From Aestuariibaculum sediminum (lineage in GTDB: Bacteria > Bacteroidota > Bacteroidia > Flavobacteriales > Flavobacteriaceae): a stretch of 64,000 nucleotides of DNA. The first letter of the stretch is position 1. Each line of letters opens with the position of its first letter. Made by a program: the position numbers and the translations under genes. A model generated the notes under the pieces. That model made no database searches, was not told the DNA's origin, and saw nothing but the letters and a program-made list of their open reading frames with translations. The stretch covers positions 1 through 64,000 of the forward strand of contig NZ_JACVXB010000002.1 of NCBI RefSeq assembly GCF_014596945.1. The letters run 5' to 3'. Shown piece by piece: positions 1-64,000 of this stretch.

Positions 1-44
1 AAGTGGAGGATTTGACTTAGGGTTAAACATAAATTTTAGTTTAA

Positions 45-73
45 AAGGTTACATGGTTTTGTAGCCTTTTTTT
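45..73 (+). terminator. Rho-independent terminator at the left edge
   Basis: Arms GGTTACA (47-53) and TGTAGCC (60-66) pair with one G-T pair around a 6-nt loop, preceded by four A and followed by seven T. It ends a transcript that enters from left of the window. An almost identical terminator lies at 3427-3457. Confidence 0.75.
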
Positions 74-397
74 ATTCATGTTAAAAAGAAAATTCCATGT
101 GTATTTTGGATTCTAAAGAGGAGTCTCTTTAGTGATATAATGGCGGTAAATTAAACTTTTCCTTTTTGTGAAATCCGCTTAAAATTAAATTAATATAAAA
201 ATAGCATAGAAAGTAGTAAAATTGATTATATTGTATACGCTATTAATCATTTTAAGAAATGACCTTGCGTCTAGATGAGCTTGCTCAAATAGAACAAGGT
301 CTTTTAGTTTTTATGAAGAAATTGTTTTAGGTCATAGAAATACAGGAATACTTTTAATGTAAGAAAAAAACATTAAGTTTATTGAAAATAAATATTC
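74..397. other. Gap without a recognised gene
   Basis: No reading frame with coding character is seen on either strand. The only clear structure is the hairpin with a T-rich tail at 261-311. The segment just before the gene at 398 is A-rich and should hold its promoter, but I find no full TAnnTTTG match. Confidence 0.5.
261..311 (+). terminator. Hairpin with T-rich tail, probable terminator
   Basis: GACCTTG (261-267) pairs perfectly with CAAGGTC (295-301) around a 27-nt loop, followed by ttttagttttt. No gene ends directly before it, so it either terminates a small transcript starting near 76-260 or is a back-up to the terminator at 45-73. Confidence 0.5.
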
Positions 398-790
398 ATG
401 ACTATTACTATTACTGATGAAACGCTCACGGGAGATATCCTGAATAGGATTGAACTGGCAGTGGAAAATGAAAGAATCTCTGTTAAGGACATTATAGCTG
501 CCCGAGTTGAATATGAGGTAAACGCTTATAATAAGAGACTTCCTGAATATTTCAAAGGGCTCATTCAGCCTTCAGACGCTGAGAAAACCATTAACGGATT
601 CAGAATGAAAAAACGTGACAGTAAAATTGATGTCGAAAAACAAGTTTTTATTGCCTATGATGCTTTTCAGAAGAATGGCTACTTCGTTATTATTGATGAT
701 CAGCAGGCTGATGATCTTGAACAGGAAGTACTGGTTAATTCAGAGACTTCAATCAGTTTTATTAAGCTAACGCCTCTTGTAGGCGGTTAA
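398..790 (+). CDS. Hypothetical protein (130 aa), partner of the DUF4132-like gene
   Basis: I do not recognise a named family. The protein is soluble, acidic and without signal peptide or membrane segment. The N-terminal half looks helical, and the C-terminal third reads like beta strands around a YFVIIDDQQAD stretch. It ends only 10 nt before the start of the 868-aa gene, so the two are almost certainly co-transcribed and the products may act together. No catalytic motif is visible. Confidence 0.7.
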   Translation: MTITITDETLTGDILNRIELAVENERISVKDIIAARVEYEVNAYNKRLPEYFKGLIQPSDAEKTINGFRMKKRDSKIDVEKQVFIAYDAFQKNGYFVIIDDQQADDLEQEVLVNSETSISFIKLTPLVGG

Positions 791-800
791 TAGAGTAAGC

Positions 801-3407
801 ATGGGTATCAAAGAAAGTATTTTATCTTTTTTCGGGAGTAAGACACAGGAGGTTTTACAAGAGAATGAAAAATTTGAAACAGCTCTTAATGATGTAATTA
901 CTGAAATCCATGAAGTTCATGGTAATGTGGGATGGTATCATGTCATTGCTTATAGTGAGCTGAAATCTTATCAAGCCATTAAGAAATGGAATAATAAAAC
1001 CAAGCGAGAACTGGTTTTTTATCTGGTTAGTGAGATTCATAACCTGAAATCTATTAATAATAGGAAAAAATCCTGGACAAGTAGGGATAAGGAACGCTTT
1101 AAAGAAGCTGTATTTTCCAATGTTTTGAGTAGCCTGATTAGGAGCAACCTAGACTTCTCTTTTGAAAATATCATGTATTTGTTAGACAGATATAGAAAAT
1201 CTGATCTGATGGGAACACGGACATTTGGAGATTGGCCCATCGGTTTTACAGTGCAACAAATTGAACGTATTGATAAAAAAGAAGCATTAAAGGAGGACCA
1301 GAAAGCTTTTTTAACAAAGTTCCTTAAATGGAAACAGATGGACCAAAAGAAGCATTACTGGGGGGCTGACCTGGAAAAGGTTCGGGCTAGAATAGAAAAG
1401 CTTCTTTTTGAAAGTAATGATACTAAAGGAAAAACAGCACCTTATGTGCTCCCTGATGATCGGTTTGCAGGAGTTGTAAATCCAGAAGTGGAAGCATTTG
1501 TAGAGGAACAGAAGGATTTATTTTATCAGCTGTTTCATTTGTATATGAAAGCCAGTACATCAAAACCTTCAAAAAAATATCTGAAGGAAACCAGTGATAT
1601 TATTGATCAGATCGGTATTTCAAAATACAAGGATATCATTCATCCATGGCTGGAGTTTATTTGTGATTTAAAGGAAATTCCAACAATTCATGAGGAAACG
1701 TATCGTGGACATACTTATACCCACACAACTCATGAATTTATACATGAGAAAAACTCTATATTCCTTAAAGGGTTGGTTTGGAGTTTATGTAAATTTCATG
1801 ATAGTAAAACACTGAATATCGTTGGTAAACTTGCAGAGCGCTCCTTCAAAAAGATACCAGGGGTTGGGCCAGCCGCGGCTGCTGTTGGAAATGCCTGTAT
1901 TTATGTTTTAGGACATACCCGAGGGCTTGAAGGCGTTAGTCACCTGTCGAGATTAAAGCTTAAAATTAAACAGAACAACACTAAAAATCTTATCATTAAA
2001 TATCTGGATGAGGCTTCACAAAAGCTAGGAATATCATCAGCGGAAATTGAAGAATTGTCCATTCCTGATTTTGGTCTGATCTTAGGTGACAAATCATATG
2101 TCTTTGATGATTATCAGTTAAGGGTGGTTATTGAAGAGCTTGGTAAGGTTAATATGCAATGGATCAAGCCAGATGGTTCAGTTCAGAAGACTGCACCTTC
2201 CTTTATTAAAGAGTCAGTAAAACTTAAGGAAAAACTGAAGAAAGCAAAGGGAGATGTTGCTCAGATAAAAAAATACCTAACAGCTCAAAGAGATCGTATA
2301 GACCGTTCTTATCTTGAAAACCGAATCTGGACTTATGAAACCTTTGAAAAGTTGTATCTGAATCATGGTTTGGTGAGCTTCATTGCACGTCGATTGATCT
2401 GGCAGATTGATAACGGCGAATCTTTTGTTTCTGCAGTTTATTTAAATGACCAATGGGAAGACTTTGAAGGTAAAGTTGTTAATGGGATAGATAAGGATGC
2501 AAAAGTTCGTTTGTGGCATCCAATCTATGCCTCTATTGATGAAATTATTGCATGGAGAATTAAATTGGAAACTCACGAATTAAAACAGCCATTAAAACAG
2601 GCTTATCGGGAAGTGTATTTGCTCACTGAAGCAGAAGTTAACACAAAGTCATATAGTAACCGCATGGCGGCACACATTATAAAACAACATCAGTTTAATG
2701 CTCTCGCCGCCATTCGTGGTTGGCGTTACACCCTGATGGGGGCTTTTGATAATGGAATGGATTCTGGTACGGCTTCAATTGATATAAAAGCACATGGCAT
2801 TATAGCAGAATTTTGGATTAATGAAATAAATGATGAAGATGCCTATAATGATTCAGGGATATGGAATTATGTCGCTACGGATCAGGTGAGATTTCTAAAA
2901 GAAGGAGAGGTGATGGATTTGATTGATGTGCCTAATCTGGTATTATCTGAAATTATGAGAGATGTCGATCTATACGTCGGAGTTTGTAGTGTAGGGAATG
3001 ATCCGGAATGGCGCGATAATGGAGGCTTACCTCAGTATAGAGATTACTGGACAAGTTATTCCTTCGGAGACCTAAATGAAGTAGCTAAAACAAGAAAGGA
3101 TATTCTGGAAAAACTCTTACCGAGATTAAAAATCAGTAAAGTAGCAACCATTGACGGTAAGTTTTTGAAAGTTAAAGGAACCAAACGAACCTATAAGATT
3201 CATATGGGAAGTTCCAATATATTAATGGAGCCGAATGATCAGTATCTGTGTATTGTCCCTGCAAGAGGTAAAGATGCTGTTACGGATAAGGTATTCTTAC
3301 CTTTTGAAGGAGATAGAGGATTGTCCTTAGTTTTAAGTAAAGCCTTCTTATTGGCAGCTGATGATAAGATCACGGATCCTACCATTTTGAGTCAGATAAA
3401 TAGGTAA
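801..3407 (+). CDS. DUF4132-like large protein (868 aa)
   Basis: The C-terminal quarter carries sequence typical of the DUF4132/MolR-like superfamily: a central block around AAIRGWRYTLMGAFDNG, then YRDYWTSYSFG, and a terminal block with TYKIHMGSSNILMEPND and a final LSLVLSKAFLLA-type helix (roughly residues 780-868). The first ~550 residues are helical with no motif I recognise. There is no signal peptide, so it should be cytoplasmic. Members of this superfamily have no well-established biochemical role; the old link of MolR to molybdate metabolism is weak. It follows the 130-aa gene by 10 nt and ends before a strong terminator at 3427-3457. The family call comes from remembered family sequence, without a search. 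Confidence 0.65.
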   Translation: MGIKESILSFFGSKTQEVLQENEKFETALNDVITEIHEVHGNVGWYHVIAYSELKSYQAIKKWNNKTKRELVFYLVSEIHNLKSINNRKKSWTSRDKERFKEAVFSNVLSSLIRSNLDFSFENIMYLLDRYRKSDLMGTRTFGDWPIGFTVQQIERIDKKEALKEDQKAFLTKFLKWKQMDQKKHYWGADLEKVRARIEKLLFESNDTKGKTAPYVLPDDRFAGVVNPEVEAFVEEQKDLFYQLFHLYMKASTSKPSKKYLKETSDIIDQIGISKYKDIIHPWLEFICDLKEIPTIHEETYRGHTYTHTTHEFIHEKNSIFLKGLVWSLCKFHDSKTLNIVGKLAERSFKKIPGVGPAAAAVGNACIYVLGHTRGLEGVSHLSRLKLKIKQNNTKNLIIKYLDEASQKLGISSAEIEELSIPDFGLILGDKSYVFDDYQLRVVIEELGKVNMQWIKPDGSVQKTAPSFIKESVKLKEKLKKAKGDVAQIKKYLTAQRDRIDRSYLENRIWTYETFEKLYLNHGLVSFIARRLIWQIDNGESFVSAVYLNDQWEDFEGKVVNGIDKDAKVRLWHPIYASIDEIIAWRIKLETHELKQPLKQAYREVYLLTEAEVNTKSYSNRMAAHIIKQHQFNALAAIRGWRYTLMGAFDNGMDSGTASIDIKAHGIIAEFWINEINDEDAYNDSGIWNYVATDQVRFLKEGEVMDLIDVPNLVLSEIMRDVDLYVGVCSVGNDPEWRDNGGLPQYRDYWTSYSFGDLNEVAKTRKDILEKLLPRLKISKVATIDGKFLKVKGTKRTYKIHMGSSNILMEPNDQYLCIVPARGKDAVTDKVFLPFEGDRGLSLVLSKAFLLAADDKITDPTILSQINR

Positions 3408-3426
3408 TGATTATATATTTATATCT

Positions 3427-3457
3427 AAAAGGTTACAAAGTTTTGTAGCCTTTTTTT
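3427..3457. terminator. Bidirectional terminator between convergent genes
   Basis: GGTTACA (3431-3437) and TGTAGCC (3444-3450) form the stem, with four A before and seven T after. It sits between the convergent ends of the DUF4132-like gene and the exonuclease gene and can serve both strands. Stem and flanks nearly repeat the terminator at 45-73. Confidence 0.8.
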
Positions 3458-3458
3458 A

Positions 3459-4790
3459 TTACATCAAATGTTTTCTAAGAATCTTTTTTATATCAACATT
3501 GTCCTTTTGAGGAATAAGATAATTTTCTAAAGATTCAGAGTTTGTAATCTGATGACTGGTTTCAATAAAACCATAGCCCAGGTAAACACCATTTTGAATT
3601 TGAATAAATGCCTGCTCTTCAGCATGTCTCCCAGGTTGTTTAATCACTTTGTTTAAGGTGTTAGTTTGGGTGTATTCAAGGGCTTTATGAACACGTTGAT
3701 TATAGGTGTCAACGGATTCCTCATTTTTACAAATACCATGACAAGTATGAATTTTGTAATGATTACAATATGAAACACCTTCTTGTAAATGACAGTATTT
3801 AGGACAGAGCTCAAATTGCATACATAGCTTTTCTAAAAAGGTTCTGCAATCTGTAATATTGTAAAATGTTATAAATGGAGCAACTGTGTTTTGTAGGGTA
3901 TTATAAGCCAGATGGATCACCCCATCGCGATCCTCATAGGTAAAGATGCCATACACTTTAGGATTTCGCTTTGATGCGACATTATACTCCGGGTAGTGTT
4001 GTTTAATCGCAGCGTCTTCCATAAGTAATGCTATAAGCTCGCTTCCTGATAGCTCATAATCAATATCTGCCGTTTCCCTACATAAAGCAAGTTCTTTGTC
4101 GGACTTATCATAAAAGTGTCCTAGAACGCGTTTCTTTAAATCTTTGGCTTTGCCCACATAAATGATTTTACCTTTTTTGTTTTTAAAATAGTAAATGCCT
4201 GGATCGTTTGGAATGCTATTAAAAACAGTACTGGGTAAATGCGGAGGTAAGGTAGCTTCCTTGGAACTCTTCTTTAAAAACTCTAAAACTACCTGTTCTG
4301 AGTTTTCACAATCAAGTATCTGTTTAAAAAGAATAACAGTAGCCTGAGCATCTCCACGTGCGCGATGTCGATCTTCTATGATAATATCTAAAGAGGTACA
4401 AAGTTTACCTAAACTGTAGGAAGGGTGTCCTGGAATTAATTTTCTGGCCAGTCTGATGGTACAAAGCTTTCTTCGATTAAAATCAACACCAATAGCTTTA
4501 AACTCGCTTCGAATAATATTATAATCGAAGTTTACATTATGAGCCACAAATACGCAGTCTTCAGTGATGGATAGAATATTGTTAGCCACATCTTTGAATG
4601 TCGGAGCATCAGCCACCATATAGTTGTCAATACCAGTAAGCGCAGTGATATAATCCGGGATATAGGATTCAGGGTTAACCAGTGATGTGAACTCATCAAT
4701 AACGCTATCTCCATCATATTTAAAAATGGAAATCTCAGTTATTTTGTTGCCTTGCCCGGTGGTCTCAATATCTATAATCGTGTACATCAT
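3459..4790 (-). CDS. DEDDh 3'-5' exonuclease fused to a GIY-YIG nuclease domain
   Basis: The N-terminal ~165 residues are a DnaQ-type exonuclease: D7 and E9 in DIETTG, HNVNFD with D89, and HRARGD with H142 and D147 give the full DEDDh set. A GIY-YIG domain follows at about residues 190-265 (GIY 198-200, YVG 211-213, E251), as in UvrC and Cho. A Cys-rich stretch near residues 327-360 resembles the cysteine cluster that follows the nuclease domain in UvrC-type proteins. The family is known in Bacteroidota and Actinobacteria and is thought to act in DNA repair. The start codon overlaps the stop of the LexA-like repressor by 4 nt, so the nuclease is translationally coupled to its own regulator and should be DNA-damage inducible. 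Confidence 0.88.
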   Translation of the reverse strand: MMYTIIDIETTGQGNKITEISIFKYDGDSVIDEFTSLVNPESYIPDYITALTGIDNYMVADAPTFKDVANNILSITEDCVFVAHNVNFDYNIIRSEFKAIGVDFNRRKLCTIRLARKLIPGHPSYSLGKLCTSLDIIIEDRHRARGDAQATVILFKQILDCENSEQVVLEFLKKSSKEATLPPHLPSTVFNSIPNDPGIYYFKNKKGKIIYVGKAKDLKKRVLGHFYDKSDKELALCRETADIDYELSGSELIALLMEDAAIKQHYPEYNVASKRNPKVYGIFTYEDRDGVIHLAYNTLQNTVAPFITFYNITDCRTFLEKLCMQFELCPKYCHLQEGVSYCNHYKIHTCHGICKNEESVDTYNQRVHKALEYTQTNTLNKVIKQPGRHAEEQAFIQIQNGVYLGYGFIETSHQITNSESLENYLIPQKDNVDIKKILRKHLM

Positions 4791-5554
4791 CTCATCATTT
4801 TTTCCAGAGCTTTGAGTTCTACGCCAAGACTATTAAACATGGTGATGATACTTGATATTTTAAGATCTTGCTCATCGTATTCCTGAGTATTGATACTACA
4901 GGTAAACTCCCAAAGTTCCAGAACTTCATCAATAGGGACCTCATAAGGTTCATAAGTCGCATTATCAGAAACCAGACGAAGTGTTCCGTTCTCTTCAATT
5001 TGATTATAAACACGCTTATATACCATACCATCATTAAGCGTAATAAGCACATACGTTTTACCGCTGGTTATATCACGTCGATCTTCTATAAAACGACCAA
5101 CCACATAAGAACCGTCTTTCATAGGAAGCATAGAATCTCCTTTTATAGGAAAGGCTCTGTGTTTTCCTGTTGGTAAAAAAGGAAGTTTGATTTTTTGTAA
5201 GTGTTCTATGTATTCTGGATCATCATACCCTGCGAGATACCCGGCTGTAGCTTTAATGGGAACCACTTCGATTAGATTTTCGTTATCCTCATCGACCATT
5301 ATTGGAAATAATACGCGTTTGTTTCCAACTTCAATAAAAGAAGTGTTTTCAGCCTTTGTCAGATCATTGCGTAATAAAATATCTATTGGAATCTTAAAAT
5401 AATCAGATAGACTTATTAAAAACTCTATCGTAGGAGCTGAGCGCCCTTCTTCGTAAGATCCAATGCGAGAACGTGTAACATTCATATTATCAGCAAAAGT
5501 TTCCTGAGTTTGGCCTTTTAGCTCCCTTAAGTATTTAATGTTTTTAGCTATCAT
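4787..5554 (-). CDS. LexA-like repressor: XRE HTH plus S24 peptidase
   Basis: Residues 1-60 are an XRE-type helix-turn-helix. The C-terminal half is an S24 (LexA/CI-type) auto-peptidase: Ser141 in GDSMLP and Lys180 in VYKRV form the Ser-Lys dyad. Ala104-Gly105 is the likely self-cleavage bond (a second Ala-Gly lies at 108-109). The 37-residue distance from cleavage site to Ser is close to that in E. coli LexA. It is divergent from the Y-family polymerase gene, and two copies of a candidate operator lie between them. It should repress both arms and be inactivated by RecA filaments after DNA damage. The use of an XRE rather than a LexA-type winged helix is normal for phage CI-like S24 proteins. 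Confidence 0.88.
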   Translation of the reverse strand: MIAKNIKYLRELKGQTQETFADNMNVTRSRIGSYEEGRSAPTIEFLISLSDYFKIPIDILLRNDLTKAENTSFIEVGNKRVLFPIMVDEDNENLIEVVPIKATAGYLAGYDDPEYIEHLQKIKLPFLPTGKHRAFPIKGDSMLPMKDGSYVVGRFIEDRRDITSGKTYVLITLNDGMVYKRVYNQIEENGTLRLVSDNATYEPYEVPIDEVLELWEFTCSINTQEYDEQDLKISSIITMFNSLGVELKALEKMMR

Positions 5555-5563
5555 TTTTTTACT

Positions 5564-5610
5564 TTGCTACAAATATAAGCAATCATTGCTACAAATTGTA
5601 GTTAATTTTG
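5564..5610. promoter_or_regulatory. Divergent operator/promoter of the mutagenesis cassette
   Basis: TTGCTACAAAT occurs at 5564-5574 and again at 5586-5596, exactly 22 bp apart (two helical turns, same face). The right copy extends into the perfect 13-bp palindrome CTACAAATTGTAG (5589-5601). The left copy contains, on the minus strand, a consensus -7 box TATATTTG (5577-5570) for the repressor gene. A plus-strand TAATTTTG (5603-5610) is a possible -7 box for the polymerase gene but lies only 4 nt before its ATG. I see no well-spaced -33 TTTG for either direction. These are the natural targets of the adjacent S24 repressor. Confidence 0.6.
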
Positions 5611-5614
5611 CAAT

Positions 5615-6829
5615 ATGAAACAACAAATTTTACATCTGGATTTAGATACCTTCTTTGTATCCTGTGAACGACTCATAGATAGTCGTTTGCAGAAGCGACC
5701 TTTGCTAGTTGGAGGCACCGGTGATCGAGGTGTTGTAGCCGCATGTAGTTATGAAACCAGACGCTTTGGTGTGCATTCCGGAATGGCCATGAAACTGGCC
5801 AGACGCTTGTGTCCAGAAGCAGTGGTGATTCGGGGAAATGCCTCTATTTACACCAAGTACTCAAGTCAGGTTACAGATATTATAAAGGAAAAAGTACCTG
5901 TCTTTGAAAAGGCCAGTGTAGATGAGTTCTATGCAGACCTTACCGGTATGGATAAGTTTTTCGGAACCTATAAGTATGCCTCAGAGTTAAGATCTACCAT
6001 AATTAGAGAGACCGGCTTACCAATATCATTTGGTTTGTCAGCTAATAAAATTGTATCTAAAGTGGCTACAGGAGAGGCTAAACCTAATAACCAATTACGA
6101 ATAGATGAAGGTTTTGAAAAATCCTTTTTAGCTCCTTTGTCCATTAAGAAGATTCCATCTGTTGGCGATAAAACCTATCAGATATTGCGTAATCTTGGCA
6201 TAGATAAAGTCAGTGTGGTGCAACAAATGCCCCTGGAAATGATGATAAGTGTCTTGGGGCAAAATGGAAAAACCATTTGGATGCGAGCTAATGGATTGGA
6301 TAATCCACCTCTCATTCCATTTTATGATCGTAAATCCCTGTCTACAGAACGCACCTTTGGGAAGGATACTATCGATATGCTAAGGCTAAAAACCACCATT
6401 TTTGCCATGGCAGAGAGTCTGGCTTATAGCCTTAGAAGTGGTGATCGCCTGGCAGGTTGTATCAGTATAAAAATCAGATATTCCGATTTTAACACCTATA
6501 CCAAGCAAGTAAAAATCCCTTATACCAGTGCAGACCATGTGATTATTCCTAAAGTCATGGAACTGTTCGATAAACTCTATGAGCGACGTTTACTCATTCG
6601 TTTGGTCGGGGTTAAACTCAGTGATCTGGTAACCGGGAACTATCAAATCAATATGTTTGATGATACCGAAGAGATGTTAAGTCTCTATAATGCTATGGAT
6701 ACTATCAGAAACCGCTATGGCGAATTAAGTATTCAAAAGGCCGCTGCTATGGGCGCTAAAACCATAGGGAGATTCAGTAACCCGTTTAATGGCGAACCAC
6801 CCATATTATTGGCACATCGTAATCAGTAA
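5615..6829 (+). CDS. Y-family DNA polymerase (DinB/UmuC type)
   Basis: Translesion polymerase of the Y family. The palm acidic residues are present: D9 in HLDLDTFF, and D103-E104 in ASVDEFY (SIDE-like motif). A helix-hairpin-helix stretch with IPSVGDKTYQILRNLGI and a little-finger domain follow. Near residue 350, QINMF looks like a beta-clamp binding motif. The 404-aa length is normal for UmuC/DinB. Its TAA overlaps the ATG of the DnaE-like gene (TAATG), so both polymerases are made from one message. The catalytic residues are intact, unlike ImuB. It should be induced with the rest of the cassette on DNA damage. Confidence 0.92.
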   Translation: MKQQILHLDLDTFFVSCERLIDSRLQKRPLLVGGTGDRGVVAACSYETRRFGVHSGMAMKLARRLCPEAVVIRGNASIYTKYSSQVTDIIKEKVPVFEKASVDEFYADLTGMDKFFGTYKYASELRSTIIRETGLPISFGLSANKIVSKVATGEAKPNNQLRIDEGFEKSFLAPLSIKKIPSVGDKTYQILRNLGIDKVSVVQQMPLEMMISVLGQNGKTIWMRANGLDNPPLIPFYDRKSLSTERTFGKDTIDMLRLKTTIFAMAESLAYSLRSGDRLAGCISIKIRYSDFNTYTKQVKIPYTSADHVIIPKVMELFDKLYERRLLIRLVGVKLSDLVTGNYQINMFDDTEEMLSLYNAMDTIRNRYGELSIQKAAAMGAKTIGRFSNPFNGEPPILLAHRNQ

Positions 6830-9786
6830 TGTATTTAAATTGCCATTCATATTATTCTTTAAGGTTCGGAACATTTTCAGAGGTAGATCTTTTGGAGATG
6901 GCAGCTAGCTATGGCCTAAAATCATTGGCTTTAACAGACATTAATAATACCTCTGCCTGCCTTAATTTCATTCGTAAATCTAAAGATTTTGGCATTAAAC
7001 CAGTAGTCGGTATTGATTTTAGAAATGGCACAAAACAGCAGTTTATCGGCTTGGCAAGGAATAATGAAGGATTCTATGAATTGAATCGGTTTTTATCTAA
7101 ATATTCACATGATAAACAATCTATACCGGATACTGCGCCAGAATTTGAAAATACATTTATCGTTTATCCTTTGGAACAGGTCATGCAACTAGAGAAAACG
7201 ACCTTTAAAACCTATGAGTATATAGGCATCAGCATTGAAGATTTAAAACGATTGCCTTTTACTATCTATAAAAGCTATACCGATAAGTTAGTAGTACAAC
7301 AACAAGTCACTATCAGAAGTAAACGAGATTTTAACGCCCACCGTTTGCTGCGTGCTATTGATAATAATATTTTACTGAGTAAGCTCTCGAAGTCTGAAGA
7401 ATGCCGGGAAACCGATAAAATGTACGCTCTGGATGAGCTTAAAGAACATTTTCAACAGTTTGATTTTATCTTAGATAATACAGAACAATTACTTGAACAA
7501 TGTACTATGCATTTTGAGTTTGGTAATGATCGCATATCTCAAAACCAGAGCTTGTATTTGGAAAGTGAAGAAGCGGATTTTAAGCTATTAAAGGAGCTTT
7601 GTGATAAAGGCTTGCCAAAACGTTATGCTAATCCGTCACAGAAGGTAAAGGATCGGCTGGAGATTGAGTTAAAAACCATCAGAGAAATGAGTTTCGTGTC
7701 CTATTTTTTAATTAACTGGGACATTGTAAACTATTCCAAACAAAAAGGATTCGTGCACGTGGGTCGTGGTAGTGGCGCCAATAGTATTGTCGCTTACCTT
7801 ATAGGAATTACAGATGTAGATCCTATCGAGCTGGATCTGTATTTTGAGCGTTTTATTAATCCTTACAGAACATCACCTCCTGATTTTGATATTGACTTTT
7901 CCTGGAAAGAGCGTGAAGAAATTACAGAGTACATCTTTAGTCGGTTTAAAAATGTTGCTCTCTTGGCTGTTTATAATACTTTCAAATACCGTGCTGTGGT
8001 TAGAGAACTGGGTAAAGTGTTTGGTTTGCCTAAAGAGGAGATTGACAAGATTAGTGTTGGTCGGTATCAAAAACCGGAACTGGACGAGTTTGGAGCCTTA
8101 GTCATTAAATATGGAAAGCTAATTCAGGGATTCCCGAATTACGTTAGTGTGCATTCTTGTGGTATTTTAATCTTAGATAAACCCATTCATTATTTTTCAG
8201 CCACCGATATGCCGCCAAAGGGATTTCCAACGGTGCAGTTTGATATGATTATTGCTGAAGATGTAGGTATCTTTAAATTCGACATTCTGGGACAGCGTGG
8301 ACTGGCAAAAATTAAAGACACTCTGGAAATTATCAAATACAACAGACCTGAAGCGCCTCCAATTGATATCACCGAAGTTGAAAAGTTTAAACGAGATCCC
8401 AAGGTTAATGCTCTGCTTAAAGGCGGTAAAGCTACAGGGGCTTATTATGTAGAGTCACCAGCCATGCGCGGTTTAATGCAGAAATTGCAAACGCAGGATT
8501 ATTTAGGACTCGTGGCCGCTAGTTCCATTATCAGACCAGGGGTATCCAGTTCAGGGATGAAACAGGAGTTTATTAAGCGTCAACGTCATCCAGAGCGCCG
8601 AAAGGAAGGTCACCCCATACTCTTAGAGATTATGCCGGAGACCTACGGTATTATGGTGTATCAGGAAGATGTTCTTAAAGTGGCCAATCAGTTTGCAGGG
8701 CTGACTCTTGGGGAAGCCGATGTGTTAAGAAGAGGGATGAGTGGAAAGTTCAGATCGCGTGCTGAATTTACAGCCGTTGAAGAAAAGTTTATTGCGAATT
8801 GTAGAGCCAGAGGTTATGATGATCATCTCACATTTGAAGTCTGGAATCAGATTAAGAGTTTTGCAGGTTATGCTTTTGCTAAAGGGCATTCCGCATCTTA
8901 TGCCGTGGAAAGCTATCAAAGTTTGTATTTAAAATGTTATTATCCGCTTGAGTTTATGGTAGCTGTACTTAATAATGGTGGTGGTTTTTACAGTACAGAG
9001 CATTATGTACATGAAGCGATGCAGTGTGGTGGTCAGGTTGAGGCGCCTTGCATAAATCATAGTGACCACCCCAATATTATTATCGGAGACACCATTTATT
9101 TAGGCTTGGGGTATTTAAAGAATCTGGAACATTACACTGTAAAACGGTTACTAACCGAACGCAACTTTAATGGGGCTTACACGTCTCTAGATGATTTTAT
9201 TGATCGGGTTCTGATAAGTATTGAGCAGCTTACCATTTTAATCAGAATTGGAGCTTTTAGATTTACAGGTATTGCAAAAGCAGAATTGCTATGGCAGGCC
9301 ATTTTTAAACTCAATGCCAGTAAACAGCAAACAGTACAAAAGCAATTGTTTAAACCCGATCATAAGACTTTTGTGTTGCCTAAGTTACCATCCAGTTGGA
9401 TAGAAGATGCTTACGATCAAATGGAATTATTGGGGTTTACACTCTACGATTACTTTAGATTGATTGATGAACCATTTAAAAATAGTATCAAAGCGAAAGA
9501 TATGTGTAATCATATAGGGCAGAGCGTTTTATTATACGGTAAACTGGTTAACACACGATTTCATGAGGCATCTAATGAAAAACTCATGCGCTTTTGCACC
9601 TTTGTGGACCAACAAGGAGACTATTTTGATACCGTACATTTTCATGATACAGTTGAAAGGTATCCCATTCATGGTATGGGAGTTTATGAATGCTACGGTA
9701 AGGTCATAGAAGAATTTGGCTTTTGTAGTATTGAAATCATTAAAACGAGAAAGTTGGCACTAAAACCCGATCCCAGACTGAATTAA
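6829..9786 (+). CDS. DnaE-type DNA polymerase III alpha, error-prone (ImuC/DnaE2-like)
   Basis: C-family polymerase of 985 aa, shorter than the usual ~1150-aa replicative alpha subunit. A PHP domain occupies the N-terminus, but its first metal-site His is Asn (NCHSYYS), so it is probably inactive as a nuclease. The palm has GRGSGANS near residue 312 and catalytic D354 and D356 in PDFDIDFS; the third Asp is likely in FKFDILG. The HhH/tandem region and a C-terminal OB fold (about residues 885-985) follow. The gene starts inside the stop of the Y-family polymerase gene. By family and context it is an accessory polymerase for translesion synthesis, in the role that DnaE2/ImuC has in other bacteria. 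It is not the housekeeping replicase. Confidence 0.88.
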   Translation: MYLNCHSYYSLRFGTFSEVDLLEMAASYGLKSLALTDINNTSACLNFIRKSKDFGIKPVVGIDFRNGTKQQFIGLARNNEGFYELNRFLSKYSHDKQSIPDTAPEFENTFIVYPLEQVMQLEKTTFKTYEYIGISIEDLKRLPFTIYKSYTDKLVVQQQVTIRSKRDFNAHRLLRAIDNNILLSKLSKSEECRETDKMYALDELKEHFQQFDFILDNTEQLLEQCTMHFEFGNDRISQNQSLYLESEEADFKLLKELCDKGLPKRYANPSQKVKDRLEIELKTIREMSFVSYFLINWDIVNYSKQKGFVHVGRGSGANSIVAYLIGITDVDPIELDLYFERFINPYRTSPPDFDIDFSWKEREEITEYIFSRFKNVALLAVYNTFKYRAVVRELGKVFGLPKEEIDKISVGRYQKPELDEFGALVIKYGKLIQGFPNYVSVHSCGILILDKPIHYFSATDMPPKGFPTVQFDMIIAEDVGIFKFDILGQRGLAKIKDTLEIIKYNRPEAPPIDITEVEKFKRDPKVNALLKGGKATGAYYVESPAMRGLMQKLQTQDYLGLVAASSIIRPGVSSSGMKQEFIKRQRHPERRKEGHPILLEIMPETYGIMVYQEDVLKVANQFAGLTLGEADVLRRGMSGKFRSRAEFTAVEEKFIANCRARGYDDHLTFEVWNQIKSFAGYAFAKGHSASYAVESYQSLYLKCYYPLEFMVAVLNNGGGFYSTEHYVHEAMQCGGQVEAPCINHSDHPNIIIGDTIYLGLGYLKNLEHYTVKRLLTERNFNGAYTSLDDFIDRVLISIEQLTILIRIGAFRFTGIAKAELLWQAIFKLNASKQQTVQKQLFKPDHKTFVLPKLPSSWIEDAYDQMELLGFTLYDYFRLIDEPFKNSIKAKDMCNHIGQSVLLYGKLVNTRFHEASNEKLMRFCTFVDQQGDYFDTVHFHDTVERYPIHGMGVYECYGKVIEEFGFCSIEIIKTRKLALKPDPRLN

Positions 9787-9823
9787 TATTTTTTGTAAAT
9801 TCATGACAGTTAAAAGTTTAGAT

Positions 9824-10561
9824 ATGTGTTTTCATATTTCAAATTGGCATGAACCTGAATATTGGGAAAAGGAGTTTAAGGTTAAAATCAGTGACGAGCG
9901 TATAAGACCTGTTATGAGTAAACCGCATTACCATCTCAATGGGTTTTCTCATCCTAATGTGCTTGTTATACCACAAGAGAAACCTGAGGTATTAGCTCCT
10001 GGAGTATGGGGTATAGTTCCCAATTATAAAAGCCCAGAGGACATTAAACCTTATTATAAGGAAGCTGTAAAATATGGTTCAGGACTAAATGCGCAATCCG
10101 AAAAGCTGTTTAGTCATTTCATGTACCGGGAATCCGTCATGACCAGACGGTGTATTATCCCTGTAGATGGCTTTTTTGAACCTCACGAACACAACAAGAA
10201 AAAGTACCCTTTCTACATTAAAGAAAAGGAGGATAAAGGCTTGGCTTTAGCCGGTATATATACTGTTATTGGCCCTTATATCACCTTTAGTATTTTAACT
10301 AAAAAAGCCTCCCCGCTATTTGAAAAGATACATAATCTTAAAAAACGGCAACCTGTTATTCTAAGTTCTGAAAATATTGATCATTGGCTTTCTGAAAGCC
10401 TTAATGAAGAGGATGTAAAGGAATTAGTTAATCTCAATTTTCCTGAAGAACGATTAGATGCCTATACCGTAAGTAAAGATTTGTTTAGCCCTAAGATAGA
10501 TAGTGATGTAAAAACTATTTTGAATCCCTTCGTGTATGAGGAATTAGACACCATTATCTAG
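9824..10561 (+). CDS. SRAP family protein (HMCES/YedK), abasic-site shield
   Basis: SOS response-associated peptidase-like protein. The family makes a covalent thiazolidine bond between Cys2 and an abasic site in single-stranded DNA, so the N-terminus must be Met-Cys. An upstream ATG at 9803 would add seven residues before MCFHIS, so I place the start at 9824, giving M1-C2 and 245 aa. Other family residues are seen: N89 in GLNAQSEKL, E119 in DGFFEPHE, and H170 in KIHNLKKRQPVIL, where a short insertion lengthens the usual HxRMPVIL loop. It follows the DnaE-like gene closely and completes the damage-tolerance operon. Confidence 0.9.
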   Translation: MCFHISNWHEPEYWEKEFKVKISDERIRPVMSKPHYHLNGFSHPNVLVIPQEKPEVLAPGVWGIVPNYKSPEDIKPYYKEAVKYGSGLNAQSEKLFSHFMYRESVMTRRCIIPVDGFFEPHEHNKKKYPFYIKEKEDKGLALAGIYTVIGPYITFSILTKKASPLFEKIHNLKKRQPVILSSENIDHWLSESLNEEDVKELVNLNFPEERLDAYTVSKDLFSPKIDSDVKTILNPFVYEELDTII

Positions 10562-10602
10562 CTAACATCTTAAAAGAACCTAATTTAAAATCTACTATTA
10601 TT

Positions 10603-10737
10603 ATGTTTGAAAATTATAAAAAGAATGATCCTAGATTTTGGATATTTTATACAAAGTTTGGAAGGATTCTCATGTTAACATTGGTTGTGACGGCTGTTAT
10701 AATTGTAATATTGACTAAACTTGGAGTTATAGAATGA
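10603..10737 (+). CDS. Small single-pass membrane protein (44 aa)
   Basis: A 44-codon frame with a charged N-terminus (MFENYKKNDPRFW) and one hydrophobic segment (MLTLVVTAVIIVILT, about residues 24-38). Its TGA overlaps the ATG of the next gene as ATGA (10734-10737), which strongly suggests a real translationally coupled gene. I know no family. It lies 41 nt after the SRAP gene and may be the tail of that operon. Confidence 0.55.
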   Translation: MFENYKKNDPRFWIFYTKFGRILMLTLVVTAVIIVILTKLGVIE

Positions 10738-10964
10738 CTTTATATGAGTTTAATAGTTTGTCCGAACATGACAAATATGATGTGATATTTAATGAAGGCA
10801 CATTTATAGATTATAAAATTGAGGCTGTCATTAGATATGCCCTGTATGCAGTAGATATGTTTTTTGTTGAAATAGAATACAACAGAATGGATAATAAAGT
10901 CGTAGGATTGAGAAGTTTTAAGACAGGGGAGTTATTGGATAAGTATTCTAAGAGAAGGTTATAG
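10734..10964 (+). CDS. Hypothetical protein (76 aa)
   Basis: Small soluble protein, mixed charge, no signal peptide and no motif I recognise. It starts within the stop codon of the 44-aa membrane protein, so the two are probably made together. It ends 6 nt before the convergent XRE gene. Confidence 0.55.
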   Translation: MTLYEFNSLSEHDKYDVIFNEGTFIDYKIEAVIRYALYAVDMFFVEIEYNRMDNKVVGLRSFKTGELLDKYSKRRL

Positions 10965-10970
10965 TTATCC

Positions 10971-11333
10971 TCAATTAGACTTTTTATGTTTTTTTTTAAT
11001 TAATCTGTTTTCCTTTTCATTTAAAAAAATATCTATTTCAGTTTGATTTTTATTAGAAACTCTTTTGAAAAAATCTTCTAAGGATATTTCAAAATATTTG
11101 CACAGCAAATACAGTTTAGTCATTGTGAAGTTAGGATGTGATTCCATACGCCCCATATTTAATGTTATGTCATATTTCTGCGCAAATTCAATATTAACAT
11201 CCGATTGAGAAAGTCCTTTCTCTTTTCCTTGAGACAGGCCCTTTTCTTTTCTCAAATCTTTGAGAACAATTTCAATAGATGTAACAAAATTTAAATAATC
11301 TGAATCCTTTATCATATAACCAAATGAATACAA
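10971..11333 (-). CDS. Small XRE-family regulator with an internal 8-residue duplication
   Basis: An XRE-like HTH spans about residues 20-95; the C-terminus is basic. The first helix region contains KEKGLSQGKEKGLSQ, a direct duplication placed where one copy would fit the normal HTH. The two copies differ at several silent positions, so the duplication is not recent and has been kept. The gene faces a perfect palindrome (11350-11367) 17 bp upstream of its start, a likely autoregulatory operator that also covers the -33 box of a rightward promoter. Confidence 0.65.
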   Translation of the reverse strand: MYSFGYMIKDSDYLNFVTSIEIVLKDLRKEKGLSQGKEKGLSQSDVNIEFAQKYDITLNMGRMESHPNFTMTKLYLLCKYFEISLEDFFKRVSNKNQTEIDIFLNEKENRLIKKKHKKSN

Positions 11334-11349
11334 AATCTAAAAACATATC

Positions 11350-11388
11350 AACGACATTTGTGTCGTTAAATAAATTTTGTTATATTTG
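11350..11388 (+). promoter_or_regulatory. Palindromic operator overlapping a near-consensus rightward promoter
   Basis: AACGACA-TTTG-TGTCGTT (11350-11367) is a perfect inverted repeat with 7-bp arms. Its central TTTG (11357-11360) is followed after 20 bp by TATATTTG (11381-11388), matching the Bacteroidota TTTG-N(19-21)-TAnnTTTG promoter. Transcription would start near 11395 and run right. Binding of the adjacent XRE protein would block the -33 element directly. Confidence 0.6.
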
Positions 11389-11394
11389 ATTTTA

Positions 11395-11741
11395 TTATAA
11401 AAATCTGCAATTATTAATATATATAATATTGGATGTAATTGCTTAGATTCTCGTTTCAAAAACTGGTACTTTTTAATACACGAGATAATAAGTAAGATGC
11501 TCACATCTTTGGATGTGAGCTCACTTATTAATGTCTGAGGTATTGCTTGTAACTTTCTGAAACATTACGTTGATTGCTATTTTTTTAAGCAATCTAAATT
11601 TTGGATTTCATTTCGACTAGAAGTTTGTAAAGTTTTAAAATTATTGGTTTTAACAGAGGATACCATTTGAAAAGATTTAAAGACAATACAGGGTTAAAAA
11701 TTAAAAAAGCACAGTTCAATATTGAACTGACTGTGTATTTT
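11395..11741 (+). ncRNA. Candidate structured non-coding RNA
   Basis: Downstream of the promoter at 11350-11388 there is no credible reading frame, but three hairpins appear in order. The first is a nested one: TAATAAGT (11486-11493) with ACTTATTA (11523-11530), enclosing GCTCACATC (11499-11507)-TTTG-GATGTGAGC (11512-11520). The second is GATTGCT (11572-11578) with AGCAATC (11588-11594). The third is the terminator at 11703-11741. The stretch is therefore a promoter-to-terminator unit of about 350 nt. I know of no family it belongs to, and its targets are unknown. Confidence 0.4.
11703..11741. terminator. Terminator with an 18-bp perfect palindrome
   Basis: CAGTTCAAT (11712-11720) and ATTGAACTG (11721-11729) form a perfect palindrome, with A-rich sequence before and tattttttac after. 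It ends the candidate ncRNA and can also work on the other strand. Confidence 0.6.
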
Positions 11742-12274
11742 TTACTTTACCCTAAAAAGCCAAAATGTCCAATATAGGATGTATTCACTTTTATTACAGG
11801 AGTGACGTTATGCGAATTGATTTGACTTTTAGTTATCTAATTTAAGTACTTAAGTCAATTTCGGAAAACGAAAATTTCTTTCTCTTGTAATTTACAATTT
11901 CACATAGCCATGGTATCCGACCATGTGACGATATTCCCTAAGCATTAAACATTTAAGCCATACCAAGGGTATGGACTGATCTATTTATTAATTTAAAAAT
12001 TAACGCCTATGATATAAACATTTGAATTAGTTACTGTGTATCCGGGTGGTTGTAATTCCTTAATGATTTAATAGTTAGCACAAATAAGGTGTACTGCTCG
12101 GTTATTTTTGAAAATTAAATAAAACTTTAAAGGAATTGCCTATGAAATAATTCTACAGGAACAGCTTGGAATCAATACTGCATGGCAGTAAAAAAACCTC
12201 CTAAATAACTTTTGCAGGGTCAATAGGAGGTAAGCTTAATCAAACAATTAATTGTTTAACTCAAATTCAAAATT
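11742..12274 (+). other. Structured leader and promoter region of the SusC operon, no gene
   Basis: No credible gene is seen. Hairpins include CCATACC-AAG-GGTATGG (11958-11974) and, near the gene, ACCTCCTA (12196-12203) pairing with TAGGAGGT (12224-12231), which buries a GGAGG. TATTTTTG at 12103-12110 fits the -7 consensus, giving a leader of about 160 nt for the SusC message. No well-placed -33 box is seen. No sigma/anti-sigma pair adjoins this SusC gene, so control may be by this leader or by a remote regulator. Confidence 0.4.
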
Positions 12275-15200
12275 ATGAAAAATTTACCATTAGGTATAAG
12301 GAAATGGCGCATATTCTTTACCTACTTAACGCTTTGTATTCCTTTATTTACATTGCTTTTGTCTGTTGCGCCTCAGATTCAGAATCTTACAGTTACAGGA
12401 AGAATAACCGATAATACAGGGATGCCACTTGCAGGAGTTCATGTGAAGTCTGTTTACACAAAAAAAGGAGTTGTAACTGATTTTGATGGAGCCTATCAAA
12501 TTGGTGTTAGTCCAGTAGATAGTTTGGTATTTACAGCCATTGGATATAAATCACAAACTAAAGCTGTGAATAATCAAGAAATAATAAATGTTGCATTAAT
12601 CGAGGACATCACAGAACTCGGGACTGTAATGATTAATGCGGGGTATTATAATGTTTCAGAGCGAGAACGTACTGGAAATATATCAAGAATCACTTCAAAA
12701 GATATAGAAACGCAGCCAGTTACAAATCCCTTAGCGGCCATGCAAGGTCAAATGTCGGGAGTTAATATAACCCAAACAACAGGCGTACCAGGAGCAGGAT
12801 ATGATATTGAAATTCGAGGTAAAAACTTTATTAACGGAACAACAAATCCTCTGTTTATTGTTGACGGTATACCGTATTCGGGTCAATCTTTAGAATCCGC
12901 ATATTTATCGGCTAATATAAATCAAGGTAATGTAAGTCCTTTAAATTTTATAAACCCTCAAGATATAGAAAGTATAGAAGTTTTAAAAGACGCAGATGCC
13001 ACTGCTATTTATGGTTCTCGTGGTGCCAATGGTGTTGTTTTGATTACCACTAAAAGGGGTAAAATAGGTAAAACAAAATTCGATATAGGATTTAATACTT
13101 CATTTGGCAAAGTGACTCGCTTTAGAGCCTTGATGAACACAGAACAATATCTGGAGGTAAGAAAAGAGGCTGTTATAAACGACAATTTTGAAAGTTATTA
13201 TAACAATCCTTCATTGGATTATTTCTGGCCAGATTTGAAGATTTGGGATCAAACACGTTATACCGATTGGCAACAGGTACTTTTGGGAAAAACTTCCACT
13301 AGGAATAACTTACAATTTGCTGTTTCAGGGGGGAGTGAACAAACTCAATTTAATATCAGCGGCTCGCATTTGAAGGAAACAACGGTTTTCCCTGGAGATG
13401 CAAATTATAATAAAACCACTGTGTATAGTGCGCTGAATCACGGTTCAATAGATGGTAAGTTTAATTTGAATTTCACAACAAGTCTTTCGTTAGAAGATAA
13501 CGACCTGCCGTATGCTGATTTTACATTGCTTGCAAATACATTAGAACCTAATGCGCCTTCGCTATTCACCGATAAAGGAGAGCTAAACTGGGAAAACAGT
13601 ACCTGGAAAAATCCTTTAGCAGCCTTGGATCGTCAATATAATATGAAGTCTAATACTATTTTAAGCAGTGCCTTGGTATCATATGAGGTATTAGAAAATT
13701 TGGAAGTAAAAACAAGTCTAGGTTATAGTAAATATGATTTAACCTCTTATGCGACCTATCCAAGTTCATCACTAGACCCAAATTTAGGGTATGGTGCAGA
13801 ATATTCAACTACGAGCACAAACCAAAGTTCCAGAGATTCATGGATTATTGAACCTCAAATTAATTGGAGTCAGGAATTAGGAAATCTTAAATTATCTGTC
13901 CTTTTAGGAGCAACTTATCAGCAGCAAAAGGAAAAGCAATTTGTAATAAGAGGTAGTGATTTCCCAAACAATAATTTGATACTAACATTATCGGCGGCTA
14001 ATAACCTCTTAATTGTAACTGACACCAATAGTGAATATAATTATGCGGCGTATTTCGGGAGGTTTAATTTAAATTTTAAATCCAAGTATATTTTAAATGT
14101 TACCGGTAGACGAGATGGTTCTTCGCGATTTGGTCCTGGAAAACAATTTGGGAATTTTGGAGCCCTTGGAGGCGCTTGGATTTTTTCTGAAGAAGGTATG
14201 TTGAAAAATAGTTCATGGTTATCATTTGGCAAATTAAGAGGTAGCTACGGAACAACAGGTAGTGATAATATTGGAGACTATAAGTATTTAGGGACTTATG
14301 ATATTACAGGTAATTATTATGATGATACCTTAGTTATAGAGCCTTCAGGTGTGTACAATCCAAATTTTGGATGGGAAGTCAATAAAAAGTTAGAGGTAGG
14401 ATTAGAGCTTGGAATGTTTGATAATCGGTTAAATGTACAATTAGCCCATTATCAAAATAGATCCTCTAACCAATTAATAGGGATACCTCTGGCAGCTACC
14501 ACGGGCTTCAGCAGTTTAACTGGCAATTTTAATGCAACTGTCGAAAATAAGGGGTTGGAGTTTGATATTAATTCTCTAAACATTAAAACATCGTCTTTCC
14601 AGTGGAAGTCCTCATTAAATCTGACCATACCCAAAAATCGATTAGTTGCTTTTCCAGATTTAGAAAGTTCAACCTTTGCAAATAAATACATTGTGGGAGA
14701 GCCACTAACAATGATTCGTCTTTATCACGCGTTTGGAGTTGATCCAAGTACAGGCATTTATCAATTTGAGGATTATAATGCGGATGGAAAGATAACTTCT
14801 ACAGATGATAAACAGTGGATAGAAGATAGTGCTCCTGATTTTTATGGAGGATTCAGTAATGCTATTTCTTATAAGAACTTCACACTTGATTTTTTATGTC
14901 AATTTAAGAAACAGAAGGGGTACAATAGTCTGGCAATTGATGCTCTGGCAGGCTTTAAGAGAAATGGGCCGGTAGAGCTCTATCAGAGATGGCTAGAGCA
15001 AGGAGATAATAGTTTAGTTCAAAAGGCAACTATGGGAGGTATGCCAGCTTTAAGTATTGCAGGACAAAGCCAAAGTCAAAGTAACGCTGCGTTTACAGAT
15101 GCCTCTTTTATTCGTTTAAGGAATGTTTTACTTAATTATAAGTTGCCAACATCTGTAATTAAAGGAGTGGATTTGAATTTGTTTTTACAAGGTCAAAATT

Positions 15201-15304
15201 TAGTGACTATAACCAATTATATGGGCGCTGATCCAGAGCAAACCTCTAACAGTAAACTACCGCCACTGCGTCAAATAACATTGGGAGCTCAGTTAAACTT
15301 TTAA
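12275..15304 (+). CDS. SusC-like TonB-dependent outer membrane transporter
   Basis: A signal segment of about 35 residues is followed by a carboxypeptidase-regulatory-like beta-sandwich (about residues 38-115; TGRITDNTGMPLAGVHV) and a TonB plug with the family-typical NPLFIVDGIPY and ADATAIYGSRGANGVVLITTK. A large beta-barrel ends at the terminal F (QLNF). The 1009-aa length is standard. It should import a glycan or peptide fragment delivered by the SusD-like lipoprotein encoded next. There is no N-terminal extension for sigma-factor signalling. The three genes SusC-SusD-TlpA are spaced by 11 and 28 nt and form one operon; the TlpA partner suggests a peptide or redox-linked nutrient rather than a pure polysaccharide. 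Confidence 0.93.
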   Translation: MKNLPLGIRKWRIFFTYLTLCIPLFTLLLSVAPQIQNLTVTGRITDNTGMPLAGVHVKSVYTKKGVVTDFDGAYQIGVSPVDSLVFTAIGYKSQTKAVNNQEIINVALIEDITELGTVMINAGYYNVSERERTGNISRITSKDIETQPVTNPLAAMQGQMSGVNITQTTGVPGAGYDIEIRGKNFINGTTNPLFIVDGIPYSGQSLESAYLSANINQGNVSPLNFINPQDIESIEVLKDADATAIYGSRGANGVVLITTKRGKIGKTKFDIGFNTSFGKVTRFRALMNTEQYLEVRKEAVINDNFESYYNNPSLDYFWPDLKIWDQTRYTDWQQVLLGKTSTRNNLQFAVSGGSEQTQFNISGSHLKETTVFPGDANYNKTTVYSALNHGSIDGKFNLNFTTSLSLEDNDLPYADFTLLANTLEPNAPSLFTDKGELNWENSTWKNPLAALDRQYNMKSNTILSSALVSYEVLENLEVKTSLGYSKYDLTSYATYPSSSLDPNLGYGAEYSTTSTNQSSRDSWIIEPQINWSQELGNLKLSVLLGATYQQQKEKQFVIRGSDFPNNNLILTLSAANNLLIVTDTNSEYNYAAYFGRFNLNFKSKYILNVTGRRDGSSRFGPGKQFGNFGALGGAWIFSEEGMLKNSSWLSFGKLRGSYGTTGSDNIGDYKYLGTYDITGNYYDDTLVIEPSGVYNPNFGWEVNKKLEVGLELGMFDNRLNVQLAHYQNRSSNQLIGIPLAATTGFSSLTGNFNATVENKGLEFDINSLNIKTSSFQWKSSLNLTIPKNRLVAFPDLESSTFANKYIVGEPLTMIRLYHAFGVDPSTGIYQFEDYNADGKITSTDDKQWIEDSAPDFYGGFSNAISYKNFTLDFLCQFKKQKGYNSLAIDALAGFKRNGPVELYQRWLEQGDNSLVQKATMGGMPALSIAGQSQSQSNAAFTDASFIRLRNVLLNYKLPTSVIKGVDLNLFLQGQNLVTITNYMGADPEQTSNSKLPPLRQITLGAQLNF

Positions 15305-15315
15305 AAAAAACTATA

Positions 15316-16734
15316 ATGAAAACTAAAAATAACATCAATAATGCCATAGTACAGTTGGTTTTTAATTGTATCAAAAAGAGGTATTGGGGCATATGTCTTA
15401 TGGGATTAATCCTGTTTTCTTGTGAATCTATATTGGATATTGATCCACCGAAAGACACGTTAATTACGGAAACGGTTTTTGAAGATGTCTCAACCGTAGA
15501 ATCAGCACTAGCTAATATTTATTATAATATGAGAGAAGGGGGTATGGTTTCTGGGGTCAATGGCATAGCAGTAAATCTGGGAGCCTATTCAGATGAATTG
15601 AATTATCATGGCTATAATACAGGTCAATTAAATTTTTACAACCACAATATCTTAGCCAGTGAAAGTATTTTATTAGACTGGTGGAATCAGGCTTACAATT
15701 TAATTTATGCGGCAAATGACATTATATATGGTTTGGATCATTCTGATATACTAACAGAAGAAGATCAAAACTTTTATAAGGCTCAAGCTCTTTTTTTACG
15801 CGGTTATTTACATAGTTTGCTCAGTGGGGTTTTTGGAGCTACCCCTTATATAAAAACGATAGACTATGTTCAAAATAACAGAAAAGAAAGAAGCCCTGAA
15901 GCTGAAGTTTATGAAATGGCAATTGAGGATTTAGAGACGTCATTAGAGTTATTTGAAAATTCAAGCCTGTCTCTTGGAAATATTTACCCCACAAAGTCAG
16001 CTTCGCGAGCACTATTAGCTAGACTGTATTTGTATACAGGGAGTTGGGAAATGGCTGTGAAGACTTCCAGTCTTTTGATCGATGATTTTGAATTAGAATC
16101 GGACTTGTCAAAAGTATTCTTAAAAGAATCGGTAGAAACCATATGGCAGCTAAAATCTGGAAAGATAAAAAATACATATGAAGGCATTAGTTTTATAATA
16201 AATACCATTCCAACAAGAGGATATGCCTTGTCAAGTGATTTATTAAATGCCTTTGAAAGTAATGATTTACGCGCAGTAAATTGGATCGGAAGTATAACCA
16301 GTGACGATGGATTAACCACATTATACTTTGCCAATAAGTACAAGGAAACCTTTACGAATTCAACAACGGAATTAGAGTATTCCATCATTTTTAGATTGTC
16401 GGAACAATATTTAATCAGAGCAGAAGCTTTAGCACAATTGAATAATCTTGAGCAAGCTAACCAGGACTTAAATACAATTAGGAATAGAGCAGGTTTAATG
16501 TCAGTCGACCTGAACTCCAAGGCGGATTTGATGGAAGCGATTTTCAAAGAAAGACGCATTGAATTATTTACCGAACATGCACAACGTTGGTTTGATTTGA
16601 AAAGGTTTGGGAAAGCCTCGGATTTATTATCAGATATCAAACAAGGATGGCGTGATACTGATGTGCTTTTACCCATACCTGAATCAGAAATAGAATTAAA
16701 CCCAAATCTAAAACCTCAAAACCCCGGGTATTAA
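15316..16734 (+). CDS. SusD/RagB-like nutrient-binding lipoprotein
   Basis: The lipobox LFSC places the lipidated Cys at residue 36; an alternative start at an internal Met would give a shorter signal peptide. The N-terminal helices carry FEDVSTVESALANIYYNM, and the C-terminal RagB/SusD signature IFKERRIELFTEHAQRWFDLKR is split here to its core, ERRIELFTEH. The protein ends with the usual LPIPESEI...NPGY pattern. It caps the SusC barrel at the cell surface and binds the ligand. It sits 11 nt after the SusC gene. Confidence 0.92.
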   Translation: MKTKNNINNAIVQLVFNCIKKRYWGICLMGLILFSCESILDIDPPKDTLITETVFEDVSTVESALANIYYNMREGGMVSGVNGIAVNLGAYSDELNYHGYNTGQLNFYNHNILASESILLDWWNQAYNLIYAANDIIYGLDHSDILTEEDQNFYKAQALFLRGYLHSLLSGVFGATPYIKTIDYVQNNRKERSPEAEVYEMAIEDLETSLELFENSSLSLGNIYPTKSASRALLARLYLYTGSWEMAVKTSSLLIDDFELESDLSKVFLKESVETIWQLKSGKIKNTYEGISFIINTIPTRGYALSSDLLNAFESNDLRAVNWIGSITSDDGLTTLYFANKYKETFTNSTTELEYSIIFRLSEQYLIRAEALAQLNNLEQANQDLNTIRNRAGLMSVDLNSKADLMEAIFKERRIELFTEHAQRWFDLKRFGKASDLLSDIKQGWRDTDVLLPIPESEIELNPNLKPQNPGY

Positions 16735-16762
16735 AATAATTAGAAATTTAAACACATTTGAT

Positions 16763-18097
16763 ATGATAAATATAATAATAAACAATAGCGCTTTAAAGGT
16801 GTTGACTTTTGGTTTGTTACTGTTTCGAGTAACCGTGATGTCAGCTCAAATAGTAGGTGATGACCCTTCAAAAGTAAGCATGGAATTACCTCATATTAAT
16901 GAGGTGGAAGACTGGAAATATGTTAATAAAATTTATAAAACATCATGCATTCCATCTAAAAACTGTAAATGGCTCGATGAATCTAACCTTTGGGAATATT
17001 TAAAATATGAAAACGATTTGAGGATTGAAAAATCAAAAGTTGTAGAAGACTTTTTAAACACCTATCCCAATAGTTCAAATTATTACACAGCATTGAGTAT
17101 GTTTTTAGGTTCTCCCTTTAGACCAAGATTTATTCCTGATGACGTTGAACCAAAAATTATTGACTCTATTTCTAAGCTTCCACGCAGTGGAATGAAAGAA
17201 GCCTGGAAAATTGCATATCGATTACTGCCAATTGATTTTAAGGCCAGAGCGCAATGGAAAAATAAAGGCGATAAATATGTGAATAATATACTCAGTTCCG
17301 ATGCATCTATTGAAATAAAAGCACGATTTGAAAAAGCTTTGTTCAATAGAGATGTAGGCATTCAAGTAATTGAGTTTTTTCAACTGCCTAATGTTGCAAT
17401 TGAAACTGATTTTTGGAGCTCTATTGAGGTTGACTATTGGCGAGACTCTTGGGGTCGATTGTTAGGGCTTTTAAAAAAGTATCCTGAGTCAGAAGATATC
17501 GCTAATTATATCATAAACTTTATAGATTATATGAGGGATTTTTCGACTGGATTACCAGAGCTTTTTATGGATGAAGCTTATGCTTTTTCGAAGGAGGATT
17601 CTACAAAAGGATATTTAAAATTAAACTCTACAATTAAAGCTTATAAGCAGGCTATTGCACAACAAAAAATAAAAGGAGATCATAGTATGTTAGATATGAA
17701 ATTTAGTGGGTTAGACGGTAATAGTTTGAAATTATCAGATCTTAAAGGGAAAGTTGTTTTAGTAGATTTTTGGTCCATTTATTGTCCGCCTTGTATAAAG
17801 GAAATGCCATATTTAAAAACATTATATGATAAATACAAAGCTCAAGGTTTTGAAATTGTTGGCATTGTTGGAAATGGAGATGAGTCCAGAGAGCGAGTAT
17901 TAGAAATTATAAATAAAGCAAAAGCAGATTGGTTGCAACATTTAGATAAAGGTAGTATAAATCCTGTTAGCTATCATAGTTTGTTTGACATCAGAGCTTT
18001 ACCAACTAAGTGGCTCATTGATAAAAATGGGACGCTTGTTAATAATGATGTTGAAGCTTTTGAGCTGGATTCCTTAATTAAGCAATATTTGAAATAA
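16763..18097 (+). CDS. TlpA-like periplasmic thioredoxin with a large N-terminal domain
   Basis: A signal peptide (about residues 1-29, ending VMSAQ) precedes a helical domain of about 270 residues that I do not recognise. The last ~140 residues are a TlpA/ResA thioredoxin fold with active site C341-P-P-C344 in DFWSIYCPPCIKEMPYL, and a cis-Pro region at ALPTKW. TlpA-type proteins act as periplasmic thiol reductants or partners of exported proteins, and they often follow SusC/SusD pairs in flavobacteria. It closes the operon before a strong terminator. Confidence 0.85.
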   Translation: MINIIINNSALKVLTFGLLLFRVTVMSAQIVGDDPSKVSMELPHINEVEDWKYVNKIYKTSCIPSKNCKWLDESNLWEYLKYENDLRIEKSKVVEDFLNTYPNSSNYYTALSMFLGSPFRPRFIPDDVEPKIIDSISKLPRSGMKEAWKIAYRLLPIDFKARAQWKNKGDKYVNNILSSDASIEIKARFEKALFNRDVGIQVIEFFQLPNVAIETDFWSSIEVDYWRDSWGRLLGLLKKYPESEDIANYIINFIDYMRDFSTGLPELFMDEAYAFSKEDSTKGYLKLNSTIKAYKQAIAQQKIKGDHSMLDMKFSGLDGNSLKLSDLKGKVVLVDFWSIYCPPCIKEMPYLKTLYDKYKAQGFEIVGIVGNGDESRERVLEIINKAKADWLQHLDKGSINPVSYHSLFDIRALPTKWLIDKNGTLVNNDVEAFELDSLIKQYLK

Positions 18098-18130
18098 TAG
18101 AATATTTTCTTCTTTATAAATTATATTAAT

Positions 18131-18160
18131 GGAAAAGGTGCTCAAAAAGCACCTTTTCGT
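18131..18160. terminator. Bidirectional terminator between convergent genes
   Basis: AAAAGGTGC (18133-18141) and GCACCTTTT (18149-18157) form a perfect 9-bp stem with a 7-nt loop and A/T tails. It separates the TlpA gene from the convergent DUF6520 gene. Confidence 0.85.
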
Positions 18161-18176
18161 AGTTATTACAAAAGAG

Positions 18177-18437
18177 TTATTCATCCTTACGTAGTTCATT
18201 GTTAGGAATATTATCCAAATCTGGCGTAGCGTAAAGAGGGAAACCTTCTGGCGTTTCACATTGTACTCCAGAGGGTTGCTGCATACAATCTGTAGTGGTA
18301 GACTGCACCCCAGGGATAGCTGGATCGTCGTAATAACCAGTCACACTAGAGTTTAGTGTTTCAGTGGCAAAAGATAAGCCTACTGCTAGCATGATAGCTA
18401 AAGCAGGCAAAACGATTTTTAAAAATGAATTTTTCAT
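18177..18437 (-). CDS. DUF6520 family small exported protein (86 aa)
   Basis: The hydrophobic signal segment (FLKIVLPALAIMLAVGLSFA, residues 5-24) is typical of DUF6520 proteins in Bacteroidota. The mature part is short and acidic with two Cys residues (DCMQQPSGVQC). Its role is unknown. These genes usually sit next to MauE/DoxX-like genes, as here, which suggests a shared periplasmic redox or export process. Confidence 0.75.
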   Translation of the reverse strand: MKNSFLKIVLPALAIMLAVGLSFATETLNSSVTGYYDDPAIPGVQSTTTDCMQQPSGVQCETPEGFPLYATPDLDNIPNNELRKDE

Positions 18438-18474
18438 AGTATTAAAAGTTTAAAAATTAATGACCTACTCTTTT

Positions 18475-18936
18475 TTACAGGTTTTCGGTCTTGCCCTGCA
18501 ATCGCGCAATTGATTTTTTATGCTTAGTTAATAAGATGCCAATAGTATTAAGAAACATGAAACTTAGATTAAAAAGTATATGTTTTTTCCACCCTAAACT
18601 AGAAAGGACTCCTCCGCAAGAACACGGAATATGGTTACTGTAGGAAAGAATAATAATGATATAAGTCGTAAAGCATCCAAGTAAAATTAAACTAGAAATT
18701 AAACCTTCCAACTTAAACTCCTTAGAAATTAAAGCAATAGATATTCCTATTTCTGTAATCGGGATTATCCATGATAGTGAGTCCGAGTATGTGGAGATAA
18801 ATGGCGATTGGTTTAATTGCCATTTAAAATGCTGGTAGTCTAGAAGTTTTGAGATGGCAGCATATAGAAACAGTACTACCAATAGGTTGCAAGTTATCTC
18901 AATAATAAGATTTGCATGTTTTTGTAACCATTTCAT
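18475..18936 (-). CDS. MauE/DoxX-type redox-associated membrane protein
   Basis: Four membrane helices are visible in 153 aa. HIPCSCGGVLSSLGWKKHI, between helices 3 and 4, carries the C-x-C pair seen in flavobacterial MauE-like proteins. MauE/DoxX proteins are linked to disulfide handling or quinone-coupled thiol redox. It precedes DUF6520 by 37 nt in the same direction; with the convergent TlpA gene this makes a thiol-redox neighbourhood. Confidence 0.75.
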   Translation of the reverse strand: MKWLQKHANLIIEITCNLLVVLFLYAAISKLLDYQHFKWQLNQSPFISTYSDSLSWIIPITEIGISIALISKEFKLEGLISSLILLGCFTTYIIIILSYSNHIPCSCGGVLSSLGWKKHILFNLSFMFLNTIGILLTKHKKSIARLQGKTENL

Positions 18937-19020
18937 ATCATTTGTATTTGATTGATATTGAATGGTATAAAATTAATAAGGTAAAAGTATCTAAAATAGA
19001 TGAGGCGTATCTGGAAAGGA

Positions 19021-19968
19021 TTATTTTGTCTTGGATCTTAATTTTGTAGGACTATATCCGAACCGTTCTTTAAATTCTCTTGATAAATGGTTGCCTCTTT
19101 TGAGGCCCACCATTTTAGCAATCGTTTTTATCGATTTATTGGTGTCGGCGATAAGAACATGCGCTTTACGTAGTCTTTGGTTTTTTAAGTACTTTGAGGC
19201 GGTCATTCCATAAAGTTCCTTGAATCCCTTTTTGAGTTTGAACTCATTGGTTCCAAATTCGTGAGCAAGATCTTTTAGGTTGGGTAAGGGGAGTTGCAGA
19301 CGGGTATTAAGATGTTCGCCAATGGCGCGGATAATAGCTACATCAGTGAAAGACAGAGCTTTTTTATTAGATTTGTTAGCTTTAGTTGTGTCATTTGATT
19401 GATTAATTTTTCGTTCCAGTTTTTCTTCAATTATTTTTCTTGCCTGAATAAAATCAAATGAGGTTATGATGGTTTTTCCTTTTAAAAATGATGCATTTGA
19501 AAAGAATATAACTTTACAGTAGCTGGGTAATAGTAGGTTAGTTTTAGTTTTAAATTCTAAAAGAATATTTTTTTCATGTTTTTTTGAAGATTTTAGTTTT
19601 AACGTTTTCCCCCATGTTTTCTTAGAATTGTCAGATAAAAATGATTCAAAAGGATTATTAAGAAGGTCTTCAGTATGGTATTCTAGAAACTTACTTGGGC
19701 TCGAATTTAGCTCCATGATATTGAATTGTTCATCTAAGAGAAAAAACATTTGCGATGCAAACCGGTAGGAGTCATGCAGATTAATATAGCTTTGATGAAA
19801 AAAAGCATCTTGTATTTCTTCACTGGTTCCGTTAACTAATGCTGTTAAAGCTTCCAATTCATCTGTCTTATTGGTTCGTTCTAAGCGATATGAGAAATTG
19901 CCAGAAGACATTTTTATGAGATGGTTAAATATATTTTCCAGTCGTTTTCTATTTTCTAAATCCGTCAT
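19021..19968 (-). CDS. AraC-family regulator with a PAS-like N-terminal region
   Basis: The C-terminal ~100 residues hold two AraC-type HTH motifs (NEFKLKKGFKELYGMTASKY, then KSIKTIAKMVGLKRGNHLSR and a final F..RFGYSP). Residues ~60-170 read like a PAS fold (MELNSSPSKFLEYHTEDLL), so it may sense a small ligand or redox state. It lies 25 nt downstream of the STAS-like gene and is divergent from the oxoamine synthase fusion, which it may regulate. Confidence 0.85.
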   Translation of the reverse strand: MTDLENRKRLENIFNHLIKMSSGNFSYRLERTNKTDELEALTALVNGTSEEIQDAFFHQSYINLHDSYRFASQMFFLLDEQFNIMELNSSPSKFLEYHTEDLLNNPFESFLSDNSKKTWGKTLKLKSSKKHEKNILLEFKTKTNLLLPSYCKVIFFSNASFLKGKTIITSFDFIQARKIIEEKLERKINQSNDTTKANKSNKKALSFTDVAIIRAIGEHLNTRLQLPLPNLKDLAHEFGTNEFKLKKGFKELYGMTASKYLKNQRLRKAHVLIADTNKSIKTIAKMVGLKRGNHLSREFKERFGYSPTKLRSKTK

Positions 19969-19993
19969 AGCTCATCCTTTTTAATTTATGTGG

Positions 19994-20365
19994 TTAGACA
20001 TATTGTGATAGATATTCCAAAGCTTCTTGTTCCGTTTGAAACACTTCTGTCGGAATAATAGGTTTATTTCTGGTGTATAGTTTGGTGAGAATACTCGATA
20101 AGGGTGTATGGCTTACAAAGGCCACCGCCGTAATAAGCGATGAACCTTCATTGGATAAAAATCGTCTGGAATCTTTATCTATTTCTTTTAATCCTTTGAT
20201 ATTACAAAGAACAGGGTAGGATACCCCTTGTTGTATTTTTAAACGGTCAGCCACAATTTTTATGGCCATTGGATATTTGATACTTACTTGGTTTTTGTAG
20301 ACAAAATGAATAATGCCATTTTGCAACCAAAAGGAGGCATAATTGTTTTCGGTATAACGTTCCAT
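19994..20365 (-). CDS. STAS-like protein (DUF7793 type), 123 aa
   Basis: The alternation of beta strands and helices (IHFVYKN, IVADRLKI, YPVLCNIKGLKEIDKDSRRF) resembles SpoIIAA/STAS-like DUF7793 proteins of Bacteroidota. The function is not established. It is cytoplasmic, without membrane segments. It is the first gene of a two-gene unit with the AraC regulator and faces the oxoamine synthase gene across 240 bp in which I see no clear operator. Confidence 0.55.
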   Translation of the reverse strand: MERYTENNYASFWLQNGIIHFVYKNQVSIKYPMAIKIVADRLKIQQGVSYPVLCNIKGLKEIDKDSRRFLSNEGSSLITAVAFVSHTPLSSILTKLYTRNKPIIPTEVFQTEQEALEYLSQYV

Positions 20366-20605
20366 GGTACTTTTTATTAAATGGGGCTACAAATTAATAT
20401 TTTTTGTCTTACGTTATATAGGTTTAATCTTACTTTTTTAACAAAAAAGGATCTATATGGAAAATATGTGTATCTAAAAGGGATTATTTTATGTTGGAAA
20501 TCTTCAAAACGGAGTTTAACAGGTTGATTTTTATTAGTTTAAAATGATTTTAATTGGGAGTTTCTCTAATTATTCTAACCCTAAACCCATAAAATTTAGA
20601 CAAAT

Positions 20606-23032
20606 ATGGCTAAAATTAAACCTAACAATTTTTTAGACATTGTAGATGAAGTATTCACTGATGCGACCAAGCAAGGGGTGCTTCATTTATACGCCGATGG
20701 TGATATCTTATCAGGAAGAACCATTGGCATTGATGGTAAATCCCTCTTTCATTTTGGAACCACTGGTTATCTGGGGCTGGAACAGGATAAACGCCTAAAA
20801 CAGGCCGCTGTAGATGCTATATTAAGATACGGCACACAGTTTCCGCTCTCTAAAACTTATGTATCACATCCACTATATCAAACCCTTGAGGAGAGGGTAA
20901 CTCAGATGTATGGAAACCCCGTGATTATTACCAAGAACAGTACACTTGGACATATAGGAGTCATCCCAAGTGTAGTGTCTGATCAGGATGCTATTGTATT
21001 AGATCATCAGGTGCATTGGAGTGTTCAGAATGCCGCCAAACCTTTAAAGTCCCGAAGCGTCCCAATAGAAATGATTCGGCATAACAATCTTAATATGTTG
21101 GAGGATAAAATGAAGTCTTTATCATCAAAACATAAGAAGGTATGGTATATGGCTGATGGCTTGTATTCCATGTATGGCGATGCAGCGCCAGTTAAGGAGC
21201 TATTGGAACTTTCAAATAAATACTCGCAACTTCATTTGTATTTTGATGATGTACACGGTATGAGCTGGGCAGGGAAGCATGGTACCGGTTATGTGATGCA
21301 GGAACTAGGTGAACTCCCAGAGCATGTTTTGGTTTTTAGCACTTTAAGTAAAACCTTCGGTGCCAGTGGGGCGGTGATGACCTGTTCTAATAAAAAATTG
21401 CATAGCAAAATCAAAACCTTCGGTGGGCCGCTTACATTTTCAGCACAGTTGGAACCAGCCTCTGTCGCAGCGGCCATTGCATCTGCAGATATTCATCTGT
21501 CGGATGAAATCTATATCCTTCAAAGAGAATTAGGCGAGCGTATCCATTATTTTAATGCCTTATTAAAAGAAACGGATTTGCCCATAGTGGAGTACAATGA
21601 GTCCCCTGTATTTTACGTAGGAACAGGCATGCCCATAACAGGGTATAATTTTGTAAACCGCCTACTTAAAGAAGGCTTTTTTGTTAATCTGGGGTTATTT
21701 CCTGCGGTGCCCGTTAAAAATACGGGAGTAAGAATTACTATATCCAGACATAACCAGCCAGAGGAAATTAAAGCGTTGACTGAGGCTATGGTATACCATT
21801 ATCCAAAAGCTTTGGAAGCAACGCATACCACAAGTGATAAGGTGTTTACAGCATTTAATTTGAAAAGCATATCAAAGGAGACTTCTAAATATGAAGCCGT
21901 TCAAGGGCTTAGTGTACAGTTCGAGACGTGTATATCAAATATTGATACCAAGCTCTGGAATAGCTTATATGGATCCAGGGGCGTGTTTGATTACAACGGA
22001 CTTCAATTTTTAGAAAAGACCTTTTTAAACCATAATGATGAAACATTTAACTGGCAGTTTTATTATTTGATTATTAAAGATCAGTTGAATAAACCTGTCT
22101 TGGCGACCTATTTTACTTATGCGCTTTGGAAGGAAGATATGCTGGCACCGGAGTCTGTATCTAAAGCCATTGAGGTCAAGAGAAAAGCAGACCCCAATTA
22201 TATGTGTTCTTATGTACTTAGTATGGGATCACTTTTTACCGAGGGCGATCATTTGTATTTGGATCAGTCCCATCCGATGTGGCTTAAGGCCATGCAATTG
22301 ATGCTTGATCAGGTGGATAAACTGGATAAAACTTTAAATCCTTCAATGATTGTCTTCAGAGATTTTAAACAGGATGATGTACTTAACGAATTTTTTCATA
22401 ACCATGGCTATTTTAAAGTAATCATGCCTGAAGCCGCTCAAATCCACAAACTCAAATGGGTGGATGCCCAGTCCTATATGGAGAAGCTATCGGCAAAATC
22501 ACGCCGTCATTTCAGAAAGGATATACAACCTTTTGAATCCTGTTTTGACTTGGTAATCAAGGGCCAGATTTCAAAAGCAGAGAAATTAGTGTTTTATAAA
22601 CTATTTCAGCAAGTAAGTGCTCATAATCTAGGGCTTAATATGTTTGATTATCCTGTAGGGTTAATGGATGAGATGTCCTTAAACCCTCATTGGGAGTTTA
22701 TCATATTGCATTTAAAAGCAGAGTATACCCATGATCAAAAGGCAATTCCTGTAGGAGTGATGTTTTGTTATAGTAATGCAGGAAACACCTATGTGCCTGC
22801 CTTTATCGGAATGGATTATGCCTATGTGCAGACCTATCAGGTCTACAGGCAATTGCTATTTCAAACCATAAAGCGGGCAGGGGAATTGGAGAAATCCAGT
22901 ATTGATTTTGGACTTACCGCTGGTTTTGAAAAGAAAAAGTTAGGTGCAGAGGTTACCAAAAAAGTAGCCTATATGCAAGCGAAGGATAATTTTTCATTAG
23001 AACTAATGGAAATGATGGGAGGTACTAAATAA
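20606..23032 (+). CDS. Fusion of an alpha-oxoamine synthase (PLP) and a GNAT-like acyltransferase
   Basis: Residues 1-~400 are a PLP enzyme of the 8-amino-7-oxononanoate / serine palmitoyltransferase family: Lys249 in FSTLSKTFGASG is the aldimine Lys, D214-D215-V-H217 bind PLP, and H137 in DHQVHW likely stacks on the cofactor. These enzymes condense an amino acid with an acyl-CoA or acyl-ACP. The C-terminal ~380 residues resemble FemAB/GNAT-type acyltransferases (SAKSRRHFRKDI, AFIGMDYAYVQTYQVYRQL). A natural reading is a two-step enzyme that makes and then N- or O-acylates an amino lipid or signal molecule. There is no biotin operon nearby. At 808 aa it is about twice the normal AOS length. 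Confidence 0.75.
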   Translation: MAKIKPNNFLDIVDEVFTDATKQGVLHLYADGDILSGRTIGIDGKSLFHFGTTGYLGLEQDKRLKQAAVDAILRYGTQFPLSKTYVSHPLYQTLEERVTQMYGNPVIITKNSTLGHIGVIPSVVSDQDAIVLDHQVHWSVQNAAKPLKSRSVPIEMIRHNNLNMLEDKMKSLSSKHKKVWYMADGLYSMYGDAAPVKELLELSNKYSQLHLYFDDVHGMSWAGKHGTGYVMQELGELPEHVLVFSTLSKTFGASGAVMTCSNKKLHSKIKTFGGPLTFSAQLEPASVAAAIASADIHLSDEIYILQRELGERIHYFNALLKETDLPIVEYNESPVFYVGTGMPITGYNFVNRLLKEGFFVNLGLFPAVPVKNTGVRITISRHNQPEEIKALTEAMVYHYPKALEATHTTSDKVFTAFNLKSISKETSKYEAVQGLSVQFETCISNIDTKLWNSLYGSRGVFDYNGLQFLEKTFLNHNDETFNWQFYYLIIKDQLNKPVLATYFTYALWKEDMLAPESVSKAIEVKRKADPNYMCSYVLSMGSLFTEGDHLYLDQSHPMWLKAMQLMLDQVDKLDKTLNPSMIVFRDFKQDDVLNEFFHNHGYFKVIMPEAAQIHKLKWVDAQSYMEKLSAKSRRHFRKDIQPFESCFDLVIKGQISKAEKLVFYKLFQQVSAHNLGLNMFDYPVGLMDEMSLNPHWEFIILHLKAEYTHDQKAIPVGVMFCYSNAGNTYVPAFIGMDYAYVQTYQVYRQLLFQTIKRAGELEKSSIDFGLTAGFEKKKLGAEVTKKVAYMQAKDNFSLELMEMMGGTK

Positions 23033-23099
23033 TTATAATGCATATGTAAATCGTCATCATAATGCCTCTTCTCTCAAGGTATTTTAAACACTTGTCTGA

Positions 23100-23945
23100 A
23101 TGGATGGAACTTATGATCATGTCGTAGCAGAGTTTAATGCTAAACTTTCAGAGATAAATAATGGAACTTTAATAAGCCTCAAAAATATCAACAAAGGTAT
23201 TCTTTTATGTAATGATGCTCTTTACCACCTGAAGACTATCGTTGAAAAGAAGGGGTTTAAAAACACAGAGGATGAAATTCGCTTTTTCAAGAGGATTAAG
23301 GTTGAGCCCTTAAGTTTACTGGTTTATTTTAATGAAGTACGGTCTTGTCAGCTTCATATGCCCAGATTGGGTTCCCGCAATAAATTGGCATTTTTAAACA
23401 AGAAAATGAGGCGTGTCAATAAGTTTTTCCATCGCTATTCAGACTTTGTGCATTATATGGATCAGGATCTTTGTTATCTGGATAAACAATATTTTACAAG
23501 ATCTCATCAAGTCTTTCCGCTTTACGCTCTTCCTGAATCCTCATATCTAGACCCTAAATTTTTTACGTCTCATGACATGCTTTGGGCGCGAATTAAAGGT
23601 ATGAACCATTTTACCCTTTATATCCGAAGCCTTATAAAAGAAATTAAGCAGAAAAATAAAGCTAACCACTCTAATCAAACCAGATTAAAGCCAATTAAGT
23701 GGACAGCTTCAAAAATTGCTCTTACCGAACTTCTGTATGCTATTCATGAAACTCAGGTCATTAATAACGGAACAGATGATTTAAAAACCATGGCACATTT
23801 GTTTGAGCAACTCTTTGGAGTACAACTGGGAAACATCTATAAAACCTATTCAGAGATCAAGGCCAGGAAGGGCAACAGAGCCCGATTTTTGGAAGAACTC
23901 ACCGAGCGATTCAATCATAAAATGGATCAGGATGATGCCATTTAA
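23100..23945 (+). CDS. rteC: RteC-family regulator of a conjugative transposon
   Basis: The protein matches RteC in length (281 aa) and layout: a basic N-terminal part with an RxKxxFL-type region and a winged-helix-like C-terminal half (KWTASKIALTELLYAIHETQVINNG). In CTnDOT, RteC binds inverted half-sites and activates the excision operon. Here the excisionase-like gene lies 300 bp downstream with inverted GTTACGT/ACGTAAC elements between, so the same logic probably holds. No RteA/RteB two-component pair is seen next to it. Confidence 0.8.
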   Translation: MDGTYDHVVAEFNAKLSEINNGTLISLKNINKGILLCNDALYHLKTIVEKKGFKNTEDEIRFFKRIKVEPLSLLVYFNEVRSCQLHMPRLGSRNKLAFLNKKMRRVNKFFHRYSDFVHYMDQDLCYLDKQYFTRSHQVFPLYALPESSYLDPKFFTSHDMLWARIKGMNHFTLYIRSLIKEIKQKNKANHSNQTRLKPIKWTASKIALTELLYAIHETQVINNGTDDLKTMAHLFEQLFGVQLGNIYKTYSEIKARKGNRARFLEELTERFNHKMDQDDAI

Positions 23946-23977
23946 ACCTATAATTTTTTGTAAGAATAGTATTCGGA

Positions 23978-24132
23978 GTTACGTGTAGGTTACGTATCCC
24001 AAAAAAATCTCATTTTCATAAAATTTGAACTGTTTGATACCCCAAAAACTCAAAAAAGGACTCCAAAACACCCCAAAACGTGTCAAAAATCAAAATGTTA
24101 AAGTTTGACGTAACTACGAACGTCTTACGTAA
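23978..24132. promoter_or_regulatory. Clustered GTTACGT elements between rteC and the xis-like gene
   Basis: GTTACGT occurs at 23978-23984 and 23989-23995 (11 bp apart). The inverse ACGTAAC lies at 24108-24114 and the palindrome TTACGTAA at 24125-24132; GACGT...ACGTC arms flank 24107-24124. Such clusters suit RteC half-sites, or arm/core sites of the missing integrase. Which of the two is correct cannot be decided from sequence alone. Confidence 0.45.
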
Positions 24133-24178
24133 TAAATACATCAAAAGGATTCAGCTTTGCCATTAGAAAGTCAAATCA

Positions 24179-24232
24179 ATGCAAAGTCGCCCAAAGGTTA
24201 TTTAAGGGATTTCTCGGGCGGCTTTGTTTTTT
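24179..24232 (+). promoter_or_regulatory. Leader hairpin with an 8-codon ORF, attenuator-like
   Basis: AAAGTCGCCC (24183-24192) pairs with GGGCGGCTTT (24216-24225), followed by g plus six T. An ATG at 24179 opens an 8-codon frame (MQSRPKVI) that runs through the left arm and stops at 24205. The HTH gene begins 14 nt after the T-run. The layout recalls the attenuated excision-operon leader of CTnDOT. It could alternatively be only the rteC terminator. Confidence 0.5.
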
Positions 24233-24245
24233 AAAATCAAATCTT

Positions 24246-24539
24246 ATGGCAGCAACAATTATTACCACAGATGATCTTTATGAATTTAAAATTGAATTAC
24301 TGGAAGATCTAAAAACACTTTTAAGTAATGAAACTGAGAGTCGGTCCAAAAAATGGTTAAAATCTCCAGAGGTGAGAGAACTTTTGGGAATCTCACATGG
24401 TACCCTTCAAAATCTAAGAATTAACGGCACCATTCCATACTCTAAAGTGGGCGGGGTGTTGTTTTATGATTATCAGGATATCATTAAGGTGATAGAAGAG
24501 AACAAGATTCATAATAAATTTAAAAGAAAAGGATCATGA
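24246..24539 (+). CDS. Excisionase-like HTH protein (MerR/HTH_17 type), 97 aa
   Basis: Residues ~38-90 form a winged HTH of the HTH_17 kind: WLKSPEVRELLGISHGTLQN, then TIPYSKVGGVLFYDYQDI. Such proteins include the Xis2-like factors of Bacteroides conjugative transposons. An N-terminal helix may mediate dimers. Its TGA overlaps the ATG of the next gene, giving a coupled three-gene operon ending at 25773. Confidence 0.75.
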   Translation: MAATIITTDDLYEFKIELLEDLKTLLSNETESRSKKWLKSPEVRELLGISHGTLQNLRINGTIPYSKVGGVLFYDYQDIIKVIEENKIHNKFKRKGS

Positions 24540-25114
24540 AAGATGTGAATTATATTAAGCATATGAACGCTGTTTTAATGCAGTTTTCTCTTGATGAACG
24601 TTTAAATGCAACCCATGTAAGCCTTTATTTTGCCTTATTTCAGCTTTGGAATTATTATCATTTTCCAGAATCATTTTTTATCAGTAGAGAAGATGTTATG
24701 AAAATGGCAAAATTGGGGTCAAAATCAACTTATCATAGGTGCTTAAAGGAGTTACATCAATGGAGGTATTTAGAATATTCGCCCTCTCATAATCCATTCA
24801 AAGGAAGCCAAATTATGATGTATCAATTTGAGACAAGTAGTGGTACAACCACTGGTACGACCACAGGTACAGCCAGTGGTACAAGTGCTGGACAAGCTGT
24901 GTACCAACACCATCCCATTTCAGGGACAAGCAGTGGACAAGTAGTGGGACGTAAAATAAAACATATACAAACGGGAATAAACAATAAAAACAATAATAAA
25001 CCTGGACATTTAAATTTTGAAGGTTTTTCAGAAAAAAACAAACGAAATGGCAGTGTCCCATATCAGGACAACTTAAAAACGGAATCAAAGAAAAAATATG
25101 ATGAGCCGTTATGA
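24536..25114 (+). CDS. Replication-initiator-like protein with a Gly/Thr/Ser-rich linker
   Basis: The first ~110 residues resemble the winged-helix domain of plasmid or DnaD-like initiators (HVSLYFALFQLWNYYHFPESFFISREDV). A low-complexity linker (GTTTGTTTGTASGTSAGQ, about residues 103-120) follows, encoded by 12-bp direct repeats, and the tail is basic and probably disordered. Initiator-like proteins paired with a DnaC-like loader are common in this type of element. It overlaps its neighbours by 4 nt on both sides. The role is inferred from domain type and context. Confidence 0.6.
   Translation: MKDVNYIKHMNAVLMQFSLDERLNATHVSLYFALFQLWNYYHFPESFFISREDVMKMAKLGSKSTYHRCLKELHQWRYLEYSPSHNPFKGSQIMMYQFETSSGTTTGTTTGTASGTSAGQAVYQHHPISGTSSGQVVGRKIKHIQTGINNKNNNKPGHLNFEGFSEKNKRNGSVPYQDNLKTESKKKYDEPL
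24842..24889 (+). repeat. Four 12-bp iteron-like repeats inside the initiator gene
   Basis: GGTAC recurs exactly every 12 bp (24842, 24854, 24866, 24878), each followed by a related 7-mer. Further GGACAA copies lie just beyond. The repeats encode the Gly/Thr linker but have the form of origin iterons, which many plasmids carry in or beside the initiator gene. Confidence 0.5.
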
Positions 25115-25773
25115 AACAGATTCAGCCACATATCATCATCGATGGGGATAAGAAGTTTGAGATCGGGGAATTGCAGGGCAATAAAGTGACCTACAATTTT
25201 GAAAGCATTCTCAGTTACTTGCAAAACAAGGGACAAGGGGAGTTTGGAACCGCCTTTAAACTGGACAAAGAAGATCGGGATATTCTCTTCAGACTTTGTA
25301 ATTACTTCATCAAAGACGAAGAAAACTGCAAACGTCTGGGGATTGATACGGCCAAGGGTATTTTGCTTAGTGGTCCAGTGGGGTGTGGCAAAACCACGCT
25401 CATGAAATTACTTAGAACCATCGTTCCTCATCAGAAGCCTTATAAAATTATCCCATCCAGAAATGTTGTATTTGGGTTTAATCACCTGGGCTATAAAACC
25501 ATTGAGGATTATGGCGATAGCCACTACCTGTGTTTTGATGATCTAGGTATAGAGCCACTGGGCAGACACTACGGTAAGGACTGCAATGTGATGGGAGAAG
25601 TTATCCTGTCTCGATATGAGCTGTTTTTACAACACAAGATCAAAACCCATATCACCACCAATCTTAATGCCCAGGAGCTTGAAGAGCGCTATGGTAGTCG
25701 GGTACGCTCTCGAATGCGAGAGCTGTTCAATTTGATCGCCTTTGATATGACCGCCAGGGATAAACGTAAATAA
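25111..25773 (+). CDS. DnaC/IstB-like AAA+ ATPase
   Basis: Walker A GPVGCGKT (residues 88-95), Walker B YLCFDDLG (D143-D144), and an arginine-finger region GSRVRSRMRELFNLI define a DnaC-like ATPase of 220 aa. It probably loads a helicase at the element's origin together with the initiator-like protein encoded just before (4-nt overlap). There is no transposase next to it, so an IstB role is unlikely. Confidence 0.8.
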   Translation: MKQIQPHIIIDGDKKFEIGELQGNKVTYNFESILSYLQNKGQGEFGTAFKLDKEDRDILFRLCNYFIKDEENCKRLGIDTAKGILLSGPVGCGKTTLMKLLRTIVPHQKPYKIIPSRNVVFGFNHLGYKTIEDYGDSHYLCFDDLGIEPLGRHYGKDCNVMGEVILSRYELFLQHKIKTHITTNLNAQELEERYGSRVRSRMRELFNLIAFDMTARDKRK

Positions 25774-25872
25774 TTATTTCCCGCTTGTTTTAATATACTC
25801 CCGGAAGGTTTTGTAGCAAGCCATGATGATGGTCTTTAGATTGGTAAGCAGTTCGATGTAAATGGTTTTCAT
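25774..25872 (-). CDS. Very small ORF (32 aa) coupled to the amidase gene
   Basis: MKTIYIELLTNLKTIIMACY begins the protein, followed by a basic tail. The ATG overlaps the amidase TGA (ATGA), and the stop abuts the stop of the convergent ATPase gene, so the frame fills the gap exactly. It looks like an amphipathic or membrane-active helix. I recall no characterised family; the packing is the main evidence. Confidence 0.45.
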   Translation of the reverse strand: MKTIYIELLTNLKTIIMACYKTFREYIKTSGK

Positions 25873-26525
25873 AATTTTGGATTTAGATAGTTATAAAGCC
25901 CTTCAAGTAAAGCCAGGGCAATAGCCGTAATGTGTTTTGGATTAGAAAAATAGGTAGCTTCTTCTTTTCTGGTGATAAACCCCACTTCAATCAAAACAGC
26001 TGGAAAAGCATCTGAAGCTTGTCTAAGGACAGCTAAATTGGCTCTTTTTACACCTCTGGAGTGAAATCCCAGCCGCTCATGATAGGTTTTCAAAATATGA
26101 CTGGCCAGATGACATGAGGATTCATCATAGCCACCTGATTTATTTGAGGTAAACACTTCAATACCCTTGGCGGCTGAACTAGAAGCATTGCAATGGATGG
26201 ATGTAAAAGCATTAGCGTGAAGCGTTTTAGCTAGCCTGCTGCGATCAGGTAAGGACACTAGAGTATCTGAGTATCTGGTCAGATACAACTCCAAATGGTC
26301 ATTCCAAAGGTCTCGGTTTAATTTTAAAACCTCTTTTGCTATGGCCAGGGTGATGTTTTTTTCCTGAATTCCAAAGCCTATAGCTCCAGAATCAATACCT
26401 CCATGACCGGGATCAATAATTACGATTTTCTTAAGGGAATCACCTTGAGCAAATACTAAAGCGATTTTTAGGAAAACTAGAAGAAAAATGACGTTTTGCC
26501 TCTTCAATTTTAGATTTTGAGTCAT
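25869..26525 (-). CDS. N-acetylmuramoyl-L-alanine amidase (Amidase_3)
   Basis: The signal peptide ends near VFAQG (residue 28). The zinc site and catalytic residues are all there: H41 in IDPGHGG, E55 in IQEKNI, H111 in TSIHCNA, and E180 in VLIEVGF. It cleaves the peptide stem from peptidoglycan in the periplasm. Next to tra genes it is the usual wall-opening enzyme for building the conjugation channel. It is divergent from the tra operon across a 176-bp control region. Confidence 0.88.
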   Translation of the reverse strand: MTQNLKLKRQNVIFLLVFLKIALVFAQGDSLKKIVIIDPGHGGIDSGAIGFGIQEKNITLAIAKEVLKLNRDLWNDHLELYLTRYSDTLVSLPDRSRLAKTLHANAFTSIHCNASSSAAKGIEVFTSNKSGGYDESSCHLASHILKTYHERLGFHSRGVKRANLAVLRQASDAFPAVLIEVGFITRKEEATYFSNPKHITAIALALLEGLYNYLNPKL

Positions 26526-26645
26526 GATTTTAAAGTTTTAAGCAGTTGATTTTCATATGATTTGATGCGGATTGATGCGAAATCAATTCAAACTAATTCA
26601 ATGAATATTATTTATGTAAAATATTGAAAATCAGATAGTTGAATG

Positions 26646-26683
26646 CAAATATATTGTAATTTTATAACAACGAAAAAGTTGTT
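26646..26683. promoter_or_regulatory. Divergent control region of amidase and tra operon
   Basis: AACAAC-GAAAAA-GTTGTT (26666-26683) is a perfect inverted repeat 19 bp before traE. On the minus strand TATATTTG (26653-26646) matches the -7 consensus for the amidase gene. No well-spaced -33 box is seen. Confidence 0.45.
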
Positions 26684-26701
26684 AATCAAAATACAAGTCA
26701 G

Positions 26702-26989
26702 ATGAAAAAAGCAATCTATTTTACAATCTTAAGTTTTTTGATCTCAGGAAGCAGTTTTGCTCAGATTGGAGGTATCGAACAATCGGTTAATGATGTGTCG
26801 GATACCATCCGAAGTGTCTTTCCCATCATTCTAGGGGTGATATTCTTAGTCGGTTTCTTGTTTAATGCCGGTCACTTCTTTGGTGAGAATTCAGATTTAA
26901 AGAAAGGTATTACCCGAGTGTTGGTTTTTGTATTAATAGCAGGTGCTGTGGTGGGCATTTTTACTTACCTGATTGGTATTGTTGTCTAA
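26702..26989 (+). CDS. TraE-like / VirB2-like small membrane protein
   Basis: A signal peptide (residues 1-~20, ending SSFAQ) is followed by two membrane helices in a 95-aa protein, the layout of VirB2/TrbC-type pilin subunits. It is the first gene of the tra operon and precedes the VirB3-like gene by 11 nt, the order found in Bacteroidota conjugation loci. Sequence identity to CTnDOT TraE is not obvious to me, so the name rests on position and topology. Confidence 0.65.
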   Translation: MKKAIYFTILSFLISGSSFAQIGGIEQSVNDVSDTIRSVFPIILGVIFLVGFLFNAGHFFGENSDLKKGITRVLVFVLIAGAVVGIFTYLIGIVV

Positions 26990-27000
26990 TCTGTGGTGGT

Positions 27001-27279
27001 ATGAAACAGTCCAAGGTGTATAAAGATATCAGAAAGCAAGCCATGATTATGGGGCTGCCTCTAGCATTGTTTGCGCTTTTGATGACCAGTGTGCTGGTCT
27101 CTTTACTGGTGATCATCTTTTCTTTTAGTGTGCTTATTATTGTTTTGATTGTTGCCTTTAACCTTGGACTGTATATCACCTTAACGCACCTAGCCAAAGG
27201 GCATTTGAAATGGCAGCTTAAAACGAGTTTTCCCAAAACTATCAGTTCAAAAAAACTAAGCCCTATACATTATGAATAA
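27001..27279 (+). CDS. TraF-like / VirB3-like membrane protein
   Basis: A short cytoplasmic N-terminus, a long hydrophobic hairpin (about residues 18-60) and a basic tail in 92 aa fit VirB3/TraF-like inner-membrane parts of the secretion channel. The end overlaps the ATPase gene by 8 nt, as VirB3 and VirB4 genes often do. Confidence 0.65.
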   Translation: MKQSKVYKDIRKQAMIMGLPLALFALLMTSVLVSLLVIIFSFSVLIIVLIVAFNLGLYITLTHLAKGHLKWQLKTSFPKTISSKKLSPIHYE

Positions 27280-29677
27280 ATTAAACTTCTTAGAATATTA
27301 TCCGATTTTAGATGTGCAGGATCATGTGATTTTTGCCTCCAATGGTAATGTGATTCTTGGATATACCTGTGATCTTCCCGAGATCTACTCCTTGTCCGAA
27401 GCTGATTTCGAGGTCATTCATGGGATATGGTTTCAGGCTTTTAAATCACTACCCGTGGGTACTGTCATTCATAAACAGGATATCTATCATAAAAGCAGTT
27501 ATACCTCAGAAGATTTGCCGAATACTTCCTTTTTAGAACAGGCTACGGCGAATCATTTTAAAGGTCGGGATTATCTAAAACATGAATCCTATCTGTTTTT
27601 TACCATGCCAATGAATAAGGGGATGAGCACTGCAAAATATATAAATCCCTTTATAAAATACGACAAAGGGATTTGTAAAACGGTAGATCGCCAGGTTGAG
27701 CAGTTCATGACCGCTGTAGGAGATGCGGTGTCCTATGTGAATAATAGCCGTAAACTACAATTACAGCCTATAGATATAGAAAGGGTTGAGAACTTGACCT
27801 GGCAGTATTTTAATGGTTTTAATCAGGGGTTTCTAACGGATATGAATCTGAATGCTAAAGAAATATCGGCTGGAGACCATCAGTTTGATGTCCTGGCTAT
27901 TAATAATGAGGGCTGCTTTGGAGAACTAGTCGGGTCCAGTAAAGTTAATGATCGGTTCACTTCAGATGATTTTAGTTTTCATCAGGGGTTTATTGATGGT
28001 ATAGGACTCAGTTTAGATGAGAATCATATCATTAATCAAATCATTTATTTAGATGATAAGCATAAATGGCGTAAGCTACTAGAGAAGAAAATAGAAGAAC
28101 TGAAGAAGAGCTCTAATTTCGGCACTCAAAACAAAGTCATTTTAAAAAAAATAGAAGATGTGGTTGCCCAGATTAACGAGGATGAAACTTCTAAAATCAT
28201 CAGAGGACATCTTAACGTCATGTTTTGGGCAAAGGATAAAGACAAATTAAAAGATATTGCCTCCAAAATCAAGGCTGAGTTTAAGGAACTCGATATGCTG
28301 CCGTATTACCCAAAAGGGGAGGAGCGCAAACATTATATTTTAAATTCCTTTTTTTGCCATGCTTCAAACTTCTCAAATGAAGATCTGTATGTTACCGATT
28401 TAAAGCACGCCTTGTGTTTACTAATTAATAATACCAATTATAAATCGGATGCTACCGGTGTTATCTTTAATGATAGACAATTCAATATTCCTGTGCTAAA
28501 GGATGTATGGGATGAAGGGAAGAGACGCATCAAGGCACGCAACTTTGCCATTTTTGCCCCGACTGGAGAAGGGAAGTCCTTCCTGGCCAACAATATACTT
28601 AGGCAGTACTTTGAAAGTAAAGTACGTCTGGTGATTATTGACCTGGGAGGCTCCTATTCCAAGTTTGCCAAACTCTACCCAGAGGATCATATCATTTTAA
28701 GATATGAACAAGGTAAGAACCTTGGGATTAACCCCTTTTATATTGAAAGTAAGGCGGATATTACCCCGGAGCGTTTAGAGGATTTATCCATTTTTATTTT
28801 AGAGTTACTGGCTACAGGACAAGAGGCTACTAAAGCTCAGGAAGTGGCTATTAAAAAAGTGCTTAGGCACTATTATTTACAAGCCAGGGATAAAACATAT
28901 TCTCTTTCTGGACTGTATCAGTTTGTAGATAATCGAAAGGATCAGTTGCTAAAAGATCTGGGGATTCAGGAGAGGTATTTTAACCTCTATGATTTTCTGC
29001 ATGTGTTATCGGAGTATGTCGGCGATGGCCTTTATAGTTTTCTTTTCAATACAGATGCAGATCAGACCTATAAAATTGAAGATAAAAGGCTTATTGTTTT
29101 TGAACTGGATGAAGTTCGAGACAATAAGGAGATTCTATCTGTTATGCTTAAGCTTATTAAATCAGCCATTCAGCGTACCATTTGGAGAAACAGAGCTGAG
29201 AAGGGAATCATCCTGTTCGATGAGTTTGCCAAACAACTGAAGTTTAAAAATGTTCTGGAGAGTGTTGAGTTTTACTATCAAGCCATCAGAAAGCAAAACG
29301 GAGCTATAGGTATTATTCTTCAATCCATAAATCAGCTCCCTGATAATTCAACTTCGGCCAGTATTCTAGAAAATACACAGGTGGTTTATAGTCTGCACAA
29401 TGAAAAGGGGTATGATGAGCTTAAAAAACGACTGAATCTTTCCTCTCATGATTTGAATCAACTTCGTTCAATCCGGAACAACCTCTCAGGAAAGCGCAAG
29501 TATACCGAAATGTTTATCAAAATAGGGAAGACCAGTAATATTTTCAGGTTAGAGGTGCCGAAAGAAGTTTTTGCGGCCTACCTCACCGATGGTCAGGAGA
29601 ATGAAGCTATCATGGCACTCTATAATAAGACAGGGAATATGGAAAAGGCTATTAAGGCCTACGTAAAAGATATGTAA
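27272..29677 (+). CDS. traG: TraG-family conjugation ATPase (VirB4-like)
   Basis: VirB4-type motor of 801 aa. Walker A PTGEGKS lies near residue 430, Walker B GIILFDEFAKQL near 645, and a C-terminal motif near QSINQLPDNS. The N-terminal half has the TraG_N-type sequence. It powers assembly and transport of the type IV secretion system from the inner membrane. It is intact, with no internal stops. Confidence 0.9.
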   Translation: MNKLNFLEYYPILDVQDHVIFASNGNVILGYTCDLPEIYSLSEADFEVIHGIWFQAFKSLPVGTVIHKQDIYHKSSYTSEDLPNTSFLEQATANHFKGRDYLKHESYLFFTMPMNKGMSTAKYINPFIKYDKGICKTVDRQVEQFMTAVGDAVSYVNNSRKLQLQPIDIERVENLTWQYFNGFNQGFLTDMNLNAKEISAGDHQFDVLAINNEGCFGELVGSSKVNDRFTSDDFSFHQGFIDGIGLSLDENHIINQIIYLDDKHKWRKLLEKKIEELKKSSNFGTQNKVILKKIEDVVAQINEDETSKIIRGHLNVMFWAKDKDKLKDIASKIKAEFKELDMLPYYPKGEERKHYILNSFFCHASNFSNEDLYVTDLKHALCLLINNTNYKSDATGVIFNDRQFNIPVLKDVWDEGKRRIKARNFAIFAPTGEGKSFLANNILRQYFESKVRLVIIDLGGSYSKFAKLYPEDHIILRYEQGKNLGINPFYIESKADITPERLEDLSIFILELLATGQEATKAQEVAIKKVLRHYYLQARDKTYSLSGLYQFVDNRKDQLLKDLGIQERYFNLYDFLHVLSEYVGDGLYSFLFNTDADQTYKIEDKRLIVFELDEVRDNKEILSVMLKLIKSAIQRTIWRNRAEKGIILFDEFAKQLKFKNVLESVEFYYQAIRKQNGAIGIILQSINQLPDNSTSASILENTQVVYSLHNEKGYDELKKRLNLSSHDLNQLRSIRNNLSGKRKYTEMFIKIGKTSNIFRLEVPKEVFAAYLTDGQENEAIMALYNKTGNMEKAIKAYVKDM

Positions 29678-29701
29678 ATCAATGTTTAACCATTAAAAAC
29701 C

Positions 29702-30289
29702 ATGATCATGAAAAGGAGAATTAGAACCATAGTGTTAGCATTAAGCCTAACTATTTTAGTGCCAGCAGGCGCGGCCTGCCAAGGGCTGCCGGTGTATGAT
29801 AATACTAATTTTATCAGTCTGGCTAAATCCCTGATTGAATCTGCCAAGCAGACCTCACAACTACTAAAAACTGTTAGTTTTTTAAAAGAACAAAAGGACC
29901 GTATTGAGCAGGTCAGTAATGTCATTAAACAACTGAATGCGGTCAAGGAACTCTATAAAAACAATCAGCAGCTCTATAACCTTATTCAGGATGATTTAAG
30001 AAAAATCCTGAACTCACCACATATTAGACCCGAAGAGGTTTCCCGAATCTCAGCATCTTTTGATGCGATTATTGAACAATCACTGGAGGATCTGGATTTT
30101 GTATCACAGATCTTATCCAGTAATACCCTTAAAATGACAGATGCTGAACGCGCGGTGTTTTTAAAGGAGAAGGAAGATGAGTCTAAAGAGATGGTGGCTG
30201 AGATTACCTTGAAAACCAAGCGATACAAAGAGATTATAGCCTTTAGAGATTTGCAGGACCGCATTAATACCAGAGCAACTAGTTATTAA
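29702..30289 (+). CDS. TraI-like / TrbJ-VirB5-like secreted conjugation protein
   Basis: The signal peptide ends near AACQG (residue 28; the cut may be before or after the Cys). The mature 170 residues are almost wholly helical, with coiled-coil character (SLIESAKQTSQLLKTVSFLK), like TrbJ/VirB5 minor pilus proteins. It lies between traG and the TraJ-like gene as in CTnDOT. A second Met three codons in is an equally good start. Confidence 0.65.
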   Translation: MIMKRRIRTIVLALSLTILVPAGAACQGLPVYDNTNFISLAKSLIESAKQTSQLLKTVSFLKEQKDRIEQVSNVIKQLNAVKELYKNNQQLYNLIQDDLRKILNSPHIRPEEVSRISASFDAIIEQSLEDLDFVSQILSSNTLKMTDAERAVFLKEKEDESKEMVAEITLKTKRYKEIIAFRDLQDRINTRATSY

Positions 30290-30290
30290 G

Positions 30291-31127
30291 ATGGGCTTTT
30301 TTCTTGGCATAGGACTGGAATATGTAGATGCGGTGTTTACCACCATTAAAAGCAGTGACTTTGCAGAGTATACCATTACCGGTATGAAATCTCTGGCGGT
30401 GTTGTTTTTCCTAATCAACATCCTTAAGAAATACAATGAGGGCGTAGCTACTAATGAGGGCTACACCTGGGGTCTGAGCCCTGGAGAACTGGCCAAGAAT
30501 TTTGCGGTGGTTATTTTGGTTATTTTCTCCACTCAGATTCTGGGGGTATTTGATAGTATTCTGGTAGCTATTGAAACACAATACAGAGATACGGCTCCGG
30601 CACTCCTCCCGCTTCAAATGCAGGATCTGGATATTGAGCAGGATGTGAGTGTTATGGAAGCCGCCAAAAAAGCCATGATATTACTCTATGAAGCGCTGAT
30701 GAGTCCACTATTTGGATTAAAGGTGATATCCTTTATAATAGCTCTGTTTCTATGGCTTTTGGATTTATTTATCTATCCACTGTTTTTAGCAGAGCGTTAT
30801 TTTTTGCTGGGGATTATGCAGGCCTTTTTTCCACTGGTGATAAGTCTTTCTGTTTTTGAAAAGTTTAGAAGCATGGGGTATCATTTTTTTAAGCTCTATG
30901 CGGGAGTCTATATGCTGGTGCCGGCTTTTTTCTTGGTCAATGTCTTTGTTAATAATCTCTATACAGAGATCAATACGAATTTCTGGTCTGAACTCTTTGG
31001 GACAGATTGGGGAAGCCATCTTTTTGCTCCAGTATTGGAATTAGGATCCATCGGATTTATCGTCTTTCTGAAGTTTAAACTCTATAGAAGAGCGACTTCG
31101 TTTACCATAAAACTATTCACTTCTTAA
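30291..31127 (+). CDS. traJ: TraJ-like / VirB6-like polytopic membrane protein
   Basis: About six membrane helices in 278 aa, with FFPLVISLSVFEKFRSMG and a C-terminal FIVFLKFKLYRRATSF, fit the VirB6/TraJ inner-membrane channel protein of Bacteroidota elements. It starts 1 nt after the preceding stop. Confidence 0.72.
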   Translation: MGFFLGIGLEYVDAVFTTIKSSDFAEYTITGMKSLAVLFFLINILKKYNEGVATNEGYTWGLSPGELAKNFAVVILVIFSTQILGVFDSILVAIETQYRDTAPALLPLQMQDLDIEQDVSVMEAAKKAMILLYEALMSPLFGLKVISFIIALFLWLLDLFIYPLFLAERYFLLGIMQAFFPLVISLSVFEKFRSMGYHFFKLYAGVYMLVPAFFLVNVFVNNLYTEINTNFWSELFGTDWGSHLFAPVLELGSIGFIVFLKFKLYRRATSFTIKLFTS

Positions 31128-31138
31128 AAACAAAGCTT

Positions 31139-31750
31139 ATGAAAACACCTTTTAAAGATATATACAGCGTTCTGAAGCTTAATCGGTTCATTGTTTATGC
31201 CGTTGTGATTGCTGCAGCTGTAGTCAGTATCGTTTCAATACTTCTGGTAATAAAACAGCATAAACAGATGATAGAGAGTGCTTTTGCTGTCAGTACTGAA
31301 GGTAGTGTGATTCCACTGAAACTCGTATCACAATATGAGAATCTCGAAGTAGAAGCTTTAGCCCACTTAGAACTGTTCCATAAGTATTTCTACAATATTG
31401 ATGCTGGCAATTATGAATCTCAACTAGAAAAGGCCCTGTGGTTAGGTAATAGCTCTGTAGATGCCTTGTACAGACAAAAGAAAGCTGATGGGGTGTATAA
31501 CCGGCTTTTGCAGTATTCCCTAGTGCAAAAGGTAACCCAAATAAGCTCACAAGTGAATATTCAAAAGGAACCTTACATGTTTGAAACGACTACCGTTTTT
31601 GAAATCAACAGAGGGTCTGTGATAGATACCTATGAGCTTGTAACTACCGGTAGTTTGATTCATGTGGATCGCAATTTTCCTAATAATACCCATGGGCTAC
31701 TGATTACAACTTTTTTTGAAAAAGCCTTGAGAAAAATACAAACTGAATAA
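31139..31750 (+). CDS. traK: TraK-like / VirB8-like protein
   Basis: One N-terminal membrane anchor (about residues 17-40) follows a short cytoplasmic lead, with a periplasmic NTF2-like domain behind it. The opening (FKDIYSVLKLNRFIVYAVVI) is typical of TraK proteins. It bridges the inner-membrane and periplasmic parts of the secretion system. Length (203 aa) is normal. Confidence 0.82.
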   Translation: MKTPFKDIYSVLKLNRFIVYAVVIAAAVVSIVSILLVIKQHKQMIESAFAVSTEGSVIPLKLVSQYENLEVEALAHLELFHKYFYNIDAGNYESQLEKALWLGNSSVDALYRQKKADGVYNRLLQYSLVQKVTQISSQVNIQKEPYMFETTTVFEINRGSVIDTYELVTTGSLIHVDRNFPNNTHGLLITTFFEKALRKIQTE

Positions 31751-31762
31751 ATCCAAATTAAC

Positions 31763-32692
31763 ATGAAAGTAGATAAAAATAAAATAGTCTTTGCATCCCT
31801 GATTCTATGTGTGCTTCTGTTTATTGGAGGCTATGGCATCATAGTGATGGGAGATGAGAAAGAACTCGTACTGGATACTAATAGAATACCAGTTCCTGAT
31901 CTGGCTGATGATAAAAAGGCATATGGATCCAAGCTGGAGGCCATTAATGATCTCAAAGAAGTTAAACAGACCAATGCTCCTAGTATTTATGATGAGCGTT
32001 ATCTGGACTCTTTAGGAGTTTATGATACTAGTTATGTAGATAAACAAAAGCAGAAGATCGTAGATAGCATCTATAAAAACAGTAGAATCTATTATACAGA
32101 TGCTACTGAAACTACATCAAATGAAACTCCACAAAACAGCAGTTATTCAGCACTAAAGATTAAAGCCAAAACCTTAGAAGATACTGAAGAAGAGCAGACC
32201 GATACAAAAGAACTTGGTTTGGAACATCAGCTATTTTTTGCCTCGAATCCAATAGGAGTGGTGTCAAGCGGAAGAGATAGGCTTATTCCTGTTATTGTTG
32301 ACGGTACTCAAACCGTTAAGACGGATTATAGAATTAAAATGCGGCTTCTAAAGGATACTGAAATACAAGGGCGAGTATTTCCCAGAAATATGCCAATTTA
32401 TGGTTTTGTCGATTTTAAACCCAATAGAACCATCATTGATATTAATAATCTCAATCACTATCCTGTTAAACTCAAAGCCTATGACTGGTCAGATGGTAAT
32501 GAAGGCATATATGTGAAGAATAGCTTCAGAGGCGAAGCGACCACCCAAGTTATTGGAGATGTGGTACAGGATATCAATATAGCCGGTTTGCCTCAGGTAG
32601 GTGGTGTAAAAAGCATTTTCCAAAGAAAAAATAGAAGCATCAAAGTGACCGTCCTGGATAACTACAAACTCTATTTGAAAGTAGATAACTAA
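31763..32692 (+). CDS. traM: TraM-like / VirB10-like protein
   Basis: One N-terminal membrane helix (about residues 8-27), a charged, disordered middle, and a C-terminal VirB10-like beta-barrel domain (from about residue 160; IPVIVDGTQTVKTDYRIKMR, RVFPRNMPIYGFVDF). It spans the periplasm and couples both membranes. At 309 aa it is somewhat shorter than CTnDOT TraM. Confidence 0.82.
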   Translation: MKVDKNKIVFASLILCVLLFIGGYGIIVMGDEKELVLDTNRIPVPDLADDKKAYGSKLEAINDLKEVKQTNAPSIYDERYLDSLGVYDTSYVDKQKQKIVDSIYKNSRIYYTDATETTSNETPQNSSYSALKIKAKTLEDTEEEQTDTKELGLEHQLFFASNPIGVVSSGRDRLIPVIVDGTQTVKTDYRIKMRLLKDTEIQGRVFPRNMPIYGFVDFKPNRTIIDINNLNHYPVKLKAYDWSDGNEGIYVKNSFRGEATTQVIGDVVQDINIAGLPQVGGVKSIFQRKNRSIKVTVLDNYKLYLKVDN

Positions 32693-32711
32693 CCTTTAAA
32701 ATCAATTACAA

Positions 32712-33499
32712 ATGAAAGCCTATTTAATAATTACAATATCATTGGTAATAACAACTTCTACGTTTGCTCAAAGAGTAGCTCTAGATACTATATATGCAAT
32801 GACAAGATTAATGTGGTGCTATTTTTTCCGGATTATATCAGGCAGGGGATAACTGGATCTGAAGACTTTGTGTTTACCTATAATAGAGAAAAGAAACAGT
32901 ATTTTGGATTGCTTCAGGCACGCCCTGGAAATGATAGTAACCTTTTGGCTATTACTGATGATGGACAGGTGTATTCGTATATCATTCGGTATCAGGATTC
33001 GATTTCAAAACTCAACTATTTTGTTCCAAAATCAGAAAGTATAGGTAATGAAAAGCCTAATTCTAAGCCAATAAATATAGAAAGACCTAAACCAAAACAT
33101 AAGGATTATGACTACTATGAAAAATTTAGTAAGTATCTGTTAGGTTTGGACTTTCTAACAGATCGATCTAAACGAAAAGACGGTATTGTATTAAAATTAT
33201 TGGAAACGAGATATCATATAGATGAAGTGTACATGGTATTTGAGATTAAGAATAAATCCGAGATTGATTTTGAAATAGATTATTTGAAAGTGTTTAGGGT
33301 TTCAACAAATAAGAAAAGAAAAGCTTCGTACCAGCAATTAGAATTGGACATTAATTATAAATGTGATTTTCCTGAAAAGGTTGCAAATGGAAATTCAAAA
33401 AGGTTTGTTTATGTCTTACCTAAATTTTCGTTAGGTGAAAATGAATTTATTGGATTAAGTTTAGTTGAACAGAATGGCAATAGAAAAATTAAATTTTAA
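32712..33499 (+). pseudogene. traN: TraN-like / VirB9-like gene with a frameshift
   Basis: The ATG at 32712 opens a good signal peptide (MKAYLIITISLVITTSTFAQ) and continues to ...LDTIYA. There the TraN reading jumps to another frame, in which NDKINVVLFFPDYIRQG and the rest of the domain follow to 33499. The break falls at about 32796-32800 and looks like loss of one base. The longest single frame (from 32813) lacks the export signal. Unless it is a sequencing error, the outer-membrane part of the channel is lost. Confidence 0.75.
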
Positions 33500-33870
33500 A
33501 TAGATTCAATGAAGCAGCCGGGAAGAAAGTATGCTTCAGTATATATTTACTGGAGCTTTTCTATTTTAATAAAGTGTTTCATCTGTCCATTCAGAATAAT
33601 AGTTTAAATAACCAACTCAGGTAAGATTAACTCCAACTCTTTAATCTGGTCAAAAATCTTAAAAACTCCATTTGTAATTCCCATTGTTTATTTTGAAGGA
33701 GTTCTTGTTTAAGGGTATCATCTATATTGACTTTCTTCTTTTTTTCATTCATAAATAATATTATTAATTTATTCAAAGGTAGGAAGTATCTTATTGTTGT
33801 AAAAAAATGTAATTTTATTAGTTAGATTTTATAATGGAATCATTTTAACTAAGACAATAAACATCCTATT
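33500..33870. other. Gap after traN
   Basis: It contains one weak minus-strand frame (33627-33752). In front of the orphan gene there is an inverted repeat TTAGTTA (33818-33824) / TAACTAA (33846-33852), which may be its operator. No TraO, TraP or TraQ gene is seen here, though they normally follow traN. Confidence 0.5.
33627..33752 (-). CDS. Possible small charged protein (41 aa)
   Basis: MNEKKKKVNIDDTLKQELLQ and a helical tail form a plausible amphipathic frame on the minus strand. There is no partner gene and no clear promoter, so it may be a remnant or chance. Confidence 0.25.
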   Translation of the reverse strand: MNEKKKKVNIDDTLKQELLQNKQWELQMEFLRFLTRLKSWS

Positions 33871-36800
33871 ATGACACTAAATGAGAATCAGAAACTAATT
33901 CATAATGGTTTAAAAAGTATCGGAGAGGAAATATCTGATTTTTATTTAAGTGGCTTATCAATGATAGCCGATGAAGGATTGCCTTCGAGAACATATTTAA
34001 TAGCACATTCAGCAAGGGAGATTGATGGTGGAATTAGAGATATTTTAGCCCCTAAGGAGGAGAAGTCAAAAAAGCAGAAAGAATTATCATTAGAGGGTGA
34101 ATTAAAAGATACTAAGGGGCATGTTGCTTCTATTTTGGTAGCGATAGATTTACCTATTGATGACCCTTTTGCGTTGGAATATATTGATGTAGCAACAAAG
34201 TTTGTTAAATATACTCATAGAAGTGGTGCATTTAAATCTTCAAGAGATTCAACAGATATAATATTCTTATGGGAAAGATATGAATCAATACTGCTTAAAC
34301 TATTAGGCAATTTTATTAATCAATTAAAGCAGATAGAACGAATATTAAAGTTTGACAAACCTACGGAGGAAATACTTCACACAATAAAAAATTTATTTAA
34401 GAATAGGCAGAAAGAACATTATTTTTTTTCAAATTTAAAGAGTGTTAATTGGATTAAACCATTATATAATCATGGTTTTTTTTCACCTGAAACTTTAAAG
34501 GATAGATTCTTTTGGAATCAATCTTCATATTTAGAATTCTTATCCAAGCAAATTAAAGATGGGGACATTGAAAAGGAGAATTCTGAAATTTTAGTACAAA
34601 TAATTAACGAAGTTTGTGAGTATTCTGTTCAGAAGAAAGAGATAAATAATTATAGAATCTGGTATACCTTTATTACCATACTAAGTAATATTCCTAAGGA
34701 GTTTATAAGTGATGAAATTATTGGATATTTAAATATCTTTTTTGATACAAGACATGAGAATGTTCTTGAAAGTGAAGCTATTTTTAAACTGTTGAATTCA
34801 TATTTTTTTGACAAACAAGAAGCTGTCAATTATAAAGCAAGAATTGAGAAAATTGTCAAATTAGTTTTTGCGATTTCGGATAAAGAGAAATTTATTGATC
34901 GCTCAACATATGAAACAGGTAAATATCATCCTATAGTAAGGTCTTATAAATTAAAGGAGACTTGTAAGAAAGAGGAATTTTATAAACCTATTGCTAATTT
35001 TTGTTCGAATGAAGTGATTTTTTTTGTTGCTGATAATTTATTAGTCTACTTGGAATCTGAATATATAAGTAGTTTTCAAATTCGAAGTATTTATTATTTG
35101 GATGAGGAAGATAGGCACTCTTATTCTATTCAAACAATTTATACTACCTTCCTTAAAAATTGTTGCTTAGAGATTGCTAGTTCTTCAACTGAAAGGATTA
35201 ATGAAATTATTTGGAAATTTTTAAAAAATTATAAGCATAGTCATTTTATAAAAATCTGTTTATTCATAATTTCCAAAACATGGAGTCAAACCAAATATAT
35301 ATTTTTTGAATTAATTAAAGAAAAGGATAGGAAGAAATTATTTTCTAATTCGTTTTGGGGAGATGATCTTTACTTTTTTTTAGAGGAAATTTCTGTAGAG
35401 TTGGAGCATCACGAAGAGTTAATATTAGAACAAATAATTGAAAATGGTTCACAAAATAAAGATTATTATAACAAAGAAGTTTATTTGTTAGATTATAAAT
35501 TAAGGTGGTATTCTGCTTTAAGTTCTAATTTTTATTTTAAGGAGAAGTTTGATTTTTTGAATCAAAATTTATTAAAATCTAGGGAAGAGTTTAGGCCTGA
35601 GCCTAATGTATCAATTACTATAGGAAGCAGATCGCCAATTAGTGTTGATGAGATTAATTCAATGGAGATTGTTGATTTTACCGAGTTATTAAAATCCTTT
35701 GATCCAGTTAGAAGTTTTAAAAGTCCTTGCGTAGAAGGGTTAACAGGTAATTTAGAAACTGTTGTTAGGGAAAATCCAAATTTGTTTTGTGATAATTATA
35801 AATATTTTTTAGGTGTTCCATATAGGCATATTTCAAGTATTTTTTATGGTATTACTGAAACATTTAAGAATGGAAATAACCTTAATAAGGAGAATGCTAT
35901 TTTATTTATTAGAGAGTATATTAATCAGGAGGAGTTTGGAACTAATAGGCTAAAGTTAAAAAATGCATCCTTTAAATATGATCATTTATTAGTTATATCT
36001 AGTTTCTGTAGATTTATTTCATTTGGTTTGAGAGAAGATAATAAGGGTTTTTCGGATGATTTATTACCAAGTGTCGAGGGTATTATATTTAGTTTTATAT
36101 CGACTGAATATGAAGGTATAGGTAAATTGGGTTCTGCTATGCATGCTATTAATAATACAACAGGAGTAATAATAGGTTGTTTACTTGAATATTCTCTTCG
36201 GAAAGCACGTTTAATAAAATCAGATATTAATAAGAAAGAGGCTAGGTGGTCTATAAAGGAAAAGGAAAAATTTGATGTTTTAGTGGAAAAAGGAGTTCAA
36301 GAACTCTACATGTATTTTGGGTGGCGCAGAAGAAATTTCTATTTCTTAGATTATGAATGGACTAACAATCTAATAAAACAAATACCTAAAAAGGATACTC
36401 AAACAATAAAATCTTATTTTGGATGTCACCTATTGGATTATAATACTTCGGAGTTGGATTATAAAATTTTCAAGGATATTTATATCAAAGCTATAAATGA
36501 AAATTGGCAAATTGAAGATTCAACAATGGGAGATAATTCAATAGAATTACACTCGGCAGTTTTTTACATTTTTAATTTTGAAGATTTAAATAAAGATGAA
36601 ATTATAACATTAATATTTGATCAAAAGAAGATAAAAAGAATAAGAAAAATAATTCATTCTTTGTCTTTTAAGTTTGATCAATATTTTAAAGAATTAAGTC
36701 CGGAAGATAAGGTTTTATTTAGAAAAAAAGTATTCAAAGTATGGGAAAGAACTTTAGCTGTTTTAGAAGAAAGTACAGATGTTGGAGCTAAGGAAATGCC

Positions 36801-37164
36801 AACTCTTTTTTATCTTATGAAGTACATAGATGAATTGAATGATGAAAATTATAATTTAATAAAAAGAACATCAAATTTCGGTAGACAAGGAAGAGATTTT
36901 GATGAGCTAATAAAAAATTTGAATAGGCTAAAAGTACAAGGCGATACTGAAAAAAGCGGTATTTATGCCTGCAATATATTTGTTGAGGCTGTTTTTAATG
37001 ATTATTATTATGCGTCAATTATGCAAAATGAAATAGTTGAATTTGTTGCATATTTTTATCAGCAAAATTCTTCTAAATTAAAGGAATATGCTGATAAAAT
37101 ATGCAATCAATTTGCAGAAAATGGACAGTATTTTTTAAGAGAGCTTTATGAAAATCATAATTAA
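33871..37164 (+). CDS. Large orphan protein of unknown function (1097 aa), candidate defence or cargo gene
   Basis: I recognise no known domain. The protein is cytoplasmic, without signal peptide, membrane helix, Walker motif or obvious nuclease motif. It is rich in Lys, Glu, Asn, Ile and Phe and appears helical throughout, as in HEAT/ARM-like solenoids. The N-terminus (residues ~38-60, RTYLIAHSAREIDGGIRDIL) recalls the short helical segment that opens several very large proteins found in defence islands, but this is an impression only. Base composition is visibly more AT-rich than the tra genes, suggesting a separate origin. It is a lone gene with its own upstream region, in the cargo slot between the broken traN and the att-like end. 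It is complete, which argues for selection. Confidence 0.7.
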   Translation: MTLNENQKLIHNGLKSIGEEISDFYLSGLSMIADEGLPSRTYLIAHSAREIDGGIRDILAPKEEKSKKQKELSLEGELKDTKGHVASILVAIDLPIDDPFALEYIDVATKFVKYTHRSGAFKSSRDSTDIIFLWERYESILLKLLGNFINQLKQIERILKFDKPTEEILHTIKNLFKNRQKEHYFFSNLKSVNWIKPLYNHGFFSPETLKDRFFWNQSSYLEFLSKQIKDGDIEKENSEILVQIINEVCEYSVQKKEINNYRIWYTFITILSNIPKEFISDEIIGYLNIFFDTRHENVLESEAIFKLLNSYFFDKQEAVNYKARIEKIVKLVFAISDKEKFIDRSTYETGKYHPIVRSYKLKETCKKEEFYKPIANFCSNEVIFFVADNLLVYLESEYISSFQIRSIYYLDEEDRHSYSIQTIYTTFLKNCCLEIASSSTERINEIIWKFLKNYKHSHFIKICLFIISKTWSQTKYIFFELIKEKDRKKLFSNSFWGDDLYFFLEEISVELEHHEELILEQIIENGSQNKDYYNKEVYLLDYKLRWYSALSSNFYFKEKFDFLNQNLLKSREEFRPEPNVSITIGSRSPISVDEINSMEIVDFTELLKSFDPVRSFKSPCVEGLTGNLETVVRENPNLFCDNYKYFLGVPYRHISSIFYGITETFKNGNNLNKENAILFIREYINQEEFGTNRLKLKNASFKYDHLLVISSFCRFISFGLREDNKGFSDDLLPSVEGIIFSFISTEYEGIGKLGSAMHAINNTTGVIIGCLLEYSLRKARLIKSDINKKEARWSIKEKEKFDVLVEKGVQELYMYFGWRRRNFYFLDYEWTNNLIKQIPKKDTQTIKSYFGCHLLDYNTSELDYKIFKDIYIKAINENWQIEDSTMGDNSIELHSAVFYIFNFEDLNKDEIITLIFDQKKIKRIRKIIHSLSFKFDQYFKELSPEDKVLFRKKVFKVWERTLAVLEESTDVGAKEMPTLFYLMKYIDELNDENYNLIKRTSNFGRQGRDFDELIKNLNRLKVQGDTEKSGIYACNIFVEAVFNDYYYASIMQNEIVEFVAYFYQQNSSKLKEYADKICNQFAENGQYFLRELYENHN

Positions 37165-37280
37165 TAATGGGCTTTATGTAAAATGTACTATATGTGTAAT
37201 TGTAATTTAATTTATTTGCTAATAAATAAATATTTGTTTTTGGTATATTTGTAATTTACTGAAAATCAATAAATATTCCG

Positions 37281-37304
37281 ATTCGGTCAACAATTCGGTC
37301 AACA
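37281..37304 (+). repeat. Perfect 12-bp tandem repeat
   Basis: ATTCGGTCAACA occurs twice without a gap (37281-37292, 37293-37304), about 60 bp before the tRNA-3'-like core. Tandem repeats placed this way commonly are arm sites for tyrosine recombinases. Confidence 0.7.
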
Positions 37305-37339
37305 GTAGATGTTTTGAAAGTTAAGAATGTTGTAAATAT

Positions 37340-37412
37340 AGGGTGGGAGAGATTCAGTTCGAATCCTGTCGCGATCACTGAAAGCTTCACTAGAAATAGT
37401 GGAGCTTTTTTG
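37340..37412 (+). other. att-like site: tRNA 3'-end-like sequence plus terminator
   Basis: CAGTTCGAATCCTGTCGCGA (37355-37374) has the T-loop TTCGAAT and a following 3' half like a tRNA end. The 5' part of a tRNA is absent and the T-stem pairs only partly. A terminator follows at once: AAGCTTCACTA-GAAA-TAGTGGAGCTT (37382-37407) plus a T-run. This is the usual look of an attachment site left by integration into a tRNA 3' end, with the intact tRNA expected at the other end of the element. Confidence 0.5.
37381..37412 (+). terminator. Terminator downstream of the tRNA-like end
   Basis: AAGCTTCACTA (37382-37392) pairs with TAGTGGAGCTT (37397-37407) across a GAAA tetraloop (37393-37396) with one mismatch, followed by T-rich sequence. 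GAAA-capped stems with a T-run are strong terminators. Confidence 0.8.
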
Positions 37413-37697
37413 TTTTTATGCCTTTTTAATAATTTTCTCTGGGTTCAATATGGTTGTAAAAAACGAAAATAGAGAACTGCTTACAGCAAAAAAAATTAAG
37501 CATGACTGAATTTTAAATAAGCCCTGGATTAATAATACTTCATATTAAGAATTAGATTATGGTATCTGCTATTTATGTTGTTTAATTTCCGTACCATATA
37601 ACTTGCGGCTATTCTAAATATTAAAAAAAACCAGGCACGAAGTATGTTTGTATTGTATAATTTATTCCTTATCTTAAGTAAAAATCAATAGGATACT

Positions 37698-37871
37698 ATG
37701 AAAATACTTAGTTTATTAAATTTTTATCTCCAATTACCACCAGGTACGCAAAACCCAGACGATAATGCACCATTAGACTTTACAGATCCATTTAATGTAA
37801 TCATATTTATTGTTTTACCAATTGTTGCAGTGGTTTTATATTTTGTCTGGCGGAAACAGAAGAAAAAATAA
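37698..37871 (+). CDS. Small flavobacterial membrane protein (57 aa)
   Basis: The motif PPGTQNPDDNAPLDF is followed by one membrane helix (FNVIIFIVLPIVAVVLYFVW) and a basic end (RKQKKK). I recall many flavobacteria encoding such a PPG...DDNAPLD small protein; its role is unknown. TATGTTTG at 37643-37650 could be its -7 box. It lies between the two att-like sequences. Confidence 0.65.
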   Translation: MKILSLLNFYLQLPPGTQNPDDNAPLDFTDPFNVIIFIVLPIVAVVLYFVWRKQKKK

Positions 37872-37967
37872 CGAGAAATGATAAAATAATTTAACCATGA
37901 GAAATTCCATAAATTATGTTTTCTAATATCAAAAACTTTTGTTTTCAGCTAAGTATAGCTATAAGAG

Positions 37968-38020
37968 AACCTGAGCGATTAAGGAAAGCTTCACAGAAAT
38001 AGTCGCGCTTTGTTTTATTT
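37968..38020 (+). repeat. Diverged second copy of the att-like end
   Basis: From CCTGAGCGATTA through GGAAAGCTTCAC and AGAAATAGT to GCTTTG...TTTTA the sequence follows 37364-37420 with a few substitutions and short gaps. The terminator stem is partly broken. It lies about 605 bp right of the first copy in the same direction. Confidence 0.55.
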
Positions 38021-38142
38021 AAATACATTGTTCTTAATGGTTTTAATATGCTTATTTTCCTAAGAGAGGCTTCAGTTGTATGATTTTCACTCTTACTGTT
38101 GTAATTAACTATATTTGAGTTTAAAAATGGAATTTAATTTTA

Positions 38143-38943
38143 ATGACTTTAAAAACATCTAAACCTAAAAAATTAAAAATTGGAATACTTGGCTGTGGAT
38201 GGTTAGGTATTCGTATGGTAAAAATATGGAAATCAGATAATTTTATTTATACAACAACTACAACAAAAGAAAAGATTTCAAAATTAGAAGAGGAAACGGT
38301 ACATCCTGTTTTAGTTGATTTTAAAAATGGGGATAGGAAAGATAATTGCGATGATTGGCAAGCTATGAAGTTATTAGATGTTGTGGTGATTACTGTACCT
38401 ATTAACTCTCGGAAAGATAGAAATATTGACAGTATAGAAAATAAGCTTAAAAATTTATTTGCTTTTTTAGGTGATTTTAAGGGGCAAGTTTTTTATTTGA
38501 GTTCCACAAGTGTTTATCCTAATCAACCTAAAGAATTTATTGAAGAAGAAATGCCTATTGACAAGGTATTTGTTGAAAATGAATTAAGACAGCGGTATCC
38601 TCAGATAAATATATTACGATTAGGCGGGTTAATGGGGGATGACAGGCAATTATCCAAATATAATGTTTCAAATTTAGAAGCTCCTGTAAACCACATTCAT
38701 TTTTCAGATGTTATTGGTGTAATAGAAAAAATGATGGCAGTTAAATCTTCTTCGAAATTATTTAACGTCGTAGCACCCTTGCATCCCACTAAAAGAGAGG
38801 TAATTTCAATTCAAAAAGGACAGATCTTTAATGCTCAGGATTTTGATGGAATTTCAGCTAAAATGGTGTCTTCAAAAAAAATAGAAAGAGATTTAAATTA
38901 TAAGTTTATTTATCCTAATCCCAGTAGTTTTCATTTAATATAG
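38143..38943 (+). CDS. NAD(P)-binding epimerase-like protein (YeeZ type)
   Basis: Rossmann fold with GILGCGWLGIRMV (residues ~14-26), VVVITVPINS in the third strand region, and YLSSTSVYPNQPKE like the S...Y...K-type segment of extended SDR proteins. The C-terminal part has HIHFSDVIGVI. YeeZ-like proteins are annotated as NAD-dependent epimerases without a firm substrate. It is the first ordinary chromosomal gene after the element end. Confidence 0.75.
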   Translation: MTLKTSKPKKLKIGILGCGWLGIRMVKIWKSDNFIYTTTTTKEKISKLEEETVHPVLVDFKNGDRKDNCDDWQAMKLLDVVVITVPINSRKDRNIDSIENKLKNLFAFLGDFKGQVFYLSSTSVYPNQPKEFIEEEMPIDKVFVENELRQRYPQINILRLGGLMGDDRQLSKYNVSNLEAPVNHIHFSDVIGVIEKMMAVKSSSKLFNVVAPLHPTKREVISIQKGQIFNAQDFDGISAKMVSSKKIERDLNYKFIYPNPSSFHLI

Positions 38944-39173
38944 GCTATATCAAATATCTTTTAAAACTCATAGATTTTCAAAAAACAAAAAGAGCATTTT
39001 GTTAATGGCAGATAGGGTATAAAAAATTGAATTAATTATGCCCAACAGGTAATAGAAAAAGCTTTTTTTATTAAGAATTTTAGAAGGTATAAATAAACTT
39101 TTTTTAACTCTAATAGTGGATTCGATATAGGTTTTTGAAAAAAGTATATTTATACGTTTTGTTAATATGAATG

Positions 39174-39209
39174 AAACAGGGAAAGTGAAAATAAATACTT
39201 TCCCTGTTT
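39174..39209. terminator. Strong bidirectional hairpin terminator
   Basis: AAACAGGGAAAGT (39174-39186) and ACTTTCCCTGTTT (39197-39209) form a perfect 13-bp stem with a 10-nt loop. It lies 14 nt past the stop of the minus-strand 62-aa gene. Confidence 0.8.
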
Positions 39210-39223
39210 TTGTAAATATACAT

Positions 39224-39412
39224 TTAGCTATGTATTGGGTAAGCTTTTTTAATAGATGATGAATCGTTGTAGAGTTCAAAATCAGTGCTTAATAGCATTT
39301 TATTAAAAAGGTTTTCATTAACTGTTACTGGAATTTTTAGATAAGGGAATTTTATTTGATATGACTTCCCTTTTTTTCCTATCAATTTAATTTTTAAAGG
39401 TTTTGTTTCCAT
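39224..39412 (-). CDS. Hypothetical small protein (62 aa)
   Basis: METKPLKIKLIGKKGKSYQI opens a small basic protein that reads as beta strands. An upstream start at 39451 would add 13 residues of low quality, so I prefer the ATG at 39412. No family recognised. It ends before a strong terminator, which supports a real gene. Confidence 0.5.
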   Translation of the reverse strand: METKPLKIKLIGKKGKSYQIKFPYLKIPVTVNENLFNKMLLSTDFELYNDSSSIKKAYPIHS

Positions 39413-39564
39413 AATTAAAAATCTTTTAAAAAGGTTAAATCGAAAATTCAAAGTATCTTAATCTGAACAAATTTTATTCCAAGATAAATTTGCGCTGAAA
39501 TAGGTTAAAATTAATGTGATGCACTTTTAATTTCATGAAAAAATGTCATTTAAAATAGAAATAG

Positions 39565-40548
39565 CTAGCATTTTATCTCCTTTCGCATGAAGAAATAATA
39601 AGCCAGTGCAAAACAAACAATTGTTGCGGATATTAAACCGCTAACTTGAGGCCATACAATTAAAAGACTATCCCTAATAGGTAATGAATTGGGAATTGCT
39701 CCTGCCAATTCCTCCATACTCATAGGCCCAAGACTTCTAACTTTAGGCATTAATAGCGTTGTGGTGGCATCGGTATACAATTGATTAGGCGACATATGAA
39801 ATAAAGTCTCAATCCAGGAATATCGGCCAGGAGAAAATAGGCTTGATTTTGGCGTTATGACTTTGGAAACGATATTAATTATAATATTATAGAAAATAGT
39901 AAAAAATAACCAAAGTCCTATCGATGCTATGGCTGCCGTTGCTGCCTGTTTAAATTTAATTGAAAATATTATAGATAAACTAAACCAGAATTCAACGTAA
40001 AACACACAAATAATAATGTAACTAAGTATTCTAATGACTTCCTCTATTTCAATTGGTACGCCTGTTATAAGTAAACCTCCACCAATCATGAACAAAGTTA
40101 AGGATAGAAACATTGTACTTATTAGAATGGTGACACTAATGAATTTAGATAATAGAAGATTATCTCTATAAACGGGTTGTGCCATTACTCTTATAAGTGT
40201 GCCGTTTTGCTGCTCAGAATTAATAGCATTAAACCCAAGGCTTATGCCTAATAAGGGGCCTAAAAAACTGATAAATACATGAAAGGGGGGGAGGGTTCCA
40301 TCGGTAGTAGTTAATAGTTTAAGATAGACCAATAAATGGTCGGGATCTTTAGTATTAGAAACTGCTGAACTTAAATTATTTATTGCTACATACAGAGATT
40401 CAAAAAAGGTAAAAGCAATAATTAAGGATAGAATAATAAACTGCCAACTTCTAATGTGGTCGGAAATCTCTTTTCTAACCATAACCCAAATGGGAACGCT
40501 CTTGTTTATTGATTTACTAAAAGAGAAATCAGTATAAGATATTGCCAT
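39565..40548 (-). CDS. ABC-2 type transporter permease (NosY-like)
   Basis: Six membrane helices in 327 aa with the typical ABC-2 sequence FNAINSEQQNGTLIRVMAQP in the cytoplasmic loop after helix 2. It starts 8 nt after the ATPase gene. Together with the ATPase and the NEW3-domain protein it should form an exporter or membrane-remodelling unit. The substrate is not evident; there is no nitrous oxide reductase here, so the NosY likeness is only structural. Confidence 0.82.
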   Translation of the reverse strand: MAISYTDFSFSKSINKSVPIWVMVRKEISDHIRSWQFIILSLIIAFTFFESLYVAINNLSSAVSNTKDPDHLLVYLKLLTTTDGTLPPFHVFISFLGPLLGISLGFNAINSEQQNGTLIRVMAQPVYRDNLLLSKFISVTILISTMFLSLTLFMIGGGLLITGVPIEIEEVIRILSYIIICVFYVEFWFSLSIIFSIKFKQAATAAIASIGLWLFFTIFYNIIINIVSKVITPKSSLFSPGRYSWIETLFHMSPNQLYTDATTTLLMPKVRSLGPMSMEELAGAIPNSLPIRDSLLIVWPQVSGLISATIVCFALAYYFFMRKEIKC

Positions 40549-40556
40549 AATTGTTG

Positions 40557-41513
40557 TTATACGTTTAAGTGTTGGTTTTCAAAATATTTTTGATAAATAT
40601 CTTCTAATCCATAGGTTTTTTGATGAACACTAGTAATGTTATAGTTTTGTTCAACCATAAACCTTACAATGTTAGGAGTTAAGATCTTATTACAACTTAT
40701 AAGTATTTGATTTCCTTCTTTGTGGATATGTTCTACTTTGGCTAGTTGTAATAGTTTCAACTCTTCTTCTTGCGTTAGTTTAACTGGCTCGTCAAGGGTA
40801 ATGCTTATTTGATGAGATGTTTGCGAAAAAAGTTGTTCTGATAATTGCTCAATATTTCCTTGAGCCAATAATTTTCCTTTTACAAAAATTCCAACGCGAT
40901 CACATATTTTTTGAACCTGATTTAAATGGTGCGATGAGAGTAAAACAGTAAGTCCATGTTTGCGGCTTAGTGTTTTAATTAGTTTTAAGAAGTCTTTTAC
41001 TCCGCTTGGGTCAATTCCAAGCGTAGGTTCATCCATAATGATAACCTCAGGCTGTTTAATTAAAACATCTGCTAGCCCCAAGCGTTGCTTCATCCCTCTG
41101 GAGTAAGTAGCAGTTTTAGAATTAAGGTATTTGTCTAAACCTACAACTTGCATTAATTTAAGCGCTTCCTTTTCAGATTCTTTACTCGAAAGTCCATTTA
41201 ATTCACCAATATAAATTAAATTTTCTAGTCCAGTCATATGGTCATAAAAACCAACATTATCCGGCATATAACCAACTTTACTTTTAACAGCAATAGGGTT
41301 AGATATTGAGTTGTGTCCACAAACTTTTGCAATTCCGGAAGTAGGTTCTATTAAACCTAACATCATAAGAATTGTAGTTGTTTTTCCGGCTCCATTAGGT
41401 CCTAGTAAACCAAAAATTTCCCCTTTATGTATGTTAAGGTTTAAATGATTTACTACATGAATAGAACCATAGCGTTTGGTGAGCCCTTTAAGTTCTATAA
41501 TTGATGTTTTCAT
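40557..41513 (-). CDS. ABC transporter ATP-binding protein
   Basis: Complete nucleotide-binding domain: Walker A GPNGAGKTTT (38-47), Q-loop region near residue 83, signature YSRGMKQ (137-143), Walker B VIIMDEP with D161-E162, H-loop SSHH. The C-terminal ~90 residues form the extra domain common in NosF/CcmA-type ATPases. It pairs with the permease encoded 8 nt downstream. Confidence 0.92.
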   Translation of the reverse strand: MKTSIIELKGLTKRYGSIHVVNHLNLNIHKGEIFGLLGPNGAGKTTTILMMLGLIEPTSGIAKVCGHNSISNPIAVKSKVGYMPDNVGFYDHMTGLENLIYIGELNGLSSKESEKEALKLMQVVGLDKYLNSKTATYSRGMKQRLGLADVLIKQPEVIIMDEPTLGIDPSGVKDFLKLIKTLSRKHGLTVLLSSHHLNQVQKICDRVGIFVKGKLLAQGNIEQLSEQLFSQTSHQISITLDEPVKLTQEEELKLLQLAKVEHIHKEGNQILISCNKILTPNIVRFMVEQNYNITSVHQKTYGLEDIYQKYFENQHLNV

Positions 41514-41519
41514 GGCTAA

Positions 41520-42389
41520 TTATCTTCTACCAAATTTGCGAATCAAAATATAAACTACAATAATAGCTGTTAATATAATTAGTGCTCCTAAAACTCCTGA
41601 GGCCAGCGAAGTAACTACCGATATTCTGAAGGTAGCTTCATCTTTTGAGTTCGCATTTTTTGCGGTAAAGGTGCTCATGTAATCACCCGCAATAGTTTTG
41701 TCTGGTACGGTTAGAATAGCCGTAATATTTTTTGTTTCACCAGGAGATAGCCTATCAATTTTTGAGGGTTTAAAAACAGCGCTCCATTTTGGCGGTGTTT
41801 TACTATTTAGTTCAATATCATTTAAATTTAAAGAACCTGTATTTTTAATAGTTAACAGAATTTCCTCTTGATCTCCTTCTGTAATCTTTTCACTAAGTCT
41901 GCCTGATGGAGTGCTTATTTTTAATTCATACGAGCCACTTACAACGGCCTCTAAATTTAAAGTAAGAGATTCTTTTAATGATTTTGCAATTACTGAAACT
42001 TTATATTTATCTGGTTTGGCTTCGTATGAGGGAAAGAGTTCTAAGTTAATTATTTCCCTTTTACCATGGTCCACCTTGATGGAAGTAACTTGCTTTCCTT
42101 TGGTTTTAAAAATGCCTCTCCAACCTTCCGGAACTTTTGTGGTTAGCTGGTAGACCTGATCTTCAGAGGTGTTATTTTGAAGTGTCGTAGTATAACGAAA
42201 CACCTGCCCAATTGAAGTTTCAATATTAATTAAATCGGATGAAAAAGTAGATTTTAAATCTTTCTCCTTAGAATCTTGATTTTGAGCGTTCAAGGTTGGG
42301 TGAAATCCTAAAATAACAAAAAAAATAAGATTAATTGATGCGTAGAAACACTTAAAAGTGTTTGGTTTTGATAAATAATTGAATAACAT
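41520..42389 (-). CDS. NEW3-domain membrane-anchored protein
   Basis: A signal peptide (ending near LNAQN) is followed by two tandem Ig-like NEW3/NPCBM-associated repeats (about residues 50-150 and 160-255; KVPEGWRGIFK and SKTPPKWSAVFK are equivalent points). A C-terminal membrane helix ends in IRKFGRR. NEW3 proteins are frequent partners of ABC-2 exporters. It is the first gene of the trio, 6 nt before the ATPase gene. Confidence 0.82.
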   Translation of the reverse strand: MLFNYLSKPNTFKCFYASINLIFFVILGFHPTLNAQNQDSKEKDLKSTFSSDLINIETSIGQVFRYTTTLQNNTSEDQVYQLTTKVPEGWRGIFKTKGKQVTSIKVDHGKREIINLELFPSYEAKPDKYKVSVIAKSLKESLTLNLEAVVSGSYELKISTPSGRLSEKITEGDQEEILLTIKNTGSLNLNDIELNSKTPPKWSAVFKPSKIDRLSPGETKNITAILTVPDKTIAGDYMSTFTAKNANSKDEATFRISVVTSLASGVLGALIILTAIIVVYILIRKFGRR

Positions 42390-42772
42390 AACAAAACAAA
42401 ATAATTATTATTAAAAAATGAAATTGATTAATTTATTAATTATAAAATGCTTTATATACAGGCTATTTTTATTTAGAGCATGAATTTAATATTTGAGAAA
42501 AAAATATAAAAAGTCAAGAAATAAGTTTGTGAAAATTTTAACAATCCTATCCATGATAGTTTGGCAGAATAGAGTCTTATTTGGCAGATATTACAAGGGT
42601 TACTTTTGGTGTTTTTTCATAATTTCTAGGCTAAGGGCTAGTAACTTATTCTATCATAATTTAATTCCAGTTTAATAAAGGAGGTCGAGTCTAGTTTTTA
42701 ATGAAGTTATTTTAGGCTCAGAATTATGATGTACTCCAGTTCGCTATGTAAGCTTGATGTTTTCAATTTACC
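42390..42772. other. Gap without a recognised gene
   Basis: It contains the promoter side of the NEW3-ABC operon. The only open frame (42493-42675, plus strand) starts with a non-ATG codon and shows no coding character. No structure stands out. Confidence 0.5.
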
Positions 42773-43957
42773 TTAATCTAAAAGTAAACTGGAAATGGGT
42801 ATTCTTGTTAATTCAACCTCCTCTTTATTTGTAGCGTAGGACACATATAGATGTTCTTTCCAGACAACACTTTTAGGATAGCTGTAACCTTTGCGCTTGT
42901 ATTTTCCAGGGTATTTTAATGTTTGCAAGTCATTATTACCATCTCTCAGCAAAAATGCCTTGTTAAAATTAAAGCCATCTTTACTCAAAGTTATAACAAG
43001 TGGAAATCGAGATTTATTTCCGGAGGGATTATTTATCATATACGCCACACCATTAGGTAAGTTTCCAGCGCTTTGTTTTGCTCTGGAATCGGGAGTGTTT
43101 ATAATAATTGGCGTCGACCAGGTTTTGCCATGGTCAAGGCTAATTGAAGCTAATTTTTTAAATGTGCTATTTTGATCTCTAAAAATCATTACTAAGGCGC
43201 CATCTTTTCGATAAAACCAGCTCGGTTCAATTTCTCGACTCATGTTTTTTTCCTTTGCAGGTAAATTTTTCATTTTACCAGAATTCCACCCCCTAATCCC
43301 AGAAGGGTCATCGGTATAGAATGGTGTGGCAATTAGTCCAGGTTGCATATGAAAAGCTGTTATTAATCGACCATTTCGGGTGGCATGAACATCTTGTTCT
43401 ATAATACCTAGAATAGGGTTTGAATTACTATTTTTAACCGGTTTTTCAGCTGTCCAATTCAGGCCATCGGTAGTTGCTTTGTAGGTTGTATGCCCTTGCT
43501 TTACAAGCTTGTTTTTAGGCCAAACGCAAATATACGCGACTAACGTGTCTCGATTACTCCACCAGCCTCCACTTGTTTTAATTCCATTTTTCCATTTTTT
43601 GGTTAGAGCTTTTGGTTTACTCCAGGTTTTACCATCTAAACTGCGGCTGTAAAATACCTGGGTATCTGGCCCATCTTCATCTTGCCACGAACTTTGCCAT
43701 TGAGCATAAAGCATACCTTTAAAAGGGTATAGTACAACACCATGATTATATTTGTTATCTGTCTCTTTTGGAGAGAAAATAGTGAATGTTTCAACTTTAT
43801 CAGGGTAGTTAAGGCCTAATGTTGATGGTTGTTTAAAATTATAAAGGGAATCCACTTTGAATGGAATTTCCTTAGTTTGACCGAAAATAGGAATAGTTGA
43901 ACAAAGCAGAAAAGATATGCAAAGTTTATTAAAAAAAGCTGTTTTATTATTCTGCAT
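42773..43957 (-). CDS. Secreted BNR/sialidase-fold protein
   Basis: The signal peptide ends near PIFGQ. At least three Asp-box-like motifs are seen (SRSLDGKTWSKP, SLDHGKTWSTP, SKDGFNFNK), typical of six-bladed sialidase-type propellers. The RIP motif and full sialidase Arg triad are not evident, so calling it a sialidase would be unsafe; a glycoside hydrolase of another propeller family is likely. It is divergent from the GH51 operon across 340 bp and so probably belongs to the same glycan locus. Confidence 0.7.
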   Translation of the reverse strand: MQNNKTAFFNKLCISFLLCSTIPIFGQTKEIPFKVDSLYNFKQPSTLGLNYPDKVETFTIFSPKETDNKYNHGVVLYPFKGMLYAQWQSSWQDEDGPDTQVFYSRSLDGKTWSKPKALTKKWKNGIKTSGGWWSNRDTLVAYICVWPKNKLVKQGHTTYKATTDGLNWTAEKPVKNSNSNPILGIIEQDVHATRNGRLITAFHMQPGLIATPFYTDDPSGIRGWNSGKMKNLPAKEKNMSREIEPSWFYRKDGALVMIFRDQNSTFKKLASISLDHGKTWSTPIIINTPDSRAKQSAGNLPNGVAYMINNPSGNKSRFPLVITLSKDGFNFNKAFLLRDGNNDLQTLKYPGKYKRKGYSYPKSVVWKEHLYVSYATNKEEVELTRIPISSLLLD

Positions 43958-44297
43958 AGGTATTTATTTAGAATGCGAGATATTATTATGGATTTTAAAA
44001 TGTGAAATTAAGAAATATATTAAATAGATTAATTAGCCTGAATTTAATTGTACTTGTTTCGTTTATGGGATTAGTGGGAATAGAATAATTTCCATTTTTT
44101 AATCAAGGTTTTTTCAGTTACGTAATTAATAATATCATTTCCGATGAGTTAATTAACCTTAAAGTAATTATGTTAATGTTTCATTCATTTAATTAATAAT
44201 GTTGCAAATATTGTTTTTTTTTAATTTATTTGTAAGTGTATCATAAACACTTATTTATGATTCTACAAAACTAGTATCAATTTCATTCCAACATCTA
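43958..44297. other. Divergent promoter region, no gene
   Basis: AT-rich stretch between the BNR gene and the GH51 operon. The clear element is the inverted repeat at 44233-44258, listed separately. TAACCTTAA at 44154-44162 weakly resembles the core of the upstream box found at 58276 and 61014. Confidence 0.5.
44233..44258 (+). promoter_or_regulatory. Candidate regulator site, copy A (before GH51)
   Basis: TAAGTGT (44233-44239) and ACACTTA (44247-44253) form a perfect 7-bp inverted repeat. Read as AAGTG-N8-ACACTT-RTTTAT it matches the copy at 58361 closely. It begins 64 bp before the GH51 start codon. Confidence 0.6.
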
Positions 44298-45851
44298 ATG
44301 ACGACTTTTAAAGAAAAATTATTCAAATCTTTAGCCTTATTCTTTGTTTCGACTTCTTTACTGTTTTCTCAAAGTGAACCGACTTCTATTTCAATACAAA
44401 TTGATGAGCAAGCCCCTATAATTAGTAAACATATATATGGACATTTTACCGAGCATTTAGGTCGCTGTATTTATGACGGTATATATGTAGGTGAGAATAG
44501 TAGCATACCAAATACAAATGGTGTTCGTAACGATATTGTAAAGGCCTTAAAAGAATTGCAAATTCCCAATTTACGTTGGCCTGGTGGTTGTTTTGCAGAC
44601 GAGTACCATTGGAAAGATGGCATCGGACCTAAAGCAGGAAGACCTAATATTTTGAATACGCATTGGGGAATGGTAGAGGAGAATAATGGTTTTGGAACAC
44701 ATGAGTTTTTAGATTTATGTAATTTATTGGGAACAGAACCATATTTAGCAGGTAATGTGGGAAGTGGAACAGTAGAAGAATTAAACGATTGGGTAGAATA
44801 CTGTAATTACGATGGTAATACCGATATGGCCAACTTAAGGAAAGAAAACGGACAAGATAAACCATGGCATGTAAAGTACTGGGGGATCGGTAATGAAAGT
44901 TGGGGTTGTGGAGGTAATATGACCCCCGAATATTTTGCAAATCTATACAGGCAACATGCTACTTATGCAAGAAATTATCCAGGAGCATCGATTAAACGTG
45001 TGGCCTCGGGAGCCGATGCCGATAATTACCATTGGACAGAGGTAATGATGCGCGATGTACCACACCACATGATGTGGGGACTTTCTGTGCATTACTACAC
45101 CCGTACAGGATGGCCGCCAAGAGGTTCGGCGACTAATTTCGATGAAGCCGATTACTTTTTATTTATGGACCATTGTTTAAAAATGAATGAAATTTTGGAT
45201 AAACACATGGCTATCATGGATAAATATGATCCAAAAAAACGAGTGGCTCTGGTGGTAGACGAATGGGGAAGCTGGTATGCCGTTGAAAAAGGAACTAACC
45301 CGGGGTTTGCCTATCAACAAAATTCTATGAGGGACGCCATGATTGCCGGGGTGACATTAAATATTTTTAATACAAGAGTTGATCGAATAAAAATGGCCAA
45401 TTTGGCGCAAGCTGTGAATGTTTTACAAGCAGCTATATTAACCGAAGGCGAAAACATATTACTTACACCTACATATCATGTTATGAAAATGTATGCGGTG
45501 CATCAGGATGCCCAGTTATTACCTTTAAATTTTAAATCTCCAAAATATACATTCGAAGGGAAATCGTTACCGGCAATTTCGGCTTCAGCTTCAAAAAAGG
45601 ATGGTGTCGTGCATATTTCGTTGGTAAATATAGATGCTAATAAAGAAAATACTGTAGAAGTTGATTGTGAAGCATTAGGAGTAAGTGATTTTACAGCAAC
45701 AATAGTGACTTCAGATAATTTACAGGATCACAATACGTTCGACAACCCAAACAAAGTGAAAGTTCAAGGTTATAACGATTTTAAGTTTAAAAAGAATAAA
45801 CTTACGCTAACTATTCCTCCATTTTCTGTTTTAATGCTAGAGGCGAAATAG
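44298..45851 (+). CDS. GH51 alpha-L-arabinofuranosidase
   Basis: The signal peptide ends near LLFSQ. A (beta/alpha)8 barrel is followed by the usual C-terminal beta-sandwich. Acid/base E200 in GIGNESWG and nucleophile E322 in VVDEWGSWY are in place, with the family-typical LRWPGGCFADEYHW. Length 517 aa is normal for the short GH51 type. It releases terminal arabinofuranose from arabinan or arabinogalactan side chains, here in the periplasm. First gene of a six-gene run of glycosidases. Confidence 0.93.
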   Translation: MTTFKEKLFKSLALFFVSTSLLFSQSEPTSISIQIDEQAPIISKHIYGHFTEHLGRCIYDGIYVGENSSIPNTNGVRNDIVKALKELQIPNLRWPGGCFADEYHWKDGIGPKAGRPNILNTHWGMVEENNGFGTHEFLDLCNLLGTEPYLAGNVGSGTVEELNDWVEYCNYDGNTDMANLRKENGQDKPWHVKYWGIGNESWGCGGNMTPEYFANLYRQHATYARNYPGASIKRVASGADADNYHWTEVMMRDVPHHMMWGLSVHYYTRTGWPPRGSATNFDEADYFLFMDHCLKMNEILDKHMAIMDKYDPKKRVALVVDEWGSWYAVEKGTNPGFAYQQNSMRDAMIAGVTLNIFNTRVDRIKMANLAQAVNVLQAAILTEGENILLTPTYHVMKMYAVHQDAQLLPLNFKSPKYTFEGKSLPAISASASKKDGVVHISLVNIDANKENTVEVDCEALGVSDFTATIVTSDNLQDHNTFDNPNKVKVQGYNDFKFKKNKLTLTIPPFSVLMLEAK

Positions 45852-45894
45852 TATCAATAATGTCATCTTTTAAGTAATTCATAATCCATTAAAA

Positions 45895-46878
45895 ATGAAA
45901 TTAAAATATTTAAGCTTAGCTTTTTTTATTTTGGCTGTTTCCGCTTGTAAATCTGGTAAAACGACTCATAATAATGAAGCTTTAAAAGCAACCGAAAAGT
46001 TTAATAACCCTATAATTACAGATAAATATACCGCTGATGCCGCAGCGATAGTACATAATGATAAAGTGTATTTATATGCAGGGCACGATCAGGCTCCAAA
46101 CGATGTTAATGCTTACAGAATGCATGAGTGGTTGGTATATTCGTCGTCCGATATGGTGCACTGGCAGGAACATCCATCACCTTTAAAACCAACCGATTTT
46201 AAATGGGCATCAGGGAGCGCTTGGGCGTCACAGGTAATAGAGCATAACGGAAAATTTTACTGGTATGTTACGGTGGAGCATGGCAGTATTCATGGAAAAG
46301 CTATTGGTGTAGCGGTTTCCGATAGTCCAACTGGCCCTTTTAAAGATGCCATTGGAAAAGCTTTGATTACAAATGACATGACCACGCAAACTAAAATTAG
46401 TTGGGATGATATCGACCCTACAGTTTGGATTGATGATGATGGGCAGGCATATTTATTTTGGGGAAATACAGTTTGTAAGTATGCTAAACTTAAACCAAAT
46501 ATGATTGAGCTCGATGGGCCGATTATGACTGTCGATTTACCGAATTTTACCGAAGCACCTTGGATTCATAAAAAAGGCGACTGGTATTATTTATCGTATG
46601 CGTATCAGTTTCCTGAAAAAATAGCTTATGCCATGAGTAAAACTATTACCGGGCCTTGGGAATTTAAAGGCATTTTAAACGAAGTAGCCGGAAATAGTAA
46701 TACCAACCATCAGGCGATAATAGAGTTTAAAGGCAAAGATTATTTTATTTACCACAACGGCAGTATTCCAACACATGGTGGAAGTTTCAGGCGTTCGGTT
46801 TGTGTCGATCGTTTGTATTATAACGAAGATGGCACGATGAAACGGGTTATTATGACTTCAGAAGGTATTCAGAAATAA
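45895..46878 (+). CDS. GH43-family glycosidase, lipoprotein
   Basis: Lipobox AVSAC with Cys18, so probably membrane-anchored. A five-bladed propeller with catalytic base D48 (TADAAAIV), pKa-modulating D174 (WDDIDPTVW) and acid E220 (NFTEAPWI). This layout fits arabinofuranosidase- or xylosidase-like GH43 members. The subfamily cannot be fixed by eye. It lies 43 nt after GH51. Confidence 0.88.
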   Translation: MKLKYLSLAFFILAVSACKSGKTTHNNEALKATEKFNNPIITDKYTADAAAIVHNDKVYLYAGHDQAPNDVNAYRMHEWLVYSSSDMVHWQEHPSPLKPTDFKWASGSAWASQVIEHNGKFYWYVTVEHGSIHGKAIGVAVSDSPTGPFKDAIGKALITNDMTTQTKISWDDIDPTVWIDDDGQAYLFWGNTVCKYAKLKPNMIELDGPIMTVDLPNFTEAPWIHKKGDWYYLSYAYQFPEKIAYAMSKTITGPWEFKGILNEVAGNSNTNHQAIIEFKGKDYFIYHNGSIPTHGGSFRRSVCVDRLYYNEDGTMKRVIMTSEGIQK

Positions 46879-46887
46879 AAGAAAATT

Positions 46888-47874
46888 ATGAATCAACTTG
46901 TATCAAAATATGGTTTGTTATTAATGTTTATTAGCACCGTGGCCTTTGCTCAGGATATTCGTGTGCATGATCCTGTTGTTATACAACAAGATGATACCTT
47001 TTATTTATTCTGCACAGGACGTGGTATAAGTTGTTTTAGTTCAAAAGATTTAAAGAACTGGGAAAGACAACTTTCTGTGTTTCCCGAAAAACCCACATGG
47101 ACAGATGAGGTGGTTCCTGATTTTAAAAATCACATCTGGGCGCCCGATGTGTCGTTTCATAACGGCACCTATTATTTGTATTATTCGGTATCGGCTTTCG
47201 CTAAAAATACGTCGGCCATAGGTGTGGCTACCAATAAAACTTTAAATCCTTCCGACGCTAATTATAAATGGAAAGATCATGGTATTGTAATTCAGTCGGT
47301 GCCTAATCGCGATTTATGGAATGCCATAGATCCAAACCTTATTTTCGATGATGAAAATACACCTTGGTTGTCGTTTGGTTCGTTTTGGAATGGTTTAAAA
47401 ATGGTAAAACTTAACCCCGATTTATTATCGGTTGCCGAACCTCAGGAATGGTTTACTATAGCCAGACGTGAACGTTCTTTCGATTTGGCCGACACCAATC
47501 CTGGCGATGCCGCTCTTGAAGCGCCTTTCATCTTTAAAAAGAACGGATTTTACTATTTGTTCTTGTCCTGGGATTTATGTTGCCGGGGCGAAAAAAGTAC
47601 TTATAAAGTGGTGGTTGGCCGTTCTAAAAAAGCAACAGGGCCTTATCTCGATAAAACAGGAAAATCGCTTTTTGAAGGCGGAGGCAGTTTGTTGGTTGAA
47701 GGTAATAAAAACTGGTACGGTGCGGGGCATAATAGTACCTATACATTCAACGGAAAAGATTATATGTTTTATCATGCTTACGATGCTAATGATAATGGAA
47801 CACCGAGACTTAGAATATCAGAATTGCAGTGGGATGAAAATGGCTGGCCAAGTTTAAAAACAAAATTAGAATAG
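46888..47874 (+). CDS. GH43 endo-arabinanase-like enzyme
   Basis: The signal peptide ends near AFAQD. D28 in VHDPVV, D148 in NAIDPNL and E211 in ALEAPFI form the GH43 triad; the opening HDP and the NHIWAPDVSF stretch are characteristic of endo-alpha-1,5-L-arabinanases. It would cut arabinan backbones. It starts 9 nt after the preceding stop. Confidence 0.87.
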   Translation: MNQLVSKYGLLLMFISTVAFAQDIRVHDPVVIQQDDTFYLFCTGRGISCFSSKDLKNWERQLSVFPEKPTWTDEVVPDFKNHIWAPDVSFHNGTYYLYYSVSAFAKNTSAIGVATNKTLNPSDANYKWKDHGIVIQSVPNRDLWNAIDPNLIFDDENTPWLSFGSFWNGLKMVKLNPDLLSVAEPQEWFTIARRERSFDLADTNPGDAALEAPFIFKKNGFYYLFLSWDLCCRGEKSTYKVVVGRSKKATGPYLDKTGKSLFEGGGSLLVEGNKNWYGAGHNSTYTFNGKDYMFYHAYDANDNGTPRLRISELQWDENGWPSLKTKLE

Positions 47875-47876
47875 CT

Positions 47877-50228
47877 ATGCAAAAAATAATTGGTGCTTTA
47901 TTTTTTCTGTTAAATTTATGGGTTCATGCACAGCAAAGCATCGAATTATTTCCTCTAAATCAGGTATCTGTAACTTCTGGGATTTTTAAACGGGCCCAGC
48001 AAACCGACTGGGAGTACATGCAGGCCTTAGATACCGATAGGTTATTAGCGCCATTTTTACGTGAAGCAGGCTTAAAACCTAAAGCCGAATCTTACACCAA
48101 CTGGGAAAATACAGGGTTGGACGGACATATTCTAGGGCATTATTTGTCGGCGTTATCGATGTATTACGCATCCACAAAAGATACTTTGGCCGAGCAAAAA
48201 ATCGATGATATCCTTTCGGAATTAAAACGTGTTCAACAAGCCAATGGCAATGGTTATATAGGCGGAATTCCAGGAAGTAATAAACTTTGGGAAGACATTA
48301 AAAATGGTAATATTAAAGCGGGAAGTTTTAGCCTTAATGGTAAATGGGTGCCGCTTTATAACATTCATAAAACCTTTGCCGGACTTAAAGATGCGTGGGT
48401 TCATGCCGAAAAAGTAGATGCCAAAAACATGCTCATCGATTTAACCGATTGGTTTATTGATGTGACTAAAGATCTGAAGGATGTTCAAGTTCAGGATATG
48501 TTACGCTCTGAACATGGTGGACTTAACGAAGTTTTTGCTGAGGTTTATAATATTACGGGGGATAAAAAGTATCTGGATTTGGCGAAGCGATTTTCAGAAA
48601 AAGCTCTTTTAAATCCGTTAGCTAAGAAAGAAGATATTCTAACAGGCATGCATGCTAATACGCAAATCCCAAAGTTTATCGGTTTTGAGCGTATCAGTCA
48701 GTTAAATCACGATTCAATATATCATAATTCGGCATTACATTTTTATAATAATGTGACACAACATCGCTCGCTAAGTATTGGCGGTAATAGTGTTCGTGAA
48801 CATTTTAATCCCACAGACGATTTTAGTTCGGTGTTGGAAGGCGAACAGGGACCAGAAACCTGTAACACGTACAATATGCTTAAATTGAGTAAGTTATTGT
48901 TTGAAGATACAGGAAACGATAGCTATATCGAGTTTTACGAGCGTGCCATGTACAATCACATTTTATCGTCGCAAAACCCGAATGGCGGCTTTGTGTATTT
49001 TACGCCCATGCGGCCAGGACATTACCGCGTGTATTCGCAACCAGAAACCAGTTTTTGGTGTTGTGTGGGCTCTGGTTTAGAAAACCATACTAAGTATAAC
49101 GAATTGATTTACGCCAAAAATAAAGATACACTGTATGTGAATTTGTTTGTGCCTTCAAAAGTAAACTGGAAGGATAAAGAAGCTGAAATTACTCAAAACA
49201 CCAATTTTCCCGAAGAAGCAAAAACACAGTTAATTTGGAAAAGTAAAAAACGCACCTATGCTACCATTAAATTACGTTATCCAAAATGGGTAAATCCCGG
49301 CGAGTTGAAGTTATTCATTAATAAAAAATTAATCTATACCGATGCTGAGCCTGGGCATTATATTTCGATGTCTCGGAAATGGAAAAAAGGTGATAAAATA
49401 GAGCTGCAATTACCCATGCATTTAAGTTTGGAACAAATTCCGGACGCATCGGGGTATGTTTCAGTGAAATATGGACCTGTTGTTTTGGCGGCGGTAACAG
49501 GAAGCGAGAACCAGGATGGTTTGTTTGCCGACGATAGTCGTGGCGGGCATGTGGCCAATGGCTCGTTTTTGCCATTAACCGAAGCACCTATGTTTATTGC
49601 TGATAATTTTGATGATATTCTTAAAAATATAAAACCCATTTCAGGGAAACCACTAACGTTTTCAACAGGTAATTTGGTGCATCCTGAAAATTTTAAAGGT
49701 TTAGAGCTTCAGCCGTTTTATAAAATACATGAGAAACGATACGCCATTTATTTTAAAACCGAAACACCTGAAGGCTTGGCTAAAATGCAACAAGATTTAA
49801 AGGAAAAACAGGAAGCCGAAGCCCATTTAAGAGCCATTACAGTCGATTATATTGCACCTGGAGAACAGCAACCAGAGAGTGATCATGGTATTCAATCGGA
49901 AAATTCAAATAATGGTGTAAATCAAAATCGCCATTGGCGTGATGCTACTGGCTGGTTTAGTTATCAGTTAAGAAATAAAAACCACGATGCAAAAACTTTA
50001 CGCATCACGTATTTTGGAAAGGATAGCAGGAGAAAATTCAAAATATTAATTAACGGTGTAACTATTGCCAATGTGGAACTCAATGGCGAAAAAGACAATA
50101 CGTTTTACGAAGTCGATTACCAGATTCCAGACGAATTAACTCAAAATGAAGCCATTTTAAACCTGCGTTTTGAAGCTGAAGAAAACTCGGTTGCTGGTGG
50201 TATTTATGGTATTCGATTAATACGGTAG
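47877..50228 (+). CDS. GH127/GH146 beta-L-arabinofuranosidase (DUF1680)
   Basis: The signal peptide ends near VHAQQ. The (alpha/alpha)6 barrel carries the metal-thiolate active site typical of the family: the Glu and Cys of PETCNTYNM and the vicinal C395-C396 in SFWCCVGSG, one of which is the nucleophile. C-terminal beta domains complete 783 aa. GH146 members remove beta-L-Araf caps from pectic arabinan and GH127 from glycoproteins; the arabinan-type neighbours favour GH146-like activity. It starts 2 nt after the GH43 stop. Confidence 0.88.
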   Translation: MQKIIGALFFLLNLWVHAQQSIELFPLNQVSVTSGIFKRAQQTDWEYMQALDTDRLLAPFLREAGLKPKAESYTNWENTGLDGHILGHYLSALSMYYASTKDTLAEQKIDDILSELKRVQQANGNGYIGGIPGSNKLWEDIKNGNIKAGSFSLNGKWVPLYNIHKTFAGLKDAWVHAEKVDAKNMLIDLTDWFIDVTKDLKDVQVQDMLRSEHGGLNEVFAEVYNITGDKKYLDLAKRFSEKALLNPLAKKEDILTGMHANTQIPKFIGFERISQLNHDSIYHNSALHFYNNVTQHRSLSIGGNSVREHFNPTDDFSSVLEGEQGPETCNTYNMLKLSKLLFEDTGNDSYIEFYERAMYNHILSSQNPNGGFVYFTPMRPGHYRVYSQPETSFWCCVGSGLENHTKYNELIYAKNKDTLYVNLFVPSKVNWKDKEAEITQNTNFPEEAKTQLIWKSKKRTYATIKLRYPKWVNPGELKLFINKKLIYTDAEPGHYISMSRKWKKGDKIELQLPMHLSLEQIPDASGYVSVKYGPVVLAAVTGSENQDGLFADDSRGGHVANGSFLPLTEAPMFIADNFDDILKNIKPISGKPLTFSTGNLVHPENFKGLELQPFYKIHEKRYAIYFKTETPEGLAKMQQDLKEKQEAEAHLRAITVDYIAPGEQQPESDHGIQSENSNNGVNQNRHWRDATGWFSYQLRNKNHDAKTLRITYFGKDSRRKFKILINGVTIANVELNGEKDNTFYEVDYQIPDELTQNEAILNLRFEAEENSVAGGIYGIRLIR

Positions 50229-50269
50229 TTAGAAAATATCTTAATTGATATTGAGTTGATTGTCAATTC

Positions 50270-50332
50270 GGCAGAGAGGGGAACGAACGACGAATAATGC
50301 GATTCCTCCTCGTGCCACGTTCGGAATGACGG
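50270..50332. repeat. REP-like GC-rich palindromic element
   Basis: This intergenic stretch is clearly GC-richer than its surroundings. The outer arms GTCAATTCGG and TTCGGAATGAC are imperfectly inverted, and ATTCC (50302-50306) pairs with GGAAT (50323-50327). Repeats with GGAATGACG-type arms are widespread between Bacteroidota genes. It may stabilise or attenuate the message between GH127 and GH51. Confidence 0.5.
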
Positions 50333-50379
50333 GCAACCATGTATTTATATTCATTAAAATAACAACTAAACGAAATACG

Positions 50380-52362
50380 ATGAAAAAATGTTTCACAAAA
50401 ATGATGCTTTTATCTTTTATGCTAAACAGCATTTTAGTACTAGCACAAACAAAATTAGAGGTTGATTTAAACAACAAAATCGCTAAAATTCAACCTACTA
50501 TGTATGGGGTGTTTTTCGAAGATATAAATTTTGCTGCCGATGGTGGTTTGTACGCCGAAATGGTTAAAAACCGTTCGTTTGAGTTTACGGTCGATCCGTT
50601 TTTAGGCTGGAAACAACCCAATAGCGACAGGCATTCGTTTAATAATGATTCAGGTATCGCTACGTTGGTGAAATATTCAAAAGATGCAGGGAATTCCAAT
50701 TTCATCCGTGTCAAAATTAATGATGATAAAGGTTACGAATTGGTAAACGAAGGTTTCCGAGGTATGGGCATCAAGGCAGGAGAAACTTATAATATTTACG
50801 TTACAGCAGCAAAACAAAACGGAAATATTAGTAAGATTAAATTTCAGTTTATAGATGAAAATAATGCCATTTTAGGTGAGACAGTTATCGCTATTTCGGC
50901 TGGGCAATGGAAAGACTATACAGCGCAAATAACCGCTAATAAAACACTCGCAAAAGCGAAACTTAAATTAACTTTTGAGGGCACTGGAGAAATCGATTTA
51001 GATATGATTTCTTTATTTCCTGTCGATACCTGGAAAGGTCGCGAAAAAGGACTTCGTAAAGATTTAGTCCAGTTACTATACGATTTAAACCCTGGGTTTT
51101 TAAGATTTCCAGGTGGTTGTATTGTTGAAGGTCGTACTTTGGAAAGACGTTACCAATGGAAAAAAACGGTTGGTCCAGTTGAGGATAGAGAAGTTTTGGT
51201 AAACCGATGGAATACTGAGTTTGCACATAAATTAACACCCGATTACTACCAGAGTTTTGGTTTGGGTTTTTTCGAATATTTTCAATTGTCTGAAGATTTA
51301 GGTGCCGAGCCGCTTCCTATTTTAAGCTGCGGCATGGCTTGTCAGTTTAATTCGGGCGAATTGGTGCGCATGGACGAACTCGACCCTTATGTGCAAGATG
51401 CACTCGATTTAATTGAATTTGCTAATGGAGATATTGATTCACATTGGGGGAAATTAAGAAACGATATGGGACATCCGGCACCTTTCAGCTTAAAATATAT
51501 AGGTGTTGGTAATGAACAGTGGGGGAAAGATTATATCGATAGATACAAAGTATTTGCTGAAGCTATTAAAGCAAAATATCCTGATATGATTATTGTTTCA
51601 GGAAGTGGTCCTTTTCCGGATGGCGATTATTTTGAATATGGTATGCAAGAATTAAAGAAGTTAAATGCCGAAATAATTGATGAGCATTATTATCGAAGTC
51701 CTGAATGGTTTCGTGAAAACGCTACCCGATACGATAGTTACGACCGAAATGGACCTAAAATTTTTGCTGGTGAATATGCGGCTCATCCAAAAGGGATTTT
51801 TGATGGTCCCAAGGAAAATAATTTGGAAGCAGCAATTTCTGAAGCTGCTTTTATGACTGGATTAGAGCGCAATGCAGAGGTAGTAACCATGACTTCTTAT
51901 GCGCCGTTAATGGCTCATATAGATGCATTTCAATGGGCGCCAGATATGATTTGGTTTAATAACCTACAATCTTATGGAACAGCAAATTATCAGGTTCAAA
52001 AATTGTTTTCAACCCATGCAGGAACCGATTTAATTTCGGTAACCAACAATGGCAAATATTTAACTGGACAAAATGATTTGTATGCTTCGGCAGTAATTGA
52101 TTCAGAAGCAAGTCAGGTTATTGTAAAAATTGTAAATACATCTTCTAAAGTACAGGATATTAACTTACAACTTAAAGGGAAAAAAATAAATAAAAAGGGA
52201 GAATTTATCGTTTTAAAAAGTGAAAATTTAGAAGACCAAAATTCATTTGATAATCCAAATAAAATTATTCCTGAAACGACTACAATTCAAAATAAATCGC
52301 GAAAATTAGATGTCATGTTGCAACCGTACTCGCTATCGGTGGTTAAGTTTAAAATGAGATAA
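50380..52362 (+). CDS. Long-type GH51 alpha-L-arabinofuranosidase
   Basis: An upstream in-frame ATG (50260) would add 40 residues encoded by the REP-like repeat before the signal peptide MKKCFTKMMLLSFMLNS, so the start is set at 50380 (660 aa). A CBM4-like sandwich (about residues 90-200) is inserted in the N-terminal part, as in larger GH51 enzymes. Acid/base E379 in GVGNEQWG and nucleophile E465 in FAGEYAAH are present. It differs enough from the first GH51 to suggest a different linkage preference. Confidence 0.9.
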   Translation: MKKCFTKMMLLSFMLNSILVLAQTKLEVDLNNKIAKIQPTMYGVFFEDINFAADGGLYAEMVKNRSFEFTVDPFLGWKQPNSDRHSFNNDSGIATLVKYSKDAGNSNFIRVKINDDKGYELVNEGFRGMGIKAGETYNIYVTAAKQNGNISKIKFQFIDENNAILGETVIAISAGQWKDYTAQITANKTLAKAKLKLTFEGTGEIDLDMISLFPVDTWKGREKGLRKDLVQLLYDLNPGFLRFPGGCIVEGRTLERRYQWKKTVGPVEDREVLVNRWNTEFAHKLTPDYYQSFGLGFFEYFQLSEDLGAEPLPILSCGMACQFNSGELVRMDELDPYVQDALDLIEFANGDIDSHWGKLRNDMGHPAPFSLKYIGVGNEQWGKDYIDRYKVFAEAIKAKYPDMIIVSGSGPFPDGDYFEYGMQELKKLNAEIIDEHYYRSPEWFRENATRYDSYDRNGPKIFAGEYAAHPKGIFDGPKENNLEAAISEAAFMTGLERNAEVVTMTSYAPLMAHIDAFQWAPDMIWFNNLQSYGTANYQVQKLFSTHAGTDLISVTNNGKYLTGQNDLYASAVIDSEASQVIVKIVNTSSKVQDINLQLKGKKINKKGEFIVLKSENLEDQNSFDNPNKIIPETTTIQNKSRKLDVMLQPYSLSVVKFKMR

Positions 52363-52444
52363 AATCTAATTGATAAGGATACGACATGCTGATCTTATTT
52401 CAGTATCTTATAGAGAAAATAACTCATAATTTTAATAATTAAGT

Positions 52445-53989
52445 TTGAAAAAAATCAGGTTTATTTTAATTCTAATCAGTTTCGTTTTTCAGGTTGCTGC
52501 TCAAAGTAATTTGAAGAATACCGATATTCTTGAAATTGAAATCAATCCTGAAATAACCCATCAAACCATTCGAAATTTTGGGGCTTCTGATGCTTGGTCT
52601 ACACAGTTTGTTGGCAAATACTGGCCTGAGGATGCAAAACAAGCTATAGCAAAATTGTTGTTTAGTAAAGCTATAAAATCAGACGGAAGTCCAGAAGGCA
52701 TTGGTTTATCGGCTTGGCGATTTAATATTGGTGCAGGGAGTGCAGAACAAGGTAGCGAAAGTGAAATTTTGGATGAGTGGCGTCGATCGGAATGTTTTTT
52801 AAATCAAGATGGAACCTATAATTGGGACAAACAGCAGGGGCAACTTTGGTTTATAAAAGCAGCAAAACAGTATGGCGTCGAGACCTTTATTGGTTTTGTA
52901 AACAGTCCACCAGTATTTTATACTAAAAACGGAAAAGCTTGGTCATCAGATGGATCAAGGGCTAATCTTAAGCAAGAATATTATAAAAATTATGCGAATT
53001 TCCTTTCGGAAGTGCTTAAAGGCGTAAAACAAAAAACAGGAATAACTTTCGATTATGTGAGTCCGTTTAACGAACCGCAATGGGCCTGGGAATGTTGTAA
53101 ACAGGAAGGGTCGCCGTGGACGAATGAAGAACTGTTTTTAGTAACTCATGAGATTCATAAGTCGTTTATAAAAAACAAGATTTCAAGCAAAATTGAAATT
53201 ACCGAAGCCGCTAAAATCGATTATTTATATACCGCAGCCGATAAGCCAAATCGAGGCAACCAAATAGATTATTTTTTCAACAAAAAAAGTGAAGGCTATT
53301 TGGGATATTTACCTTCGGTAGCCAAAAAAGTAGCGGGGCATAGTTATTTTACAACCTGGAATAATAATACACTAATAAATACCAGAAATGCTTTGAACCA
53401 AAAGCGACAAGAAATTGACCCTGATTTAGAATATTGGATGACCGAATATTGTGTGCTGGAAGATAATAAAGAGATTCGCGGAGCTGGTCGGGATTTAGGT
53501 ATCGATGCGGCTCTGTACGTTGCAAAAGTAATTCACGCCGATTTGGTTTATTCGAATGCTTCGGCATGGCATTGGTGGCTGGCTATAAGCCCCTATAATT
53601 ATAAAGATGGTTTAATTTATATTGATAAAAACAAGGAAGGTGGTCAGTTTTCCGATTCAAAAATGCTTTGGGTTTTAGGGCATTATTCGCGCTTTATTAA
53701 ACCAAGAATGAGACGAATAGACGTTAATAAAAAGGTTGAAACTAATGTTTTGGTTTCGGCATATGCTTCAAAAGACGAAATTGTTCTTGTTATGGTTAAT
53801 ATAGATGAAACCGATAAAAAAATAATGGTTTCTGGAGTGCCCAAAAGTTATAAATTAGAAGCATGTTACGAAACAACAGGAGAAGCTTTTGTAAATTTAA
53901 AAAAACGTTTTCAAACCTGTAAAGAAGCGAATGTTCTACTTCCAAAACGTTCGTTATTGACTTGTGTATTTGAAAATCAGGTTGACTAA
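52445..53989 (+). CDS. GH30-family glycosidase, TTG start
   Basis: The signal peptide MKKIRFILILISFVFQVAAQ begins at a TTG codon (52445); no ATG serves. Catalytic acid/base E210 in VSPFNEPQW and nucleophile E334 in YWMTEYCVLE fit GH30, with the FGASDAWS opening seen in endo-beta-1,6-galactanase-like members. That activity would match an arabinogalactan substrate; other GH30 activities are possible. Last gene of the run started at 44298. Confidence 0.8.
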   Translation: MKKIRFILILISFVFQVAAQSNLKNTDILEIEINPEITHQTIRNFGASDAWSTQFVGKYWPEDAKQAIAKLLFSKAIKSDGSPEGIGLSAWRFNIGAGSAEQGSESEILDEWRRSECFLNQDGTYNWDKQQGQLWFIKAAKQYGVETFIGFVNSPPVFYTKNGKAWSSDGSRANLKQEYYKNYANFLSEVLKGVKQKTGITFDYVSPFNEPQWAWECCKQEGSPWTNEELFLVTHEIHKSFIKNKISSKIEITEAAKIDYLYTAADKPNRGNQIDYFFNKKSEGYLGYLPSVAKKVAGHSYFTTWNNNTLINTRNALNQKRQEIDPDLEYWMTEYCVLEDNKEIRGAGRDLGIDAALYVAKVIHADLVYSNASAWHWWLAISPYNYKDGLIYIDKNKEGGQFSDSKMLWVLGHYSRFIKPRMRRIDVNKKVETNVLVSAYASKDEIVLVMVNIDETDKKIMVSGVPKSYKLEACYETTGEAFVNLKKRFQTCKEANVLLPKRSLLTCVFENQVD

Positions 53990-54052
53990 AAATTTGCTTT
54001 TAGTATCTTTAATTCTAATTTAGTAGTTATACTAATTCATCTAAAAAAATTA

Positions 54053-57000
54053 ATGAGAGTATTTGTTCCATATATTATTTTATTGTTTTTCAGCTCTGGA
54101 ATTGCTCAAAATTCTGCAGTAGAATTTAATTCTATTGAGCATGAGCTTAATTTTTATTTGCTCGATGTAGAAGTTGGGTTATCAAATAATATTATACATA
54201 GTATTGAGCAGGACTCTTTAGGATTTATCTGGATAGGTACTCCAGATGGTCTAAATCGTTATGACGGCACTGAATTTACCAGTTTTAAAAAAGAGGACAA
54301 GGATGGAAATGCTTTGTTAAGTGATGATTATATTAATCAGGTTAAAGCAATTAACAATCATCAGCTTCTTATTGCAACTCCAGAAGGGCTTATTATTTAT
54401 GATGAAAAAAAGGACACATTCGAGATTTTAAATGAAGAAAATGGATTGTTAAACAGAAATGTTTCAAATTTTGAATTTGGGGCTAATAATGAGATGATCT
54501 TATCTATTTTAAATGGAGGTGTTCAAATATTAGATAAGTATAATAATTCAAAAGTGTTTAGCCATAAACCCAACGACCCAGCTTCGTTGTCGTCAAATTA
54601 TATCAATAGCTTATTGCGTCAATCCGATACATTACTATGGGTCGGAACAGCTGGTAACGGACTCAATAAAATTAATTTGAAAACCAATACGGTAACTAGG
54701 GTAAACTTGAAGGGGGACAATAGAGGAAGAAATTTGTTCGTGAAGGCACTTCATGCTGATAAAGAAGGAAATCTTTGGATAGGTTCGAGCAATGGCTTAC
54801 AGGTTATTACTAACAGTCATGATACATTACATCTAGAAAAATCTTTTGTAAAAGGAAAAGGTTTAAGCGATGATGATATTTTGGCCTTAGAAGAGGATAA
54901 TTTAGGGCATTTGTGGATTGGAACTCGAAATGGAGGGCTGAACATTATTAACACAAAAGATTTTATAAAAAACGATAAAAATTTCCATGTAAAATGGTAT
55001 TTAAAAGCTGATGATGGCTCAAGTATATACAACCGTACTGTTTCCGCCTTGAAGAAGGATAAGGAAGGAAACATGTGGATTGGAACAAGTACTGGTTTAA
55101 ATTATGTTAACCCGCGTGGTGAGCCCATAAAACTTCTGAGGAAACGAATAACAGGGAGCGGATTAAGTCACGATAGGATAGGCGCATTGGCCGAAAGTAC
55201 CAATAGAAAGATTTATATTGGTACAGACGGGGCAGGTCTAGACGTGTTTGACCCAAACACAAAATCATTTAAAAACTATAAGCATAATCCAAATGATGTT
55301 AGTTCGCTAAGCAACAATTTTATTTTGGCCTTGCTTGAAGATTCAAAGCATCGACTCTGGATTGGAACTTATCAGGGTGGTTTGAATAAAATGAATACTG
55401 AAACTGGAATTTGTAAACATTATTTAACAGAAAGCATAAATAGAGGTAGCGATGTTCGTGTTGTTTATGAGGATAGGAAAAATCAAATTTGGGTAGGAAC
55501 CAATCGTGGTGGACTTTACCGTTACAATGAAGCAGAAGATACATTTTCATATATTGACCTATTGGGTAAAATTGATATTAGAGGCATTAAGGAAGACTTA
55601 AAAGGCAATTTATGGATGGCTACTTTTGGTGACGGTATTTTAAAATACAATCCAGAAAAAAACATTTCATCGTTTTATAATTCCAACAATGTAAAGGGAA
55701 TTAAAACCAATCTTTTTTTGTGTGTTTTGCCTTTACCAAGTGGTGATATTTTGGCAGGGTCACAAAATGAAGGATTAATGCGACTTGATCCTACAACGCT
55801 TGATATTATAATATTTACAGAAAAAAACGGATTGAGTAACAATACTGTAAGTAGTATGGTTATGGAAAATCAAAAGAATATCTGGTTAGGTACTTTCAAA
55901 GGAATTAGTAATTATAACGCATTAACCGACGACATACATAATTTAAACACATATACCAACGTACAACAAGGTGTTTTTAATACGGGAACTAGTTTAATTT
56001 CTGGTTCAGGTATGATTTATCTTGGAGGTGATAAAGGGTTGAATATCTTTAACCCAGATAACCTGCATAGTATGAGAGAAGCTTACCCTATTGTTTTTAA
56101 ATCGTTGCAGGTACTAGATAAAAAAGCTAAAGTTTCTACTGCTAAAGACGCTATTTTAGACGAATCCATATATTTTGAAGATCATATTTATCTAAAGCCT
56201 GATCAAACCTTTTTAACTTTAGATTATGCGGCATTAAAATACCCTTTTGCTAAAAAGGTTAATTATTCATATTACGTCTCTGGTTATCATAATCAGCGGA
56301 TTAGTACCAACCAATTAGGTAAAGTCAACCTTGTTAATTTACCCTATGGCGAATATACGCTCAATGTGAAAGCTAAATTTGGTTCGGGTGATGAGACTGT
56401 AAAACAATTAAATATATCAATTTTGCCTCCATTTTGGAGAACCTCTTGGGCATATATTGGTTATTTAGTATTGTTAGTTTTAGGCATTTATTGGTTTATG
56501 AAATATTACACTGAACGTGTTAAACTTATAAATTCATTGTCTGTCGAGAAAAAGGAACGTCAGTTAGAGTATAATTTTAATGAAGAACGCATGCGTTTCT
56601 TTACAAGTTTTTCACATGAATTGAAAACACCACTTACCCTAATTTTAGCGCCTTTGGAGGATATGATTAATGAGGTGAAATCGATAAAGCACAAAAACAG
56701 TCTAACCTTAATTCAGAAAAATGCGAAGCAATTACTTCAAACTATTAATAAGTTACTTGAATTTAGGAAATCTAATCTTGGATTAAGTAAATTAAGAATA
56801 GAAGAACATAATGTAACAGAATGTTTGGAGCAATGGGTGCATAATTATTATCCCCTTGCAAAAAAGCGTGGGATTTCCTTAAGTTATGATTTTCCTGATG
56901 AAAACCTGTTCGCATGGTTCGACTTGGAAAAAATGCATATTATTTTCAATAATTTATTATCTAATGCTTTCAAATATACTAAGGATAACGGTGAAATAAA

Positions 57001-58150
57001 TGTGTCTTTAGTTTACGATAACGAAAGTTTTGAAATAAAAGTTAGAGATACCGGTTATGGCATTAGTAAAGAAGAATTAGTACACGTTTTCGAAAGGTAT
57101 TATCAATCAAATTCTGTAAAAAGTAAGCAAGGTTTAGGTATAGGATTGGCTCTTTCAAAAAGCTTTGTAGAGTTACATTCAGGGACTATATACATAGAAA
57201 GTGAAATTAAAAAAGGAAGTACCTTTACTGTAGTTATTCCTCGTGATAAATCACTGTTTATTAATGCTGTTTTAGATACTCAAAATACAACTGATAAGGA
57301 AGAAACTAATGAAATTAGTGACTGGGTGACAGATGTAGAATTAAATCAATTGACTGATAGAAAAACGAATTTTAATCTAGACGAAAGTAAAGAGCTTGTT
57401 TTATTGATAGACGATAACCCCGATATTTTAAAATATTTAGATGGATTATTAGATGGAAAGTATGATTTAATATATGCGAATAATGGTGAAGAAGGTGTCG
57501 ATAAAGCCAAACGTTACATTCCCGATTTAATTGTTTCTGATATTATGATGCCTAAAATGAACGGTATAGAACTCTGTAACGTTTTAAAAGAAACTACAGA
57601 AACAACGCATATTCCTATAATACTTTTAACCGCAAAGGGAAATACCGAAAGCATAGAAGAAGGTTATAAATATGGCGCAGACGATTACATAGTAAAGCCT
57701 TTTAGTAGTCAGGTATTGCAAACTAGGATTAGAAACTTATTAGATATAAGGAAACAATTACGACAATACTTTTTAAATAAAGATAGAGCAGTTATAGCTG
57801 AAATTGATGAAAGTAATTCTCTACTAAATCAAGAAAAAGATTTTTTAAATAAATTAACAGAAGTAATTCATGAAAATTTAGATAAAGAAAAATTGGATGT
57901 ATGGGAGGTGGCTCAAAATATGGGTATGAGTAGGACATCTTTATTTAGAAAATTAAAAGCCATTACAGGTTTAAATATTAATCAATTTATTCGAAAGGTA
58001 AAATTAGATAAAGCGGCAGAATACTTGCAAAGTGGTAATTATACTATTGCACAAGCAGCTTACGAAGTTGGTTTTAGTAATGTAAAATACTTTAGGAAAT
58101 TATTTAAAGAACAATTTGAGCAATTACCTTCCGAGTTTAGTAAAAAGTAA
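54053..58150 (+). CDS. Hybrid two-component system regulator (HTCS)
   Basis: One-piece sensor and regulator of 1365 aa. The signal peptide ends near GIAQN. A periplasmic two-propeller sensor of Reg_prop repeats (many LWIGT..GLN copies, to about residue 700), a Y_Y_Y domain (~700-790), one membrane helix (~800-820), HisKA with H855 in SHELKTPL, HATPase with N and G boxes (NNLLSNAFKYT, DTGYGI, GLGIGLAL), a receiver with D1120, D1121 and phospho-acceptor D1163, and a C-terminal AraC HTH. Such proteins bind an oligosaccharide and activate the nearby glycan operons. Its likely sites are the motifs at 44233, 58361 and 61096. Confidence 0.95.
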   Translation: MRVFVPYIILLFFSSGIAQNSAVEFNSIEHELNFYLLDVEVGLSNNIIHSIEQDSLGFIWIGTPDGLNRYDGTEFTSFKKEDKDGNALLSDDYINQVKAINNHQLLIATPEGLIIYDEKKDTFEILNEENGLLNRNVSNFEFGANNEMILSILNGGVQILDKYNNSKVFSHKPNDPASLSSNYINSLLRQSDTLLWVGTAGNGLNKINLKTNTVTRVNLKGDNRGRNLFVKALHADKEGNLWIGSSNGLQVITNSHDTLHLEKSFVKGKGLSDDDILALEEDNLGHLWIGTRNGGLNIINTKDFIKNDKNFHVKWYLKADDGSSIYNRTVSALKKDKEGNMWIGTSTGLNYVNPRGEPIKLLRKRITGSGLSHDRIGALAESTNRKIYIGTDGAGLDVFDPNTKSFKNYKHNPNDVSSLSNNFILALLEDSKHRLWIGTYQGGLNKMNTETGICKHYLTESINRGSDVRVVYEDRKNQIWVGTNRGGLYRYNEAEDTFSYIDLLGKIDIRGIKEDLKGNLWMATFGDGILKYNPEKNISSFYNSNNVKGIKTNLFLCVLPLPSGDILAGSQNEGLMRLDPTTLDIIIFTEKNGLSNNTVSSMVMENQKNIWLGTFKGISNYNALTDDIHNLNTYTNVQQGVFNTGTSLISGSGMIYLGGDKGLNIFNPDNLHSMREAYPIVFKSLQVLDKKAKVSTAKDAILDESIYFEDHIYLKPDQTFLTLDYAALKYPFAKKVNYSYYVSGYHNQRISTNQLGKVNLVNLPYGEYTLNVKAKFGSGDETVKQLNISILPPFWRTSWAYIGYLVLLVLGIYWFMKYYTERVKLINSLSVEKKERQLEYNFNEERMRFFTSFSHELKTPLTLILAPLEDMINEVKSIKHKNSLTLIQKNAKQLLQTINKLLEFRKSNLGLSKLRIEEHNVTECLEQWVHNYYPLAKKRGISLSYDFPDENLFAWFDLEKMHIIFNNLLSNAFKYTKDNGEINVSLVYDNESFEIKVRDTGYGISKEELVHVFERYYQSNSVKSKQGLGIGLALSKSFVELHSGTIYIESEIKKGSTFTVVIPRDKSLFINAVLDTQNTTDKEETNEISDWVTDVELNQLTDRKTNFNLDESKELVLLIDDNPDILKYLDGLLDGKYDLIYANNGEEGVDKAKRYIPDLIVSDIMMPKMNGIELCNVLKETTETTHIPIILLTAKGNTESIEEGYKYGADDYIVKPFSSQVLQTRIRNLLDIRKQLRQYFLNKDRAVIAEIDESNSLLNQEKDFLNKLTEVIHENLDKEKLDVWEVAQNMGMSRTSLFRKLKAITGLNINQFIRKVKLDKAAEYLQSGNYTIAQAAYEVGFSNVKYFRKLFKEQFEQLPSEFSKK

Positions 58151-58275
58151 TCAAAACATTATATTTAACATTTAGCCTTTCACCTCAAGTCGCTTATCTT
58201 TAGGTCTTTATTTGCAAAAAATATAAAATACTTCAATTGAAGCCGTTTTGTTGTTGCTAACCATTCTATTAAGGG

Positions 58276-58315
58276 TTTGGACATTTTGTAACCCTAATTT
58301 TGTCATTTATTATCC
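58276..58315 (+). promoter_or_regulatory. Conserved upstream box, copy B
   Basis: The block with TTTGGACA, GTAaCCCTA and TTGTCA-TTTAT is shared with 61014-61051 in order and spacing. It starts 85 bp before the AAGTG motif and 148 bp before the BNR_4 start codon. Confidence 0.55.
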
Positions 58316-58360
58316 GTTACAATTAGTTGGCTTTTAACATTTTTGCTTAAATGGTTTTAC

Positions 58361-58387
58361 AAGTGATAAAACAACACTTGTTTATTA
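58361..58387 (+). promoter_or_regulatory. Candidate regulator site, copy B (before BNR_4 gene)
   Basis: ACAAGTG (58359-58365) and CACTTGT (58375-58381) form a perfect 7-bp inverted repeat. As AAGTG-N8-ACACTT-GTTTAT it matches copy A; it begins 63 bp before the start codon. Confidence 0.6.
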
Positions 58388-58423
58388 AAACCAAAACAAA
58401 CGAATTAAATCAAACTAATTGTA

Positions 58424-59746
58424 GTGAAACACTCTGCGTTACATATTCATGGTATTATACTTGTATGCCTTAACCTCGTCTTGTTTGAGTTAGGAGCACA
58501 AAATGTCACATCAACATACGTAGGAGAGGGATGGAGTAAAAATTCAGTAAATACAGTTAAGTTTAGAAAAAATGCAATTACTACGCACAATGGCTATCAG
58601 TTTACAGCTTTCTACGACCCCGAAAGCTATTTAGTTTTAGCCAAACGTCGCTTAAAATCTTCAAAATGGTTAATTAATAAAACGCCTTATAGAGGTCTTG
58701 CCAAGGATGCCCATAATAGCATAAGTATAGCAATAGATGGTAATGGATTCTTACATGTGAGCTGGGATCATCATAATACTAAATTGCGGTATGCCGTGAG
58801 CAAAGAGCCGTATGGGCTTGTTTTGGGGAATGAACAGGAAATGACAGGGAAGCAGGAAGAAAAGGTGACATATCCAGAATTTTATAATCTTTCAAATGGG
58901 AATCTGATGTTCTTCTACCGTTCTGGGGAATCTGGCCGTGGAAACCTTGTTATTAATAGCTATAATTTAGCAAACCAGACATGGGAACAAATCCAAAGCA
59001 ATCTTATTGATGGCGAAAATAAGCGTAGTGCTTACTGGCAAGCTCATGTTGATGCTAAAGGGATTATTCATTTATCTTGGGTATGGCGCGAAACCTGGAA
59101 TGTAGAAACGAATCATGATTTATGTTATGCGCGTTCTAGGGATGGTGGTAAAACTTGGGAGAAGTCTAATGCCGATATCTACGAGTTACCTATTACCAAA
59201 TCAACAGCGGAATATGCATTAAAAATTTCGCAAAACAGTAATTTAATAAATCAAACTTCAATAACGACAGATGAAAATGGTAATCCATTTATAGTTTCCT
59301 ATTGGAATAAAAATAATGTACCACAATACCAATTGGCCTATTTAAAGGATAGTATCTGGCAAAATGTAAATACAGGTTTTAGAAGCGAATCATTTGTTTT
59401 AGGAGGAGGAGGAACTAAGCATATTCCAATATCTCGTCCAGATATTTTAATTGGTAATGAATTTGTAGCGATTTTGTTTAGAGATGCTTCGCTAGATAAT
59501 AAAGTATCTATGGCCTATACCAAAAATATTGAAAACAAAAGGCCTTGGTCAGTGATTCATTTAACTAATGACTCTGTCGGACAATGGGAACCTAATTTTG
59601 ATCTAGCATTGTGGCATTCCAAAAAACAACTCCACATATTCCTTCAGAATGTTACTCAAATTGATAGCGAAGGTATTGCAGACTCAGACGCATCTGAAGT
59701 AAAAATATTAGAAGTGAGAAATTTGAATAAACTATTAAAAAGTTAA
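58424..59746 (+). CDS. BNR_4 seven-bladed propeller enzyme (PL24/25/27 or GH145 type)
   Basis: It starts at GTG; the signal peptide ends near ELGAQ. BNR_4 family features include KDAHNSISIAIDGNGFLHV and SWDHHNTKLRYA, with His residues at 97, 111, 116 and 117. The fold is shared by ulvan lyases PL24/PL25, the rhamnose-glucuronate lyase PL27 and the rhamnosidase GH145, where a His is central to catalysis. The next gene in the operon is a GH88 enzyme that acts on unsaturated uronic acids, so a lyase is the more likely identity. Confidence 0.75.
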   Translation: MKHSALHIHGIILVCLNLVLFELGAQNVTSTYVGEGWSKNSVNTVKFRKNAITTHNGYQFTAFYDPESYLVLAKRRLKSSKWLINKTPYRGLAKDAHNSISIAIDGNGFLHVSWDHHNTKLRYAVSKEPYGLVLGNEQEMTGKQEEKVTYPEFYNLSNGNLMFFYRSGESGRGNLVINSYNLANQTWEQIQSNLIDGENKRSAYWQAHVDAKGIIHLSWVWRETWNVETNHDLCYARSRDGGKTWEKSNADIYELPITKSTAEYALKISQNSNLINQTSITTDENGNPFIVSYWNKNNVPQYQLAYLKDSIWQNVNTGFRSESFVLGGGGTKHIPISRPDILIGNEFVAILFRDASLDNKVSMAYTKNIENKRPWSVIHLTNDSVGQWEPNFDLALWHSKKQLHIFLQNVTQIDSEGIADSDASEVKILEVRNLNKLLKS

Positions 59747-59772
59747 ACCAACCAATAAATACCTACTAAAAG

Positions 59773-60945
59773 ATGAAACAGGCTTTAATATTAATGATTT
59801 TATGCACTTTACATTCTTGCAATCGGGTAACTCCATTAGATGATAAAATTGATGTCATTTTTGATACCGCGACCTCACAATACCTGTATTTAAAGACTAT
59901 TTTACCTGAAGGAAGATATCCGAAAACATACCATGCTAAGCAAGACAAACTTGAAACAAGTCGCTCAGGATGGTGGTGTAGTGGTTTTTATCCAGGAACA
60001 CTTCTGTATTTAAATGAAAACAACACTAATCCAGAATTTCAAAAGGAAATAGATCGCATTTTGAATGATTTAAAGCGAGAACAATTTAACACGACTACCC
60101 ATGATTTAGGTTTTATGATGTATTGCAGTTTTGGAAATGCCGAACGCCTAACCCCATCAGAGTCGTATAAAAATATTTTAATGAACAGTGCTAAATCTCT
60201 TGCTTCAAGGTTTAATGATACGGTGGGCTGTATAAAATCCTGGGATTCATCAAATGATGATTATTTAGTAATCATTGATAATATGATGAATTTAGAGTTG
60301 CTGTTTTGGGCATCTAAATATAGTAACGATCCTAAATATTATAATATAGCAGTAACCCATGCCAATACTACCATGGATAATCATTTTAGGCACGATTTCA
60401 GTTCTTACCATGTAATAAATTATAACAAGAATACGGGAGCTGTAAAGCAAAAGCGTACCGCACAAGGTTATTCCGATGATTCTGCTTGGGCACGTGGTCA
60501 AGCATGGGGATTATACGGTTACACAGTTATGTATAGAGAAACGAAAGACAAAAGGTATTTGGCGCAAGCTAATGGTATTGCCAATTTTATACTAAATCAT
60601 CCTAATTTACCGAAGGACATGGTGCCTTACTGGGATTTTGATGCTCCAAATATTCCGGAAGCGTTAAGAGATTCATCGGCTGGTGCTATTATCGCCTCTG
60701 CTTTGTTAGAACTAAAGCATTATGTAGATGGCGAATTAACGGAAAAATATAATAATGCGGCAATAACAATTCTTAACACATTAACGTCTGACGTCTATAT
60801 GGCAAATAATAATTCAAACGGTGGATTTCTTTTAAAACATGGCTTAGGGCATATGCCTCAAAAAACAGAGATCGATGTACCGTTATCATATGGCGATTAT
60901 TATTTAGTTGAGGCAATGATGCGATATAAACACAATAGAATATAA
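59773..60945 (+). CDS. GH88 unsaturated glucuronyl hydrolase, lipoprotein
   Basis: Lipobox LHSC with Cys16. The (alpha/alpha)6 barrel has D111 in TTHDLGF and D169 in IIDNMMN, the catalytic Asp pair of unsaturated glucuronyl hydrolases, with SDDSAWARGQAWGLYG as family signature. It removes 4,5-unsaturated uronic acids left by polysaccharide lyases. It lies 26 nt after the BNR_4 gene and forms its operon partner. Confidence 0.9.
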   Translation: MKQALILMILCTLHSCNRVTPLDDKIDVIFDTATSQYLYLKTILPEGRYPKTYHAKQDKLETSRSGWWCSGFYPGTLLYLNENNTNPEFQKEIDRILNDLKREQFNTTTHDLGFMMYCSFGNAERLTPSESYKNILMNSAKSLASRFNDTVGCIKSWDSSNDDYLVIIDNMMNLELLFWASKYSNDPKYYNIAVTHANTTMDNHFRHDFSSYHVINYNKNTGAVKQKRTAQGYSDDSAWARGQAWGLYGYTVMYRETKDKRYLAQANGIANFILNHPNLPKDMVPYWDFDAPNIPEALRDSSAGAIIASALLELKHYVDGELTEKYNNAAITILNTLTSDVYMANNNSNGGFLLKHGLGHMPQKTEIDVPLSYGDYYLVEAMMRYKHNRI

Positions 60946-61013
60946 TAATTTAAAAGGTAAATAACTGTAAATGTGTTGGTTAATCAGGGTGTTCAATTGA
61001 AGGGTAAATAAGT

Positions 61014-61051
61014 TTTGGACAATTAGTACCCTATAAAATGTCACTTTATCC
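61014..61051 (+). promoter_or_regulatory. Conserved upstream box, copy C
   Basis: TTTGGACA, GTA-CCCTA and TGTCA-TTTATCC repeat the copy-B box with a 2-bp shorter span. It starts 82 bp before the AAGTG motif and 139 bp before the GH2 start codon. Confidence 0.55.
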
Positions 61052-61086
61052 CCTGTTTTTTTATTTAACAATAAAGAAATTTGTAA

Positions 61087-64000
<2,914 letters not shown>

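Follow-up and report, generated by a model that had tools for sequence, protein, structure and literature searches.

A DSR1-type solenoid protein with a HEPN-like domain in place of SIR2, encoded in the cargo slot of a mobile element of Aestuariibaculum sediminum: a candidate single-protein anti-phage system

The closest described systems are summarized here. The C-terminal part of DSR2 is a sensor of phage that binds the tail tube, and the SIR2 domain depletes NAD+ (PMC10973363). Phage inhibition by DSR1 is reported not to involve cell death (PMC10952713). Tha from S. aureus prophages is a single protein with a HEPN RNase that responds to tail proteins of phages (PMC11087260). Structural proteins of phages recur as triggers of defence (PMC11364771). 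Among the openly licensed papers listed, no fusion of HEPN and DSR1 was described by title or abstract.

The window, the whole 64,000-nucleotide stretch that was analysed, contains a single ORF of 1097 codons which spans exactly 33871-37164 and is divided as follows.

33871-37164, plus strand: gene for a 1097-aa protein consisting of a HEPN-like domain and a DSR1-type solenoid (ORF, profile, relatives, model)
33871-34365, plus strand: HEPN-like domain at the N-terminus (residues 1-165), where DSR1 has SIR2 (alignment, model, structural comparison)
34324-37161, plus strand: stretch matching positions 294-1225 of the PADLOC Dsr1 profile, an alpha-solenoid and putative sensor (PADLOC, six-frame search, model)

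The first-pass annotation had described this gene as very AT-rich and open for its full length, and both features were borne out. GC content was 27.2% in the ORF, 37.3% in the backbone block on its left and 34.6% in the window, the chance of 1097 open codons at the gene's own composition was about 6e-49, and the remaining two forward frames contained 98 and 162 stops. No Pfam family matched the whole protein at E<=10, and NCBIfam gave a single sub-threshold match (E 0.056). Comparison with PDB chains by single sequence and by profile returned chance-level matches only, and the phage records searched held no match. None of 36 pattern stretches in viral contigs was a relative, and none of 30 candidates was confirmed when genome contigs were scanned with the single protein as query.

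The sole PADLOC family identified was Dsr1 (PDLC04166, E 1.5e-69), with residues 152-1097 aligned to positions 294-1225 of the 1227 in the profile, although PADLOC has several Dsr1 profiles and this may not be the one that holds the experimentally tested protein. The match was also obtained in a six-frame search. The profile part before approximately position 294 is the SIR2 part, as separate SIR2 genes match there (L031 at 5-301, L004 at 2-303 and L006 at 17-283). Because the match begins behind this part, the protein represents the C-terminal region of DSR1 without the sirtuin. A SIR2 domain was absent from the protein by both the start of the Dsr1 match at 294 and the Pfam search, and neither neighbouring ORF was of the SIR2 family (TraN upstream, and an ORF at 38143-38943 without a SIR2 family downstream). 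Homology of the solenoid to that of DSR1 is virtually certain.

A model of the whole protein from a 20-row alignment (pLDDT 87, pTM 0.69) was nearly all helix. Fold searches with this model returned many HEAT/ARM proteins with a best Z of 12.1, including importins, CAND1 and PP2A-A, and Avs4 with a phage portal (8dgf_B) was aligned at Z 10.4, a value tied with unrelated HEAT proteins. DSR2 was not among the best 50 matches listed in the whole-protein fold searches, which excludes nothing. Contrary to the former description as a defence effector, the bulk of the protein is thus a solenoid of the sensor type.

A genome-contig scan that used four aligned rows of the N-terminal part as query confirmed 42 related loci (loci rather than genomes, two Poribacteria genomes being counted twice), and together with the strong Dsr1 match these overturn the initial designation of the gene as an orphan. 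By record title the loci included 18 from Poribacteria, 9 from Bacteroidota, 2 from Deltaproteobacteria and 2 from the Phycisphaerae group, with one each from Aliifodinibius (Balneolota), Thermosipho, Patescibacteria, Methanofastidiosum, Firmicutes, Omnitrophus, WS1, Thermodesulfobacterium, Streptomyces, Cloacimonetes and Actinomadura. It is doubtful that one of the hosts is an archaeon, since L054 (Methanofastidiosum MAG) and L055 (Firmicutes MAG) have identical N-domain stretches, which probably belong to one misbinned contig. Nineteen of the 42 loci were one frame of 1019-1230 aa; in the others the gene was split, truncated at a contig end or interrupted by stops. From these counts the N-domain occurs in about a dozen phyla, and the complete one-frame architecture in about nine. 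The nearest relatives were four Bacteroidota loci (L040, L044, L045, L047) with 50-56% identity. The protein was found in 0 of 98 other relatives searched. Across 395 genomes of the phylum, including that of the window, the Dsr1 profile matched 20 and the N-domain was present in 4. Dsr1 profile matches occurred in 16 of 18 genomes with N-domain loci, never before position 257, the two without a match being those of L065 and L066. The phylum of the Actinomadura genome had the N-domain in 3 of 396 genomes, Actinomadura included, and the other two frames were 1132 and 1177 aa; L169 matched the family over nearly its full length among the matches listed. By eye, a DNA-methyltransferase-like ORF and one more ORF were seen directly 5' of the HEPN-like gene at L169:4669-9951 (G1064). 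Plasmid scans gave only one Streptomyces and one Vibrio record and a 94-residue piece in Streptomyces cynarae.

The relatives are under purifying selection, with dN/dS values of 0.18-0.28 in the computable pairs of relatives: 0.185 (L045/L047), 0.280 (L030/L065) and 0.217 (L056/L057). The window/L040 pair gave 0.183 at a dS of 2.0, which is near saturation, and for window/L044 and L044/L045 the ratio cannot be computed. Nine of ten Poribacteria loci checked (L032, L034-L038, L041, L052 and L058) had the gene split within the solenoid into ORFs of about 545 and 570 aa, the second of which is in the -1 frame and at its start overlaps the stop of the first by about 24 bases, and the tenth, L033, had no such -1 frame. 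The split is conserved, and coupling or frameshifting is proposed.

The N-domain comprises about 150 residues, is helical and occupies the position of the SIR2 NADase in fused forms. In an alignment of 35 N-domains, including that of the window and omitting L038, the copy L055, L071 and L073 (partial domain or none) and four loci with early stops (L050, L062, L064, L068), residues R49, E50, R56, H116 and L141 were invariant, and H46 and R117 (34/35 each) and D57 and W134 (33/35 each) nearly so. Pfam gave no good fit over these 35 domains, with 29 families at E<=1, the commonest in six domains, and a best E listed of 0.0065. The AlphaFold2 model (pLDDT 90, pTM 0.84) contained seven helices and had no match at E<=0.001 in either the PDB by Foldseek, where chains of HEPN-type systems headed the list, or the viral structure library. 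The top match by VIA-align 2 was 6m6w_B (Z 8.6, rmsd 3.4 over 117 residues) and 12 of the best 21 structural matches listed had HEPN, HpeT or RnlA in the title, while RnlA 7aex gave Z 7.4 and the fourth match was a designed helical protein (Z 8.2), all of these being values below the Z of about 13 under which similarity between helical bundles may reflect only a common arrangement. The fifth match, 5yep, is named as a HEPN toxin in the Tha report (PMC11087260). The RX4-6H motif was not conserved, an arginine being found at -5, -6 or -7 of H116 in 4/35 N-domains and an arginine or lysine in 19/35, and HHalign of the 35 N-domains against 17 HepT-like proteins (PF01934) gave a probability of 0.9% and no profile similarity. 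As modelled, the N-domain resembles HEPN proteins in fold and is not a proven HEPN RNase.

Three related solenoids were encoded as separate genes beside a SIR2 gene (G440, L004; G178, L006; a Vibrio coralliilyticus plasmid, L031) and two near-identical ones were fused to SIR2 (G378 and G246). The two-gene form of G440 (L029:5036-11653) lies near an ORF which by eye resembles a large serine recombinase. The SIR2-partnered solenoid of L006 was closest by BLAST to HEPN-like types (L063, E 1.9e-123; L070, 6e-112), with the SIR2-type L004 at 3e-27. A tree built from 28 solenoids over 915 columns needed two label changes, forced by the starred branches. In it L006 fell with six HEPN-like rows and L073 in a group of eight supported at 100/100, and holding the five SIR2 rows as a single clade was rejected (p-AU 7.5e-42). 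This tree and test took L073 as HEPN-like, although its ORF begins at the solenoid and lacks an N-domain. A quick tree without L073 again required two changes and rejected the single SIR2 clade (p-AU 6.9e-36), and the label count on the 28-row tree was the same with L073 unlabelled. Labels were taken from domains and not from the tree, and the clade test was chosen after the BLAST result. Both trees are to be read with caution for long branches (L005 and L079, and L060 in the tree without L073) and uneven residue composition, and the rows exclude the split genes of Poribacteria, loci that are partial and the copy L055. Judged from sequence, SIR2 and HEPN-like partners are interchanged at least twice on the solenoid tree. 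DSR1 may therefore be a scaffold of exchangeable modules and not a sirtuin system as such. The Phycisphaeraceae solenoid without an N-domain, L073:6300-10925, is overlapped upstream by an ORF in which an H-x-A-R-D-I motif of remote similarity was noted by eye, and this ORF may be a separate partner.

The same defence role could be filled with a HEPN-like N-domain that has no catalytic activity and serves in oligomerisation or as an adaptor, with the phage protein sequestered or an unlinked effector recruited. This would account for the missing RX4-6H motif and is consistent with the related solenoids that act with a separately encoded SIR2 partner, because of which a solenoid need not carry its own effector. 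We regard it as unlikely, however, as four polar residues are invariant in 35/35 domains, beyond the needs of a packing domain, the domain occupies the place of SIR2 in fused forms and no partner gene is common to the compared loci except blocks common to close relatives. The N-domain is likely to be the effector, and RNA is a possible target of the predicted activity, at slightly under even odds.

The gene lies in a mobile element with the following parts.

20527-33506, plus strand: conserved conjugative-transposon-like backbone (RteC, TraG, TraM, TraN and others), 81% identical to a copy in the same genus (family scan, alignment)
32813-33499, plus strand: traN (DUF4138) with its 5' part out of frame (family scan, sequence reading)
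33507-37199, no strand: apparent exchangeable cargo slot, the G002 counterpart of which holds cyclase, E1-E2-JAB and NucC genes (alignment, PADLOC)
37200-37418, no strand: element end common to the G002 copy (84%, 220 columns), with a tRNA-Arg 3' fragment (alignment)

The first copy, in G002 of the same genus, aligned to window 20527-33506 at 81% and a second same-genus copy to 20473-33501 in two pieces at 79% and 73%, both alignments ending where traN ends. TraN in the same-genus copies was 263 and 265 aa (n=2) compared with the frameshifted gene of the window, as the first reading of this region had it. Window 37200-37418 was again aligned with the first G002 copy and the tRNA-Arg 3' fragment was present in both. 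Positions 37356-37378 matched the 3' end of tRNA-Arg(TCT) at 22/23 bases, which confirms the att-like element end previously proposed to the right of the gene, and an intact tRNA-Arg(TCT) was located elsewhere in the genome. The element end was matched by something in 74 of 299 family genomes, mostly over the 60 bases from the fragment onward, as expected for a tRNA 3' end and its terminator. Integrase and relaxase families were not found among the scanned ORFs between RteC and the right end, and the regions 24536-25114, 30291-31127 and 31139-31750 had no family match. Degradation of the element, as originally suggested, is shown only in part. An aminotransferase-type 808-aa protein at 20606-23032 is part of the common backbone and has two copies in G002 with 86-87% identity.

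The G002 slot contained a CBASS cyclase (1.4e-67), an E1-E2 gene (2e-242) with a JAB part and a NucC effector (1.3e-88) by PADLOC, which we take to be a type II CBASS layout. Different genes were located behind traN in the second copy, and two of these that were scanned gave no PADLOC match. The comparison points to the region between traN and the tRNA-Arg-like end as an exchangeable slot for defence cargo.

Among neighbours of the relatives, 102 ORFs were scanned (95 of 204 and 7 of L079) and 135 PADLOC families were recorded at E<=1e-8, many from overlapping models. Assigned by locus were AbiEii and DUF6088 in L044, HsdR in L051, DUF499 in L066 and a serine recombinase in L060, as well as PDC-S49 directly downstream in L040, HmaC in L066 and PrimPol in L044. 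The diverged 1154-aa HEPN-like/solenoid gene of L079 (8738-13954) adjoins a tyrosine integrase and DUF4062, and the Streptomyces plasmid copy adjoins TniB-, TnsA- and Mu-type transposition genes. No family was obtained for seven of the ten proteins in the set with PDC-S49, HmaC and PrimPol, and for two of the ten in the set with the other assignments. The survey first proposed, for homologues across phyla beside integrases or defence genes, gave a scattered spread over about a dozen phyla with AbiEii, HsdR and integrase neighbours; the scan was without a control, and these genes count as support only.

It is very improbable that the protein is an importin- or HEAT-like scaffold for conjugation or housekeeping with no defence role. 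The gene does adjoin tra genes, and importins, CAND1 and PP2A-A appeared in the fold searches, but its absence from the 98 other relatives and an N-domain restricted to 4/395 genomes of the phylum argue against such a role, as do the Dsr1 profile match, the other content of the G002 slot and the G002 backbone copies without the gene. A decayed DSR1 that lost both SIR2 domain and function would fit the missing SIR2 and the frameshifted traN alongside, but can be dismissed almost entirely given the frame open over 1097 codons, the dN/dS of 0.18-0.28 in related pairs and a substitute domain kept in many distant relatives of like size.

Our preferred reading, with a probability of roughly 0.65, is a single-protein anti-phage system made of a DSR1-type solenoid sensor and a swapped HEPN-like effector, and both roles are inferred from the papers on DSR2, DSR1, Tha and defence triggers. 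An anti-phage role as such is highly probable on sequence grounds. The initial guess of a phage-defence protein in a cargo slot gains from the Dsr1 match, the scattered spread, dN/dS, the neighbours and above all the CBASS genes in the G002 slot. A conjugative-transposon-like element would carry it as cargo open to exchange. By analogy with DSR2, its C-terminal 900 or so residues, the DSR1-type alpha-solenoid, would bind a conserved phage protein during infection, most likely a tail or other structural protein. The N-terminal 150 or so residues, HEPN-like and in the SIR2 NADase position, would then act as effector, most likely by cleaving RNA or otherwise attacking RNA or nucleotides with the set R49, E50, R56 and H116. 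More tentatively, the relatives may form a defence family of about a dozen phyla that joins the DSR1-type sensor to a new HEPN-derived effector class, with a putative non-RX4-6H site (H46-x2-R49-E50-x5-R56-D57 and H116-R117) and partners exchanged with SIR2 more than once.

The DSR1 scaffold would in this way be modular, as Avs proteins are known to be, and the effector domain, so far undescribed, offers a defined residue set for mutation. A comparison of SIR2 and HEPN-like versions of related solenoids, L006 and L063 for example, would distinguish the signal sensed from the response of the cell. The flavobacterial slot, which holds CBASS in one species and the 1097-aa gene in another, could be mined for more systems.

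DSR1, too, is one large protein in which the effector position is N-terminal, and its profile matches the C-terminal region described here, whereas it has SIR2 where the 1097-aa protein has a HEPN-like helical domain; the reported action of DSR1 without cell death cautions against assuming suicide. DSR2 follows the same general plan of an N-terminal effector and a large helical C-terminal sensor, but no solved structure was matched by single sequence or profile and the 1097-aa protein has no SIR2. Tha likewise has a HEPN-type effector in a single protein, and differs in its length of 301 aa, a C-terminal HEPN with RX4H and the lack of a solenoid. The modelled N-domain is similar in fold to HepT/MntA and RnlA (6m6w_B, Z 8.6; 7aex, Z 7.4), but has no conserved RX4-6H and no profile similarity to HepT-like proteins. 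Avs4 (8dgf_B) aligns with the solenoid over 685 residues at rmsd 7.9, with Z tied with unrelated solenoids, and differs in having no sequence match and in the Pfam ATPase that is missing from the 1097-aa protein. Since it has neither a SIR2 feature nor the RX4-6H motif, the protein is filed under neither DSR1 nor the HEPN RNases, and by analogy it probably works like both.
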